Positions 1 to 64,000 of a stretch of 64,000 nucleotides of DNA are shown in pieces. Position 1 is the stretch's first letter. Each line of letters opens with the position of its first letter. The stretch spans positions 24,242,209 through 24,306,208 of the forward strand of contig OX424562.1 of assembly GCA_949152475.1 (NCBI GenBank), given 5' to 3'. Below the pieces are notes generated by a model. It was not told the DNA's origin, did no database searches, and saw nothing but the letters and a program-made list of their open reading frames with translations. The DNA comes from Terebella lapidaria. Taxonomy: Eukaryota; Annelida; Polychaeta; Terebellida; Terebellidae. A program made the translations under genes and the position numbers.

Positions 1-183
1 CGTTTGAACCATTCACATTGACAGATATAGTGAGATCTCACTCTGGTTTTATGTTATCTGATATCACCAGGCCTTCCAGGATTGTAAACTTGTAGTTGTT
101 TTCGCAGAATCACACCGTTAAAATTCATTCATGATAGATTGTAGCATCGTACATGTTTAATTTTTTTTCCATCTAATTTTCAG
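1..183 (+). other. Intron-like lead-in to zinc-finger cassette A
   Basis: No coding signal is seen. The last 30 bases form a T-rich pyrimidine tract ending in CAG at 181-183, a good 3' splice site for the exon that follows. The common 5' exons of the presumed gene must lie to the left of this window. Confidence 0.6.
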
Positions 184-444
184 AATTTTCCATACAGTTG
201 TTCAGTCTGCCACAAAGGAGTGTCGAGTCGGGCAAGTCTTCGAAGACATGAAAACGCACATAAAGGCATATTTCCACATAACTGTTCATTTTGTGAAAAA
301 GGATTCCTCTCAACGGATGGATTGCGAGGTCATCTTTATCTACACACTGGACACAAAGCATACTCGTGTAATTCGTGTGGTGAACGCTTCAGATACGAAC
401 AGAGCCTGAGATATCACAGATCAAAGTGTGCAGGAAATTCTTGA
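184..444 (+). CDS. Zinc-finger cassette A: terminal exon with three C2H2/C2HC fingers
   Basis: The exon opens in phase 0 directly after CAG and encodes 86 residues before its own stop, with no natural start codon, so it must be spliced to an upstream exon. Finger 1 uses C6, C9, H22, H26; finger 2 C34, C37, H50, H54; finger 3 C62, C65, H78 and C82, a C2HC finger. The linker between fingers 2 and 3 is TGEKP-like (TGHKAY); that between 1 and 2 is not. Predicted base-contact residues (-1, 2, 3, 6) are S,A,S,R / S,D,G,G / Y,Q,S,Y. Such fingers normally bind DNA in the nucleus. With cassette B it forms the most divergent pair of the array. The partner domain, often BTB in genes of this layout, is not in the window, so gene identity is unknown. 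Confidence 0.85.
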   Translation, partial: NFPYSCSVCHKGVSSRASLRRHENAHKGIFPHNCSFCEKGFLSTDGLRGHLYLHTGHKAYSCNSCGERFRYEQSLRYHRSKCAGNS

Positions 445-657
445 TAGAGATAGATCGCACACTTCAGTTGTATGTTGTTTCTTGTTGTCGATAAAATTCT
501 ACTTTTGCATTTATATTGGTGCCAGTTATGGTTGAATATCACGTTTGTTTGTCACGGGAGTAACTATATCAAAGCCAGGTTATGTGAAAGAAGCTGCACA
601 TAATCCTCATTGATTTATACATTCATTTCCATACTCTCCATATTTCCGAACTCGATG

Positions 658-663
658 AATAAA
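658..663 (+). other. Poly(A) signal for cassette A
   Basis: An AATAAA hexamer lies 214 bases after the cassette A stop and before the next splice acceptor, as expected if the cassette is a last exon. Confidence 0.5.
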
Positions 664-819
664 CTGGATCGGCATGAATGAGATCTGTCGACGTCATTCG
701 GATCATAACTGTATTCTGAGGTCTAATTCAGCAAGAAAGTGTAATCCTGTTATGATTTGATTTACAATTTTTGTTTTGAAATTTAACAAATGAAAAAAAA
801 ATGTACACATTGTTTTCAG

Positions 820-1071
820 ACTGGCCCTCACGAGTGTACCACGTGTCACAAGGTTTTCCAGTGGAGTTCATCGTTGAAGCGCCACCTTAAAACACACAGT
901 GGTATTTATCAATACAGGTGTGAACAGTGCGATAGAGGCTTCTATACGGCCGAGGATTTGCGAGGACATATGTATATTCACACAGGAATACGCCAATACC
1001 GCTGTTCCGTTTGCGGCCGAGACTTTCGTTACAAACGACAAATGGATGAACATAAATGTTCAACATTTTAA
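820..1071 (+). CDS. Zinc-finger cassette B: terminal exon with three fingers
   Basis: A TTGTTTTCAG acceptor ends at 819 and the exon opens in phase 0 for 83 codons plus stop. Fingers 1 and 2 are standard C2H2 (first pair C6/C9). Finger 3 reads C-X2-C-X12-H-X1-C, so its final ligand spacing is short and its zinc binding is less certain than in the other cassettes. Predicted contact residues are W,S,S,R / T,E,D,G / Y,R,Q,E. It keeps the Y at -1 of finger 3 and the G at position 6 of finger 2 that all members share. An in-frame ATG at 790 lies upstream, but within the splice tract, so I take the exon start instead. Confidence 0.83.
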   Translation, partial: TGPHECTTCHKVFQWSSSLKRHLKTHSGIYQYRCEQCDRGFYTAEDLRGHMYIHTGIRQYRCSVCGRDFRYKRQMDEHKCSTF

Positions 1072-1204
1072 CCAGTTTGATGGTTGGTGTTGGATATCAG
1101 TATCGAATGTTGTTTGTAGACCAAATGGTTAGATATACGTTCTATGTTTAAGTTGTAAAATCCATGCTGTTGCACCAACAAATGTTTTTACCAATATTAA
1201 TGTG

Positions 1205-1210
1205 AATAAA
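1205..1210 (+). other. Poly(A) signal for cassette B
   Basis: AATAAA lies 134 bases past the cassette B stop, a normal distance for a last exon. Confidence 0.55.
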
Positions 1211-2015
1211 GTCTAGGAAATTGAGGTGGACGTTCAGTAAAAACATCTGTACTTCAGTCGAATATGCTATTTGAATAACGAGGGTAAGCGTTCACTGAAT
1301 AGTATTCGTGTCCGAACTGTGGATTACTGTTACTTTTGGTCTAACTTCATCAATTTTGGTCTCACAGAGTGATGGCCAATGGCTCTGAGCTCTCATCTGC
1401 GGCATACGACGATTGAATATGTGAAATTATGCGTCTATTCTGTAAGATGTTTGCTGAATGTCAACATTTATCGATATTTCACGATATTTGACGATGCATA
1501 AACGTTTTGATTTTGACAATGGGAAGCATAACTTTGTTGGTATAAAAAAGTTGACCAAACACCTCATATACGGAGCCACACTGGCATCAATATCAGATAT
1601 ACTTTGCAAAGTAAACTGAGCAATCGAGGCATTTCCATATCAGGTCAAGTACGCAGATATGTTCCAACCTGTTACCAGCACGACAATGAGATTTGCGTTC
1701 ATGCCATACACATAAACTTCAATCAACGTCTTGGAGTGACAAACACGTAATGTACATCGGTTTATACAGCAAATAGTGTTGTGTTTTATTTTGTGTTGGC
1801 GATATAGAAGCTGAAAGCGAGCAATCAATGTAGATCCAATCTACTTGCCATGCATGTACATGTAAATAAAAATAAACATAATGATATGTATCGAATGACC
1901 TGATAATACTAGTACCGCATGATTTTGATACAAATGCATGTTACCATCACTTATCGAATCAGATAAAACCAAATGTTATAATTGGCTTTGTGTTTTTTTT
2001 TTATTTGTATTGCAG
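1211..2015 (+). other. Spacer between cassettes B and C
   Basis: No conserved reading frame, repeat or element end is seen. A long T-run and TTGCAG close it at 2015, forming the acceptor of cassette C. Confidence 0.5.
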
Positions 2016-2282
2016 GTATACGACACTGCTCAACGATACGAGTGCCACCTATGTAACAAAACTTTCTCACAATATGGGAATCTACGGCAGCACCTCAACC
2101 TGCACGAAGGACGATTTCGCCATTATTGCACGTATTGTAATAAGGGCTTCATGACACCCTCTGCCCTGAAGGGACATCTTGGTATACATACAGGCAGACG
2201 GGATTTCAAGTGTACGAGATGTGGAAAAACATACTGTTACAAAATTCACCTGAAACAACATATGCTGAAGTGTAAAGATTGA
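2016..2282 (+). CDS. Zinc-finger cassette C: terminal exon with three fingers
   Basis: After TATTGCAG the exon opens in phase 0 and runs 88 codons plus stop. Fingers: C10, C13, H26, H30; C38, C41, H54, H58; C66, C69, H82, C86. Contact residues are Q,G,N,Q / T,S,A,G / Y,I,H,Q. The frame stays open upstream through the splice tract to an ATG at 1938, but that part (poly-F/L from a pyrimidine tract) is intron read-through, not protein. It is nearly identical to cassette D, from which it differs mainly in finger 3 and the first linker, so C and D are a tandem duplicate pair about 1.1 kb apart. Confidence 0.88.
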   Translation, partial: VYDTAQRYECHLCNKTFSQYGNLRQHLNLHEGRFRHYCTYCNKGFMTPSALKGHLGIHTGRRDFKCTRCGKTYCYKIHLKQHMLKCKD

Positions 2283-2390
2283 CGGCGAGTACTGTGTTGA
2301 TTGTGTTCTAATGATATACTGGACATGAAAATACCTGTCAAGTGTGATTCACATAATTCAAGACTGATACAGTTTGTCTCATCTTGGACT

Positions 2391-2396
2391 AATAAA
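2391..2396 (+). other. Poly(A) signal for cassette C
   Basis: AATAAA lies 109 bases after the cassette C stop. Confidence 0.55.
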
Positions 2397-3136
2397 AACT
2401 TTACGTCAATGCAAGCTTTTATATGAATTACAGTAAAGGCCGGCCGGAAGTGCTGCACAATGTAGAAATGAAATAGCTATTGAATAGTTATCGCATGCGC
2501 AGGTTTTGTATTCATGGCAGCAAAAAAATCGTATTAGTATGCAGGCCCTGTTCACATTACACCAAATCTTCAGCAGGTCGCTCATTGAGAATCATTATTA
2601 CTTCTACAGATATGAATTTCCATTGATCTGAACCAATACCACTAGATTTCGATGGTGGCTAACTTGAAATGAAAAATAAATCAGATTTGACCTGACATCG
2701 AGCCCAGGATTGAAGTATCTGCACGGAAGAATGCACTGTATACATGCCATTTCATTTCGCCCGATGTTCAGGAGAATGTGCCACCATATGGGTGAATGTA
2801 AGGGTGATCTCGAGATTGGGTGTGCTGATTTATTCCATAATATTTGTCCAACATGTCTGTTCTGGACGAGTTATCGAATGAATGAGTGTCTGATTAGCGT
2901 TTCGTGTATGATTATATGATAACTGTCAAAAGTATCAAAAATGGATTTTGACTCCAATTGAGTTTAGGCAAATGTGAGGTTGGCACAGGTTAAATTGCCG
3001 AAATTCGGTGGATATGAATGAGAGTTTCTGACATTTTAAGACAATCGTCACATTAGCCCGCTTTGACCAGCACTGTGTGACTTGTACATAAGTAGTGTGT
3101 TTTCACTGGTATCTTGTTGACATTTCTTCATTGCAG
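2397..3136 (+). other. Spacer between cassettes C and D
   Basis: No gene is seen. A stretch near 2870-2900 (ATGAATGAGTGTCTGATTAG) resembles one near 5050 (ATGAATGAATGCCAATTTTT), which suggests that flanks were copied together with the cassettes. TTGCAG at 3131-3136 is the acceptor of D. Confidence 0.4.
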
Positions 3137-3403
3137 GTGTACAAGACGGCTCAACGATACGAGTGCCACCTATGTAACAAAACTTTCTCACAATATGGAA
3201 ACCTACGCCAGCATATCAACCTGCATGGAGGATTATTTCGCCATTATTGTACATACTGCAATAAGGGTTTCATGACACCATCTGCTCTGAAAGGACATCT
3301 TGCTATACATACCGGTAGACGGGATTTCAAGTGTACGCGATGTGGAACAACTTATTCGTACAAAAATCACCTGAAGCGACACATGCTGAGCTGTAAAGAT
3401 TGA
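3137..3403 (+). CDS. Zinc-finger cassette D: terminal exon with three fingers
   Basis: Phase 0 opening after TTGCAG, 88 codons plus stop, exactly the length of cassette C. All twelve zinc ligands are at the same places as in C (C10/C13/H26/H30, C38/C41/H54/H58, C66/C69/H82/C86). Contact residues are Q,G,N,Q / T,S,A,G / Y,N,H,R, so only finger 3 differs from C at predicted base contacts (positions 2 and 6). The near identity at DNA level points to a fairly young tandem duplication or to gene conversion. It is expected to be an alternative last exon giving a slightly different DNA specificity. Confidence 0.88.
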   Translation: MYKTAQRYECHLCNKTFSQYGNLRQHINLHGGLFRHYCTYCNKGFMTPSALKGHLAIHTGRRDFKCTRCGTTYSYKNHLKRHMLSCKD

Positions 3404-3534
3404 CTTTCAAATGACTTACTGAAGAGGATTGCATTATTGTACATGTAATATAATATTGATGGGCAAATGCAATTGTGAGCGAATATGCACAAATGTTTGG
3501 ATATATGCGCACGCACATATGTGCGGGAAGTCCG

Positions 3535-3540
3535 AATAAA
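3535..3540 (+). other. Poly(A) signal for cassette D
   Basis: AATAAA lies 132 bases after the cassette D stop. Confidence 0.5.
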
Positions 3541-3560
3541 GTCCTTGTAGAATTCCAACA

Positions 3561-3640
3561 TGAATATCTAGGACAGCATATCAAGCTGCATTGGACTATT
3601 TCGTCATTATTACACATACTGCAGTTCACAATGATAAAGC
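3561..3640 (+). pseudogene. Relic of a C/D-type zinc-finger cassette
   Basis: The stretch matches the end of finger 1 and start of finger 2 of cassettes C/D at DNA level: it encodes LGQHIKLH (compare LRQHINLH), then, in another frame, a match to the FRHYCTYC region. There is no open frame through both parts and no finger 3. It is a dead cassette fragment just downstream of D, evidence that the array has also lost members. Confidence 0.5.
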
Positions 3641-5696
3641 TTCTCCTGACAGCATCATTTTTTTCGAATCGGACTTGAATAATCAGACTTGTTTTCATGC
3701 CACAGTTTTTTTGTCCACATTTTCCAATGACACTGGATCACAGGTATTGCTGTTGCTATTCATAACTTTCGTATTGATGTCGGTCAAAACCTGTGCTGTA
3801 ACACTGTGACCTTGGAGCAGCTGTTGGAGATACACTAGTGTATAATGACAGATAAGTAGTTTGGAATGTATATGCATGCAAAAATCCTCAAATGTGTGTT
3901 GTGTTGTGTTGTGTTGTCCTTCATGAGAAAATATATATTTTCGAGATGGCCAAGTGGGGGCGAGAGGGGCGAGTATTTTGGACAATTTACATGAGGTGAA
4001 CTATGGCAACATCGTTCTTTCTTGATCAACATTTTCGCGTCGATCTTGTAATCTCCTGTAAAACATGAAGCAGTTAGGAGGAAAAATCACCTGTTGTATA
4101 TGGGTCAAATTGTCAAACCAGCTGAAAAAACTTTGACCAATTGTCAACTTCAGTACGTGTGATAACTGGTAGAAATTTCAAAGCAATCAGAAAACAGGGA
4201 CATACTAAATGTGCAGAATGTATATATTATCGGGGGTTGCCTTCGTTGTTGGTTGTTAATTTAATCAATTATCACGGTTTGCCAGCTCGGTTGTTTTAGA
4301 TGAATCTTTGATGGATGTAGTCGCGATAAATCCAAATTACAGTCCAATAGTCTATTGAAATGATAGTAATCAGTCCGGTAAGTACATGTATTAGTCCAGT
4401 ACAGTTCCTGATGTGAAGATACAATCGGAGGCAATACAGGCATAAATTTAACACATTGTTTCAGGGTCCCTAAAAATGGACGATGTTACATGTCCAGACC
4501 CATATTCCAACTGCCCTTTGTCTCCACTCAAAATCTGTGTCTAGTGACGTGGATGGAAAATTTAACCAACAAGAATCTGGCACAACCTAAGGGTGGTAAT
4601 GACTGGCCAATGATTTGGCTCTGTTCCTAACGAGACTTATGGGAAGGGGTGTACACTTGAAAAAAAAGAAAATAAGGCGTTGGAATGTGTTGCCATTGAA
4701 ACAGGGTATCAAGGAAATTTAGTATTTTAAATCATGGTTTGATACTCAATGCAATTAATGAAATACTGACATGAATTAGTTATTTAATATTTAACCCAAG
4801 AAATAAATGAACTGATAATGGCTTAATACATGATAACAAATACGATGACAACTGACAACACAAATGTAAATTGTAGCAATGTGTAATCTGTTATAATATA
4901 TACAAGTAAAAATGTGTTATGTATATCTCTGACGCTAAGTACATCTCTTGGATCGAGTCTTTGAGGCCCTTTAGATGTTCTGTGAGATTATGTTGCTACA
5001 TAATGCATACAGTGCACGAAATTGACTGCCTCTTTACAAATCGGCGTATGAATGAATGCCAATTTTTTGTTCAGATTTCAGGTAGAAACGAACGTATGGG
5101 AAATTTCTCTGTTTTGTCTAAGTTGTTTTGAAATAAAAGCTATGCTGCTTCATAGATAGTGAAATCAAGATCTTGTGAGAATTGGTAGATGGAAGCTGTA
5201 GTAAAGTCAGTCTTGTGTGAATATAATTAGATTTATCAAAAATCCAAATATATGAGTATTTCTAAATTGGGAGCCCCAAAATTGTGTATTGGAACAGTAC
5301 TAATTACTAACATCTATTTTTTTCATATCTTGTACTTGTATCCCAGTACTTGAAAGGAAATGGGGCACTTTTTGTGTGAATTACATCATAACTAAAATCC
5401 ATAGATGGGCAGTATGCCTGAATGCCTAGATCGAAGATTGTGTGCTGTAATGTACAACAATTTACACTGGGCACAGATTTTCTTCTTTCGTTCAACCTAG
5501 AATGCTATGTGCTAATGTGTTGACATTTTATGGCAATTCATAACTATTTACCAATAAAAGTGCAGCCTCCTTTTAATTGTGAGGAATGGCAGCTGTTGAA
5601 AAAGCAACAATAATTACGATAAAAATCACACCAAAAATTACCAGATGACCAGAAATATGTACCCACTATTTTTAGTAATTTTTTTCTCTCTTGCAG
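3641..5696 (+). other. Spacer between cassettes D and E
   Basis: No gene is recognised in 2 kb. A short GTGTT tandem repeat lies at about 3894-3917. Short ORFs here have no recognisable family. The last 50 bases are T-rich and end in CTTGCAG, the acceptor of cassette E. Confidence 0.5.
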
Positions 5697-5969
5697 AGGA
5701 CCTACAGTGCCCCATTCGTGTGCAGTTTGTGCTCCAAGTCGTTTTCCCACCAGGGCAATCTGCGACAGCATATGAACCTACACAACGGGATATTCAAACA
5801 TTACTGTGAATATTGTAACAAAGGATTCAAGTCGCCATCAGCTCTGAAGGGTCATACAGCTTCCCATACTGGAAACAGGGAGTTTCATTGTGAAGCCTGT
5901 GGTAAATCCTATGGCTACAAAAATCACCTTAAGGACCATTTGAAAAAATGTACAATGCAAAAATATTGA
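5697..5969 (+). CDS. Zinc-finger cassette E: terminal exon with three fingers
   Basis: Opens in phase 0 after CTCTTGCAG and encodes 90 residues plus stop. The finger 1 Cys pair is C9/C12, and finger 3 ends as C2HC (HLKKC). Contact residues are H,G,N,Q / S,S,A,G / Y,N,H,D. Together with F, G and H it forms a third subfamily marked by the APFVCSLC start and the NGIFKHYC linker. It is almost identical to cassette F 4.5 kb downstream. I see no AATAAA within 300 bases of the stop, so its 3' end is unclear. Confidence 0.87.
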   Translation, partial: RTYSAPFVCSLCSKSFSHQGNLRQHMNLHNGIFKHYCEYCNKGFKSPSALKGHTASHTGNREFHCEACGKSYGYKNHLKDHLKKCTMQKY

Positions 5970-6351
5970 TATTCTGTTGTGATCATGTATTTCTTATCAT
6001 GCGAGATTGTTTGGCGTTGGAAAAGGTCATTGATTTTGAAACGATTTTATGCATGTATGTATAGAGACAATTGACACATGATGAACAAATCTTACACCTC
6101 GAGAAACGGTATCTAGATGAATATTAGATTGACGACAGGTGTGTGATATGATTTTTTTCCAGCAGCCACTGTGGCTGAAGCATCTCGGTTTGATTTTGCC
6201 ACATACAGAAATGTTCGGCAACAGTATATATTTATCATGATATGGTATAGTAGCCGAGCGAACCATGAATTTGAGAATAAGCACCACTTATCAACAACAA
6301 TCTTATCGTCTTTCAACACATTGACAAAGTCATGCACGGTAAATTCAAACA

Positions 6352-6532
6352 CCTTTTATTTGGATGGTAATAAGGTGGGCTGTGCCGCTAGCACCTCCGG
6401 GATAACCTACAAAAGATCGTCTCCCTGATGTGTGTTCAGTGTACACAGCAGAACTGAAAGCTATATTATTAGCACTGTCCCTTATCCGCCGGTCTGGAGA
6501 ACTGGGCAATGTTATCGGCTGATATTCTCTAT
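6352..6532 (+). mobile_element. LINE fragment, RNase H region (RNase H-bearing I-like group)
   Basis: The stretch matches the RNase H part of the fuller LINE at 45.1-46.7 kb: it keeps the DGNKVGCAA block, then the YTAELKA block with the catalytic E and the following helix. Both ends are lost and the frame is broken. No TTC tail is present, so this is a remnant, not a recent insertion. Confidence 0.7.
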
Positions 6533-6594
6533 TCATGATGACCACTGACTTCGTGTAATTATCATTTCGACTAGACACTTCTACGGTGTACAGT

Positions 6595-6737
6595 CTTCCC
6601 GAATTAACAGGAAACACAAAAAAACAACATTTTCATCAAAGGCTTGACAAGAAAGTTTCTTGACAATTTTCTTCAGATGAGAATTCTACTGTTGTAGCCA
6701 AAGTCTGTTGGTCTATGGACAGAAGGAGTTGAGGCAG
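6595..6737 (+). repeat. Direct repeat, left copy (about 140 bp)
   Basis: The sequence starting CCCGAATTAACAGG recurs at 8396-8537 in the same orientation with roughly 80 percent identity by eye. The 1.66 kb between the two copies holds three dispersed copies of a 25-base motif (near 6930, 7296 and 7729) and no gene. The pair could be the ends of an unrecognised element or a segmental copy. Confidence 0.55.
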
Positions 6738-7448
6738 ATTTCACGGGAATAGTGACAAAGTTGTCCCAATGTGGGCAAATTTTAACGTTTGTCAGACCAT
6801 GAGTTTGTTGGAGAATGTGGAAGTACAGGTCTTGTAGCACAACTTCTGAAAGTTTTGGAGCTTAATCTTATTTCTGGGATAGCTTTTGAGTATCGCAAAC
6901 ATGTGATGCCTAAATACCATCTGGACAATTTCAGGAAAGGACATATTGTTTAACATTGTTCATATAACCATATAACATTTTTTTTTGCAAACAAAAGACA
7001 TTTTGGCTTGTTTTTCACACTGTATAGTTAATTTAGTCAACATAAAAATATAAAACAAAAAAACCGGTATTTGTTGTAACTTGGCAAACTTACATAAACT
7101 CTATTCATAGTACAATCTTCTAACTACCAAATTTCTTGAAAAACAAGCTAATTTATTCTTTGTGTGTCTTCTAAATATAACAGTCATGTTGCCTGTCAGG
7201 AAGTACATGATTTCTAAGCCAACTAGACACCAACTCCTGCCTTTCTAGCATCATATGACATGAAACTAACAATAGTTTGGATATGCTCAAGTATGTTCAG
7301 GAAAGGACATACTGTTTAACAATTGTTATTAATAATAAAAGGTATTTTTTTTTTTACAAGTTTTCAACTGAACTTTCCAGTCAGCTCAATATCTTCTTGA
7401 AGCAGTCAACACCTATACAATGGCAAAACATTCTGAGAAAAACAAACA

Positions 7449-7570
7449 CTTAGACTAATTTCATGAACTAATTCACAATACATGCGAATTATCAACTACA
7501 AATTTCAATGCTTAGACTAATTTCATGAACTAATATCACAATACATGCGGATTATCAACTACAAATATCA
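7449..7570 (+). repeat. 62-bp unit in tandem, two copies
   Basis: Two adjacent copies start with CTTAGACTAATTTCATGAAC and both end near TTATCAACTACAAAT; they differ at a few bases. It is a simple local duplication inside the gene-free stretch between the 140-bp direct repeats. Confidence 0.75.
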
Positions 7571-8395
7571 TCGATTACCACAACACTAGTCTTCTGGTTT
7601 TGGCACAGCCATTGTACATTGATCTCTGAGCTATCTCTGGGACAATAAACATACTTTACAAGGAACATATTCATCAAAACTCACCCAGTTGCATCGAAGT
7701 AGCGAATAGTTCCAAGAAACCCAAGACGTTCAGGTAAGGACAAACTGTTTAACTGATAACCCATTCGAACTCGATTATCTTCCACTACAAAGAAAACAGA
7801 TTCACTATAATTTATCTAACTGCTCTGCTCTAAACTACAGGTAGATGCCCTTCTGTACAAAAGTTCAGGCAGGTCTATCTTGCAGAGGATGTCCCCTGGT
7901 GTTTGTATGGACTCATCAACAGTGGCTGGCCACGCATACACGCCTTTCTGAAGTAGACCTGAGAAATCACACTGTGAACTCAGTGTCAGCATTTAGATGC
8001 ACAGTTATCTGAAACTGATTTATTCGAATGACATCAAAGCAGTAGCCTACATTAAAGAACACAATGGATTGTGTATATGTGTAAATAAATGTTCAGCAAA
8101 ACTATAATTATGTACTACCTTGGCAAGGTACACCACTTTCTGGCCTCGTTGTGCTGATAGCACCACAACAACAAAGTCTCCAATGTCATAACTGAAACAT
8201 AAACTGATAAAACAGCAGTACCTGCTGGAATCTGATATCCAGTATCATCCGTCAACTGTTCCCGGTTCATCGATGTGTTGATGTGACCATCAGCACGATC
8301 AGCATTAGATGAACCGTTACTGAACTTGCAGTAGAAGCCATGGTTAATTGACATGTATATACATGCTGTTGAGCGAGCTGTGTATTATCATCATG

Positions 8396-8537
8396 CTTCC
8401 CGAATTAACAGGTTCCACAAAAACAATATTCTCATCAAGGACTTGACTAGGAAGTTTCTCGTCAACTTTGTTCAGATGAGGATTCTACGGTTGTAGCCAA
8501 GGTCTTGAGTTGATCTATGGACGGAATGACTTGAGGA
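8396..8537 (+). repeat. Direct repeat, right copy (about 140 bp)
   Basis: Partner of the copy at 6595-6737, same orientation. Confidence 0.55.
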
Positions 8538-10218
8538 CCTTTTATTTTTGATCCATAAGTAAGTCTTTGATGCAGACATTAACACGAAGTAAACATCATA
8601 ATGATATTGCTTGATGAATCTGACGTGTTCAGGCATGACGGTGTGAAGTGATATGGGTAATTAATTGAGGTATTTTCTTCTTTTTTGACAAAAGGTGACT
8701 CATTACAGCAAACTGCTGGTCGCCTTCCATACATCATCTCTGCCATATGGGTGACTGAGGTATTAATTTTTGATATTCTTTGGCTTATTTTTTTTTTCTC
8801 ATGAGGTGGGCCGTCACAAACTGCTTGTCGAATCCATACATCACCTTTGTTTGGTGTGGGTTAGAGACATGTGCCCTTCATGATCTGTACTAGGCTGAGG
8901 CGTGGGTTGGATCTGGGACGGCTTTGATTTACCTGAGAGTTCATGGAGTAAAACGAGATGATATACAGATTTGAATATATCAAATGCTGTTTGAACATGG
9001 ACGGACTTCGGTCTTATGTTAAGTCCAGAAGTGAATTGTTCTTGTTTTTGCGACACAATTTGAAAATTATTAGACAAGGAAATATATTTCTGATTGTCTG
9101 CTCAAGCTGAGTCCTTATCAAATTCAAGTTGAGTTGCGTTCCCTATTTGCTTCCCTTTCTGGTTATAGTTGATATTTGGTCACAAAATTCCATGAAAATT
9201 TTATAACAAACCTCGAAGGTAAAATGTGAAACAGGTGCCAACGATGGACGACAGCGCCAATGAATAATGGGACCATAGATCTTTAATGTATAATTGAATT
9301 TCTTTAATTTGCGTTAATTATTTTTAAAGATGCGTCATATTGTGTCTCTCGACAAGACTGCTCGATGCTATCTGCACACATGTTGTCTTTTTTTTGTCGT
9401 GTACGACCATGGGTTGCCTGGACGTTGCCAACTTTGCCAACTCCCGGTCAAGAAGTTCCAGTTCTTCGCGGTAAAGTGCACACTTCAGTCTGCAGCGCCT
9501 CCATCTTCTTCCTTCTAGACTGTTTTGAAACACTAACCACACTGCTACCAAAATGTTAGGTGCTCAATGTTTGTTAAGTTATCGTCTACTACTGGGATAC
9601 TTCACGTTGCTGTGGATCGCTTTTTACCTTGAATTAAACTGTCAAGTCCTTTTAGGTTCATGGACATATATAAACGATAACAAAGTTAGCAGAAACCACT
9701 GCACCCTGTACATGCAGTCTGAAGCGACCATTGACGTGAAAAAATCCCACATCCAGTCACCAAATAATAAACAATGTGTAAACATGAGATGGTTGATGAC
9801 AGATGCTAGAGCCTTACCTTTTAATAGTACACAAATCTTGACGGGCCTATTTATTGTAGACACTCTTTTTTATTCAGACTGCTATATGATACTATATTAA
9901 TGCAAAAATGTCGAGTTGAATGAAGAGCGAGTCTCTCTGTGTCCTACTTCGTTAAGAAATTTGCATGATACAAACTCTTTGGATGATGTGCCCTCATAGT
10001 TGCATGATACAAACTCTTTGGATGATGTGTCTCCATATAAACTGGGTTTGCGAGCAGTATATGACATTCTGCAAATTTTTATCAACCAGAGATCAGTTAG
10101 AATCCTAGAGATTTTGAGGAAAGGTGTCTTTTTGTAACGCGACAATGATTATGATCAAAGTACCACCGGGTTACCAGAATTTCGCAACCAGTATTTTAAG
10201 TATGTTTTTCTCTTGCAG
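8538..10218 (+). other. Spacer upstream of cassette F
   Basis: No recognised gene. A 42-bp tandem copy containing GCATGATACAAACTCTTTGG lies at about 9961-10032. ORFs of 60 to 115 codons at 9.3-9.9 kb match no family I know. The end is pyrimidine-rich and closes with TCTTGCAG. Confidence 0.5.
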
Positions 10219-10491
10219 GAGACGTCCAGAGCTCCATTCGTGTGCAGTTTGTGCTCCAAATCGTTTTCCCTCCTGGGCAATCTACGACAGCATATGAACC
10301 TACACAACGGAATATTCAAACATTACTGTGAATATTGTAACAAGGGATTCAAGTCGCCATCGGCTTTGAAGGGACATACAGCTTCCCATACTGGAAACAG
10401 GGAGTTTCATTGTGAAGCCTGTGGTAAATCGTACGGCTACAAAAATAACCTAAAGGAACACTTGAAGAAATGTACTAAACAAAAATATTGA
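10219..10491 (+). CDS. Zinc-finger cassette F: terminal exon with three fingers
   Basis: Opens in phase 0 after TCTCTTGCAG; 90 residues plus stop, same length as cassette E. Fingers 1 to 3 keep all zinc ligands, with a C2HC third finger. Contact residues are L,G,N,Q / S,S,A,G / Y,N,N,E. Finger 2 and both linkers are identical to E; the differences cluster at position -1 of finger 1 and positions 3 and 6 of finger 3, i.e. at predicted DNA contacts. An AATAAA occurs only about 330 bases downstream (near 10825). Confidence 0.87.
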   Translation, partial: ETSRAPFVCSLCSKSFSLLGNLRQHMNLHNGIFKHYCEYCNKGFKSPSALKGHTASHTGNREFHCEACGKSYGYKNNLKEHLKKCTKQKY

Positions 10492-12639
10492 TATTTTCTT
10501 GGTTGTGATTTTTATCAGCTAAAAAATATTTTAAAAAATGAAAAAAAAATCACGATTTAGAGAGATTGCATAAAAGCAATGAACAAATGATAAACAAATC
10601 TTCAAGCTGGAGTGATGGAATCTATAGAAATGATAGATTTAAAAATTATCATGACACAAGTACCGCATCTGTGCCTACTGTACTGTGTCCATGACATTCT
10701 GAACATTTCCGTACGTTTATTCTGATAATGACTTCTCATTTCATTTATACTGGATGTCCACTGATGTCTTCGTGTCAATATAAAAATGAACATTAACATT
10801 TTACAGTTGATGCACATGACAAAAAAATAAACAGTTAGATTTGTTCCCATCAAACCTAATTTTGGGTAAACTGTCATTTATCCATACACCCAGTGTCCAA
10901 GAAGTTGGAGTTATGTTGGATGTGACTTTCATATAACAAACTTCTTAATTTTCCCCATGCTGTTCTCATTCACTGAGCATATCACTGAACCTCATTCATT
11001 GCGTTCATGTCTCTAGGCATACATTTTATGACATTGTAATTAATCGTACCTTGTTAGTGAATATTTTGTATGTGTGTAATTAATAAATGATAATGAATAT
11101 ATGTCTGCACATTGGTGTTTTCCAGTTGCACCCTTTTATATACTTCGAGCCTTATTATTTTTTTGAAATGTTCTGAGAATTTTCAGTCCGTTTTTTTGGA
11201 AGATACAATTCTTCAAATTTGTATTAAGTGATTATCATGTGATGAAGGTATCCTTGAGTAGATCAAACTACAGCCCCTAGATATTGTGCTCCAGTCAATT
11301 TTGCACCAGAATGCTTATCGTACAATAAATTATTGTTACATATCTTGTAAAGCTGGTGTTTCAATACTTGTAGCTCTTGTTTGGAGAATCTTCTTTTCAG
11401 AGAGAGACGCGTCAGATTCATTCTGGCCCTGGCACAACAGCCACGATTTCACATGTGTATATTCATTTTAAGGCATTCTCCAATGAATTAGACCTTTCAA
11501 TGCCGCCTGTAATTGCTGGACTTGTTCGTGCAAGAAGTGATTTTCATTCAGCAGCTTCTCATGTTTCCTCCACGTCTCATTTTGTCTACATCTGTAATCG
11601 AAACGTTTGGGTCTAGATCTAGTCATCAATATTTTCACCATTTATCTTCTAGCTTTCTCTTTGGTCTGATCCTCGAACGGGTATTGTAGGCCCAATTGCT
11701 GTTGCTGTGGTTGTATTCCTTCAGCTTTTCCTTGCAGCTTGTCTGGTTTTCCTTTCATTTTTGTCGGGTCCAGGGAAGCACCCAATTGCTCACTCACCTT
11801 TTGATCAGTGAACCCGATTGTTCATCGTGGCGTTTAGTGATGGTATATGTGTATGGTATGAAATGTGGGTATAACGGTAGTGATTACAAATAAGCAGCAT
11901 TGAACGAACGCTAGCCTGAATACAAACAAAGATACAGACCCAAATGCGATACCCTCTCCTATCGGGGTGAGGGTAAATATTGCGAAAATGTCCACACTTC
12001 TCTCCAAATGCTCTTCTGGGAATGACTCTAAAAGCATTTTGGTGCGGGGAGCCTCCAACATGGGGTTTTTTGAATATTGGTTTTGATAACTTATATACGT
12101 TTTGATGCGCATAAGTATAGGATGGTTCGTTTTCTTTGGTTCAATGTGCACAGGAAGGAATCATCCAAACATGACATGGGCAGAGGCTATGGAGGTGTTT
12201 GGATTTTGATTGTGAGGACTCAATACTCACATGTAGCCCGCACATCCATTTGTTTGTGATCTCTGACGGCCTTGAAGACATTTTTCAGTGGTGGTGCTTT
12301 TTTGTGCGGCACCAGGCCTAATCGACTGGAGCACTGTAAAGCATGAAATTGCCTTTTGTTTGTTTTCCTTGCACGTTGTTTGACTGTCTGATGCTCCTGA
12401 ATCTGGCCTTTTATATTTGCTGTGTGTGTTCATTCATACATGGGGTATATGGTATATCTTGGGGGTATTTGGTATCAACAACGGCTAAAGAGTCTGATAT
12501 GAGTTGTTTCTGCTTGGGAGCAGAGAAACCTCCTATGAACAGTTTCGTGAAAATGGAGTTATCCTTTGTGGTTGAATAGTGTTAGGGGTGAGAGATATCA
12601 TGCGACTTATACTTGACCATGTTTTGTCTTGCAACACCC
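10492..12639 (+). other. Spacer between cassettes F and G
   Basis: No gene is recognised. A 55-base piece at 11601-11655 (around GTTTGGGTCTAGATCTAGTC) matches the 3' untranslated part of the LINE family present elsewhere in the window. The rest contains only short, family-less ORFs. Confidence 0.45.
11601..11655 (+). mobile_element. LINE 3' UTR fragment
   Basis: Matches the sequence between the coding end and the TTC tail of the local LINE family (compare 26470-26530 and 47260-47310). No tail or target duplication is seen. Confidence 0.55.
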
Positions 12640-12995
12640 TCAGAGCATTGTAATTGGTCTTGCTTGTTGCTGTTTTTACCAGACAAGACTACAAAAACTA
12701 GTCCATCATAACAATAATTCACGACGTGGCCTGATGAGTGGCAACTCGTACAAATTTACACCAATATTATAATATAGCAGGCTGGAGTCGTTACTGTGTA
12801 ATATGAAACTCATTTAGGATTACCATTCAAATGAATACTTGGTAAATAGTAAATACACATCGTGCTACTGATGCATGATTTAGAAATTGGTATTATAATG
12901 GGGATAAATAATGGTCTGGACGTTTGATTGTTGAACGCATCCCGGGACCAGTCATGTGACACCAATAATTTCAGTGACTTTTTAAAATATTTCAG
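12640..12995 (+). repeat. Duplicated intron block upstream of cassette G
   Basis: About 350 bases before cassette G recur before cassette H (15470-15908) with high identity, for example AACTAGTCCATCATAACAAT and TAAATACACATCGTGCTACT. The block shows that G and H arose by copying of an intron-plus-exon unit about 2.9 kb apart. The copy before H contains a LINE tail that this copy lacks, so duplication came first. Confidence 0.8.
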
Positions 12996-13240
12996 ATGAC
13001 GTCCAGTGCACCATTCGTGTGCAGTTTGTGCTCGGAGACGTTTCCTCTCAAGGGCAATCTGCGAAAACATATCAACCTACACAACGGGATATTCAAACAC
13101 CACTGTACTTATTGGGTTCATGTCGCCATCGGATTTGAAAGCTTCCCACACTGGAAAGGAGGAATTCCATTGTGAAGTCTGTGGTAAATCGTACTGTTAC
13201 AAAAGCCGTGAGATATCTTGCCCTGAAAGGCGGCAAAGGC
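12996..13240 (+). pseudogene. Zinc-finger cassette G, decayed
   Basis: The acceptor TATTTCAG and the phase 0 opening (MTSSAPFVC) remain, and finger 1 is intact with contacts L,G,N,K. In finger 2 a deletion removes the second Cys and shifts the frame. A second deletion removes the KGH region. Finger 3 starts (CEVCGKSYCYKS) but breaks off before its His/Cys pair and runs into unrelated sequence. As an exon it would give a single finger plus an aberrant tail. Compared with cassette H the losses are private to G. Confidence 0.75.
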
Positions 13241-13357
13241 GGCTTAAGTACATGACTACACCTAGACTACGTTGGATCTGTGTACATATGTTGGCACTCA
13301 GGATACGTGACATACATGTTATGGGCCATTCTCTGCCCACTGGGCACATGACTTTTT

Positions 13358-13537
13358 AAAGACGTCTTTTTCCGTCATTTGGTGACGTCTTATTTACGTC
13401 TCATTTTGGCTTTATATGCAAAGCTGAAAGACGTCTTTTATGACAGAAAAATGACGTCTTTTCGAAAACAGTAAAAAGACGTCTTTTATATAACAGTAAA
13501 AAGACGTCTTTTATATAACAGTAAAGAGACGTCTTTT
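13358..13537 (+). repeat. Minisatellite with palindromic AAAAGACGTCTTTT core
   Basis: At least six copies of GACGTCTT occur within 180 bases. Three lie in a regular 26-base array of ATAACAGTAAAAAGACGTCT. The core is a perfect palindrome, so each unit could form a cruciform or bind a dimeric factor. It begins about 120 bases past the broken end of cassette G. Confidence 0.75.
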
Positions 13538-13772
13538 GGACGATGTAATAAGTCGCTGAATAGACGACACTGCTTACCACCATTAAAGAGCATGTGTCAC
13601 TAAAAATTGGGTATTGGTTTTTAGGTGTATGTGAAAGCACTATTTGAACTGAACAAAACGGTCTTTACAGCATATTGATATCATGATTTCTTCCAAAGTT
13701 ATGGCACTTCAAACATTTCCATGATCACAGCATCTGACAGCTAATTAATATGCAAATGAGATGTGTGACGTC

Positions 13773-13847
13773 ATACTTTATATCCTTGTTTGGCACTGAA
13801 ATGGCCTTCTTGAGCCCAAAGTGCCGTTAAGCTTTATTTCTTCTTCA
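13773..13847 (+). mobile_element. LINE 3' tail (about 75 bp)
   Basis: Contains the family signature TTGGCACTGAAATGGCCTTC and GCCCAAAGTGCCGTTAAGC followed by TTTATTTCTTCTTC. It abuts the DIRS-like fossil on its right. Confidence 0.75.
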
Positions 13848-15180
13848 TGTCGTGGGGTTTCCGGGAGTGGATGGTTTATATGTCGAGGTTGCAGGTTGTT
13901 TGCTGTGTGAACGGAAATTAGCTGGATCCTGTTTTGTAGTTGGTGCGGTACCATGGCATGGGCGGTACATGGGGTGATATGAGGAACATCTGGAGCATTT
14001 GTGGCTGTAATTGCATTTGGTGTCTTGGCTGCGGCTTTCTTGTCTGCTGTGGAAGGCCACGCAATACCCGTACGGGATGAGATTACCGCCTTAATTTGAC
14101 CGCCGTTGCGGCCGTTTGAGGTACTGGAGGCTGATTTGGGGTTTTGACGGAAGGTGGCTCACTTGTTGAAGCCATACTGAATATAGAGATCCTGACGTAT
14201 AGTGGACCAGCTATACCTCTCCATTTGCGGTCTTGGCGAAAGTGGTGATCCCTACGCCGCCCAGTCATAGCCCATTTTTGCCATATCAGATATGGTTTTC
14301 TTGTATGTTAGGAGGGATTTTTTGACCAGGAGAATAACCCTGTCAAGGTCGGTTGCTTTGGTGATGTATACAGCGTTGATTACATCGAAGGCTTCGAGCC
14401 ACTGGGCGATGGTGAGGTTGACTTTTGGGCGGGATTGTTTGAAGTAGGCATTGTTATGCCTGTCCGGCTTTAGATACAGTGTACCTGACTCTGGGAAGGT
14501 TTGGTGTTTGATGCAGGCAGACATTTCGACAAACTTGTCTTTAAGGATTTTCCGTTTGGTCTTTGTGGAGATAGAGGTGCCGAGAAGCGAGCCGAAGCTC
14601 ATGCGGCTGGCATGTTCAGTAGTCTCATCAGAGTATGATGTCTCGGAGTCTGACTTACCAGAGTGGCAGTGGCAGGAGGTGCGTGATCGCTTCTTGTGCC
14701 TCCTGTGTTTCCTGTGTCGTGCAGTTGGCTGACTTTGGCGAATCGGGCTATCATCGGAGTCAGAAGATGAAGAAAGAGGTGGTTGACGGGGATTGCTGTC
14801 GTCGCTTAGAAGGACCTAGTGACAAGGAGCTCTCAGCATCAGAGTATGGGGGAGACTCCATGGCTGATGTTGGGGATCGGGAGTTGCATCCGGGGGCGGC
14901 ACGTGTCTTGCTGCTGTTCCTAGCAGCATTGGTCGGCTGGCGTATGCTGCCTATGCCGCTTGGTCCTGGGCGGTTACTTATTAGGCTTGCCTTGCCTGCA
15001 GAGGACATCAGGGATTCGGACTCAGGGTCGAGAGATGGGATCGTTTGACGGTTGGCCTGGGACGGCCAGCTCTGTTGTACTGCTTTCCGGGTTGCCCGTA
15101 TCTTTCGGAGGAGTGCGAGAGGATCCGAGGTTCCTGCCGGGGGTCCTTGGGATGTTGTTGGGAGCGGGTTTTCGGCATGA
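13848..15180 (-). mobile_element. DIRS-like retrotransposon fossil, gag-like region
   Basis: The minus strand carries pieces typical of the gag-like first ORF of DIRS-type tyrosine-recombinase retrotransposons: a Ser/Pro-rich N-terminal part, a central helical region and a C-terminal Cys/His zinc motif (KCNYSHKCSRC). No reverse transcriptase or recombinase part is present. It is broken at several places (roughly three or four) and looks old. It lies between cassettes G and H, so it probably arrived after or during their separation. Confidence 0.6.
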
Positions 15181-15469
15181 TGTCACAGAGCGGAGCTGAT
15201 GTCAGTTCTCTGAAATGAATAATATAAAAGCGGAATAGAATGAACCGAAACAGAATATTAACAATTTCATGGCAACTGCGAGGTAACCATAGCAGGGATA
15301 TAGGAATAGTTGTAGATGCAATGGCTAAGCAACTGCCGATAGGGTGGAATTGTAAACCAAGTTAATATGTAGATAGCTGTGATAGCGGTATGGTGGCAAC
15401 TGCCGAAATATTATGGATACAAGTTAGCAACATGTTTTCTAATTACTCCTCGTGATTGGTCGCAGCTTG

Positions 15470-15908
15470 CTTGTTGATGTTTTTGCCGACTTTCTGGGCA
15501 CCAAACCCGGACAAGACTGCAAAAACTAGTCCATCATAACAATAATTCACAACGTGACCTGACGAGTGGCGACTCGTACAAAATAGTACCCATGTTATAA
15601 TATAGCAGGCTGGAGTCATTACTACGTAATATGATATGAATATTTAATTGTAGAACTTCGGTCTTATCATTCTTGATACTACTTTATATCCTCGTTTGGC
15701 ACTGAAATGGCCTTCTTGAGCCCAAAGTGCCGTTAAACTTTTTTTCTTCTTCATATGAACACTTATCCAATAGTAAATACACATCGTGCTACTGATGCAT
15801 GATTTAGAAATTGGTATTATAATGGGGATAAATAATGGTCTGGATGTTTGATTGTTGAACGCATCACGTGACCTTTGACTTTTTTTAGTGACTTTTTTTA
15901 TATTCCAG
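15470..15908 (+). repeat. Duplicated intron block upstream of cassette H
   Basis: Second copy of the block at 12640-12995. It carries an extra LINE tail at 15641-15752 flanked by ATATGAA on both sides, and the flanking sequence on either side matches the uninterrupted copy before cassette G. Confidence 0.8.
15641..15752 (+). mobile_element. LINE 3' tail inserted with 7-bp target duplication
   Basis: A 112-bp 5'-truncated copy of the local LINE (TTTAATTGTAGAACTTCGG through the TTC tail) is flanked by ATATGAA at 15634-15640 and 15753-15759. The paralogous block before cassette G is the empty site, although about 25 bases differ at the junction. Confidence 0.8.
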
Positions 15909-16174
15909 ATGACGTCCAGTGCACCATTCGTGTGCAGTTTGTGCTCGAAGACGTTTTCACTCAAGGGCAATCTGCGAAAACATATGAACCCCTACACAAC
16001 GGGATATTCAAACATTACTGTACTTTTTGTAACAAGGGGTTCATGTCGCCATCGGATTTGAAAGGACATATAGCTTCCCACACTGGAAAGAAGGAATTCC
16101 ATTGTGAAGCATGTGGTAAATCGTACTGTTACAAAAGTCACCTGAAGGAACACAGGTGTACCAAGCGATATTAA
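15909..16174 (+). pseudogene. Zinc-finger cassette H, one frame change
   Basis: Opens in phase 0 after TATTCCAG with MTSSAPFVC. Finger 1 (contacts L,G,N,K) is in the opening frame; fingers 2 and 3 (S,S,D,G / Y,S,H,E) are intact but in another frame, because two extra C bases follow the ATGAAC codons between finger 1 and finger 2 (near 15990). Without them the exon would match E and F in length within a few residues; finger 3 here ends HRCTKRY. It is either a recent pseudo-exon or a sequencing error. AATAAA lies 25 bases after the stop. Confidence 0.75.
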
Positions 16175-16198
16175 TGTTTTATTGTAATCGCGCTGTGA

Positions 16199-16204
16199 AA
16201 TAAA
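16199..16204 (+). other. Poly(A) signal for cassette H
   Basis: AATAAA lies 25 bases past the cassette H stop codon. Confidence 0.55.
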
Positions 16205-17177
16205 GTGATGTGATGTGGCAAGTGATGTGTTATATATGTTATCAGGTGAGATTGGTAAGCATCAGTCCTCAAATCTATTGTAAATATGAGTTTAGTTACG
16301 TTCTTTGTACATCTACAGTACCAGTTTAATGATAATGTATATTTAATAACGTCAAGATTGTTTGCACATGTATGTAACTATATATGTTTTATGGGCGAAA
16401 TGCCTGGAATATAAAGAGTGAGTCTGAGTTTGTTCTACAGGAGTTCAGCATCACATGTGCCAGCTTTCTATACCGGAAGATACGATAATAAGCTCACACT
16501 ACATATTATACTCGTTACAAAAACCACTTGATCAGATACCGTACTTGAGTTTTGTTAGTTGACAGGTTATTTTTTTAATGTGGTGTCTGCCTTCTCGACT
16601 GGGTCACCGGTGAAAGCCAGCTGTCACATTACATTGACGATCGAGGAGATCTAAAATAGTTGGAAGTCTGAACTCTGAAATCGTGGACAAATTCTCTACC
16701 ACGTAACTGGGTTGGGGTAACCACGGAGTTTTTGGAGGTAACCTGTGGGGGAAAAGGCAGTGAGGATATGAGCGTGTGAAATGCTCCCATCAATGGAGGA
16801 AAGAATATGGAGATGCGGAGTCGTTGATGGCAATTTGTGTCTCCTTAGCATAGCAATAATGTGCCCCGTCAGAAAATGTGTCCCCTCATAGTGCAGCAGA
16901 TAAGCTGAAGTATTGTTCAAATTTGGAAGAAAGCGCCAAATTTGGCACACACATGCCAAAACATATATATTAAATGATAAAAGCAAGCCCCAAGCAAGAT
17001 TTTTAATTTAAACTTATTTTTGGTGATTTGCGTGTGGTACCCCCTTTTTCGCTAAAGTGCGGTATATTAAGAAAAATGTTGTTTTGATGGTTGCTTCAAA
17101 ATACATCATGTAGCATACCAAACTCTTCAGTGCGACAACAGGAAGAAAACAGAATATATAACGTAGTACTGGGTGTC
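16205..17177. other. Spacer between the cassette array and the giant ORF
   Basis: No gene or element end is recognised. Both neighbours point toward this stretch (convergent), so it should hold two 3' ends. Confidence 0.45.
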
Positions 17178-17183
17178 TTTTAT
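17178..17183 (-). other. Poly(A) signal of the 1,539-codon ORF
   Basis: On the minus strand AATAAA starts 25 bases after the TAG stop of the long ORF, a very short but workable 3' UTR. Confidence 0.55.
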
Positions 17184-17207
17184 TGGTCTTACAATGTGAA
17201 ACAAGGC

Positions 17208-20200
17208 CTATTCTTGGTGACACGTGCCGGCGCATGCACACAGTGCAGTACACGGAAGACTGGATTTGCTACATTTACAGAGTCCCCTGCAGGCCTTCTT
17301 GCAGCCACAACGGATTAGCTCTTGACATGATTTGGATGCTTCAGGTAAGTTAGTCCATGTTGGAGACCATCGCCCAGAGGTTGTTTGCCATCCCCACTTG
17401 CCTGGGTCCGGCAGGTTCTGCGTGGCTACCAATGTTTGACCCCAGACGTGGCCAGCCTGATATGCTGCCCTCTTTGTGTGCTCTAGCAGAGCTGACTGAG
17501 TTGGTGGTATATTGTCAATGCTTCTGGTTCCTTGAGCAAACATTACTTGACGAGCTTCGTTGACTCGACTAAGAGGGGACGTGCGACTGTACATCAAGAT
17601 GACATATCTTTCGAGTGATGCAATATCATCTTCCGAAATGTTCTCAGGTTGTGTAGAAAGGTTAACAAATGTTGTGGTGACGTCCATGTGTGCTTGCCAA
17701 GTATGAAAGCCGGTTTTCTTCCCTATCCCACAAAGTGCTGAGGTGGTGTCACAACCCGTGACAGCATGAAAGAAAGGCAAGGCTGCGCACATTCTTGGAC
17801 CCAAGTCACAAGCGATTGTGTGTGCTGGAATATACCTGTAGTTTTTCCCGACTCCGAAGGCAATCCACAGTTCATGGAGGTCGATTTTTGACATGTTGGC
17901 TATAGCTAAGACAACTATGTCTGTGTCAACGGTCCTGATCATTACTTTCAAATGACCCTCCTTTGCAGCATGGGCAGCATGCAGCAGTACGCGAGTGTCT
18001 GCCTCTTCATGGTTGCATGGTGCAATGCCCTGTTTATTGACGTCATGATTAGATGACACCAGAATGTCTTCTTTGTATGTACTGATGACTGATGTACCTT
18101 CCGGTGCTTGCATGGCGATTACTTGACCAGCCAGAAACTCGAAGAGTTCTTCTTTGTTCTCGTCATTCCTCAAGAATGTTTGCCAATTAGCTGGTATCAG
18201 CGTGTTATGTGATACACGTCTTCTCGAGCCTTGTCCTCTTGCTTCTCGCATACTTTTCTTCAGACTGGATGGCAGATACACATCCCAGACAATGTCCACC
18301 CGTTTAACATTCTGTGCTTGTTTAATGACATAAGGCACAAATACCAGTGTTGCATAGTCGAGGAATGTTTTGCATTGCCTTGGTGGCAGTAAGTGTACCA
18401 CTGCAGCACCGTCCATAATTTTCGCATCCACTTGAGGTGTGTCCAGTTGAGGATGCAAGTCTTTTTCAAGGCAAGGGAGAAGCTCTGATTTCTGTCCAAT
18501 TCTCAGGTTTCCCATAGATGACAAAGATGGGGGGCATGCCTGATTTTCGTGTTTGAAGAACTCTTCAAGGTTGCCTTCTCTAGCTTGACAACCTATATAT
18601 AGTCGGGAAAACAGACTGCATTCACTCTTCAAAGCAGACACTTTTGTTTGGGCCTTGGGGCGTTTTGTTGTTGATGTTTCGAATAGTGGAAGATTATTCC
18701 TGTTGATCGTGTCAGTGATTGGAGTCGAGCATTTGCGTAGTCTTTCTTCTACATATGTCTCATACTGAGATACACCTATCTGTTGTACCGTCTTGAGTGT
18801 TTCCACTGATGTCTCAGACATCACATCCTTTGTTTCAAGATTGTATAGGTCGGTCGTTTCTTCACAGAAAGGGTTACCCATTTCCTTCAATGTATCAACA
18901 AGAGCTTTGACATCCTTCTTAAAGGCCTTTTGTGAGTGAGGAGTTTGCTCATGATGTTTGGTCTCTCCCATCTTTGTACTGAAAAGAGTCTTCTCAAATT
19001 CCTTCACAACTCTTGACACCTCTGGACCGGCTATCATCCAACGCCTCAGAGCTGATGGGCTTTCTGTTAGACCCACTGCACCCCCATCACCTTTGATGGC
19101 TGCGTTTTCCTGTTCATGGTTGTGATCCAGTGAAATCTTTGAGAATGCACGGCTTGACTTCTGGACAACAAACCCCCGGCCATTTTGAAATGCTTGGTGG
19201 ACTTCTGGGTGTTTCTCAGGTAAAGCCATCATATCTCGAATATGCACCGGTAACCATCTGGCATAATGGTGCTGATCCATGGCAAACAGCCAGGGTACGA
19301 GTTCACCAAGAACCTGGACATAGAGTGAGAAGTTTCCCTCCATGATAGACCTAACATACTCCATTGTCATCAACTGCAAGTACAGGGTCATGGACCAGTA
19401 CTTGAACTGAGGATGGATCTCTGATTTCTCTCTCACCCATGATGTGAAATCAAGATGATCACTTGCCTCCAAGCTGGCTGCATATTTACTGAATGCGCTT
19501 GTTTGCAGAATGTACAATGCAACTGCTGTGACCTGATGTGTGTATCTACAGCGAGTGACATGGCACGCCTTCAGTGCTGCATCTGCTCTTCCTGGGGTTG
19601 TAATGTTTGCTCGAACCAAAGCATTGGTCCATCCACTGTTGTTGAGCCATTTCCCGAGGAATCTGAGAAGAACCATTTCAATGTGGAGTCCTCCCATCAT
19701 CACAATCATCTTGTCTTCTCCTAGCATTGCTGGCTGGTTCCACTGAATCTGTTTGGCTATGGCAAAGAGTGGTTGATCCATGCAGATGATGGGCGTCTGT
19801 CCTGGATTTAGGAAACATGTTGCATCTTTGACAATTTTCATTGAATGCATAATCATTGCATGCGAATGAGCAACTTCATGAAACAAAGGTAGAAGGCAAG
19901 TCGTAGCTGGGGGATTTGTCAGAGGGTTCTGTTGAGATGCATGGTAAGCTGACCATGAGACACTGTCATCACTTCTAAGCACATCTTGGGCTATGAGTGT
20001 TTTTGTGTGATCAAGCCATTTGTGTTCGGAATCGATCCCATCATCAATCATGTAAGACAGAGGCTTCGGATCGCTATTTGTGATGGGGGCAAATTGATCC
20101 CTCGTTGTGTGTGCCACAGGCTGAATATCAGTATACCTGACTGGAAGCTGTGAAACTCTCTTCTGCTTTGGGAGATTTGAACCAATATGTGTTATGTTGC

Positions 20201-21827
20201 GGTCTGTGCCATCAGATAATTGGCTGGGATGTTGTGTCATTGAAATTGCTGTTCCATGGAAGGAATCTTTAGCTGTCGTTGAACTCGGATTATGGTCTAT
20301 GTTGTCCACGCTGCCTGTCACCAGAACACCCTTCTTCAGTTTTGGAGGACATACAATTTGCTGTTGCTCATAGAGTGCACATACACTATTACCCATATCA
20401 GCCGATATTTGCATGACCCTGTCATAGGAAACGGCCAAACCCAGTCTGTAGAATTTGTCTACTAGTTCCTTCTTGCGTGTCTCGGCATGGATGACAAGTG
20501 AGAGATACACAGGCAAAGGAGCTTCAGTGTCTTTGTTGTGACGAGTGGTTGTTGGCATTGATCGCTTATGTTTGACGGTGTTGAATACTAGCAGCTGGGA
20601 TATGGAGTAAGCTGCATTAGTAGCAGATTCTTCCAGTTTCTCTGATTGGTCCTTTATATTAGGGCCATCAAGAATCATGTTCACCAGTGCGAGGAGAGAT
20701 TTGGGAACAGATTTCTCATGACAATCGGGTGCAAATGAACCTGCAAACTCCTGTGGATTCTTCATTATGTCCCTCCTAACAATCTGAGCTGCTTTAGTCA
20801 GATTTATCGCTTCAGCGTCCGAATTGTCCTTAGTGAAACGCAGAGCATGTGCTATATCATCGGTGAATGCAAGCATCACATCTCTTCCCTCAGTGTAAGC
20901 TCGTAAGTCATGAATGTGATGCAATAGGCGTTCCTTCAGTCGGGTAGAGTTGACTCTATGGGGAACCTCTGCACCGAGTTGCTCTAGTCGACAAGTGTAC
21001 AGACAAACTAAGTCAGACAGCCTGTAGATAGAAGTCTCCAGACTGTCCATCCTATTTTCTTCGATATAGGATACCAGCTGAGCCAGGGCTATACCTTCCA
21101 ATGCAGCCTGGGTGTTTTCTTCACCTGAAGCCCCTTGACTTGATTTGAATTTGTTGTACAATGCAGTCATACATTTCTTGTGGTAAAATGCATCTATTGC
21201 ATGCATATCTCCTGCTGATAATTTTGCAAGCAGCATGTTATCTTTGAGTTCAGTTGCCCATGCCCTGACATGTTTATCAAGATCTTGAGTTGAGGATCTA
21301 TGTAGTGGTTCGTCGGCTTCGTTACAAAAGAAACATGCCGTACATCTGGATGTCGGCTGGATTCCCCGAGCAGAACGGGTCTTCACAGGACTCTCTGATC
21401 CACCCGATGCATCTGACTTTCTTTTTATTGCTCTCTCCACTTTTAAATCACTCCATCTATTCACACATGATTTGTGCCATACTGCTCCATGTAAAGTGAG
21501 TGTTTCTTTGACACCTTCACCTTCGTCTAGTCTCCCCAACTCGATCCCCAGTGGCACACAATCAATATCTTTGAAACGTTGCACATTTTCAGCAAAAGCT
21601 TGATAACCCGATTTGTAACCTTGTCTTGTATTTTTTGCTGGACAAATGAGTTTCTCTGGTTTGTCTTTCTGGCACAGGGCACAGAGGTCCCACTTTGTGG
21701 AGGACGGTTTTGGGTGTCTTTGGAAAGTTGATTCGCGCTCTCCAGAGTCTTGACTAGGGTCTGGGAATGAGCTGTCATGAACTTGATCTTGGCTCATATT
21801 TTCAATCGAATGACTGTGTTCAGACAT
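17208..21827 (-). CDS. Giant intronless ORF, PIN/FEN-like nuclease-type C-terminus, unnamed family
   Basis: A single frame of 1,539 codons with no intron. An in-frame stop lies about 50 bases before the ATG, so the start is plausible. The N-terminal third has Cys pairs that may bind zinc (CALC near residue 49, CTACFFC near 163) and HKSC/HKKC motifs that may complete them. The middle is helical with no known motif. From about residue 1271 comes a block EEADTR (1274), RTVDTDIVVLA (1298), then TGCDTTSALCGIGKKT (1357). Their order and spacing recall the acidic metal ligands and helix-turn-helix (GCD..GIG.K) of FEN1/XPG-like PIN nucleases. The tail (1507-1536) has CGC, CKC and CAC motifs resembling a CXC-type cluster. 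From memory, similar proteins occur in many copies in molluscs, corals and fish, without a name. Lack of introns suggests a mobile or retro-copied origin, but no terminal repeats are seen. Function is not established. Confidence 0.8.
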   Translation of the reverse strand: MSEHSHSIENMSQDQVHDSSFPDPSQDSGERESTFQRHPKPSSTKWDLCALCQKDKPEKLICPAKNTRQGYKSGYQAFAENVQRFKDIDCVPLGIELGRLDEGEGVKETLTLHGAVWHKSCVNRWSDLKVERAIKRKSDASGGSESPVKTRSARGIQPTSRCTACFFCNEADEPLHRSSTQDLDKHVRAWATELKDNMLLAKLSAGDMHAIDAFYHKKCMTALYNKFKSSQGASGEENTQAALEGIALAQLVSYIEENRMDSLETSIYRLSDLVCLYTCRLEQLGAEVPHRVNSTRLKERLLHHIHDLRAYTEGRDVMLAFTDDIAHALRFTKDNSDAEAINLTKAAQIVRRDIMKNPQEFAGSFAPDCHEKSVPKSLLALVNMILDGPNIKDQSEKLEESATNAAYSISQLLVFNTVKHKRSMPTTTRHNKDTEAPLPVYLSLVIHAETRKKELVDKFYRLGLAVSYDRVMQISADMGNSVCALYEQQQIVCPPKLKKGVLVTGSVDNIDHNPSSTTAKDSFHGTAISMTQHPSQLSDGTDRNITHIGSNLPKQKRVSQLPVRYTDIQPVAHTTRDQFAPITNSDPKPLSYMIDDGIDSEHKWLDHTKTLIAQDVLRSDDSVSWSAYHASQQNPLTNPPATTCLLPLFHEVAHSHAMIMHSMKIVKDATCFLNPGQTPIICMDQPLFAIAKQIQWNQPAMLGEDKMIVMMGGLHIEMVLLRFLGKWLNNSGWTNALVRANITTPGRADAALKACHVTRCRYTHQVTAVALYILQTSAFSKYAASLEASDHLDFTSWVREKSEIHPQFKYWSMTLYLQLMTMEYVRSIMEGNFSLYVQVLGELVPWLFAMDQHHYARWLPVHIRDMMALPEKHPEVHQAFQNGRGFVVQKSSRAFSKISLDHNHEQENAAIKGDGGAVGLTESPSALRRWMIAGPEVSRVVKEFEKTLFSTKMGETKHHEQTPHSQKAFKKDVKALVDTLKEMGNPFCEETTDLYNLETKDVMSETSVETLKTVQQIGVSQYETYVEERLRKCSTPITDTINRNNLPLFETSTTKRPKAQTKVSALKSECSLFSRLYIGCQAREGNLEEFFKHENQACPPSLSSMGNLRIGQKSELLPCLEKDLHPQLDTPQVDAKIMDGAAVVHLLPPRQCKTFLDYATLVFVPYVIKQAQNVKRVDIVWDVYLPSSLKKSMREARGQGSRRRVSHNTLIPANWQTFLRNDENKEELFEFLAGQVIAMQAPEGTSVISTYKEDILVSSNHDVNKQGIAPCNHEEADTRVLLHAAHAAKEGHLKVMIRTVDTDIVVLAIANMSKIDLHELWIAFGVGKNYRYIPAHTIACDLGPRMCAALPFFHAVTGCDTTSALCGIGKKTGFHTWQAHMDVTTTFVNLSTQPENISEDDIASLERYVILMYSRTSPLSRVNEARQVMFAQGTRSIDNIPPTQSALLEHTKRAAYQAGHVWGQTLVATQNLPDPGKWGWQTTSGRWSPTWTNLPEASKSCQELIRCGCKKACRGLCKCSKSSLPCTALCACAGTCHQE

Positions 21828-23738
21828 GATTGCAGTCAGTTTGTAGACACCATCGGGTCTACGAGGCTAATACTACAGTGTCTTGGTTAGAATGTTCATG
21901 CCACACCACCACCACCACGGATTTATTTATTCAGGTACAAACATGTATCTCTCAACCTCCACTTCTATGTCCTGCAGTTCAAAATAAAAAAAAGAATTAG
22001 ACTCATGGTGACTAAAAGTTATTTCCTAGATTATATACTGAAAAATGTGGAAAATATAACATGTAGGAAATACTAGGAATGTACATGTATAACAAAATTT
22101 ATATGATGTAAATGTTGGCCAAGTCTGTCGGATCAACAGGAACATACCTTTCCACTATTTGGTAGGCTTCAATTTTCTTTTAAAATGGTAGGCTTGAAAT
22201 GAAAATTGGAATGTTCATGGGATTCGATTTATTTCAATATATGTTCCATGTGGTGGGAACTAGCTTCTAATCCATCGACAATTTCAGCACACTGAATTTA
22301 CATCATATTACTTATGATTTTAGTCCTGAGCTGATAGCCTATAATTTGTTGCCAGTATAGCAAGGAATTTAGACTCGACAAACTTGACCAACAATGTGTG
22401 ATTAGTTTTTGAACACTGGAAAATGTCATTTTTTCATCAATACTGCCATGGGTATAAAAACTTTCATATTAAGGCCAAGAGCAGGACTTGGTCTTAAAGC
22501 TATGGAATATTTTTTTTCAAACAAGTTTTGTATCAAAACGATTTACTCAATAATGCTATTATAAGACTAGAGATATGTGGGAATAATATCTGGAGTCCGT
22601 TGCAATAATCATCCCCTGCGAAATGAGTTTGAAACATGACCCCTAAATCTGCTATCAGGTCCAGCTCTTAGCCTTATGCCGCGAATGCCGTTCCATACAT
22701 CATTCTGCTATGCAGACCAAAGTGAACATTTTGACGAATTTAAGAGAGAATCACTCCTAGTTTCTACCAAAATAAATGACTACTCTATCTGTTTACACAT
22801 TAGTTAAATTGCATTGTATACTTATTTGTGAATTATGGTGTTTTCTCTAAAAAATAACTTCACTGAACATCTTGATGTTTTGAGTGTTTTGAGACAACTA
22901 CTGCCACCTGGTGAATGCTTGCAAATGACAAATCGGAGTGGTAAAAGAGTCATAATAAAAATTAATTGATAACTAACTAAAATATTGACAATGTGCAAAA
23001 TAAATAGTGAGTATCTTATGACCATGAGCTACATTTCATATTGAATGAGATTTTGGAATTATTGCCGACCAAAGAAGCCTGTATCTTTAGTATACCCTTA
23101 TAAATAAATAAAGGATCATTTTGTTTGACATTTGGTTATTGAAAGTGTTGTTAATCTGTTCTGCTTCCGCGTATCAATGTAATTTATGTTTATTTGCCTT
23201 TCGTTCCACTGAAGAGTTTGATATGCTACTTGACATACTTATTGTCACTAATATTGAAATTGTATACCTGAGAGTGCTCACAGACTGGGGTGTTACAGCG
23301 TGTGTGAAATATCAACATAGAAACACCTTCAGAATTACGAATGCGCTTGGGGCTTGCTTGCTTCCTATAATATATACCTTGAGCTATATGTGGGCCAAAT
23401 ATGGTTCTTTCTTCCAAATTTGAACAATCCCTCCATATTCAGAAGCTTATCCGCCCAACTACAACGTTTTTGATTGCAATTAGTGCATTTTCTCGTCTAG
23501 CGTTGCACGTACTTGATTGCATAACTCTGTAATAGAACAAGTGAAATGTACACACTATATAGATTTTTTTTCATTTGATTTATTACGATAACACATCATA
23601 GTAATGAAAATGTGTAAGATAAAAAAAACTGTATATGGAATGGCAAACTGATGATATACAGGAAAAAGGCAAATTTACAAAAGTATAGTACATGTGAACG
23701 AACAATGATTATTCACAAATGTAAAGTTAATGAAATGT
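21828..23738. other. Spacer upstream of the giant ORF
   Basis: AT-rich, with no recognised gene, repeat or terminal inverted repeat. A weak zinc-finger-like string (YQCNLCLFAF) is encoded near 23175 on the plus strand but lacks its His pair. The promoter of the long ORF should lie at the left of this stretch, but I see no clear core elements. Confidence 0.4.
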
Positions 23739-24038
23739 TCATAGACGGATGGTGGTGCAGTGAGTATGAAGTCCTCTGTCGTTTTCCTGTCGAGGGAAAG
23801 GTAGTGATATGTTCCTCATCCAAGCATTGACGAGATGTTCTCTTATTTCTCTCTGAGACAAACGGTGTTCTTCTGGCTTCTCGCCGAAACAGGCGAATGT
23901 TGCGAAAGTGATGGCGAAGACCCCGCAATCTACCTCAACATTCTGCTGAGAATCATCGGTAGCCGGGTATCTTTCGAGATTCAGGGCACAAAAATAGTCC
24001 AGGATGTCCCTGGTCCCTCGGTGAACCCGTGAGCTCAT
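23739..24038 (-). pseudogene. Ulp1-like (C48-type) protease fragment
   Basis: The minus strand encodes a C-terminal piece with the Q..DCGVFAITFA motif, where Gln and Cys are the oxyanion and nucleophile residues of Ulp1/SENP-type cysteine proteases. The upstream His and Asp parts are not in the window. Such domains occur in SUMO proteases and inside several DNA transposon families; the repeat-rich setting here favours the latter. The segment 23968-24309 was later duplicated in tandem. Confidence 0.5.
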
Positions 24039-24640
24039 GGTTGACTAGATACTATCAAACAGATAGGGCTATTCTTCAATGTTTCCTAGCATTTCTCTGA
24101 TGGATCGGTGAATGAGTTGAACACTGTCCTTCCTAGTCCTACACGCACACACACTTCGCTTTTGCTGATTACATTGACATTGACTGGAAGCAACCAACGT
24201 TGAATTTCGCTTTTTCACATGAAACACCTATTGGCGGATTTAAACATGGACTTGAACACAATAGCGGATCCAAAAATTTCAAAGGTTCTACCATAGGAAT
24301 TGAAAACTCCCATCTTTCGAGATTCAGGGCACAAAAATAGTCCAGGATGTCCCTGGTCCCTCGGTGAACCTGTGAGCTCATGGTTGACTAGATACTATCA
24401 AACAGATAGGGCTATTCTTCAATGTTTCCTAGCATTTCTCTGATGGATCGGTGAATGAGTTGAACACTGTCCTTCCTAGTCCTACACGCACACACACTTC
24501 GCTTTTGCTGATTACATTGACATTGACTGGAAGCAACCAACGTGAAACACCTATTGGCGGATTTAAACATGGACTTGAACACAATAGCGGAGTTAAAAAT
24601 TTCAAAGGTTCCACCATAGGAATTGAAAACTTCCATAACT
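23968..24640. repeat. Tandem duplication, unit about 342 bp
   Basis: The stretch beginning CTTTCGAGATTCAGGGCAC at 23968 recurs at 24310, and the match continues to the end of the LINE fragment in each unit (24210-24309 and 24543-24635). The unit joins the end of the protease fragment, a 160-base spacer and the 5' junction of a LINE, so duplication happened after the LINE landed. The second unit lacks about 24 bases at the junction. Confidence 0.85.
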
Positions 24641-26470
24641 GACTTCTCTCTCAGGATTGGCAAGAAGTCTACCATCAACCCTTTGGAATTTCACAGTGGT
24701 TTTAATGATGTTCAGTATATTATCCAAATTTTTGTCTACTAGTATACTGATGGTACTAAGGATGGTAATCATGTAGGCTGTGCCACTGTCACCTCTGGGA
24801 GAACATACAAACAGCGTCTCCCTGATGTGTATTCAGTGTACACAGCTGAACTGAAAGCAATACTATTAGCACTGTCCCATATCCGCCGGTCCGGACAACT
24901 GGGTTTTGTCATTTGTTAAGATTCTCTATCAGCCCTCTAAGCTATAGAGAATCGTAATATCGATCATCCTCTATTTTGGATATTTTAACTGGATATTTTA
25001 ACTGAACATCAATGGATTTTTCAAATGCATAAAGTTGTAGTATTTTGTTGGATGCCCAGTAATGTGGACATTCGTGGGAATGAGCATACCGACAAGGCTG
25101 CAAGGGCAGCTTTTGATCCAGGGAAAAAAATTAACCAATATTGGAGTTTAGCCAACTGGGCCCCCAAGATTGAAATTTTAGGATGTGGAGCCAGAAGCTG
25201 GAGGGTCGTAGGTGCTTTCTGGTGCATTCTAAGGCTCTCCTGGCTCCAAATTCAGACTTATGATTGTATGTTGTTTTGTCTCTGCACACCTGTTTCAAAC
25301 ACCCACACCCCCCAAAATAAATAAATAACAGAATATTGCAGTGGATAATTTTCAGCCCTCTAACCTGTATCACCACCTGACATTACAACCAGTTCTTGTG
25401 GAATGAATAATAGTAGATCAAATAATTTGCATAAAACCCAACTTTATTAATCACCAACAAAGCTACAGAGCTAGTACACCAGTACGCTAGTACACTATTC
25501 TACAGACTCTTGAGTTTTTCAAACACAACTGTAGCTGAGTCTCCGTCATCACTGTCACAGTCACTGACTTCGATTCACAGTCACTGTCTTCTGGTTCTTT
25601 CCGTTTGATGGACAGTGTTTGTTTTTTGTTGGGTTCTTTCACGCCGGCAATGAATTTCCACATGATTTTGATCCATCTCTCAGGTCCCCAGGGAATGTAC
25701 CAATGTCAAGGTCAACTTGACAAAGCCAGTTAAACCACGCGCAGTGATTGGTCACACTGCTGGCAGAGGTACAGAAATCAACCAATCATAGATCTCGATT
25801 CATAGGCAAATACATGGACCGGACATTGCTATATTGCGGACTGTAGTTTTTTCTTTGATGCCTGCCAATGACGAGAAATCATACAATCGCCACCTGGGCG
25901 AATATTTATGCGGAAAATAGTCGCCCACGTGGAAGTATAGTCACCCTGGGCGAGTGTTAATTTTTGTCCAGGGTGCCACATTCTGACTTCAAGCTGCTCA
26001 TCCACAAGTACTTGTACGCAGAATGGCAGTCATTCTGGGATGAGCAGGTTGATAGCAAATTACACAAAGTCAAACCAACGATTGGTTGTTGTACCCCAAT
26101 AAATGGAATGTCCAGGCGTAATCAACGGGCTCGAATAGGGCATATATACCTTATTCAGGTTACCTGCTCTGAAGGGAGGAGGCCCCTGTGTGTGTGCCCT
26201 GTCGAGAGTGGCTGACGGTTGAGCATATCCTGGTACATTGTCAAGATGTTGCTGACACGCATATTTTTTTCACAAATGTCAGTCAATATACCACGTTTTC
26301 AATGATTTTAATATTTATAAAATTCTCATTTTCCTTCGGGAAATTGGGGTATATTTTTTATTTCTAGACATTTTCAACAAATCTAGTACTACTGTTATAT
26401 CCTTGTTTGGCACTGAAATGGCCTTCTTGAGCCCAAAGTGCCGTTAAGCTTTATTCCTTCTTCTTCAGCA
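24543..26470 (+). mobile_element. LINE copy (RT end, RNase H, tail), interrupted by another element
   Basis: The left part (24543-25117) matches the fuller LINE at 45.1 kb from the region before RNase H through the RNase H core (SDS... and PSNVD..GNEHTDKAA versions of the catalytic blocks), with several stops. The right part (25974-26470) continues with the C-terminal region and the TTC tail. Between them sits an unrelated 0.84-kb insertion. Decay is moderate. Confidence 0.8.
25124..25966. mobile_element. Insertion with TCCAGGG flanks and short inverted ends
   Basis: TCCAGGG stands at 25117-25123 and 25967-25973, once in the uninterrupted LINE, so it is a 7-bp target duplication. The ends are weakly inverted (AAAAATTAAC near the left, GTTAATTTTTG at the right). 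Inside, a minus-strand stretch of about 50 codons rich in Lys, Glu and Ser is open, but I do not recognise it. The LINE lacks about 15 bases at the left junction compared with the copy at 46.0 kb. Confidence 0.6.
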
Positions 26471-26476
26471 AATCTA

Positions 26477-26700
26477 GTCCAAACGTTTGGGTCTAAATCT
26501 AGTCACCAACACTTTCACCATTTATCTTGGAGCTTTTACCGTTCACTGGAAAATTTTAATTCTAGAACATACAGTCTTATCATTCTTGATTCTATGCATT
26601 CTTGATACTATTTGATACTAATACCTTATATCTTCGTTTGCCACTGAAAAGTCCTTCTTGAGCCCAAAGTGCCCTGAAACCTTGTTCCTTCTTTTTCCCA
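26477..26700 (+). mobile_element. LINE 3' UTR and tail
   Basis: Starts with AACGTTTGGGTCTAAATCTA and runs through the family 3' signature to CCTTGTTCCTTC. It is a second, more diverged 3' end right after that of the interrupted LINE copy. Confidence 0.65.
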
Positions 26701-26934
26701 GAAGACAGTTGATAAAAGTTTGCTTTCCTCTATCCACTTTCCATTGAACCAAAAAATAGGGCTCCAGCAGAATATGTGTAGAAAGCATGTCTTGTTGAAT
26801 TTATCAACTCCCCTGAATGAGGAGAGCTGCCGTGATGGACGAGAACTCATGGCCAAGCACCTATATACATATAATAAATTGTTCCATTTAAGCTTAGTTC
26901 AAAAAGCCAAATCCACATGAGCTTTCACAATAAA

Positions 26935-27900
26935 TCAGCTTGAACCTGCTGTAAAGAGAAATTTTGTACTTGTCACCCAAGGTCGACCCAGATGACGGGC
27001 CTTGCACTTTTTTGCCGAGTTGTTGGACTTTTTGCATAGGAGGCAGAGGTGTTTGTATTGGCAGTTTTGGTCGAGGCAACTGTTTGCTCTTTGGTACGAG
27101 AAAGGACTGACTGCTCTTTTCCATCTTTTCTCGATGTTGATGATGGCGGCTGATGGTGGAAGGGGAAGACGCCAATGCTGCGAATTAGAACTCCTAGTTG
27201 TTGTAATCATATGATCAGCCTATGTTTTTGTTTTAGCTTACGGAACTACAGATTGTAGTACTTCCACGTTGCGCCTTTTCCACGCTGCGGGATTTTCTGT
27301 GGAGTACGGACCTACTTGAAGAATGTTGAAAGACGATACCCTTTCATATCGTCCCGCTGCTTGGAGGAGGATGCTGAGTTTACAGCAATGGATAGTTGAG
27401 CCTATGCGACATTCGCTGAATTGGATGATCCTTGAAAAGGATGTGGAGCTCTGCAAACTCTCAAGCTTAATAGCTTTTTTATCTTTGGCGAACATGTGAA
27501 TCCAGAGGATTGCTGGTGTAGTTGAAGCTGGGCTTGGTAAATTGAATATTTTGAAAATTGCGATGTAGTAATGCGTCAATTGCGCCATTTATAGCTTTGG
27601 CAGTGGCACATCCTGATTATCGTTGGCAGACATTTCGTCCTCTGAAGAAGATACTTGCGTGGCAGGCATCTGTTTCGGTGCCCTCACGCAAGCAGTTGTA
27701 ACCGACGATGTTGATGGTATACCTGTAGATGTTAAGACTCGGAAGTTGCTGTACTACCCATGTTGTAATGAATGCAATCAAGGCAGCATCAGACGTTGGA
27801 TCTGTCACATGGCGTTGCGTTAGGAACCTTCAGTGTAGAGTTGTCGACACACTGTGTCCTGTTGGCGACTCCTCGAGACATGTTGGCAGCACCCCGTATG
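26935..27900 (-). mobile_element. DIRS-like retrotransposon fossil, gag-like region (second copy)
   Basis: On the minus strand an acidic N-terminal stretch, a helical region comparable to that of the fossil at 13.8-15.2 kb, and a Cys/His motif (CQYKHLCLLC) appear in the order of DIRS-like gag proteins. It is strongly decayed with several breaks and no pol region. The family assignment is an inference from motif order. Confidence 0.4.
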
Positions 27901-28039
27901 CAAATATCCTGTAGTGAATTAATACAGCCTGTAATAAAATATCAATAATATGTGTAGTAAATATTTATAGTGTGTGGCCAGCCAGTATATATCTTCATTA
28001 ATGTGTGAGAAGTGGAGCACACTGTGCTGTATACCGAAA

Positions 28040-28962
28040 CTATTCAATTAGTTCGAACACTCGAATAGAGATGTAGAATTCCTGGTCATCGGTGCAGTGG
28101 GGATGGGCGCCGAAGGGGAAGAAGGTGCGGGATATCACAAGAAGCCAACCAAACTCATGCATACTGTCAGGGAAATTCATGCTGGCGACCATTGCTGACT
28201 CGAAATCTCGGGCCGCTCCGTGGTGACTCTGGCGAATCTCCTCGACAGAATCCATACGCTCCTGTGCCATCAGCTTATCCAAGTGGATATGACAACAGTA
28301 CAGCTTTGGGCACGGGCAGGTTCTGGATCTGCTGCTGGTGTACGGTTAGCCGATGTAACAAGCGGTGCAGTACCTTCCAGTGGAGGACACTCCGGGATGT
28401 GGGATGAGGCAGTACTCCGCAGGTGTCGCTGACTGTAGAGCCCTCCCAAGGGAACAAGTGTTGATCCTGCGCCCTTGCGTAGAGCTCAGGAACGGAACAG
28501 GTCTTGATGGCATCGTTGAGCACGCGCGCCAGTCTAAGCATACTGCCTACCCCATCCTCCAGCCTAGCATCGGTGAGACGGGTGTCGTGCCCCTTGTTCT
28601 GGTGGCGCTGCTTCCAGAAGCACGGGGATGTTTCTCCTCTTTCGTACGTCCAGCAGGTACTGTCCGGCATAAACCAACGTGGAGGTGATAAGACTCCACA
28701 TGGGGGCGGGGATGCAACGGCCACTCGTGTCATATCAGGCAGAGCGTAGGCTCAGGGGGCCCCTCTTCCTGTGCTTCTGCTATGGCGTAGTAGGTGACGC
28801 TGGGGCCTTACGTTTTCCAGCGGACTGGTCCGGTCCCGTGGCTCCAGGCGAACTAGGCGCGGGTTCAATCTCCGAACACGGTCTCGACGGTTCAGACTGA
28901 CCTTCCTCCGTCTCCAACCCTGTCTCGTCAGAGTCTGGTTCGAACTCCGCCTCGTCACACAT
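28040..28962 (-). pseudogene. Unrecognised coding-like region, broken
   Basis: Three consecutive minus-strand open pieces look protein-like: an acidic, Ser/Pro/Glu-rich start (MCDEAEFEPDSDETG), a middle with VPELYARAQDQHLFPW, and a C-terminal piece with EFGWLLVISRTFFPFGAHP ending FELIE. Base composition is clearly more GC-rich than the surroundings, which supports a coding origin. It is broken in two or three places. I do not recognise the family; it may belong to a mobile element, since a gag-like fossil lies next to it on the same strand. Confidence 0.4.
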
Positions 28963-29489
28963 TCTGTAACTTAGAACTTACATTCCTATGAATAACTCCA
29001 AAACATTCATCATCAGGATAACGAATAGACGTAATCTTATATATAAAGCTCATATTTTGAAATATTTACTTCCACTTTATTCAATGTACAGGCAGGTCAC
29101 AAATCATACCAACGTAAACATTATTCAGAACATTTATCAAACATTACATATTACTCAGAACACAAGCATATCTTCAACTAGAATTGATGAGCTGTGTTAC
29201 ATGCATCAATTATAAATCACAAAATCATATTCCTGTACAAAATATCTACAGAATGACATACAATTTCTATACGGAGTAGTCCGTCATCCAGCTGGGCTTC
29301 TTGAAAGCTCGACCTCTCCTCGTTACTATAAAAAAAAAATTCGTGTCGTTCAGTGTTGTTCTCATAACATACCTTGAGAACTCCGGCGTTTCCCTTTCAC
29401 AAGGCAACACAGTACCACAAATGGTTCCTGATTGCTGGTATCCAGGGCTGAGGGATTTCCCGTGTTTTTTTAAGCTATATATATATTAA

Positions 29490-30374
29490 AGCCTAACTAG
29501 AGTGAAAAAATAACTTTTTTTAGTTTAGTGTCAATATCAAAGACGGAAGTCTGGGGATCATTTCTGTTTTTACAAAATTGAAATATCTCGAATAGTCACT
29601 ATTTTATGGCGTTTGTTTATGACATGTCCTATTGACCTTTCGGGGTCATATGCAAATATGCAAATGAGCAATGATGACGTCATATGAGTCACTGAAAGAT
29701 AATGAGCTCATTGAAACCAGTACTGCATAGTATTAAAGAACAGGAAAATAATTTTTGTTCAACATAATGAGTCCATACAGGAAATATTCAGATTTTAAAT
29801 AAATTTTGTTGGCGTCATGGCAACCAGAGCCGGAATATGGCCCATAGCAACCACGTTGCTATGGAGATTTTGTTGCTAACCACTGATAATTCCACATCAT
29901 TAGGACCTCAAGTTTTGTTACATTATGATCCTTTGTCAAAATGTTGAAAGAAAGTAGCACCTTCACATGTCCTAACAGTTCAATTGTCCATAGCAACCCA
30001 CCCAACAACTGGTTGCTAAGGGGCCTAGCTCTGAATGTGTAGCCTTGACAACATGATGGCATAACAAAAGACTGACTATGCATTACCACGAAACATATCA
30101 GTTTCTATAGGAACCTTTATCTACATCATAACCCTTGCATAAATGAGGTTTAGATAGCTAATTATGGTACTTGACTCATATGACGTCATGAATATCTAAT
30201 TATAATAATTAATGAGGTCCTGCAAAATGCTGATGGATTGGAAAAAAAGTATTTCACGAAAATAGAAATATCTCCGGTTGTAGTTGAGATTTTCAAGTTC
30301 TGTAAAAACCAAAATGATCAGGGAAACCATCTCCATGGTATAAGATCATAAAAATTATACACTCTAGTTAGACT
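29490..30374. mobile_element. 885-bp MITE with TTAA target duplication
   Basis: TTAA stands at 29486-29489 and 30375-30378. The ends are inverted: AGCCTAACTAGAGTG on the left and, read from the right end, AGTCTAACTAGAGTG (14 of 15 match). There is no transposase ORF. TTAA duplication is typical of Kolobok and piggyBac transposons; the AG start fits Kolobok better. The interior has several TTGCTA/TAGCAA inverted motifs. Confidence 0.8.
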
Positions 30375-31089
30375 TTAACATAAAATATGAGTTCGGAATG
30401 GAAAGTGCACCTTTCAATGAAACATCATAAGTTAAGAGCTCTTATTTGGTGGCCTATTTGCAGGAATTATCTGAGGAATTACAACTCGCTGCAATAAATT
30501 TTCACATTACATGATTTTGGGTTCATATCCACACCTGCACCGGATTCTTAAAGAAATTTCTGCCTACGTGCCAGACATCGTGTTGATGGTGTGATGAAAT
30601 ATGATTCCTCAGGCCCCTATCAGGTCTATCGCTTGCATAGTGTCCTCGAGCGTTGTTTTTAAAGCACGACTCACGATATCCTTTATTTGCACGACTGTCT
30701 ATTGAGGCACGACTGGAATGACTTCTTGCGCTCGTCTCTCACACACCGCTAATATTCCTTCTAAATTAATCCAAGTCCTATCAGTTTAGTTCACAATATG
30801 TAATCCGCCACCTCTGAGAATTTCCAAAAACACGTCTTCTCTCGTGGACTTCTCTATTCATAACTCAGGGGCAAGTGCGGGTGTCTGCATGAGCCTGAGT
30901 TTTCCCACCAAAATGCAGTGGCTTGTCTGAACATGTCTGTGTATGTGATGTATATATGGTCAGGGTATGTGGTGTCAGATCTGCAGTGTTCTGATTGGCT
31001 GAATGTATGTTGCAATATCTTCATCTGTTCACGTGAAGGAGGTGGATATGTGGTTCCTTGGAATGTGTACATGTATATATGGCGTGCTG
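30375..31089. other. Gene-free stretch
   Basis: No gene is seen. Around 30590-31080 there are short similarities to 51150-51800 (for example ATTGGCTGAATGTATG in both), perhaps two diverged copies of one dispersed repeat, but I could not set ends. Confidence 0.3.
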
Positions 31090-31292
31090 TACTAATAGTC
31101 CTGCAAACGGAGGCCCAAAAGAGGCTTAGAAATGAAGATACATCAACCGGAAGAGTAACAGGACGAATCATATACCAAAATGACCGGGAATGTCTCTAGT
31201 TTCCGGAAATGTCTGAAATACTTTTCAACTCCAATGGCAATTTGAGAAATTCGGGTTTAAGTAACATGTGTATGTTTCATCGAATTTGAGTT
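31090..31292 (+). repeat. Left arm of a long-distance inverted repeat
   Basis: About 200 bases (including TCAACCGGAAGAGTAACAGG) recur in inverted orientation at 37841-38035 with roughly 85 percent identity by eye. Confidence 0.75.
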
Positions 31293-32131
31293 TTTTGGTG
31301 TCTTTTTTAGAACGCGTATACACAAAATGTGCGATTCCGGTTTGGAATATTCCAAATATTCCCCCTTGTGCTCCATGAACTTATATAAAATGAAGCTAAA
31401 CAACATTACATGCATTTGCAATTAAGCTCTTACGGTGGGTGATATCGTGTATGCAGTTACCATGGTAACGATTAGCAAATGGAACCCACATGAACTTCTG
31501 CAGAATTCCCACCACAAAATATGTATGGAATTGTCCTCATCAGTGGCTTTCATAAATCAATTCAAGTTGATATTCAAGTTGAAAGATGATATGATTATAT
31601 TAAATGATACTTATCACAATAAAAGTTAAATCTATTACATGTTACCTTGGTAACCAACTGTTGTATGACAAATGTCTTAACTTTGTTTCAATTATCATCC
31701 GCACATGGAACCAGTCTTGTAGTCCGTCTACCTCACAAGAAAGCTGCAAATATCCTCATAATTAATAATTGATTGGCATATATACGATAATTTAGCATTA
31801 ATTGTAAATATATTGTTGTTCCCATAGCAACCACAATGGACATTTTCGATGTCATCAGTGAATCTGTATCATCCTTTTCAGTGCAATTGTGAATAAGCAA
31901 CATGTCCGTTTAGGTTCAAAGTCCAGCTAAAAAAACCTATTTTTGACAAATAGAGGGGTAAATGTAATGGATAGTTTTTACAGCATATAATATTAATATA
32001 ACAATTATATTTTACAGTTCTAATAGCCTACTCAATTAACATTACGAGTGCTCATGACATCACGAGGGTAGAACAAGTTATTTTTCAACATATTTTCAAC
32101 CATATATAATTCCAGCATGCACTTTAGCATG
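31293..32131. other. Gene-free AT-rich stretch
   Basis: Nothing recognised apart from a perfect GTTACCATGGTAAC palindrome near 31458. Confidence 0.4.
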
Positions 32132-32312
32132 TACAGTGGTCTCTGTAAGATAAGACCTCACCTTTTGCAGAAAAAATGAGGTCTTATCTTGCAGGAAGTC
32201 TTATTTCACAGGTTCATTTACATGTTAAATTGATCTTCGGGGAATACAAAAAAAGTCTTTACAGACAGGGAAGTCTTATTTCGGAGGGGTCTTATCTTAC
32301 AGGGACCATTGT
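32132..32312. mobile_element. 181-bp hairpin MITE, TA target site
   Basis: The ends are inverted over about 26 bases with three mismatches (left TACAGTGGTCTCTGTAAGAT). TA flanks both sides, as for Tc1/mariner-type elements. The internal sequence repeats GGTCTTATCTT/AAGATAAGACC motifs, so the whole can fold on itself. A piece of a related right end is at 48271-48301. Confidence 0.75.
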
Positions 32313-32660
32313 AGTATGAATATGAGTATGATATATTTTCTATCATCAGGCTTCATTTCGCATTATTCAGCAATACTATGTCCAGAAAGTTCGGAGAAAG
32401 TTCTGAAATTAGCTATATAAAACAATCCACTCATAATGTATGTCGTCATGGAAAGTCAGTTTGAAGGGGAAGCGAAGCAAAAAAAACTTTTGACAGTATG
32501 AAAGATCTGTTTTCAAGGACTCCGATGCTTGTTACAGAACCAAAATATCTTGATTTGTTCCAAAGTTATGACCATGTTTGTTTTGCTCCTCTGGGAGTCC
32601 TCGAGGCAATTCATTAGTTATTCGTGACGTCATCGATTGGGTTTCATTTAATTAGATTTT

Positions 32661-33650
32661 TAGCTTACCGGCCCTTTGGGCCGATAAGCTATTATCGTGG
32701 TTTTTCGTCCGTCGTCCGTCCGTCGTCCGTCCGGGTCTGTAACTTTTTTTTGGCATGATGAATTTCCCCGTAAATTTGTCAGAACATACCTTAGGCCAAT
32801 ATCTAAAAACGTTTTTTTTTATTTTTTTTATTGAATTGTTTTTTTCCGATTTGGCGGCCATTTTTGACGAAAAATTGCCAATTTTGGACTTTGGTGGCCA
32901 TTTTCTCAAAAACTGTCTGATCAGTTTTGAGATTTTTGTTTCAAAACATTCCTCTCATGTACCTCTATGACATGTATAAGTTTCGTTGCCCTTGAATCGC
33001 CGGTCTGCGTGTGGCGGCCATTTTGATTTTTTGACGGGTCGGCGAGAAAAAAAATTTTTGGTCTCAAATCAAGTCACTTTTCCAGAGCCATTTCCAGCAA
33101 AAAAAAAAAAAAAATTTTTTTTGCCAATGAAAATTTTTTGGACCACCCAATTTTCACCCAATTTTTCCTTCATAATGGGAGCTATGCACAGTAATCTCAT
33201 AGAACACTTCAAGATAGAGCCTAAGTATTGGCACATTCAAATGGGAAATCATATATTGCGGTTTGAGTGGTGACCTTGAATTTGACCTTCAATGACCTTG
33301 AAAGGTCAAAACGACCTTTTTTTGTTGAAAAAACGATGAATTTTGCCTTTGGTGGACATTTTCTCGAAATCTATTCAGACATTTTTCTCCAAAATCATGT
33401 ATAAGATTCTCCTCATGTACCTTTGTGATGTGTATAAGCTTTGTTGCTTATAAAAAATTTGTCATTAACGAAAAAAATCTTTCAAGATGTAACTTGATTT
33501 CGTATTATAGTCCATACAGAAAATGTGTTTCTATCAACATTTACGATCATGTTTTATTTAACATCAGTGTAACAATTTATATGTATTCAGTATTCTACGC
33601 AATTCACATGATTGCCGGTAAGCTACAGCACCCTTGGCGCTATGTTTTAT
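32661..33650. mobile_element. TAGCTTACCGGC element, copy 1 (about 1 kb)
   Basis: It starts with TAGCTTACCGGC, whose exact inverse GCCGGTAAGCTA stands at 33614-33625. The start is itself a hairpin (TAGCTTACCGGCCC, loop TTT, GGGCCGATAAGCTA). Just after the right inverted motif is a second hairpin (CAGCACCCTTGGCGCTATG). Next to the left end are repeated CGTCCGTC units. There is no transposase. Terminal hairpins next to short inverted motifs recall non-autonomous Helitron-like (Helentron) elements, but the class is an inference. Short ORFs inside are not genes. Confidence 0.7.
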
Positions 33651-33971
33651 TACTCTGATTGTAAGTACATTATTAGTCGCGTGTTTTATACTTGTAATCA
33701 AGTATATAATGCAAATAACCCATGAATCTGTCAAAATTTGTGATATCATGGTAACTATACTCCTCTTCAGGCCCAACTCTTGAAGATTGTCGACTTTGTC
33801 AAAGTATAAAATCAATTTCATAGACAGTCGTCAACCTTATAATATTGCCCGTATGATTTAGTCGATATTTTTGTATTTGCGGTCCGGTTTATTTACTGTA
33901 CTTCTGATACATATTTGACCATGCTATTATATATTTGATATATAAAAATTCGCTTTAATATAAATATATAT

Positions 33972-34043
33972 TTAAAGTGGCGGATCCATGGGCTCACTCG
34001 TTCTGAGCCAACCCCCCCCCCTCTCCCTAAAATGAGAGAAAAG

Positions 34044-34080
<37 letters not shown>

Positions 34081-34396
34081 AAAATATATTATGTTATCTA
34101 GATAATATGGAGGTATTATCTGAGGTAAAGAGCTAAATAAAAGGCTAAATAAAATGTTGATTTAGGTGCAGTCCTATGCTGTTATTTAATTTAGCACACG
34201 AAATAGGCTTCCAATATTCCCAGAAAAGTCTCCAGAAAGCACCCAAAGTGTTCTCATAAAATACCAAATTGCTAAATTTTCTTGGAGGGGTAACGGCTCC
34301 ACCAACCCCCAGACCACTTTTAGTGTCTGCGCTCCCCCTCCGCCCCCCCCCCCCCCCTTCTATCAGATTTCTTGGATCCGCCCTTGATTTAAAATA
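33972..34396. mobile_element. GGCGGATCC-ended MITE-like element with GA repeat
   Basis: TTTAAAGTGGCGGATCCA at the left is inverted as TTGGATCCGCC plus CTTGATTTAAA at the right. The inside has C-runs and a 30-base GA repeat (34046-34076). No coding capacity. Confidence 0.6.
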
Positions 34397-35089
34397 TTTG
34401 GGTTTGTCTCCCTACACAAAGATAGTCTGTCTATCTATAGATAGTCCGTTTGTTATCCTGATTAATTATGCAATTATCGCGATAAACAAGGCATGTATTT
34501 TTTCATGAACGACTATTTGTGAGCTTTGGCAATGCAGAATAATACGATGGTCCTTTGTTACAATGCCGCTCAATACAACTCTTCACCCCTAACGAACACA
34601 AGTGGAACTATATTATTGTTTAGTTTGTAAGAGGACTAATTTATGAAATTTAATTTTCTATTGAAATGTTTCTTTGGCCATTTGGTGGCCAGTTTGGTGG
34701 CCATTTTCATGTGACAATATTTCAAACTTCAAAAAATATATATTCTCACAATTGACAAGTTAACTATTTAATTCTGTACAGTCATGATTTTAATGTATTC
34801 GTATTGTGTATAAAATGGTAAACCTTGAATTGGTCAGACGGCTGGAAACATAGGCTCAAATGCCCAAAATGGACTCAAGTGCACACATTGGTCTCTCGGG
34901 ACAGAATTCATCAACACAGTGCTAAGTTTTCTATTATGAGCATTCAGAAAGTCGTATAAGGTTGATCATGTGGTGTCGTTGAAATTTACCTCTGATGACC
35001 TTGAGTGGTAAACCTCGAGGTCACGTCTGGCCTGAACTGTGTAAATTGGCTTGTGCAGACGTCACTCTTGTAAATAGAACTTAGTAGTG
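34397..35089. other. Gene-free stretch
   Basis: No gene. GGTGGCCATTTT-type strings near 34680 resemble the interior of the TAGCTTACCGGC elements and may be an older relative. Confidence 0.35.
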
Positions 35090-36600
35090 TATTATTAATC
35101 CCCTATTATAGTCCAAGGTCGACAATTTGGGGGTCACGATTTTACGACTTTTGAGTGTTCTGATATGATTCATGTTTTCAATCAGTTTAAACCGTTTCCA
35201 TTCAGGAGATATGCCTTGATAATAGAAACAATGCTCAGAAGTTTTTACAGCTCAATATTGACCGACAAGGTCAAGATCACAGAAAAGGTCAAAATAAAAA
35301 AATTGCAATAACTCTTAATAATTTTCCCCTTTAATTCCGTATTTTTCCTATGGTCAATTCCCCATCATATATGCTATTTGAACGATGATCGTAAGATTGA
35401 AAATCCATTATCGCCCAAGGTCGAAAATGTAAAGTGCACCAGTTGGAATCACTGAATTTCGTTATATTTCAAGTAGTAGTACATGTAATTCCAAAACCCT
35501 GACGATATCCAATAGAATATTGAACATATAGAATGCTGTATGAATCTCAGATGATTTTCGAAGTTTTGGAGGACAGTGTCAAGAAATCATTTCCTGGTCG
35601 AGAATATGGTCAAAATAAAATTTAAAAAATCGCATGAACCGCACAATGATTTTTGTGTTATTCTATTGCCAATTCCCCACGATTTGAAGTATTACAAATA
35701 GTCGTACGACCCAAATCCCCGATATCGCCTAGGTCGAAAATGCAAGGGTCATCAGGGTAACCCTTATATAACTAAATCTGAAAAGGTGAGGATCTGCAAT
35801 CTCTGATTGTTTCTTTTCAGCTGCTATTGATTGCAACCTTTAGAACCTCAAGTCGGTCAACAGCCAGAGAAACGCAACAATATCACCAGTAGATTATTCG
35901 TCACCAAAGACATGGGTGTAGACACCAATATTTTATTTCATATCTGCCATAGAAGCCAGAGTATAGCCCAAAACGAGATTTCAGGAATTTTGACGGCCAT
36001 GATGAAAAAGATGTCACACACGTTGGACTTCCACAATTGGGGGCATCTGCACCTCTATTGTTGGAGAGGGCCAAGTGAAGTGCTGATTGAAGTGATTGGT
36101 TGAAATAGTGTCAATTCCCCATGATTTTCACACAAGTATGTTCCGCCGAAGAAAAATGGTGATTTTTACAGGTTTCGATGACAGCCACTTTTAATTGAGA
36201 GACAAACAACAGTCAGAGTGCCTCAATGATACTATCAATGAATTCATTTACATCTAAATTATGGATGTAGACACGGAAATCTTGTCTCTGTCTGCAGTAG
36301 AGGCAGATTTATAGCTCAAAACAGGATTTCACAAATTTTGGCACTCATTTCGAGAACGACTTCATTGCAAAAAGTTGATTTTTTCCGAGTTTTGATGGCA
36401 ACTATTTTGAATTCTGAAATAGCCAAGCGAACAAACAGTCATAGAGAATCGGCAGTGTCAGCATTAGATTCCTTGTCATCGAAAACATGGGTGTAGCCAC
36501 CGAAATCTCCTCTCTATCTGCCATAGAATCTGAGTTATAGCTCAAAACGTGGATTCACGAATCTGGTGGCGGCCATTTTGAAAATGATGTCACACAGCTA
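35090..36600 (+). repeat. Diverged tandem repeats, two families
   Basis: From about 35090 to 35830 a roughly 300-base unit recurs about three times, marked by CCAAGGTCGACAATT, CCCAAGGTCGAAAATG and CCTAGGTCGAAAATGC and by CAATTCCCCA strings. From 35900 to 36600 another unit of 230-340 bases recurs three times, marked by TGTAGACACCAATATT-like and ATAGCCCAAAACGAGATTTCA-like blocks. Units are old and uneven in length. Confidence 0.6.
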
Positions 36601-37840
36601 TTTCATCTTAATTTATGAAGGTGGCACCAATTCGGGGGGAAGGTTGTAAAAAGAAAGCGAAAACAAGTCCTCATATCGTCTTGTGGAGGTGCACAGGAAT
36701 CTACCTAGCTCATGGAATTTATCATCAGTCTCTTACTATACTAAATGTTTCGTCCTTGCCATAGTCACCTTGGTTGCCATGGCAACGACGCATTCAAAAT
36801 TCATCTTATTCATGTCAAAATATATTTGTTTTATCATACTTGTAGCATTTCACAAACAAGAAAATGCAGCTAACTGCGGGAGACGACATTAGAGCTCGAG
36901 CACATCATCAGCACCACGACAGCTGAATGTATCTTACAGAATGTTACCCTCCCCCCCCCCCCCCCTGCAAAAAAAGAGAATCATATCATGCCCCACATGA
37001 TTCCAATTTATTCCCTATATTATGATGAAACACATAGGCGTACTTCAACCATATTCTTAATAAGTAAACATTTATTTTGAACTCAATGAAACAGATACGC
37101 CTGATAAAATGATATTGAACCTCAATAAAATATCCTCAAATATTGGATACTATGAGGAGTATCTGCATCTGATATCATGATATAGATAACACATGCATAC
37201 TGAGCAAATTAAATGAACAGTTTAAAATAAAAAGGTTTCGCAACCCAGCATGGAACACATTCTCATGTGATAAAATATGTCAAATTACGGTAAATGTAGT
37301 CGTGGTATCGCAGACGAATCATTGTGTTTACTTCATAATGCAAAAGAAGGCCACACGCAAGGTTACATGTACATGCATGCACAAAATGCTGCACAGAAAA
37401 TTGTGCGTTCCAAAGTACGCGTCATTGTGGTAAAATATGCTTTGCATTCTGGGAACGTGAATTTCCATCGGCTCCGCCATTTTTACGTTTTTCAGGCGAG
37501 CAGACCATTTTGCGTAATTTTCTCAAACCTAACACATCGATTTATGCATTATATATCTGTGGAATATTCAAAGCTTGCCATCAAATCGAGAGATTTTATG
37601 TCAAGGACGAAGAAAATCCTCATTTGAAGTAGGTGTACAAAGGTTTACATGCCAAAACGGGCGTCGATAGGTTGGCATGAAACCTCCATGAAAAAGTCAG
37701 CACATAGACATGTAGAGAGTTGGGGGCTTCGCCCCCCACGCTCTAATGTCAAAAAATGGCGTTTTTGTCAAAATTTGTTATATATTTATTACTTGATGTC
37801 TGCAATGCCTAATATGATCTCGATATTCGCATAGCTAAAA
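36601..37840. other. Gene-free stretch
   Basis: A C-run lies at about 36947-36965 and a GC hairpin GGGGGCTTCGCCCCC at about 37723-37737. No gene is recognised. Confidence 0.4.
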
Positions 37841-38035
37841 GCTTAAATTCGGTGAAACAGACACATGTTACTAAACCCCGAATTTCTCAGATTGCCATTG
37901 GAGTTGAAAAGTATTTCAGACATTTCCTGAAACTAGAGGCTTCCCCGGTCATTTTGGTATATGACTCGTCCTGTTACTCTTCCGGTTGAGGTACCTCAAA
38001 AAATTGGACCCCGGTTTGCAGCACTATAAGCGGGA
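37841..38035 (-). repeat. Right arm of a long-distance inverted repeat
   Basis: Inverse of the arm at 31090-31292. The arms are 6.55 kb apart and enclose several unrelated insertions. Confidence 0.75.
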
Positions 38036-39322
38036 CTGTGTGTTTATGTTGGCACGTGTGGTTTTGAGAAGCGTGCGGTACCCTCAGGGATGAGCGTTAT
38101 TAATAGATGCTGATGTAAATGTGTGTGTAATGATTCTATGTAATATATAAGCGAGAGTTCATACGGGGGAGGGTTGCTGGCCGTTACTACAAAAGTATAC
38201 TACATTGGGTTATCGCTTTGTAAAGGTCGGACTTATCAGAAAACGATAGTATGTGATGCTGAGATTGAAAACTTTTTTTCGCATGTTTATATTTGTTTCT
38301 CAGTTTGCACAAGCACATTATGTATACGTATGTAAATAAGGACATAAAAGATGGCGAGAGCAGTTACAAGCAATGTACCATATTAATTTTTGTTCATCTA
38401 AGATTTGTTCATGAAATTGACCAACGTATTTCTCATAATCACGTTGTTTTTGTATTGTAATAAAAACTGGAATCACATAAAATACTATGAGCTGCACGAG
38501 TTCCACAATTTACATGATAGCTTGGTCTCATTTTCTACATTCATTGATGAACGGGGGGATGGACAATGTATCATTTAATTTAAGGGATACAAGGGATTTA
38601 AGAGATACATGTACATAATACATATGTTGAACAAACTATTTAAAATCAACACACATATTCAAATCGAACTTTTATTTACCAAAACCATGCATGCCCCAAC
38701 ATATGTCGTGTACGAACTACAAAGTAGCAAGAATGCAAGAACGTCCTAAAGAAACTATCATGTTCTTTGTATCACATCATTGCCCAATGCCCATGCTTAA
38801 TTCCCCGTTGCCCCCATATGGGCGGCATATATCAGCTACATTGTTCTGATGTCACTCATCACAAACCTCAATCACTGTTTTGTATTGTTTCCAGAGGTCC
38901 GCGTTGACAGGCACGTCTTCTGCCAAACAAATCATGGGGCAAATGTCTGTACGTGACCAAGCAGTTACCGTAGTATGCGAGCTCAACCGCATCCGAGCAG
39001 TTCATGTTGTTGCGAACGTAGCATACATCATGAAGTGAATGTTCAATAATTATCTTCTCTCGTTCGAACTATTCGGACTGAAACAAAAATGTTTGCTGTG
39101 GTCATTTTGTTTGGGACATGACATGCTCATGCAGTGGAATCGTACGACGGCGTTCATTGGCCGAATTTCAAGAGATTCCAGCCCCACAGCCAATTCGCCT
39201 GAAAAACAACATTATTGAGTGATGCGAAATTTCGAACTGCAGTCAGTGAGCATGGAATAAACTGGCTGTGTCAATCTTTGGTCGTTCGGGTGACCGGAAA
39301 CGTAACAAAATTTTTTTTTGCC
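38036..39322. other. Gene-free stretch
   Basis: No gene or repeat end is recognised. Confidence 0.35.
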
Positions 39323-39980
39323 TTAATAAAAGCAAGTCTCACTGAGTAGTGCAGGTATCTGGACATGTTGATCTGTAATAATCTCGATGACTGCGAAAGA
39401 GCACTTCTCCTGAATCTCCCAGAGAGCTCTTATGAATCCTATTTTCTCCATATTGACGCATTTGTCAACGGCCTCCCTTGAATCGACCACTTGGATAGAC
39501 AAGATCCGGTTCGTCTTGGTGTCCATCAACGAGTAGGTACAATATTGGATACAGTAGTCAGAGGATTATTTGCGCCCTCCCCTTTTAGCACCAGTGGACC
39601 ATCAACTGAGCTTTTGTTGATGCCAGTACAGCCAGCGAAAATAGTTGGTCAACAGCCACGCGAAAATACTCTTGTATCCTGGGACTGTATTGCCCGCCTT
39701 CACCCCGAAGATGTTGGGCCTGGAGCTTCAAATTCTGCTGCCCTGTTCTGGGTTTACGTAACACCCCCAGCGGACCATCATGCAGGTTGCGACGATAGAC
39801 GACTACATTTTGGTAGTGATGATTTTTGTAAGAAAAACGAAGAGGCCGACTTTTGTGTGTAGACATTTCAGCAGATTTACTGGCACCAACATCAGTGCTA
39901 CGATCGAATGTTTCTCGTGGCTCACTAATGAGCAATAAAAATATTGCATAAGAACTTTGACAACCGTGGGTGGTCATCAA
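39323..39980 (-). pseudogene. DDE-type transposase-like fragment
   Basis: The minus strand encodes DTKTNRILSIQVVDS, then MEKIGFIRALWEIQEK and IIEIITDQHVQI in variant form. This order (substrate-core strand, ..MEK.G..R.L.., ..TDRH.Q.) is that of a multi-copy transposase-derived protein family known from many aquatic animals. The upstream piece (39585-39980) is in other frames with stops. No terminal repeats are seen, and the catalytic core is incomplete, so this is a decayed fragment. Confidence 0.5.
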
Positions 39981-41352
39981 TATAGTCGTTCACGAGGCGG
40001 CAAACTTGGAGTAAATTCAAAATGGAGATATGGCAAAAAGTAACACATTGGTTTAAATCATATTTATTTAAAAAATGAACGTTGATCAGCGGGGCAAGCC
40101 CTATTTTAAGATCTCTGCTGGTGCATTTCTACATGGTGCATAGGCATATATACACATAGAGTTCAATTTAAAATTGGAACGAAGAAACATATATACATCA
40201 GATGTATCTACAATATTTACAACGAAAATTTAAACAAAATAGATGATAATAAAATAAATAGGGCGCTACAATACGACACAATTAGTTAAACAACCATGCA
40301 TACATACATATAATCTGATTTGAGGTACATAATATTACAGCTATGTTTACATGACAAAAAAAATATAACGCAAAATAGTTCAATTTTACACAACGTCGCA
40401 ATACCAATATCAGAAACATTATATTACTATTTATACAAAGTGCACTGATGCATACCGATTGGTGATCACAAAAGATGTAGTGTATGAAGAAGACTCTGGT
40501 GTGAATGATTCGGTGCAGGTGGGAACAACCCCCGTTAATCACCCACAAAAAGCCTTGTGATTGTGTGATATGTGTATGATGTGTGACATTGCCTTCCATG
40601 TACTCTCAAACCTATGCATTTCATCGGAATTAAACATTTTTCACAGACATGGGAAATACACAGAATGAGTATATTTCACTGAATAAATAAAATACTTGAC
40701 TGCTATAATTTTGAATGTTCTGTGAATTTGATTAAAAATGTAAATAATTACGTATCCTTCGCTCTTCACCAGATCTGCTTTGGCGTCAGTATTCTAATTT
40801 TCCTTCGCAACCAAAGGTCACATGAGAATTCAAAATGCTGTCAAATCAAACAGAAACTATCAATAAATGAAATATGAATGGTGAAATATCGAGCTGATAT
40901 ATATCATTTGAACATGATGAAATCAGAATGAATTGGATACACTGGTGTTACAAATTGTCTGCCACCTTTGTAAACATGTTGTTGCGATTTTGCCAAAGTG
41001 CCGTTAAACTTCATTCCTTCCTTTTGTTGCGATGTGGTGTGTTTAATGGGCAGATCTTATTGTTCAATATTGTTGTATGGTGTTTTCGTAAGGTTTCAAT
41101 TTTCATTTCTATCCAAGTTCAAATCTTGACAATCAGTGGATCTTGTGTATACCTGATTCTTAACAATGTGTGAGTCTGTGTGGTTTGAAACGCTTGAACT
41201 TGGTTTCAAAAAGTATTTCTTATCTTTATCAAAGTTCTTGAAGTCGAGTTACAGTTATAACAGGGATCACACCTCAAAGCGTTTCTGCTTGTTTCCAGGG
41301 TGGAAATGTCATTTACCTCTCTGTTTATTTGTTTTTTATTCTGATTTTGCAG
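39981..41352. other. Intron-like stretch before the basic exon
   Basis: AT-rich, no gene. A 35-base LINE tail piece (CCAAAGTGCCGTTAAAC, 40993-41027) is embedded. The stretch ends in TTCTGATTTTGCAG at 41352, a strong splice acceptor. Confidence 0.45.
40993..41027 (+). mobile_element. LINE tail micro-fragment
   Basis: CCAAAGTGCCGTTAAACTTC followed by ATTCCTTCC matches the last part of the LINE tails. Too short to date. Confidence 0.45.
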
Positions 41353-41595
41353 ATGTGGTCAGATCAGTATCTCACACCCGACTGGACATCAATTGAGACG
41401 AAACAAAGGACATACAAAAGGAGCAGGAAGAGGCTTATGGCTGATGCCCGCAAGTATAATGAAGTCAAGAAGACCGATGCGGAGAGGCACAAGCGACGAC
41501 GGCAAAATATGACTGCTGAAGAGAGAAAGAAATACAATGAGCAAACAAAGTTGAGAATGCGGAAATATCGAGAAAAGAACAAGGCACGGAAGTGA
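41353..41595 (+). CDS. Terminal exon encoding an 80-residue, highly basic peptide
   Basis: A strong acceptor ends at 41352 and the exon opens in phase 0 with ATG TGG TCA. It runs 80 codons plus stop, with AATAAA 43 bases later (41638). From residue 20 on, about half the residues are Lys or Arg, in a helical pattern (AERHKRRRQNMTAEERKKYN, then LRMRKYREKNK) typical of nuclear, nucleic-acid-binding tails. It could be the start of a short gene with an untranslated first exon, or a last exon of a longer one. Phase and layout match the zinc-finger cassettes 25 kb upstream, but there is no sequence link. I do not recognise a named family. Confidence 0.6.
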   Translation: MWSDQYLTPDWTSIETKQRTYKRSRKRLMADARKYNEVKKTDAERHKRRRQNMTAEERKKYNEQTKLRMRKYREKNKARK

Positions 41596-41637
41596 CACGA
41601 ACCATTAGTGTGCAATGAAAACTAAAAATGTTGAAAA

Positions 41638-41643
41638 AATAAA
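41638..41643 (+). other. Poly(A) signal after the basic exon
   Basis: AATAAA lies 43 bases past the stop codon of the 41.35-kb exon. Confidence 0.55.
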
Positions 41644-43168
41644 ACAGTGAAAATCACATTTTTCGTCAGATTGTTCTCAGAATATCATACTGTTAGTTTG
41701 GTTATACCTTTTTGAATGAACTCACCTGAAGACATTTAGTATGTGAAAAATACCCTATATAATATTGGAATATATAATATTGTATTATACGGAGCAATAT
41801 GGATTTAATGCTTATGTTCTATAGGCGTGATGCGTTGTATAGCTGTTGGTATATAGCTGTATATACTAGATGCGTTTGTTCATTGGGGGAATTCTCAGAG
41901 AGAAACGGCAGTATGATCTTTATCTATTTTTTATTTCGACCTCACACACCTACCACGAATTCTCAAGTAACATGCTTTATATAACATCCTCGATACACTA
42001 ACCCAATCAGATATTTTCCCTACCCTGTGCCTTACTTTAGTCCCGCCCCCACACCGTCCTGTGTTTAGACAGACTGGAGGTCGCGACACCTAAGTTGCCA
42101 CCTTGATACTTACAAACAATATGATCATAAGATGGCTATTGTGGCCACGCGGTTCATGACCGACAACCACAAAGAATAAATATAAGGCATGTTGGGGATA
42201 TATTGGCTTGCACACATTACCGTTCCTATCTACTTCAATTTCATTTACATAATTTATCAACAGAATACATGACAGGTCAAACTACATACAGGGCAAATTC
42301 AAAAATATACTCCGATCTTTTACACAAACCTAAAATCACATACGAAATAATTCAGAATATAGTTGTATCATTAATCTAACATCTGCGCCTTTGAATTATT
42401 CTAGTCCCACGAATATTTATTTAATATATAAGTTAAACCCCGGGGAGGTACCTTCCTAACTCACATACTTCGATGTCCATTTATATATAGACACTATCAA
42501 TTATGACCTTTGTTATATCGACAACCAGTGATTAAAATGTCTGTTACTGTACGCATACAGAAATAATGAATGCTTACTATCAACAAAAATGTCTAATTAC
42601 CACTAAATTTGAAATAAAAATCAATAAAAATCCCTAAAAATTATCAGTATCAGTAGAACATCATGAACATATTCACATCACATCATTATGATAAGCTTTA
42701 CCTCAAGTTGTACATAGTAGCTACATCATTTCACATATGAATGATGATTCTAATCATTAACATTCGGGTCTATGAGATTATGAGCTATACTAAACAAAAA
42801 TACACTCAATAAACATACATACAAAATACATTATATACGGAATTACTAGAGGGTGATATTATCCGTGATGCCATGGCAGGAGGCATATACTAGCATTAAG
42901 ATACCCAATGGCAGTCAAGAGGTTGCAGGTGGCAGGCCCGTAGGGTGAAGTGGAATTGGGATGGGGGGGGGGGGGGTGGGGGTGCAAAAATATTTAATGG
43001 TGGAACTATGGAAGCGAGCGAAGCGATCGAAATTTTTCAATTTTGCTTCTCTCAGAACACATCTCTGATGCATCAGAGCAGCAGAAATGCTATACTGGTG
43101 CCATCGGGATTTAATCACTTTCAAGGAAAAATCATGAAAGCAAACAGACTTTATACTTTCAGTTTTTT
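41644..43168. other. Gene-free AT-rich stretch
   Basis: No gene is recognised. A G-run lies at about 42963-42976. Confidence 0.4.
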
Positions 43169-44651
43169 TAGCTTACCGGCCCTTTGGGCCGATAAGCTAT
43201 TGTCGTGGTATTTCGTCCTTCGTCCGTCCGTCGTCCATCGTCCGTCCGTCGTCCGTCCGGGTCTGTAACTTTTTTTTGACATGATGAATTTCCCCATAAA
43301 TTTGTCAGAACATACCTTGGGCCAGTATCTAAAGACGTTTTTTAAATTTTTTTGATTGAATCGTTTTTGCCTATTTGGCGGCCATTTTTGACGAAAAATT
43401 GCCAATTTTGGACTTTGGAAAACTGTCTGATCAGTTTTGAGATTTTTGTTTCAAAACATTCCTCTCATGTACCTTTATGACATGTATAAGTTTCGTTGCC
43501 CTTGAATCGCCGGTCTGCTTGTGGCGGCCATTTTGATTTTTCAACGGGTCGGCGAAAAAAATTTCTTTTGTCCCAAATCAAGTCACTATTCGTTTTGATC
43601 CATTTCCAGCAAAAAAAAAAAATTTTTTTTTGGCCATTGAAAAATTTTTTGGACTTCAAAAATTTCACCCAATTTTCCTTCATATTGGGAGCTGTGCAGA
43701 GTAAACTCATAGAACACTTGAAGATAGAGCCTAAGTATTGGCACATTCAAATGGGAAATCATATATTGCGGTTTGAGTGATGACCTTGAATTTGACCTTC
43801 AATGACCTTGGAAGGTCAAAACGACCTTTTTTGTCGAAAAATGGCTAATTTTGGATTTTTTTATGGCCATTTTCTCAAAAACTGTCCGAATTGTTTTGAG
43901 ATTTTTGTTTCAAAAAATTCCTATTATGTACCTTTATGACGTGTATAAGTTTCGTTGCCCTTGAATTGCCGGTCTGCGTGTGGCGGCCGTTTTGATTTTT
44001 CGACGGGTCGGCAAAAAAATTTTTTTTTTGGTCCAAAATCAAGTCACTATTTGTTTTGAGCCATTTCCAGCAAAAAAAAAAGCAAATTTTTTTTTTGGCC
44101 ATTGAAAAATTTTTAGGACTTTTTTATTTTTAGGAAAATTTCACCCAATTTTTCCTTCATAATGGGAGCTGTGCGGAGTAAACTCATAGAAGACTTCAAA
44201 ATAGAGCCTAAGTATTGGCACATTCAAATGGGAAATCATATATTGCAGTTTGAGTGATGACCTTGAATTTGAGGTCAAAATGTTGTATTTTACGTTTGTT
44301 ATTGGCATCATCAAAATCTGACTGTATTGGTGGTAACAGATTGATACTTACCTTCAATGACCTTGAACGGTCAAAAACGATGAAATTTGTCTTTGGTGGC
44401 CATTATGTCAAAATCTATTCAGACAGTTTTTCTCAAAATAATGTATATGATTCTCTTTATCTACCTTTGTGATGTGGTATTTGATTTCGTATTATAGTCC
44501 ATGCAGAAAATGTGTTTCCAGCAACATTTACGAACATGTTTTGACATTTAGAGTTCAAGATCAGTGTAACAATTTACATGTTGGAAAATCAATACTCTGC
44601 GTTTCTCATGATTGCCGGTAAGCTACAGCACCCTTGGTGCTATGTTTTATT
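43169..44651. mobile_element. TAGCTTACCGGC element, copy 2 (about 1.48 kb)
   Basis: Same ends as copy 1: TAGCTTACCGGC at 43169 and GCCGGTAAGCTA at 44614-44625, followed by a cleaner terminal hairpin (AGCACC, loop CTT, GGTGCT). Same orientation as copy 1. It is longer because an internal unit of about 455 bases occurs nearly twice (starting near 43427 and 43882). ORFs of 70-95 codons inside are by-products of the repeat. Confidence 0.75.
43427..44340 (+). repeat. 455-bp internal tandem duplication in copy 2
   Basis: Both units contain GATTTTTGTTTCAAAA, TATAAGTTTCGTTGCCCTTG, and the AGAGCCTAAGTATTGGCACA block; copy 1 has one unit. Confidence 0.75.
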
Positions 44652-44670
44652 TCATCATGCTACTAATATA

Positions 44671-44995
44671 TCAGGCTTTTATCAGGCTCTCCAACTCCAG
44701 TCGTCGTGGGTGAATACGCGAGTATATGTCAACAGCCTCGTGCAGGTCAATCCCGCGATCATAGTGAATGTGTAACAGCGCGAGGTTTGACAATCTTTCC
44801 TGGCCCATGTATGCTCGCATATAGTTGTTGAGGCGTCGCATCACACTAGCACTCCTCTCTGACTCGCAGGACTTTGATGGAATCGTTCATCCGATTCGGA
44901 GAAGGGTTTTCAAGTTTGGGTAGATCACTGGATTGCACTCCTTGATCGCAGCTGCAAGTGTCGGGGGTCGGTCAGCTGGTGGTTTGCTCATGTAC
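44671..44995 (-). pseudogene. hAT transposase C-terminal (dimerisation) exon
   Basis: After a splice acceptor (AATTTTAG) the minus strand encodes about 107 residues with the hAT C-terminal signature: SKSCESERSASVMRRLNNYM, then MGQERLSNLALLHIH and a final HPRRLELES. In this family the block follows ..LL.I...IP.TS.E.ERSFS.L... . One in-frame TGA interrupts it just before TIPSKSCESE. No catalytic exons are seen to the right. It begins directly beside the TAGCTTACCGGC element. A domesticated ZMYM/THAP-like gene is possible but less likely given the stop. Confidence 0.75.
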
Positions 44996-45269
44996 CTAAA
45001 ATTTAAGAATCAGAATCATCAAGGAATTGTGTTGAAAATGTGATCATAATACTTTTTGATTGATCATCGTCATTCGTCAACAATCAAGATCATCCTGTAA
45101 GAATGATAATGAATGGTTAATACTAATGTGCTACTCGTCCGGTCAAAGCTCGATTATGGTTCGATAGTTTATGGCTCAGCCAGACCCTCCTACATAAAGG
45201 CTTTGGATACTATCCATAACCAGGGGTTGCGTTTGTGTCGCAACCAGGGGTGCATTCAGAACCTCTCCC

Positions 45270-46400
45270 ATGGAGAGCCTGTATGTTGAGGCCAACGAAC
45301 CCTCCCTTTATCGTAGGAGGGAAAAACTCTCACTTCAGTATACCATCAAGCTGAAGTCTCTACCGAACAATCCAGCCCATAATGTTGTTTTCAAACCTAA
45401 GTGTGTTCGTCTGTTTGAATCCAGGCCAAATGCAATACCAACCTTTGGTATTCGCATGAAACATCTATTGGCGGATTTAAACATTGACTTGAACACAATA
45501 GCTGAGTCAAAAATTTCAAAGGTTCCACCATGGGAATTGAAAACTCCCATAACTGACTTTTCTCTCAGGATTGGGAAGAAGTCTACCATCAACCCTTTGG
45601 ATTTTCACAGTGGTTTTAATGATGTTCAGTTGAATTATCCAAACTTTAATTTTATGTATACTGATGGTTCTAAGGATGGTAATAAAGTAGGCTGTGCCGC
45701 TGTCACTTCGGGGAGAACACACAAACAACGTCTCCCTGATGTGTGTTCATTGTACACAGCTGAGTTGAAAGCAATACTGTTAGCACTGTCCCACATCCGC
45801 CGGTTCGGGGAAGTGGGTTTTGTCATTTGTTCAGATTCTCTATCAGCCCTGCAAGCTATAGAGAATCGTAATATTGACCATCCTCTACTTTTGGATATTT
45901 TCACTGAACATCAACGTACTTTTCAAATGCATAAAGTTGTGGTATTTTGTTGGGTACCCAGTCATGTGGACATTCCTGGGAATGAACGTGCCGACAAGGC
46001 TGCCAGGGCAGCTCTTGATCTTGACGTCACATTTTCCAGGGTGCCACATTCTGATTTCAAGCTGCTCATCCACACGTACTTGTACGCAGATTGGCAGTCA
46101 TTCTGGGATGAGCAGGTTGATAACAAATTACACAAAGTCAAACCAACGATTGCTTGTTGTACCCCAATAAACGAAATGTCCAGGCGTGATCAACTGGTCA
46201 TGTCACGGGCTCGTATAGGGCATACATACCTTACTCAGGGTTACCTGCTCCGTGGGGAGGAGGCCCCTGTGTGTGTGCCCTGTCGAGAGTGGCTGACCGT
46301 TGAACATGTCCTGGTACATTGTCAAGATTTGGCTGACACTCGTCGCATGTTCTACGAGTGTCAGTCCATATACGCACTTCAAGGATTTGATTATTTATAA
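45270..46400 (+). CDS. LINE pol C-terminus: RNase H and zinc-binding tail
   Basis: 376 open codons from the retrotransposon polymerase. The RNase H domain covers about residues 125-245 and keeps D-E-D-D catalytic acids. A CCHC-like motif near residues 333-348 is typical for this LINE group and helps nucleic-acid binding. It lacks the endonuclease and most of the RT, so the copy cannot move by itself. The ATG at 45270 is internal to the original ORF. Confidence 0.8.
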   Translation: MESLYVEANEPSLYRRREKLSLQYTIKLKSLPNNPAHNVVFKPKCVRLFESRPNAIPTFGIRMKHLLADLNIDLNTIAESKISKVPPWELKTPITDFSLRIGKKSTINPLDFHSGFNDVQLNYPNFNFMYTDGSKDGNKVGCAAVTSGRTHKQRLPDVCSLYTAELKAILLALSHIRRFGEVGFVICSDSLSALQAIENRNIDHPLLLDIFTEHQRTFQMHKVVVFCWVPSHVDIPGNERADKAARAALDLDVTFSRVPHSDFKLLIHTYLYADWQSFWDEQVDNKLHKVKPTIACCTPINEMSRRDQLVMSRARIGHTYLTQGYLLRGEEAPVCVPCREWLTVEHVLVHCQDLADTRRMFYECQSIYALQGFDYL

Positions 46401-46629
46401 AATCCTCAATTTCCTTCGGGAAATATATATATTTTTTTAGACACATAAATTCTAGTCAACGCCTTTGATTTAGTCATCAATTCTTCACCACTAACCTTGT
46501 AAGCTTTTACTGTTCACTTCAACTTTTTAATTGTAGAACTTGCGGTTTTATCATTCTTGATACTACTTTCATATCTTTGTTTGGCACTGAAATGGCCTTC
46601 TTGAGCCCAAAGTGCCGTTAAGCTTTATT

Positions 46630-46668
46630 TCTTCTTCTTCTTCTTCTTCTTCTTCTTCTTCTTCTTCT
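46630..46668 (+). repeat. (CTT)n microsatellite at LINE end
   Basis: About 13 CTT units directly after the LINE 3' end; the same triplet tails most copies. Confidence 0.9.
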
Positions 46669-46874
46669 CCAGGTTTGCTAAGCTCACTTGTAGCCTTCGG
46701 TTTGCTGGTTTTCAATGGGGCAGCATCTTTCTGCATGCAAAAGGAGCTGATTGAATAAACTTGGTGTGAAACATTTGACAAAAAATCAAAAAGCTGATCA
46801 ATTCATGAGCACAATCAAGAAGCAGAAGTGTCCTGAGCAAGAGAATTTCCGCTTTCATCATCACTGCCATTCTC

Positions 46875-46938
46875 CTCGTTTCGCAATGAAATGGCCTTTT
46901 TGAGCCCAAAGTGCTGTTAAAACTTATTTCTTCTTCTT
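46875..46938 (+). mobile_element. LINE 3' tail
   Basis: CAATGAAATGGCCTTTTTGA and GCCCAAAGTGCTGTTAAA followed by TTCTTCTTC. It ends just before the next LINE piece. Confidence 0.7.
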
Positions 46939-46959
46939 GATTTTTGGCACAGGGCTTCG

Positions 46960-47450
46960 GTGTGTCCAGGCGTGATCAACTGGTCATGTCACGGGCTCGT
47001 ATAGGACATACATACCTTACTCAGGGTTACCTGCTCCGTGGGAAGGAGGCCCCTGTGTGTGCCCTGTCGAGAGTGGCTGACGGTGAGCATGTCCTGGTAT
47101 ATTGTCAAGATTTAGCTGACACTCGTCGCTTGTTTTATAAGTGTCAGTCCAAATACGAGGTTTTCAATGATTTCAATAATTATAAAATCCTCAGTTTCCT
47201 CAGAGAGATTGGGGTATATTTTTATTTCTGAAGATTTTGTCCACAACTCTAGTCAACTCGTATGGGTCTAGATCTAGTCACTGATACTTTCACCATTAAT
47301 CTTGTAGCTTTTACCGTTCACTAGAAATTTTTAATTGTAGAAGTTATGGTCTTATCATTGTTGATACCTCTTTTATATGTTTTATATTTGGCACTGAAAT
47401 TGCCTTCTTGAGCCCAAAGTGCCGTGAAACTTCATTGGTTCTTCTTCTTA
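46960..47450 (+). mobile_element. LINE 3' part, 5'-truncated
   Basis: Begins at GTGTCCAGGCGTGATCAACT, corresponding to the last quarter of the pol frame (MSRARIGHTYLTQGYLLRG), and continues through the 3' UTR to a short TTC tail. One base loss alters the Cys/His motif. Confidence 0.8.
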
Positions 47451-48510
47451 TCACAGTGTAAAATTGTGCCAGTGTCACAGTGGTTTGAGTTGTAAGCGTT
47501 GATCCGGCTTCGTTTGAATAATACTCCCTTTTTCAAGATGTAATATTCAGATATAATAATATGGCCGAACCCGAATGTTTGGATATGTATTGTAACATAT
47601 TAGTTGGCATTTCGCACAGCATCTGTAATTTTGGTTATTAATTTCTTGTTGAAGAGAAACATCTCGTGATGATTCGCTAAACATTTATGTACATGTTAAT
47701 TTCTCCTCCAGTATTTGATGACTTGTGCCTTCGTAATAGGTTGTTTGCAAGAGCGTTTTGCTCTTGATTGTTGTTGTCTGAAACACACAAAAACAAAAAT
47801 GGTTTTTAAATCCAAGTACTCATGAATTCAGAACAATAACCATTGTACATGGTTGGTATTAGAGTAGTTATCACTGAACCCCGCTTTGTGAAATGAAAGA
47901 AAACTGGCTTAGGACTTAGGTCTTGAAAATATATTCATAGATTTAATAATATCAGTATCGATTTTACACTATACTGCTATTTATTATAGACTATATTGCT
48001 AGTCTGAGAGCGTATGTGTTTTTGGAAACAGGGTCCTGCCGCATGCAACTAGCGCATCACGGCATGTGCTTGGGGCAGCCAACAAAGTAGTCCTCCCATG
48101 GAAGGAACTCGTCACCATAGGTTTCCACAACTTACTCCAGATCAATGCTTCGACCTGCATGGAAGATAGAGGGCACCAGAACAAAGAGCGAGGCACACGA
48201 ATTCGAGGGACCTACGGATGGAGTGAATGGACAGCTAGCGAAGGTTTAATGAAATATATTTAATTAACTAGAGGTGTCTTATCTTACAGTGACTACTGTA
48301 CTGTCGACATAGAGAGGCAAATACGGAGCAAGCTAATATGACATGAGGCATGGCTACATGACCACCAACAAGGTACTGGAAATACCTCTACGGTGGTAAC
48401 AATCAGAAAAAAAGATCAACGTAAGCAAAAGGGAGTGGTCCAGAAGAACAATATCACACTATCACAGTAGTACATTGGGGAGAATATCCATGTCAAGCTC
48501 TGTCTGCAAG
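47451..48510. other. Gene-free stretch
   Basis: No gene is recognised; at 48271-48301 TTATCTTACAGTGACTACTG resembles the right end of the TA-flanked MITE at 32.1 kb. Confidence 0.4.
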
Positions 48511-48881
48511 TCATCCAGGTGTATGGAAGGCTACCTCGCTCGTGAAACAGCGTCGTATCGCTGGGGTAGGCTGACCATCGTCATGGACCAACATGTAGTT
48601 AATTATTTTCTGATCCATGCTGTTCCTCCATGCCATCTGCAGCAGGACCGTGTTTTCTCTATGGGAGTCCTTTACAGTGCTAATCCTCGAGGAAATCACG
48701 AATACTGTACATGTGGAGGTATGTAAAAAGCTGCTTTCTATGCGCTTCATGCCGTATCTGTCAGCCAGGATGAGGTGCCCTATGGATGTTGTCATGCCGA
48801 GGAGGATTTCCTCACACTTCTTCCTAATGCTGTCCACCATGTACTCTTCGGCTAGAGGCACCAGGTGTGCCGCATTTAGTT
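48511..48881 (-). CDS. BTB/BACK-like gene, second exon
   Basis: On the minus strand TTGTTGCAG precedes the exon, which joins the BTB exon in frame: ..GMEIT + ELNAAHLVPLAEEYMVDSIR. The stretch LVPLAEEY..D.I..KCEEILL......LILADRYGM is the helical region that follows the BTB fold in MATH-BTB and related Cul3-adaptor proteins. The last 60 residues are less conserved, and the exon ends with a stop. These proteins recruit substrates to Cul3 ubiquitin ligases; here only homology supports that role. Confidence 0.7.
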
Positions 48882-49900
48882 CTGCAACAAGAAAGTACAT
48901 CGTGATTGATATTACCGAATCATGAGAACTGCCATTATAATGTGAGCATTCTATGAATACTATGAAATCAGATAGCCAAATGTTGTTTCGAATATCTGTG
49001 CAATGTATCTGACTGTATGTTTTCAATTGCCTTCCAGTGTACGCAACATATTCAATTGAACCGGATGTATTATGTCAACATGAAGTTGGAACGTATTAAA
49101 ACATCTAGCAAATATATGAAGTATATGCCCTTCATGTCACTTAGTGCAGGCAAAATGGAGCATGCAGTCAATTCCTGTTCATAGTGTGAAATTACTGACA
49201 AACCTTTGGATCTTGGAACTTTCTCGTTTCAATTAATTGGACTCATCCCGCTCACGTCCCCAGGACTCATGCGCACCCTTTCTCTCTCGCCCCCAGAGGA
49301 TTGGGCAATCTAAGGGATCCAAGTGTCCAGCGGCATCACATCGAGACAGGTCCGGATAATTTGGTGGTATAGGGTAAGAAGATATAGTTGACAAACATGA
49401 AACCAGTTTTTAGTGGAATGATGATGATAGTGTGACCACATGTTCTGTGTTTACAGATATACCAACTCAATCAAGAAATGCCTTATGAAATATTTTCTCA
49501 CCAAGCCTTGTGTACTTCGAATATCGAATAGCATGTCCAATTCTGTAATTCTGGTCAGTCTTGCAAATATGTTCAAGGTGAAATTAACATTGTGGTAGAC
49601 CGCCAATTTTGGTTTTTCGATTTTCAAGACAGGAATGTACATTTGCTGCAGAAAGTATGGTTTAAGCCGAATGAAAACATACGAAATTACACATTGATCC
49701 AATGATTTTTAGAGCAAAGCTATGGCAAAAAACCATGTGACATTTTGTGTTGACTTTAGCAACTTGACTTTAGCAGCATGGGTATACGCCAAAGGTCATG
49801 TTGCATCCACACAATCACCCCTTATTAGAGCCCTTACAAACAATTTTATGTATTATAAAATTTTATGTTATTCTGTGAATTATGAAGTGGCAGAACTAAC
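48882..49900 (-). other. Intron of the BTB gene
   Basis: Bounded by a GTTAGT donor at the right end and TTGTTGCAG at the left end as read on the minus strand. No insertion is recognised inside. Confidence 0.6.
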
Positions 49901-50133
49901 CTGTTATTTCCATGCCAGGTGGGTGCATCAGCTTAAAAAAATCCACCACAGCGTTGAACTCTTTCCCTGGAAAAGTGTCCTTTCCTTCTTTCCATCAACA
50001 AACATACCGCTGAACAACATGATTCGAAATACAGGCGACCACATCGCCAGGGTGCTTCGACAGCTGTGAACTTCTTTGCCTTGCACCTCAAAACACACAT
50101 CGGCTAGCTCGAATTTCTTCGAAACATCCATCC
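49901..50133 (-). pseudogene. BTB-domain exon with one frame change
   Basis: The exon follows a TTGTGTTACAG acceptor and begins with an ATG (MDVSKKFELADVCFEVQGKE). It shows the BTB core: DVCFEV..KEVHSCRSTLAMWSPVFRIMLFSGMF. Then the frame changes near a run of four T (around 49990), after which the other frame continues the family pattern (PGKEFNAVVDFFKLMHPPG) to a GTTAGT donor. The join to the next exon is in phase only in the second frame, so the change is inside the exon. A sequencing error or a young pseudogene both fit. There is no MATH domain in the visible part; an upstream exon may exist. Confidence 0.65.
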
Positions 50134-52569
50134 TGTAACACAAACAATAAAATCAGTTAACCAATCAGGCAGCTCGTCAGTGGTGAACATACTGTCTCGC
50201 TTATTGAAGATACAGTCATGGACATAATACGAACATGAGCCTATATTCTGTCTATGGTGATACTAATGTTATTTCTGAATACATTAATCAATTTAAGGAC
50301 TTTGCTGATTATATCGCCAGACTCTGACAACTGTTGAAATGCCATTTCGAATCCTTAAATGAGGTACAAGTACATATACCATTATCATATGTTTAACCAA
50401 TTACTAGACTGGATGATGGCTAGACAGGGTGGCCACCAAAACACAGCATTATGGAATCTGAGTCCAGTAGGCCCAAAAGTGCAAATAATACATCTGTGCC
50501 CAAGCTTATGGCCACGGCTGTAATGACCATGAAGCAGGTCATCTAAGTTTGCTGCAGCAAATTGAATGGTTAATAGGGCAAATGTAGTCTCTGTCAACGT
50601 TTTGCAAAAAACAGCAAATTGTTCGCTGCTAGTGATCATCAAAGTACTATATAAAAATACTTACATAATTCGATACTTGGAGCTTCCAATATGTTTTTCC
50701 AATATCCAGGTCAAATGACAGCTGATTGCAAGTTAAATCCTTGAGAAAAATCTCGAAAGCAATGATTTACAGTAGAGTTAAAGTTTCCTGTGGTGTTGCA
50801 TCAATGCTGTTAATCTGAATGATTGCTTCATAGTGATAGGTCAGTTACTTAAATAGGGGAGATGAAGGTGGCATGGAACAGTCTATTGAATGACTGGGGG
50901 GGGGGGATGGGTGAAAGGTAGATGATATGTATTATTGTTGGTCAATGAAGGGCAGGGGGAGGGGGTCAGGTTGTGGAATGTGGGGTTTGGTTGATGTTCA
51001 GAGAAGCCTGCATGTGCAATGAACCATGTAATAGACATAATAGCTGGGTGGAGATCTGGGGCTGTTGAAGTGTCGAGAAGACTTATGGTTATTATCAAAG
51101 CAGAGGAGAAATGTCGGGAGGACTGGGCCAGGACAGGGACAGTACTGTATGTGATGAATACGGTTCACTGGCCCGTATCAGGCCGAATGTCTGAGACGTT
51201 GTGCTAACAGACAACAAGCCGGCAATGTCCTTTTCACTGTTTATTGGATGCGAATGTCCGATGACCACTCACACACAATCTGGGCCGACAATCACTCTTA
51301 TAGTCCAGTGATTTCCCGGGTCGATAATATATCTTCTAAATTATAGTCCTTGTATATACAAGAGTTTTATGTATCCACGTTATATATATATGCTTTATAT
51401 CCACTTATATGATTACGGTCACTTTTCTGGTCACACTACAAATACGACCGTCTCTTCTGATTACTTCTACTACTCTGCCTGGGCCGAAGGATAGGTGCAT
51501 GGATATTCCCGCCTAAAGTATACGGGGTTGTGTCATTGGCTGAATGTATGCTGATCTCACCGGGAAAGTGGAATTCCCCGGTGCGTGTCTTGACTTGTGT
51601 TGTCTGTAACTGTGCACGTGATGTGGGTGTTATGCGTGTCATGTTCTATGTTTAGAAGTCAGTGCATGTGAAGGTCAAGGCCGAATATACTGGGTCGAGT
51701 GTACTGAGTAAATGGGGCCGCAAGTGCATGTGGTTTGACCTGTGTATGTAACCATGACTACGTTGGAGTTTATACTTGTGATCGTATAGTGTGTACCTGT
51801 TCTGTATGTAAGTCATGTAGAATGAATGTTGTTGTGGAAATATGTATGCGCGGGAGGGACGGGAGTTACAGTCGCTACAATTACTACATGTACTTGGGCC
51901 CAGCAACAGATATGGTGCCAAAATGCGTTTGATGATTAGGCATCAAAGCAGGTGAAATATTTCAATATTCACAGACCTCCTAAAAGTTGGAACATATACC
52001 GAAAATGGAGACTGATGCACCTGTTCCCCATTATGTCAATACGGTACTTGCTCTTGCAGTTGCAATAATTTGATAGATGACATGAATCTAGGCAGTTGGC
52101 ACATATTGTTCTAATAAGTGAAATGACATTTAGTAGTAGTAGTAGTATATTGACAGGAATAAATACAATATGCATGTAACATATGTAAACATATTACCCG
52201 AGAAGCAAACTTAGGTATGTCCAATATATATGAAATTCATGTACAAAAATGCGATGTGCAATTTATGAAAAGTGTGTGTGAAAGTTTCAGCGTAGTGTAG
52301 TCATGAAAGCTCAAACCCAGGTACATGTATGCTAAATAACGGACAATAATACATATTTGATACATATATTTTAATATTCTGTGCACTTTAGCATGACAGT
52401 ATACTTGCTGATAGTTTGCAGAAAAATACTACACAACCTATATATTTAGCATGGTCATAGTTTGAAATGTGGTGAATTCATTAAAATTACTGACCGTAAT
52501 ACCCCCCTCAGACATGTTTGTCTACAACGACGAGTACCAAAAATAACGTCCATTTTGCTCTAAAACACT
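50134..52569. other. Gene-free stretch
   Basis: No gene is recognised. It holds a G-run near 50898 and a short CTA/TAG repeat near 52130-52145. Part of 51150-51800 may be a diverged copy of a repeat also at 30.6-31.1 kb. Confidence 0.35.
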
Positions 52570-53447
52570 CCGTGGGAATTGAAAACTCCCATAACTGACT
52601 TCTCTCTTAGGATTGGGAAGAAGTCTACCATCAACCCTTTGGATTTTCACAGTAGTTTTAGTGATGTTCAGTTAAATTATCCAAATTTTAACTTTATCTA
52701 TACTGATGGTTCTAAGGATGGTAATAAAGTAGGCTGTGCCGCTGTCACCTCGGGGAGAACATACAAACAACGACTCCCTGATGTGTGTTCAGTGTACACA
52801 GCTGAGTTGAAACAATACTGTTAGCACTGTCCCATATCCGCCGGTCCGGAGAAGTGGGTTTCGTCATTTGTTCAGATTCTCTATCAGCCCTTCAAGCCAT
52901 AGAGAATCGTGATATTGACCATCCTCTACTTTTGGATATTTTAATTGAACATCAACGTATTTTTCAAATGCATGAAGTTGTGGTATGTTGTTGGGTACCC
53001 AGTCATGTGGACATTCCTGGGATTGAGCGTGCGGACAAGGCTGCCTGGGCAGCTCTTGATATGGACGTCACATTTCATCTACTTGTGCGCAGAATGGCAG
53101 TCATTTGGGGATGAGCAGTTTGATAACAAATTACACAAAGTCAAACCAACGATTGGTTTTTGTACCCCAATAAACGAAATGTCCAGGCGTGATAAACTGG
53201 TCATGTCACGGGCTCGTATAGGGCATTCATACCTTACTCAGGGTTACCTGCTCCGTGGGGAGGAGGCCCCTGTGTGTGTTGCCCTGTCGATAGTGGCTGA
53301 CGATTGAACATGTCCTGGTACATTGTCAAGATTTGGCTGACACTCGTCGCATGTTCTACGACTGTCAATATATTTCAATGATTTTAATATTTATAAAATC
53401 CTCTATTTCCTTTGGGAAATTGGGGTATACTTTTCTTTTAGACATAC
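52570..53447 (+). mobile_element. LINE copy, RNase H and C-terminus, no tail
   Basis: Starts at the segment encoding KTPITDFSLRIGKKS and covers RNase H through the Cys/His motif. One base loss breaks the frame after YTAEL, and about 40 bases are missing after the D-rich end of RNase H. It stops shortly after the coding end without the 3' signature, so the tail was lost. Confidence 0.8.
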
Positions 53448-53499
53448 AACTCTCTGCCGAAATGCCTTAATCACAATACTGTTTTACCACCATGCCCAC

Positions 53500-53935
53500 T
53501 CGCGAATCTCCAAAGCCTTTCTCTCAAACATGTACGAGTCGTCCAGAGATATGCGACCTTGTTTGCCGAATATGTCCTTCACTATGGTGACACGATCACC
53601 AGTCGCTGCTCCGACTTTGTCTGTCTAGTAGCGCGTTACATTAACTTGAAGGTGCTTGGTGCATAGGAGGTGCTTGGTGCATAGGAAGCGGGTTGCTTCC
53701 GGAAAGATGTCAGTCAAAGTTTTGATAAGAGCACCTTACTCATCGCTGCCACAGTTCAGTTCTGCTGCATCAAGCTCGGTGCCAACTCTCCTGCGAATAT
53801 GTGATAAAAATGTGTGGTAATTCTCAAAATTCGCATCCCGGTGGAGGAAGACCATGATTGGACAGCGTAGAAACCTGAGGTTTCGATTCATGAGCGTCGT
53901 GACGAACCATGGTCCCATGTCCTATCGATTCCGAG
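53500..53935 (-). pseudogene. Transposase-like fragment (MULE-type resemblance)
   Basis: The minus strand encodes GPWFVTTLMNRNL, then IMVFLHRDANFENYHTFLSHIRRRVG..LDAAELNCGSDE, and after a stop GALIKTLTDIFPEATRFLCTKHL and, further on, DRVTIVKDIFGKQGRISLDDSYMF in pieces. The order GxxFVTT / HRD..F..Y..F / GSDE..L / FP.A....C..H matches a transposase-derived protein family of corals and molluscs with a MULE-like core. It has at least two stops and an 18-base tandem copy (CACCTCCTATGCACCAAG). No ends are seen. Confidence 0.6.
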
Positions 53936-55608
53936 AACATGATCAGAGTTGTGCTCGCGAGTGTCGAGGGTCTGGGAGGGTGAGGGTGAGGGGCTTGTGC
54001 TTGTTCTGTCTTACACTCATTCCTTGTAGTTTTTTCTCCATAGGCTGTAAGATAAATGCAGTCAAATATAACATCCGTAGGGTTGAAACTAAGGGTCAAA
54101 ATGAAATATTATTTTTACACAAATGACATCAGGCAATGAGAACTTACGTATAATTACGAAATGAGCATTTGATAATCTCGATCTTAATGTGTTTTTGTCT
54201 TGTTTAATTTGGCTTCCGTTTGCACTGTGAAGGGGCAATAGTGCATCAATGTCCTGCAAAAAATGGAAACAAAACAAATATAATAAAAAGTAAGATATAT
54301 AACTCCCGTATGATGTGATAGTGTACATTGATGCTAATTTGGCGTTAAATTACATATAAACATCTTTTACAATGTCTTGTAAGGAACGTTTCTTTACGCC
54401 GGTGCGACCAGTTCCGTCTTCTCAATCACCCTGCCAAATGGCATAGAGCTTTGACCTTCTTTTGTTTAGGGGCCAGATCATCTTGCCAACGCTGTTAAGT
54501 AGATGCCGATAAATGGTGAGTAAAATAATTTGTCTGTCAAATACTGACCATATTATACCTTAGAATGGGGATTCGATGCAGTGTTCGAGATGCCAATGTT
54601 GTAGCGCTTTCTGTCCTATTATCCATAGGGATATGATTTGTTTAGAAATAGGCCCTCGCCCACATATGTGGTCCACAAATATGTGTCCAAACTTTGATCA
54701 CAATATGTTCGATACTTATGGCTCACGTTCAGCACCATTGTATGAACTGGAGGTTTCAAATACTTAAAGCTTTATTATTCGTGAGCAATATAAACGCATA
54801 ATTAGGGCTCTAATAATGTATTATTTTATCGCTTGTTGCGTGTCAAGTGAGCTGAAATCTGAGCTGAAGTCGGTGACAATAACATGACCTGACCCCTAGA
54901 CAAAAGAACTAGGAGATCGTTCACCGACTTATCACCACGGTCATTGTCCCCATGTTACATGCCCGGGACTGACATGTATCATAGTGTAAGTATCAATCTA
55001 TTACCACCAGAAAACAAGATTTCAATGATGACAATATAATACAAATCATAATACAAAATACAATATAATACAAAGACGTTGTACTACAAATGATTAAGAT
55101 GCAGTGAGACCCTCCATCTTGGAAGTCAGTATTTGCTCAGGGCAGAACCGCACCAAAAAAGAGTCATTTGTTATAAATAATTGAGCAACACTAGGTCAAA
55201 ATTATTTTTGTGCTAGCAGATTATTGAGTTCTCAACATTTAAAAAATATGTTGGTAACACATGTGTTTCTGGATCCATCCGGATCAAAACCCAAAAATAC
55301 GCGTAACCGTTATCGAACTGAGTGAAGACAGGTCCCTAGGCACATCAATGTTTAAAAATTACACTTTGTGTGATATTCGAGCCGAGCCTTACTTTCTTTA
55401 CTATTTTTATAGGTACGTGACAAGTTGTCATCGTTCTCACTGCATTTTCAAGAATACCGCCATTTTTCATTTCTAGCACGTCTTGGGGGCAACATATATT
55501 GCAGTAACAAATCTACTTTTAAATAAGCGACAATTCATGATTTGTGGCACTTACTACTCATCCTTGAGATGTATTCTTCGTCTGTACATATCCTTTACAA
55601 CAGTCGGT
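53936..55608. other. Gene-free stretch
   Basis: No gene is recognised on either strand. An imperfect inverted pair, GACAATAACATGACC and GGTCATTGTC, lies near 54873 and 54938. Confidence 0.35.
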
Positions 55609-55621
55609 CCGTTATTTTGTT

Positions 55622-55718
55622 TCTTGATACTACTTTTATATCCTCGTTTGGCACTGAAATGGCCTTCTTGAGCCCAAAGTGTTGTTAAGCTTTATTCCTT
55701 CTTCTTCTTCTTCTTCTT
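55622..55718 (+). mobile_element. 97-bp LINE tail with 13-bp target duplication
   Basis: The insertion starts TCTTGATACTACTTTTATAT and ends with a TTC repeat. CCGTTATTTTGTT stands on both sides (55609-55621 and 55719-55731), without mismatch. It shows that the family inserts by target-primed reverse transcription with very strong 5' truncation, and that this event is fairly recent. Confidence 0.9.
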
Positions 55719-55731
55719 CCGTTATTTTGTT

Positions 55732-56334
55732 CTATAAACACAATCCAGTAGATATAGTTTCAAGGCAGTTTTTGCAAAACCATGTTTGTATTCCTAAATC
55801 ACATGATCATGATGATACGTCATTGTATCATTACACATCCGAACAGCTGATGGGTGCCTTATTATAACAGTGATAATAACAGTATAATAATCGACTTTTG
55901 GAGTTGTATTGGAGATGCTCGACGTAAATTTCGGTCGAACACAGATAAATCTGTGTCTGGGAATACAGATAAACACAGAATCTGGGACTATTTGCATTGC
56001 TGCCGCACACGTATTTGCGCAAGGAAGGACCATTGAACTAAAAACAGTTCAATGGAAATGACCTGGATTTCCTCTCAATATTCATTCGCCAGGTGTCGCA
56101 TTGCATGATTCCAGGAATTCGAAAACAACAACAGATTTTGGCGCACTGTCCTCAATCGAAACACTTGAGCTAGTCCAAAATGACTGATTAATATAGAGGA
56201 ATGTTATACGCAAATGAATTACAATGGTCCAACAACTGTCAACATCTGCAGCTAAATATATATCGTGCGCCATGTATCGTAATTCAGACCAGGGCAACAT
56301 GTGTCGATCCGACTCAGCACCGGTCGGAAGTAAA
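55732..56334. other. Gene-free stretch
   Basis: Nothing recognised between two LINE insertions. Confidence 0.4.
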
Positions 56335-56341
56335 TCTGTCA

Positions 56342-56749
56342 GAGGAGGCCCCTGTGTGTGTGCCCTGTCGAGAGTGGCTGACCGTTGAACATGTCCTGGT
56401 ACATTGTCAAGATTTGGCTGACACTCGTCGCATGTTCTGTGTCAGTCCATATACAAACTTTTCAAGGATTTTAATATTGATCAAATCCTCAATTTCCTTC
56501 GGGAAATTGGGGTATATATTTATTTTTAGACATATAAATTCTTGTCAACGCCTTTGAGTCTAGATTTAGTCACCAATTCTTCACCACTCACCTTGTAAGC
56601 TTTTACTGTTCACTACAAATTTTTAATTGTAGAACTTGCGGTTTTGTCATTCTTGATAATACTTTTATATCCTTGTTTGGCACTGAAATGGCCTTCTTGA
56701 GCCCAAAGTCCCGTTAAGCTTTATTTCTTCTTGTTCTTCTTCTTCTTCT
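56342..56749 (+). mobile_element. 408-bp LINE insertion with 7-bp target duplication
   Basis: Begins in the Cys/His motif region (GAGGAGGCCCCTGTGTGTGT) and runs to a TTC tail. TCTGTCA flanks both sides (56335-56341 and 56750-56756). Confidence 0.85.
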
Positions 56750-56756
56750 TCTGTCA

Positions 56757-59560
56757 ACCAATATCACATGGGACTCCATGTGCAACAACAGCTGACCAAA
56801 AACAACACTCGTATGCAGATCATGTGTGTGGTTAACTTTGTCATATGCCATGTCCAGCACATTGGAAGGCCCAAATAAGTATCTCTTATTTTAAATTTAT
56901 TGCCAGAACACGTGGAGATCACACCTTGGTGCATCCAAAATTGCTATTACTCGGTTTCTATTTCACTATTTGAGCATTCATTACAGACAAAAAATGGCCT
57001 TAAATGTGTCACGAAATATCGATACTGAACTACGACAGCATCATCGACTCAATGGTAAATGCTGTTGAAATTAACTGTAGTTTTCCTTATTTCCAATACA
57101 TCGTGTCTCCAACATAGTACCACCATAGACATTTATCTAAGGGTATCACTGACAAGTAACATGATTAATGGAGATGTCCACGAGTACCAGTTCGGTACGA
57201 TTCCCATGACACACGTATTTGGTTCTGATTTCACTCGTTCCGCCACTACTTATATTGTGTGTCAAATTTTGTGTGTCAAAATTGTATTTTAACATCCCGC
57301 TGGTGTGCCAAAGGCTGCAGGTTTAAATCCTACATATACATGATATAGCTAGTCTAGCAAATACACCCAAAGTTTACATGTGAATACTAGTAAGTCACAA
57401 ATTGCATGTTCTCTTCGCTCTTTTATTTGCAGGCCTCTACCACATCACAATTAGGGGGGCCTGAATGCCCCCCCCCCCCTCTGGAGAATGAACCCCACCC
57501 GCGTCTCTAAGTCGTGGGTCGTGCATCATGCCATTCGAACACGTGCAATCACAATGACAAAATGGATATAATGGATGATGTTTTACCCGTGTTATTGATA
57601 CTGTGGATAATAGCGAATCACTGTGATGTGATCGGCTGTTTGATTGGTGCCACATGAAGTGGATCCCCCAGATGGATATACTCACTAGCTGGATAAGTGT
57701 GTGCTGCTATAGCATGTACAGAGATTGAAATTCTGGGTGTGACCAGCAACATCGTCTCCTAAGTGACAAAGAAATTTTGATTCTATATGTACCCAAATTG
57801 GACATACATGCAAGACGATGTGTACTAAAAGACCTACTCCGTGCTGCACATATACTGTGAATACCAATTCACATGTATACATACACAATGATACATGTAT
57901 AATGTGGCTTGCATACCGAGATGTGAAAATTATCCGGTTTACATATCTTGTGCAAAGTATTATTAATTTCTTGCCTGACAACATATTGTTTTGACCTGGG
58001 TTGCTATGCCTCCAGCAGCTGCATGAACTTTTGCAAACAGATTCAATTGAAAGACAATGTTTCTTCTACATACATGGGTAAATTGACTCCTGTATTTTGG
58101 AATGTACATATAGCCAAAAAATTGCAAGTATTGTGAAACATGTGCAGTATGTTAGTTATTAGCTGTCTGGCCATGGTAATTTTCTGACCATGGTCATTTA
58201 CTTTTTCCTATAGTATACAAATTTCATGTGGGAGCATTTGAGTACTCTTTCCTATTATATAGCAAACTATTGAAGATATTTTTGGTTGGTAAATACATTT
58301 ATTGAGGAACAGCATGATTTGCATCATGACCGAGGAAACATTATTATGAGTATGTATACAAATATTGGTATTTTTATGTCAGTTATTCTGAGCCACTTTC
58401 TTGGTAACTGATAAAGAGCAAATGGATAAACTCACCTCACCATAAACTCACATATGAATACATATGTGCCTATGACAAAAATAAACTAATTTCTAACAGC
58501 TTGTAATCAGGAACTGAATTACCAATGGTCTTAATAGCTGTGTTTGATGATGTGTAGGTAATACTAGGTATATAAATTTACCTTATTTTGTAAATAAAAC
58601 AATATTATTGATCACATTTATAAATTTCACTGTCAGTGCTTCAGGCACTGTATATGTTCATGTACGAAATGATGTATGTGTTTGCATGGCAGAATTGACA
58701 CATGAATATTTACATTAATAATAATAAATAAAATGTTTTAAAAATATGTTGTATATTTATTACTAGTATTTAACCTCAGTATTGAAGATTTATATGACAA
58801 CTTGAGCAGTATACTGACTTGTTCATGACATGCACATCATGTACTAGTATTTGAGCTTCTAGGAACATGTGGGAAGCAACTTGCATCAAATAGGTGTGTT
58901 ACACATGACTGCACACACAGTCCAGGCAGGTGCGTGTAGCAAAGTATATTTGCCTGATATACAAAGTATATCCGCCTGTTCTCACTTATTCAACTTATTT
59001 GTCATACATCTTCCCCTTCCAGACAATGAACGAATGTTCCATAGGTGTACAATGCTTTAAAAAGTAGTCCCCTTGGAATTGAACCTGTGGCCATGGTGGA
59101 TTGGTTGTTCAGTTCTCACAGCAGAGTCAACTTCAAAAATCTATTGTATGGTTTTGAGGGGGAAATCTAAAAAAGTAAGTCTCGGCTCATAGACTTGGGT
59201 ATGTGGCAATTGTTGGAAAAAAGTTAGCAGATTTATTAATGTATATTCCTATGTGATTGGCGACGCATAATATTGTGTAATTTAACTTTTCATTTTGCAT
59301 CCTAAAATTTGATTAAATACTTCAAAATTCTTATTTAATATAATATTTCTATGCTATTTCTGGGCCTTTTTACCCATATTTGGTTTGATAAAAATAATTT
59401 AGTAATATTCAATGCTGCAATATTTACTGTGCTACACAAAAAATGTTGGGTATTTTTTAATCTTAAATACACATTAACTATTATATTAATAATTGTATAG
59501 TGTTTACCAATTACCGGTAAGTTGGTCACTATTGGACACTATAACCATTTAGAGAACATC
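56757..59560. other. Gene-free AT-rich stretch
   Basis: No gene or element is recognised; a C-run lies at 57467-57479. Confidence 0.35.
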
Positions 59561-60070
59561 TCATTCTATTGAACCTTCCATTACTCTGATCAACATGCAG
59601 CACAGATATGTCTCCAGGTGATGTTCTGCTGCTGCCTGTACTACATAATTTTCAGCAAATTCACTGTCACTTTTACTTTGCCTGCTTGGCAGCCTAGCAG
59701 GCGTCTCATCCTCTTGATTAATGTTGGGCGGGTGTTGCGGGCGGACCTGCACATGGAGGCATAATGTTTGGGCTTCTGACATGCGTTACATGTTCTGCCT
59801 ATCGCAGGATATTGGTTGTGATACCTGTGTGGGTATCACCTAGTACACTTTTTTGACGGGCGGCTTACTGGTTCCCAGGTCTGCTTCTCGGGTTGCTCCA
59901 TTGTGAAAAGGTCGCTTTCGGGAGATGATCGTTCGGTTTCGTCGTACACTTGTTCATCTGCGCAGTCAGAGGAGTTGGCACGACCAGCCATAGTCACAAA
60001 GTTCACATCAGTCTCTTCTTCTCCCAGCGTGCCTCGAGGTGCAGGAGGGTCTGTATTCAGCAGTCCTGAA
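59561..60070 (-). mobile_element. Ty3-like LTR retrotransposon fossil, gag end
   Basis: The minus strand encodes a zinc knuckle of CCHC form (CNACQKPKHYASMC) in the context typical of the nucleocapsid of Ty3/Gypsy-like elements, with an acidic linker on one side. No LTRs and no pol are seen here. The remnant is broken (about two or three breaks) and looks old. Confidence 0.5.
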
Positions 60071-61570
60071 ATAATACAAACAGGAACAACTTATGAAGAA
60101 CGTTTTAAAACGTATTCATTGGATCATGTGGCATTCATAAAAATGGCACCATTTAAATGCTACCATGTGTGAAAATACAAACACTTATGCATGGTACAAC
60201 AAAATAAGGAGACCGTGCATCTGTACGTCAGTCAAGTTGCGGTTCACGAACTGCGGGAGTCTGGCGTGATCTTGTACCATTATTAGCTTGGCTAATCTCG
60301 ATGACATCACTGGTCGTGCAGTGATGGATTTTGTGGACCTCCATGCTGTGTCCCATATGATTGAGAACCCACTGTAGCTCTGAGTCCTTCAAGTCCAGTG
60401 TCTTCGAAACATATGCATATATTCAGAAGAATGCTACCAAACACAAAATCTTGAGGCACTTGGTCAACAATGCAAGTCAATTTATAAAAGGTAAAACGCT
60501 TGGGTAAATTGAAGTATTATGGTAGCACCAATTGCCAAAAAGAACAGAAAATCCACATTACCTTGTAAACATTACTGTCAGTCAAAACTACGTTGTACTG
60601 AAAACAACTAACGAAAAGCCATTAAAATTAATGGAAATATCAATTGGACCGAACAATATATTATCTACAATACGACAAGCACTTGGCCAACAATGTCAAG
60701 TCATAGAAATGATAACTGGAATAAATGAAAGTGGTATGACCAAACCAGTCGCTTTGGAAGCTGAATATGAGCACAACTACGAAAACAATATTTTCTGGCA
60801 ACACTATTCTGCGCACTGACTTAGTTAGTGGTAATTCACTAACTAAAACAACCCAAATATATATCACAGCACACATTAGAAAAAGATATCATAAAACAAT
60901 TTACACATTACACACATCCACATAAGGCTCCACCACACATACATGCGGAAACACTTGACCAACAATGCAAGTGAATTCACTAATTTTAAAACTTGAGTAA
61001 AATAAAATCTCAGCACCAATTACTAATGAAGAAAAAAATCGAAGAAACCACTTTTTGTAACAATATTCTAAGACAAAACCATCTTTGTATCAATGGAAGC
61101 TAATGCTGGCCGATAGACTGCTTGTATTCGTGAAATGGATGGTTGGTGTCCCATACGAATCTTCCGGAAGATTAGTCTGCGAGTGAAAGAGCACTTCAAA
61201 TAAATTTCATAATAATATGGCTTCCAACATATTCCACATATCTTTGAAAATTTACGAGAAAAACTACTCGAATGTTCATATTTTCCCTGCTACAAATTAA
61301 AGTTTTGATGAAGAAGGCGATCAATGTGGAATTGTTCCCACATAATAACCTTGATTTGAACGAAGTTCAAATTGGTCATGACGAATTGTAGCTCTGGGAA
61401 TGCAAGTAGTTTATCACCCCGACTGTCAAATAGGGTTGGCTACCCAAGACCGCTCGCAAACATCTTGAGGACCTCGGATGGCACAGTGTACTTCTCGATG
61501 TCTCGTAGTTCTTATCTTTGACTACGGAATCCTAATACTCGAACCTAAGGTCTTGACATCATCAATTATA
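60071..61570. other. Gene-free stretch
   Basis: No gene is recognised. TTGGCCAACAATG / TTGACCAACAATGCAAGT strings recur near 60460, 60684 and 60956, spaced 220-270 bases apart, which suggests an old tandem repeat. Confidence 0.4.
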
Positions 61571-61645
61571 ATTTTGCGACCTGGTTTGGCACTGAAATGG
61601 CCTTTTTGAGCCCAAAGTACCGTTAAACTTTATTCATTCTTTCAT
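61571..61645 (+). mobile_element. LINE 3' tail
   Basis: TTTGGCACTGAAATGGCCTT and GCCCAAAGTACCGTTAAAC followed by TTTATTCATTC. No clear target duplication. Confidence 0.75.
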
Positions 61646-61715
61646 GTCGCTCGAGGGTCAGGGGTGTCTAGGTCATCGTCTTCAATTATGTCTTTCGCTG
61701 ACGAAACCCACAGTT

Positions 61716-62130
61716 TCATTGAGAGGCGGTGGTGCCTATTTTATCTTGTGGGATATTTGTCCCCACAAGACTTACCGTACATTTCCTACGGATTGCAACT
61801 TTCATTATGGCGACCTCAGCCGTGAAGATGTCCTTCTCCTCTCTCGTTATGAGGACTTCACCAAAGTCGGCTTGTATTTCAACTGCCATTGCCATCGTAG
61901 TCGTGAGGCTTACACCAGAATATTCGCGTATGGAAATATTCCTGAACAGGTATGTCTCATTGACCTCCATCCCATCCACGAAGTCTACCCTGAGCGCGAG
62001 GGTTATACTCCCCGTATCGTCGGCAATGGTGATCTCTTGTTACCAATTGTTGTTTCCAAAAATGACCTGCATCTGAATTCCTCCGATCTCAGTAACTGTG
62101 GCAAGGACGTTGATCTGGAAAGTGTAAAAG
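61716..62130 (-). pseudogene. OB-fold (RPA70-like) domain fragment
   Basis: The minus strand encodes VLATVTEIGG near 62110, then after one in-frame stop QEITIADDTGSITLALRVDF, VDGMEVNETYLFRNISIREYSG, LTTT and GEV. The pattern ITVAD.TG.I.L.LW..F......N..Y.F.N...R.F.G...L.T is that of OB folds related to the large subunit of replication protein A, found in multi-copy unnamed proteins of aquatic animals. A longer plus-strand ORF (61644-62174) runs antisense to it and shows no family pattern. Host or transposon origin is open. Confidence 0.5.
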
Positions 62131-62174
62131 AGTTAAGACGTATCATGAAACTTGACGACAAGGCCCAAAGATGA

Positions 62175-64000
62175 CAAGCATTTCAATGTTAACTTCATCA
62201 GTATATAATATGCCTTCTCAGCGGAAAAATCGAGAGCAAAGATATCCCCTCGCTTGTTTGAAAGTAATGGTTCTTTTGCGCTAAAATGCACTGTTCCCAA
62301 GTATCAATATATAAAAAAAACAGTGTCAAGCCACCTGGCGATGGACTTACAGTAACAACACTCGAACTGCCGACAGAGTCCTCTTCAAGGGGAAAGGTTA
62401 GAAGCCCGGTCTTCTGTGCACATGTGACGTCACCACTTCGTGCTTACCGTACTTCATTGTACCGTACATCCTGTAACCCATCAGAGCCAGACTGCTTATA
62501 CCGTAACTACGCGTATTTATTCGCATTGACGCGGCCGTTACAACCCGGGCGTTACAAGAACAGGCAGCTCAACAGACTCCGTTCCCCTGCCCCCATTCAT
62601 CTGGGCGCGTATATTATTACTCCATTATTGAGTTGGGCCAAGCTGGTTGTTTTTCCCAGACCCGGTTTTAGGCCTATATATCCTATCGCAGGCCCTTTCA
62701 AAGTTACGGTATATTTGTTCAACAACACTGCCAAATCTGTCAAATCAGGCTTTGTCAAATTAATTTTCCGGTCCTCTCATGTGGTGTCCACTGTTCTGTT
62801 ATGTTTGCAAAACACTGGTCAATAATAAGGCGAGCCCGGTTTACAATTATACTTAAATTGTGCCTGCTTAGATCATAATTAAACATGACTAATATATGCC
62901 ATGCATTTAGTACCAATATCACCCTCCTAATATTGTTCTTTTATTAAATTATTCTTTCCTATCCGATATTGTTTGTGGTGCATTCCCCATCTCATCGATA
63001 ACTTCATGTTCTATTTATTGTAACTGTGCCCACGTACATTTAATACATACTGTAGACTACATATTTTCAAAACATTTCCTTATCCAATTCTGATGAAATA
63101 TCATATTAGTATGGAATTAACTGACGAGCTCGGTATATAAAAAAAAGATAGACAGCCTGGTTGCCCATGACCACAAGGGTATCTCCTCATGTAGTATATT
63201 AGGTGTAAGGCAGGTGGGGATATAAAATTTGAAGGCAATTTTTATGAGTGTCAGCCAAGAGTTCGAATTTTTTTTTTTTTTGGAGGGGGGGGGGGGGGGG
63301 TTAACAAACATGATGTCAGCCAATTAGTTTTTTCAACCCTGGTGGGGGGCGGGGTAGAGAGAGGGAGGTGGAGATCAAGATACCCTTGCAACCAGTTAAA
63401 GATGTTAAATGCATTTTCTTTCTCGAAGATTTTATTTCAGTCATTTCCAGAACAAGCAGAAGACACACTCATACCTAAAGTACTGTACATGACGTCAGTT
63501 CAGTTAGACAAGTTACAATACCAATTACAAATATGTTTAAAATCTGCAAAATGGAAAACAATTGCACACAATATTTTGACATAATTATAAAAAAAGGGAC
63601 TGTTTCGAACACATACATGGATGAACCAGCTGGTAAATGTACATGTATAAAACATACTGAACCAGTTTTCCAATATGATAACTACAGCCGCAGCAAAAGA
63701 AATCATATGCACTGTACATTATGAGTGAAATATCCTTGGACATAAAGCATGATAAGAAGAACTGTAACCTGTCCTGATATTTAACTTTATCGTTTCCTCA
63801 TCATTTCGAATAAAAAAATTCACTCCTTCATATGCACAACATAATATTATGGTTGGAAAATAAATACAAGTTTTTCTGTTGTTTTCTGCTGTGAAGGACG
63901 AAGAAAACTTCATAATTTGTAATTTTTACATAATGGAAATTTCTACACAAACTATGGCATTAGATTGTTAACAAAGACCGGGCCTACATGTCTGGTATTC
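62175..64000. other. Gene-free right end
   Basis: A 179-codon plus-strand ORF at 62286-62825 has no family pattern and odd composition. T- and G-runs lie at about 63269-63300. Nothing else is recognised. Confidence 0.35.

Follow-up and report, generated by a model that had tools for sequence, protein, structure and literature searches.

A putative multigene family with interchangeable three-finger terminal exons in Terebella lapidaria

Our analysis indicates that the window, a 64,000-nucleotide stretch of Terebella lapidaria DNA, very probably covers the variable 3' half of a transcription-factor-like gene, one member of a multigene family whose terminal exons are alternatives to each other. 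Downstream of one common region lie many alternative terminal exons that share a phase, and from this sequence arrangement we infer that the cassettes are used one at a time. We read the family as probably working in the manner of lola and mod(mdg4), yet as standing outside that family. The alternative terminal exon architecture put forward in the original prediction gains support from paralogues of the common exon that lie upstream of cassette arrays, on the same strand, throughout the genome.

The cassette array of the window and its candidate common exon

Eight three-finger exons lie on the plus strand of the window, six of them intact (184-10491) and the other two broken (starting at 12996 and 15909):

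1..183, plus strand: 3' end of a presumed long intron, whose donor would be that of the common exon at C8:24209997-24210746
184..444, plus strand: e1, intact three-finger terminal exon with a phase-0 acceptor and a stop; AATAAA 213 nt past the stop
820..1071, plus strand: e2, intact three-finger terminal exon; AATAAA at 133 nt
2016..2282, plus strand: e3, intact three-finger exon, recent duplicate pair with e4 (dN/dS 0.10); AATAAA at 108 nt
3137..3403, plus strand: e4, intact three-finger exon, recent duplicate pair with e3; AATAAA at 131 nt
5697..5969, plus strand: e5, intact three-finger exon, recent duplicate pair with e6 (dN/dS 0.12); no AATAAA within 400 nt
10219..10491, plus strand: e6, intact three-finger exon, recent duplicate pair with e5; AATAAA at 334 nt
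12996..13224, plus strand: e7, broken cassette with an internal deletion, out of frame in finger 2; acceptor retained
15909..16174, plus strand: e8, broken cassette with a frameshift past finger 1; acceptor retained; AATAAA 25 nt after the former stop

The predicted row of eight exons on one strand lies where it was expected, but only six of its members are intact. These six end in a stop, as had been proposed for all eight, whereas e7 is out of frame and e8 is frame-shifted after its first finger; the loss of two cassettes out of eight counts against the alternative-terminal-exon reading. The proposed opening in phase 0 was recovered by a blind acceptor picker in 6/6 intact cassettes, and both broken exons start with CAG|ATGACG, in the reading frame of their first finger. 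That the exons have no usable start of their own holds for the six intact ones, none of which has a Met between the acceptor and the first Cys, and does not hold for e7 and e8, which have an ATG at the acceptor. The five exons said to carry AATAAA 25-215 bases past the stop are e1, e2, e3, e4 and e8. All six intact cassettes exceed the PF00096 cut-off, which places them among C2H2 zinc fingers; their Pfam matches are zf-C2H2-type families, and FLYWCH appears in none of the six listings.

A profile search of the plus strand in the 200 kb left of the window found no further cassettes, apart from one weak partial match (16 bits over 29 positions, 147 kb off), and e1 appears to be the first exon of the array. 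Many-finger frames are present on the minus strand of these 200 kb.

The common exon sought to the left, with an end in phase 0, has a fitting candidate 32 kb upstream of the window (C8:24209997-24210746; L005:7789-8538; 250 aa). This exon ends in CAG|GTGAGA in phase 0, the top-scoring donor in the 3' part of its frame, and encodes an unfamiliar N-terminal domain of ~60 aa, a basic cluster and psi-K-x-E motifs. Of the two possibilities that had been raised for the shared region, a BTB domain was not found, and another conserved N-terminal domain was. BTB was dropped as the common domain because Pfam gave no BTB match in this exon, there was none among 22 N-terminal domains of common exons, and none of the best 150 of 267 BTB candidates genome-wide lay near C8:24.2 Mb.

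The search for relatives of the N-terminal domain among solved structures returned none that was convincing (best E 0.96 for 76 aa and 0.89 for a 22-member profile). The STN1 C-terminal family (PF09170) matched 21/22 N-terminal domains at E up to 1, with a best E of 0.00037; the N-terminal domain of the first member scored 18.2 bits, under the family cut-off of 27.2. Searched against the genome, PF09170 hit three places: a site on C2 that scored at the cut-off, and a pair of common exons with E 0.62 and 0.72. With a score below the cut-off, an STN1-like winged helix was set aside as a weak lead.

Pairing of common exons and cassettes across the genome

Common exons generally encode the conserved ~60-aa N-terminal domain followed by a linker, usually with a basic cluster and psi-K-x-E motifs, and they usually finish in CAG|GT in phase 0. 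Of the 22 common exons read, 19 have a phase-0 donor close to where their coding part ends, and in 15 no donor of any phase outscored it. Two results count against the alternative-terminal-exon reading: another GT scores higher in four further common exons, and a clear phase-0 donor is missing in three (L030, L043 and L044). The common exon of L030 is broken or split, yet has 11 cassettes downstream.

Among the matches listed, C8 and C2 together carry 37 common-exon copies and 117 matches to the three-finger cassette; the cassette lists comprise the best 150 of 1222-1455 candidates per query, which counts against the alternative-terminal-exon reading, and the 117 include some partial matches as well as the broken e8. 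For 114 of these 117 listed cassettes the nearest common exon lies upstream on the same strand, and for none does it lie within 60 kb in any other relation. Seventeen common exons own listed cassettes, from 1 to 22 each. Against the alternative-terminal-exon reading count the three listed cassettes without a common exon within 60 kb, the 20/37 listed common exons without any listed cassette, and the long intron distances (20-32 kb) at some loci.

It should be noted that several matches were dropped before this association count, namely the rows of C199 (a near-copy of C2), the finger matches on C1, C4, C5, C9, C11, C13 and C17 (all of them open frames of at least 204 aa, except C5:2043883, of 82 aa) and 5 of 42 common-exon matches (on C199, C14, C334, C385 and C9). 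The first cassette list had given an upstream same-strand common exon for 97/99 cassettes; C2:12189464, absent from the 99 and restored in the 117, has no common exon nearby.

On C8, 16 of 18 arrays have a common exon at most 40 kb upstream. Circular shifts gave a mean of 0.3 and reached 16 in 1 of 20000 trials; strand flips gave a mean of 9.2 and reached 16 in 2 of 20000.

Splicing, selection and alternative explanations

Six loci supplied the 51 intact cassettes analyzed here, all of them frames that fit the three-finger pattern (19/20 C2 frames were taken). Blind choice gave a phase-0 acceptor in 44 of them, against a flat 128/127/126 over the three phases among 381 control ORFs; in the other seven the picker chose another phase, which counts against the alternative-terminal-exon reading. 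AATAAA occurs within 250 nt in 25/45 cassettes (six of the 51 were left out, their sequence stretch being too short), compared with 28% of random stretches on the same strand and 16% on the opposite one, and a Met before the first Cys is absent in 44/51; some of the 19 donors that entered this analysis were selected visually, where the homologous frame ends. Between finger 3 and the stop, 2/51 cassettes have a strong donor. This scarcity lends weak support to a terminal-exon role, since the opposite strand of the same stretches also has just four.

We consider cis-splicing with alternative polyadenylation the likelier mode of expression. Transcription would start at a 5' untranslated exon upstream of the common exon, the common donor would be spliced to the acceptor of a single cassette, and cleavage and polyadenylation would follow the chosen cassette. 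The predicted product would join a shared N-terminus to one of many three-finger DNA-binding ends. The family probably expanded as entire loci, chiefly on C8, were duplicated and cassettes multiplied within them.

An improbable alternative is trans-splicing of the same parts between separate pre-mRNAs, the cassettes having promoters of their own as in fly mod(mdg4) and lola. The architecture resembles that of these two genes, both reported to trans-splice (excerpts of PMC1947980 and PMC5666082), and the common exon lies up to 20-50 kb from the cassette in some cases; however, all 114 assigned cassettes are downstream of their own common exon and on its strand, so that cis-splicing is enough and trans-splicing is not needed.

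It is very improbable that the loci are ordinary tandem clusters of two-exon zinc-finger genes in the KRAB/FiNZ style, with the N-terminal exon of each cassette having been missed. FiNZ-type families do consist of an N-terminal exon plus a finger exon (excerpt of PMC10547256), but 24 kb of C2, read directly, hold one common exon and 20 cassettes, and the plus strand of 264 kb around the window has a single N-terminal exon. Instead of one N-terminal exon per finger exon, 117 listed cassettes stand against 37 N-terminal exons, with the 114 whose nearest one is upstream on the same strand distributed over 17; the 44/51 cassettes that lack a Met ahead of the first Cys argue in the same direction.

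That the array is a decaying set of finger pseudo-exons, functionless at present, is hardly credible: e7 and e8 are broken and the presumed intron left of the window holds retroelement-like frames, but six of the eight window cassettes are intact, the recent pairs e3/e4 and e5/e6 have the low dN/dS given above and match in DNA over the exon and at most ~50 bases beside it, and splice sites and frames are preserved across six loci.

Under the alternative-terminal-exon reading, the cassettes would supply different DNA-binding ends. The contact residues differ in nearly all of them, the 51 cassettes having 50 distinct signatures at these places; a non-contact position in the first finger is equally variable, and this was counted against the reading. 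The genome has many sister genes of the same design, and therefore a few genes could give more than 100 different DNA-binding proteins.

A broader proposal, which we put forward tentatively and hold to be somewhat doubtful, is that the lola principle was invented independently and on a chromosome-wide scale. No fewer than 14 paralogues with at least two cassettes would be involved, all except one sharing a chromosome, and every one of them would combine a new type of N-terminal domain with a private set of interchangeable three-finger ends. Cells would choose one or a few of more than 100 DNA-binding specificities at a time, for example as a neuronal identity code or a transposon defence repertoire. 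If true, the alternative terminal-exon plan arose more than once, with an unrelated front domain, and its multiplication over many loci would mean that it can expand to a large repertoire. Zinc-finger gene counts that assume one protein per gene would then overlook a large part of the variety in DNA binding that such genomes possess. The predicted junctions between common exon and cassettes are exact.

Comparison with known systems

To our knowledge, terminal-exon arrays of such scale are known mainly from insect BTB genes. Insect broad (BR-C) has a BTB front and, unlike the family described here, is a single gene with few isoforms. Our literature search, with preprints and subscription papers outside its reach, did not find such a system in a lophotrochozoan. 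Two taxon markers were looked at in the genome: the molluscan haemocyanin domain PF14830 had no match, but its control had none either and the result carries no information, whereas mitochondrial COX1 was located on C438, where 11 TGA codons are read through. Frames beside it, putatively ND2 and COX2, read with code 5, and the whole may look mollusc-like.

Drosophila lola joins a common N-terminal region to one of at least 20 C-terminal exon sets, most of them encoding zinc fingers of the C2H2 or C2HC type (PMC1947980, excerpt). The family predicted here from sequence shares the common front region and the alternative zinc-finger ends. It differs in lacking a BTB match, in a front for which a single coding exon is apparent, in having three fingers per exon and in its number, as lola is a single gene and this genome has 17 common exons with listed cassettes.

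Drosophila mod(mdg4) produces over 30 isoforms that share their N-terminus and differ in the alternative 3' exons they use; the common part contains a BTB domain and a Q-rich region, most variable ends carry FLYWCH, and the mRNAs are made chiefly by trans-splicing (PMC5666082, excerpt). The predicted common N-terminus and alternative 3' exons are alike in our family, whereas its ends have three fingers, its front has no BTB match and all assigned exons are on the sense strand. The TTK-type BTB domain has been reported as arthropod-only (PMC11426971, excerpt).

Vertebrate FiNZ/KRAB clusters resemble the family in their short N-terminal domain exon, clustered lineage expansion and variable base-contacting residues (PMC10547256, excerpt). 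There, the whole finger array sits in one exon per N-terminal exon, whereas here one N-terminal exon is accompanied by up to 22 listed three-finger exons.

The cassette array of the window and its common exon

The window lies at C8:24242209-24306208 (C8, contig OX424562.1) of the 761.6 Mb genome. Of the eight three-finger exons ("cassettes") claimed for it, six proved intact and two (e7 and e8) are dead, while phase, strand and poly(A) signals of the array are as described in the original prediction.

Cassettes read in the window (window coordinates)
184-444, + strand: e1, intact three-finger exon
820-1071, + strand: e2, intact three-finger exon
2016-2282, + strand: e3, intact three-finger exon
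3137-3403, + strand: e4, intact three-finger exon
5697-5969, + strand: e5, intact three-finger exon
10219-10491, + strand: e6, intact three-finger exon
12996, + strand: e7, broken cassette
15909, + strand: e8, broken cassette

The array seems to start at position 184: when 200 kb to the left were scanned with a profile of the six intact exons, the only other cassette-like match was weak and partial (+ strand, 147 kb left), besides many-finger frames on the minus strand. Behind broken e7, a 25-base unit around AAAGACGTCTTTT forms a short tandem array of 4.5 copies (13427-13537). Directly behind the cassettes lies an uninterrupted 1552-codon open frame (17208-21866, - strand), for which no Pfam match was found at E 0.001 and which looks like a single-exon gene or a mobile-element protein. 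A 400-codon frame (45198-46400, + strand) has an RNase H domain (PF00075, E 1.7e-11) and is retroelement-like. Elsewhere, a COX1 frame with 11 TGA codons fits an animal mitochondrial code, and a second COX1-like stretch with TGA codons (contig C417:44633-46450) may be a nuclear copy of mitochondrial DNA or come from a foreign mitochondrion.

A leftward search for a shared domain ending in phase 0, as the original prediction had proposed, led to such an exon 32 kb left of the window, where the listing of upstream open frames included a 296-aa frame. Because a good acceptor sits only two bases before the ATG of this common exon, an untranslated exon may lie further upstream. Within the presumed intron between the common exon and e1 are long open frames of 704 and 1171 codons which, from their motifs, we take to be retroelement-like with a recombinase-like end.

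Features left of the window
C8:24209997-24210746 (7789-8538 of stretch L005), + strand: common exon, coding part (250 aa), from ATG to the phase-0 donor CAG|GTGAGA
C8 ~24215550-24220668 (26.7 to 21.5 kb left of the window start), + strand: presumed retroelement-like frames

Splice anatomy and predicted mechanism

Splice sites were read in 51 intact cassettes from six loci. An AG scorer blind to frame picked a phase-0 acceptor in 44 of the 51; across 381 control ORFs, the same picker gave 128/127/126 over the three phases. A Met precedes the first Cys in seven cassettes and is lacking in 44. A phase-0 donor (18 CAG|GT, one GAG|GT) lies close to where the homologous reading frame ends in 19 of 22 common exons. 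In 15 of these no GT of any phase scores better than this donor, and in 4 another GT does. No clear phase-0 donor was found in the copies on L030, L043 and L044. At L030 (C8:19040600-19042650), which has at least 11 cassettes behind it, the common exon is short or broken: its 98-codon frame is followed by another piece that contains a stop. The locus may therefore be dead, or it may contain an additional intron.

Only 2/51 cassettes have a strong donor in the interval from finger 3 to the stop. This supports their being last exons only weakly, since just 4 occur on the opposite strand of these stretches; the stop codon present in every cassette is a stronger sign. AATAAA follows within 250 nt in 25/45 cassettes, compared with 28% of random same-strand stretches and 16% on the opposite strand. 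Order, strand, phases, stops and poly(A) signals are directly visible in the array. Most likely, one pre-mRNA would span the whole array, the common donor would be spliced to a single cassette acceptor, and cleavage would occur behind the chosen cassette.

Association and evolution of common exons and cassettes

Genome searches returned 40 matches to the whole common-exon protein and 42 to its 63-aa N-terminal domain, including 36 on C8 and one on contig C2, which we counted as 37 common exons. Three cassette queries and two cassettes read directly gave at least 117 cassette places on C2 and C8, a count that takes in broken e8 as well as partial matches; since scoring covered the ~150 best of 1222-1455 candidates per query, all cassette numbers are minimum values. 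For 114 of the 117 listed cassettes the nearest common exon lies upstream on the same strand, none shows another relation, and three have no common exon within 60 kb. Seventeen common exons account for these 114, and 14 of the 17 have two or more listed cassettes each.

Largest listed cassette sets
C2: at least 22 cassettes
C8:42.29 Mb: at least 17 cassettes
C8:28.19 Mb: at least 13 cassettes
C8:23.19 Mb: at least 12 cassettes
C8:19.04 Mb: at least 11 cassettes

In a first cassette list, the nearest common exon was upstream on the same strand for 97/99, and for 16 of its 18 C8 arrays a common exon lay on the same strand no more than 40 kb away. Circular shifts gave a mean of 0.3 (one of 20000 trials, perhaps a near-zero shift, reached 16) and random strands a mean of 9.2 (two of 20000 reached 16). 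Twenty of the 37 common exons had no cassette in that list; some may carry other finger exons or be dead. With the N-terminal-domain profile, a single copy was found in the 24-kb stretch of C2 where 20 cassettes lie and, around the window, a single + strand copy in 264 kb, together with two divergent relatives.

Divergent N-terminal-domain relatives
C8:24174347-24175421, - strand: profile E 1.1e-8
C8:24159815-24160598, - strand: profile E 1.5e-11

Longer many-finger frames lie near both on the same strand. Finger exons of another kind may belong to these relatives (at C8:24175203 and C8:24160425), which could represent an older branch that uses a different finger design. A near-identical copy of the C2 locus is present at C199:321906-449151, where cassette matches 410147 and 338080 are ~70 kb apart and their C2 counterparts ~2 kb, which may reflect a haplotype difference or a recent duplication.

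When the 51 cassettes were placed in a tree, 44 had a nearest neighbour from the same locus (shuffled labels: mean 11.7, maximum 24). Within the window pairs e3/e4 and e5/e6, the match covers the exon and extends no more than ~50 bases past it, and dN/dS is 0.10 and 0.12, respectively. Cassettes thus multiply within loci and others, such as e7 and e8, die, while those that survive seem to be held by selection on the protein. The window locus and the C2 locus look like sisters: in the tree e1 clusters with cassettes of C2, and the N-terminal domains of the two genes share 87% identity.

Predicted proteins and comparison with known systems

The N-terminal domain (~60 aa) has the consensus MVLKxDQERVKTLLKDTITLLCKNGLxFKxxFSVEALIGVTLDxDDVFLxSINExVKS. 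No Pfam match above cut-off was found for 22 members, and a sequence search found no convincing relative among solved structures; 21 of the 22 match STN1_2 weakly, below cut-off, a slight hint that the domain may be a winged helix. It is followed by at least one psi-K-x-[E/D] motif, the kind used for SUMO attachment, in all 19 common exons cut out, and by a basic cluster in 18. In textbook helix numbering, some places are almost invariant (finger 2 +6 is Gly in 44/51 cassettes and finger 3 -1 is Tyr in 46/51); the most variable helix places are -1 and +6 of finger 1 and +2, +3 and +6 of finger 3, and a non-contact place three after the second Cys of finger 1 is equally variable (entropy 3.52). 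The nine contact residues form 50 different sets in 51 cassettes. The products are predicted to be nuclear and to bind DNA.

We found no account of such a system in open-licence PubMed Central papers. The BTB domain that defines the lola/mod(mdg4) family of insects was not found in the common exon or the 22 N-terminal domains and, according to PMC11426971, TTK-type BTB domains have been reported from arthropods alone; we therefore do not place the system in that family. It also differs from the vertebrate FiNZ and KRAB genes, whose plan, according to PMC10547256, is one N-terminal exon per finger exon. With its common front and alternative ends, the system would nevertheless work like lola and mod(mdg4).
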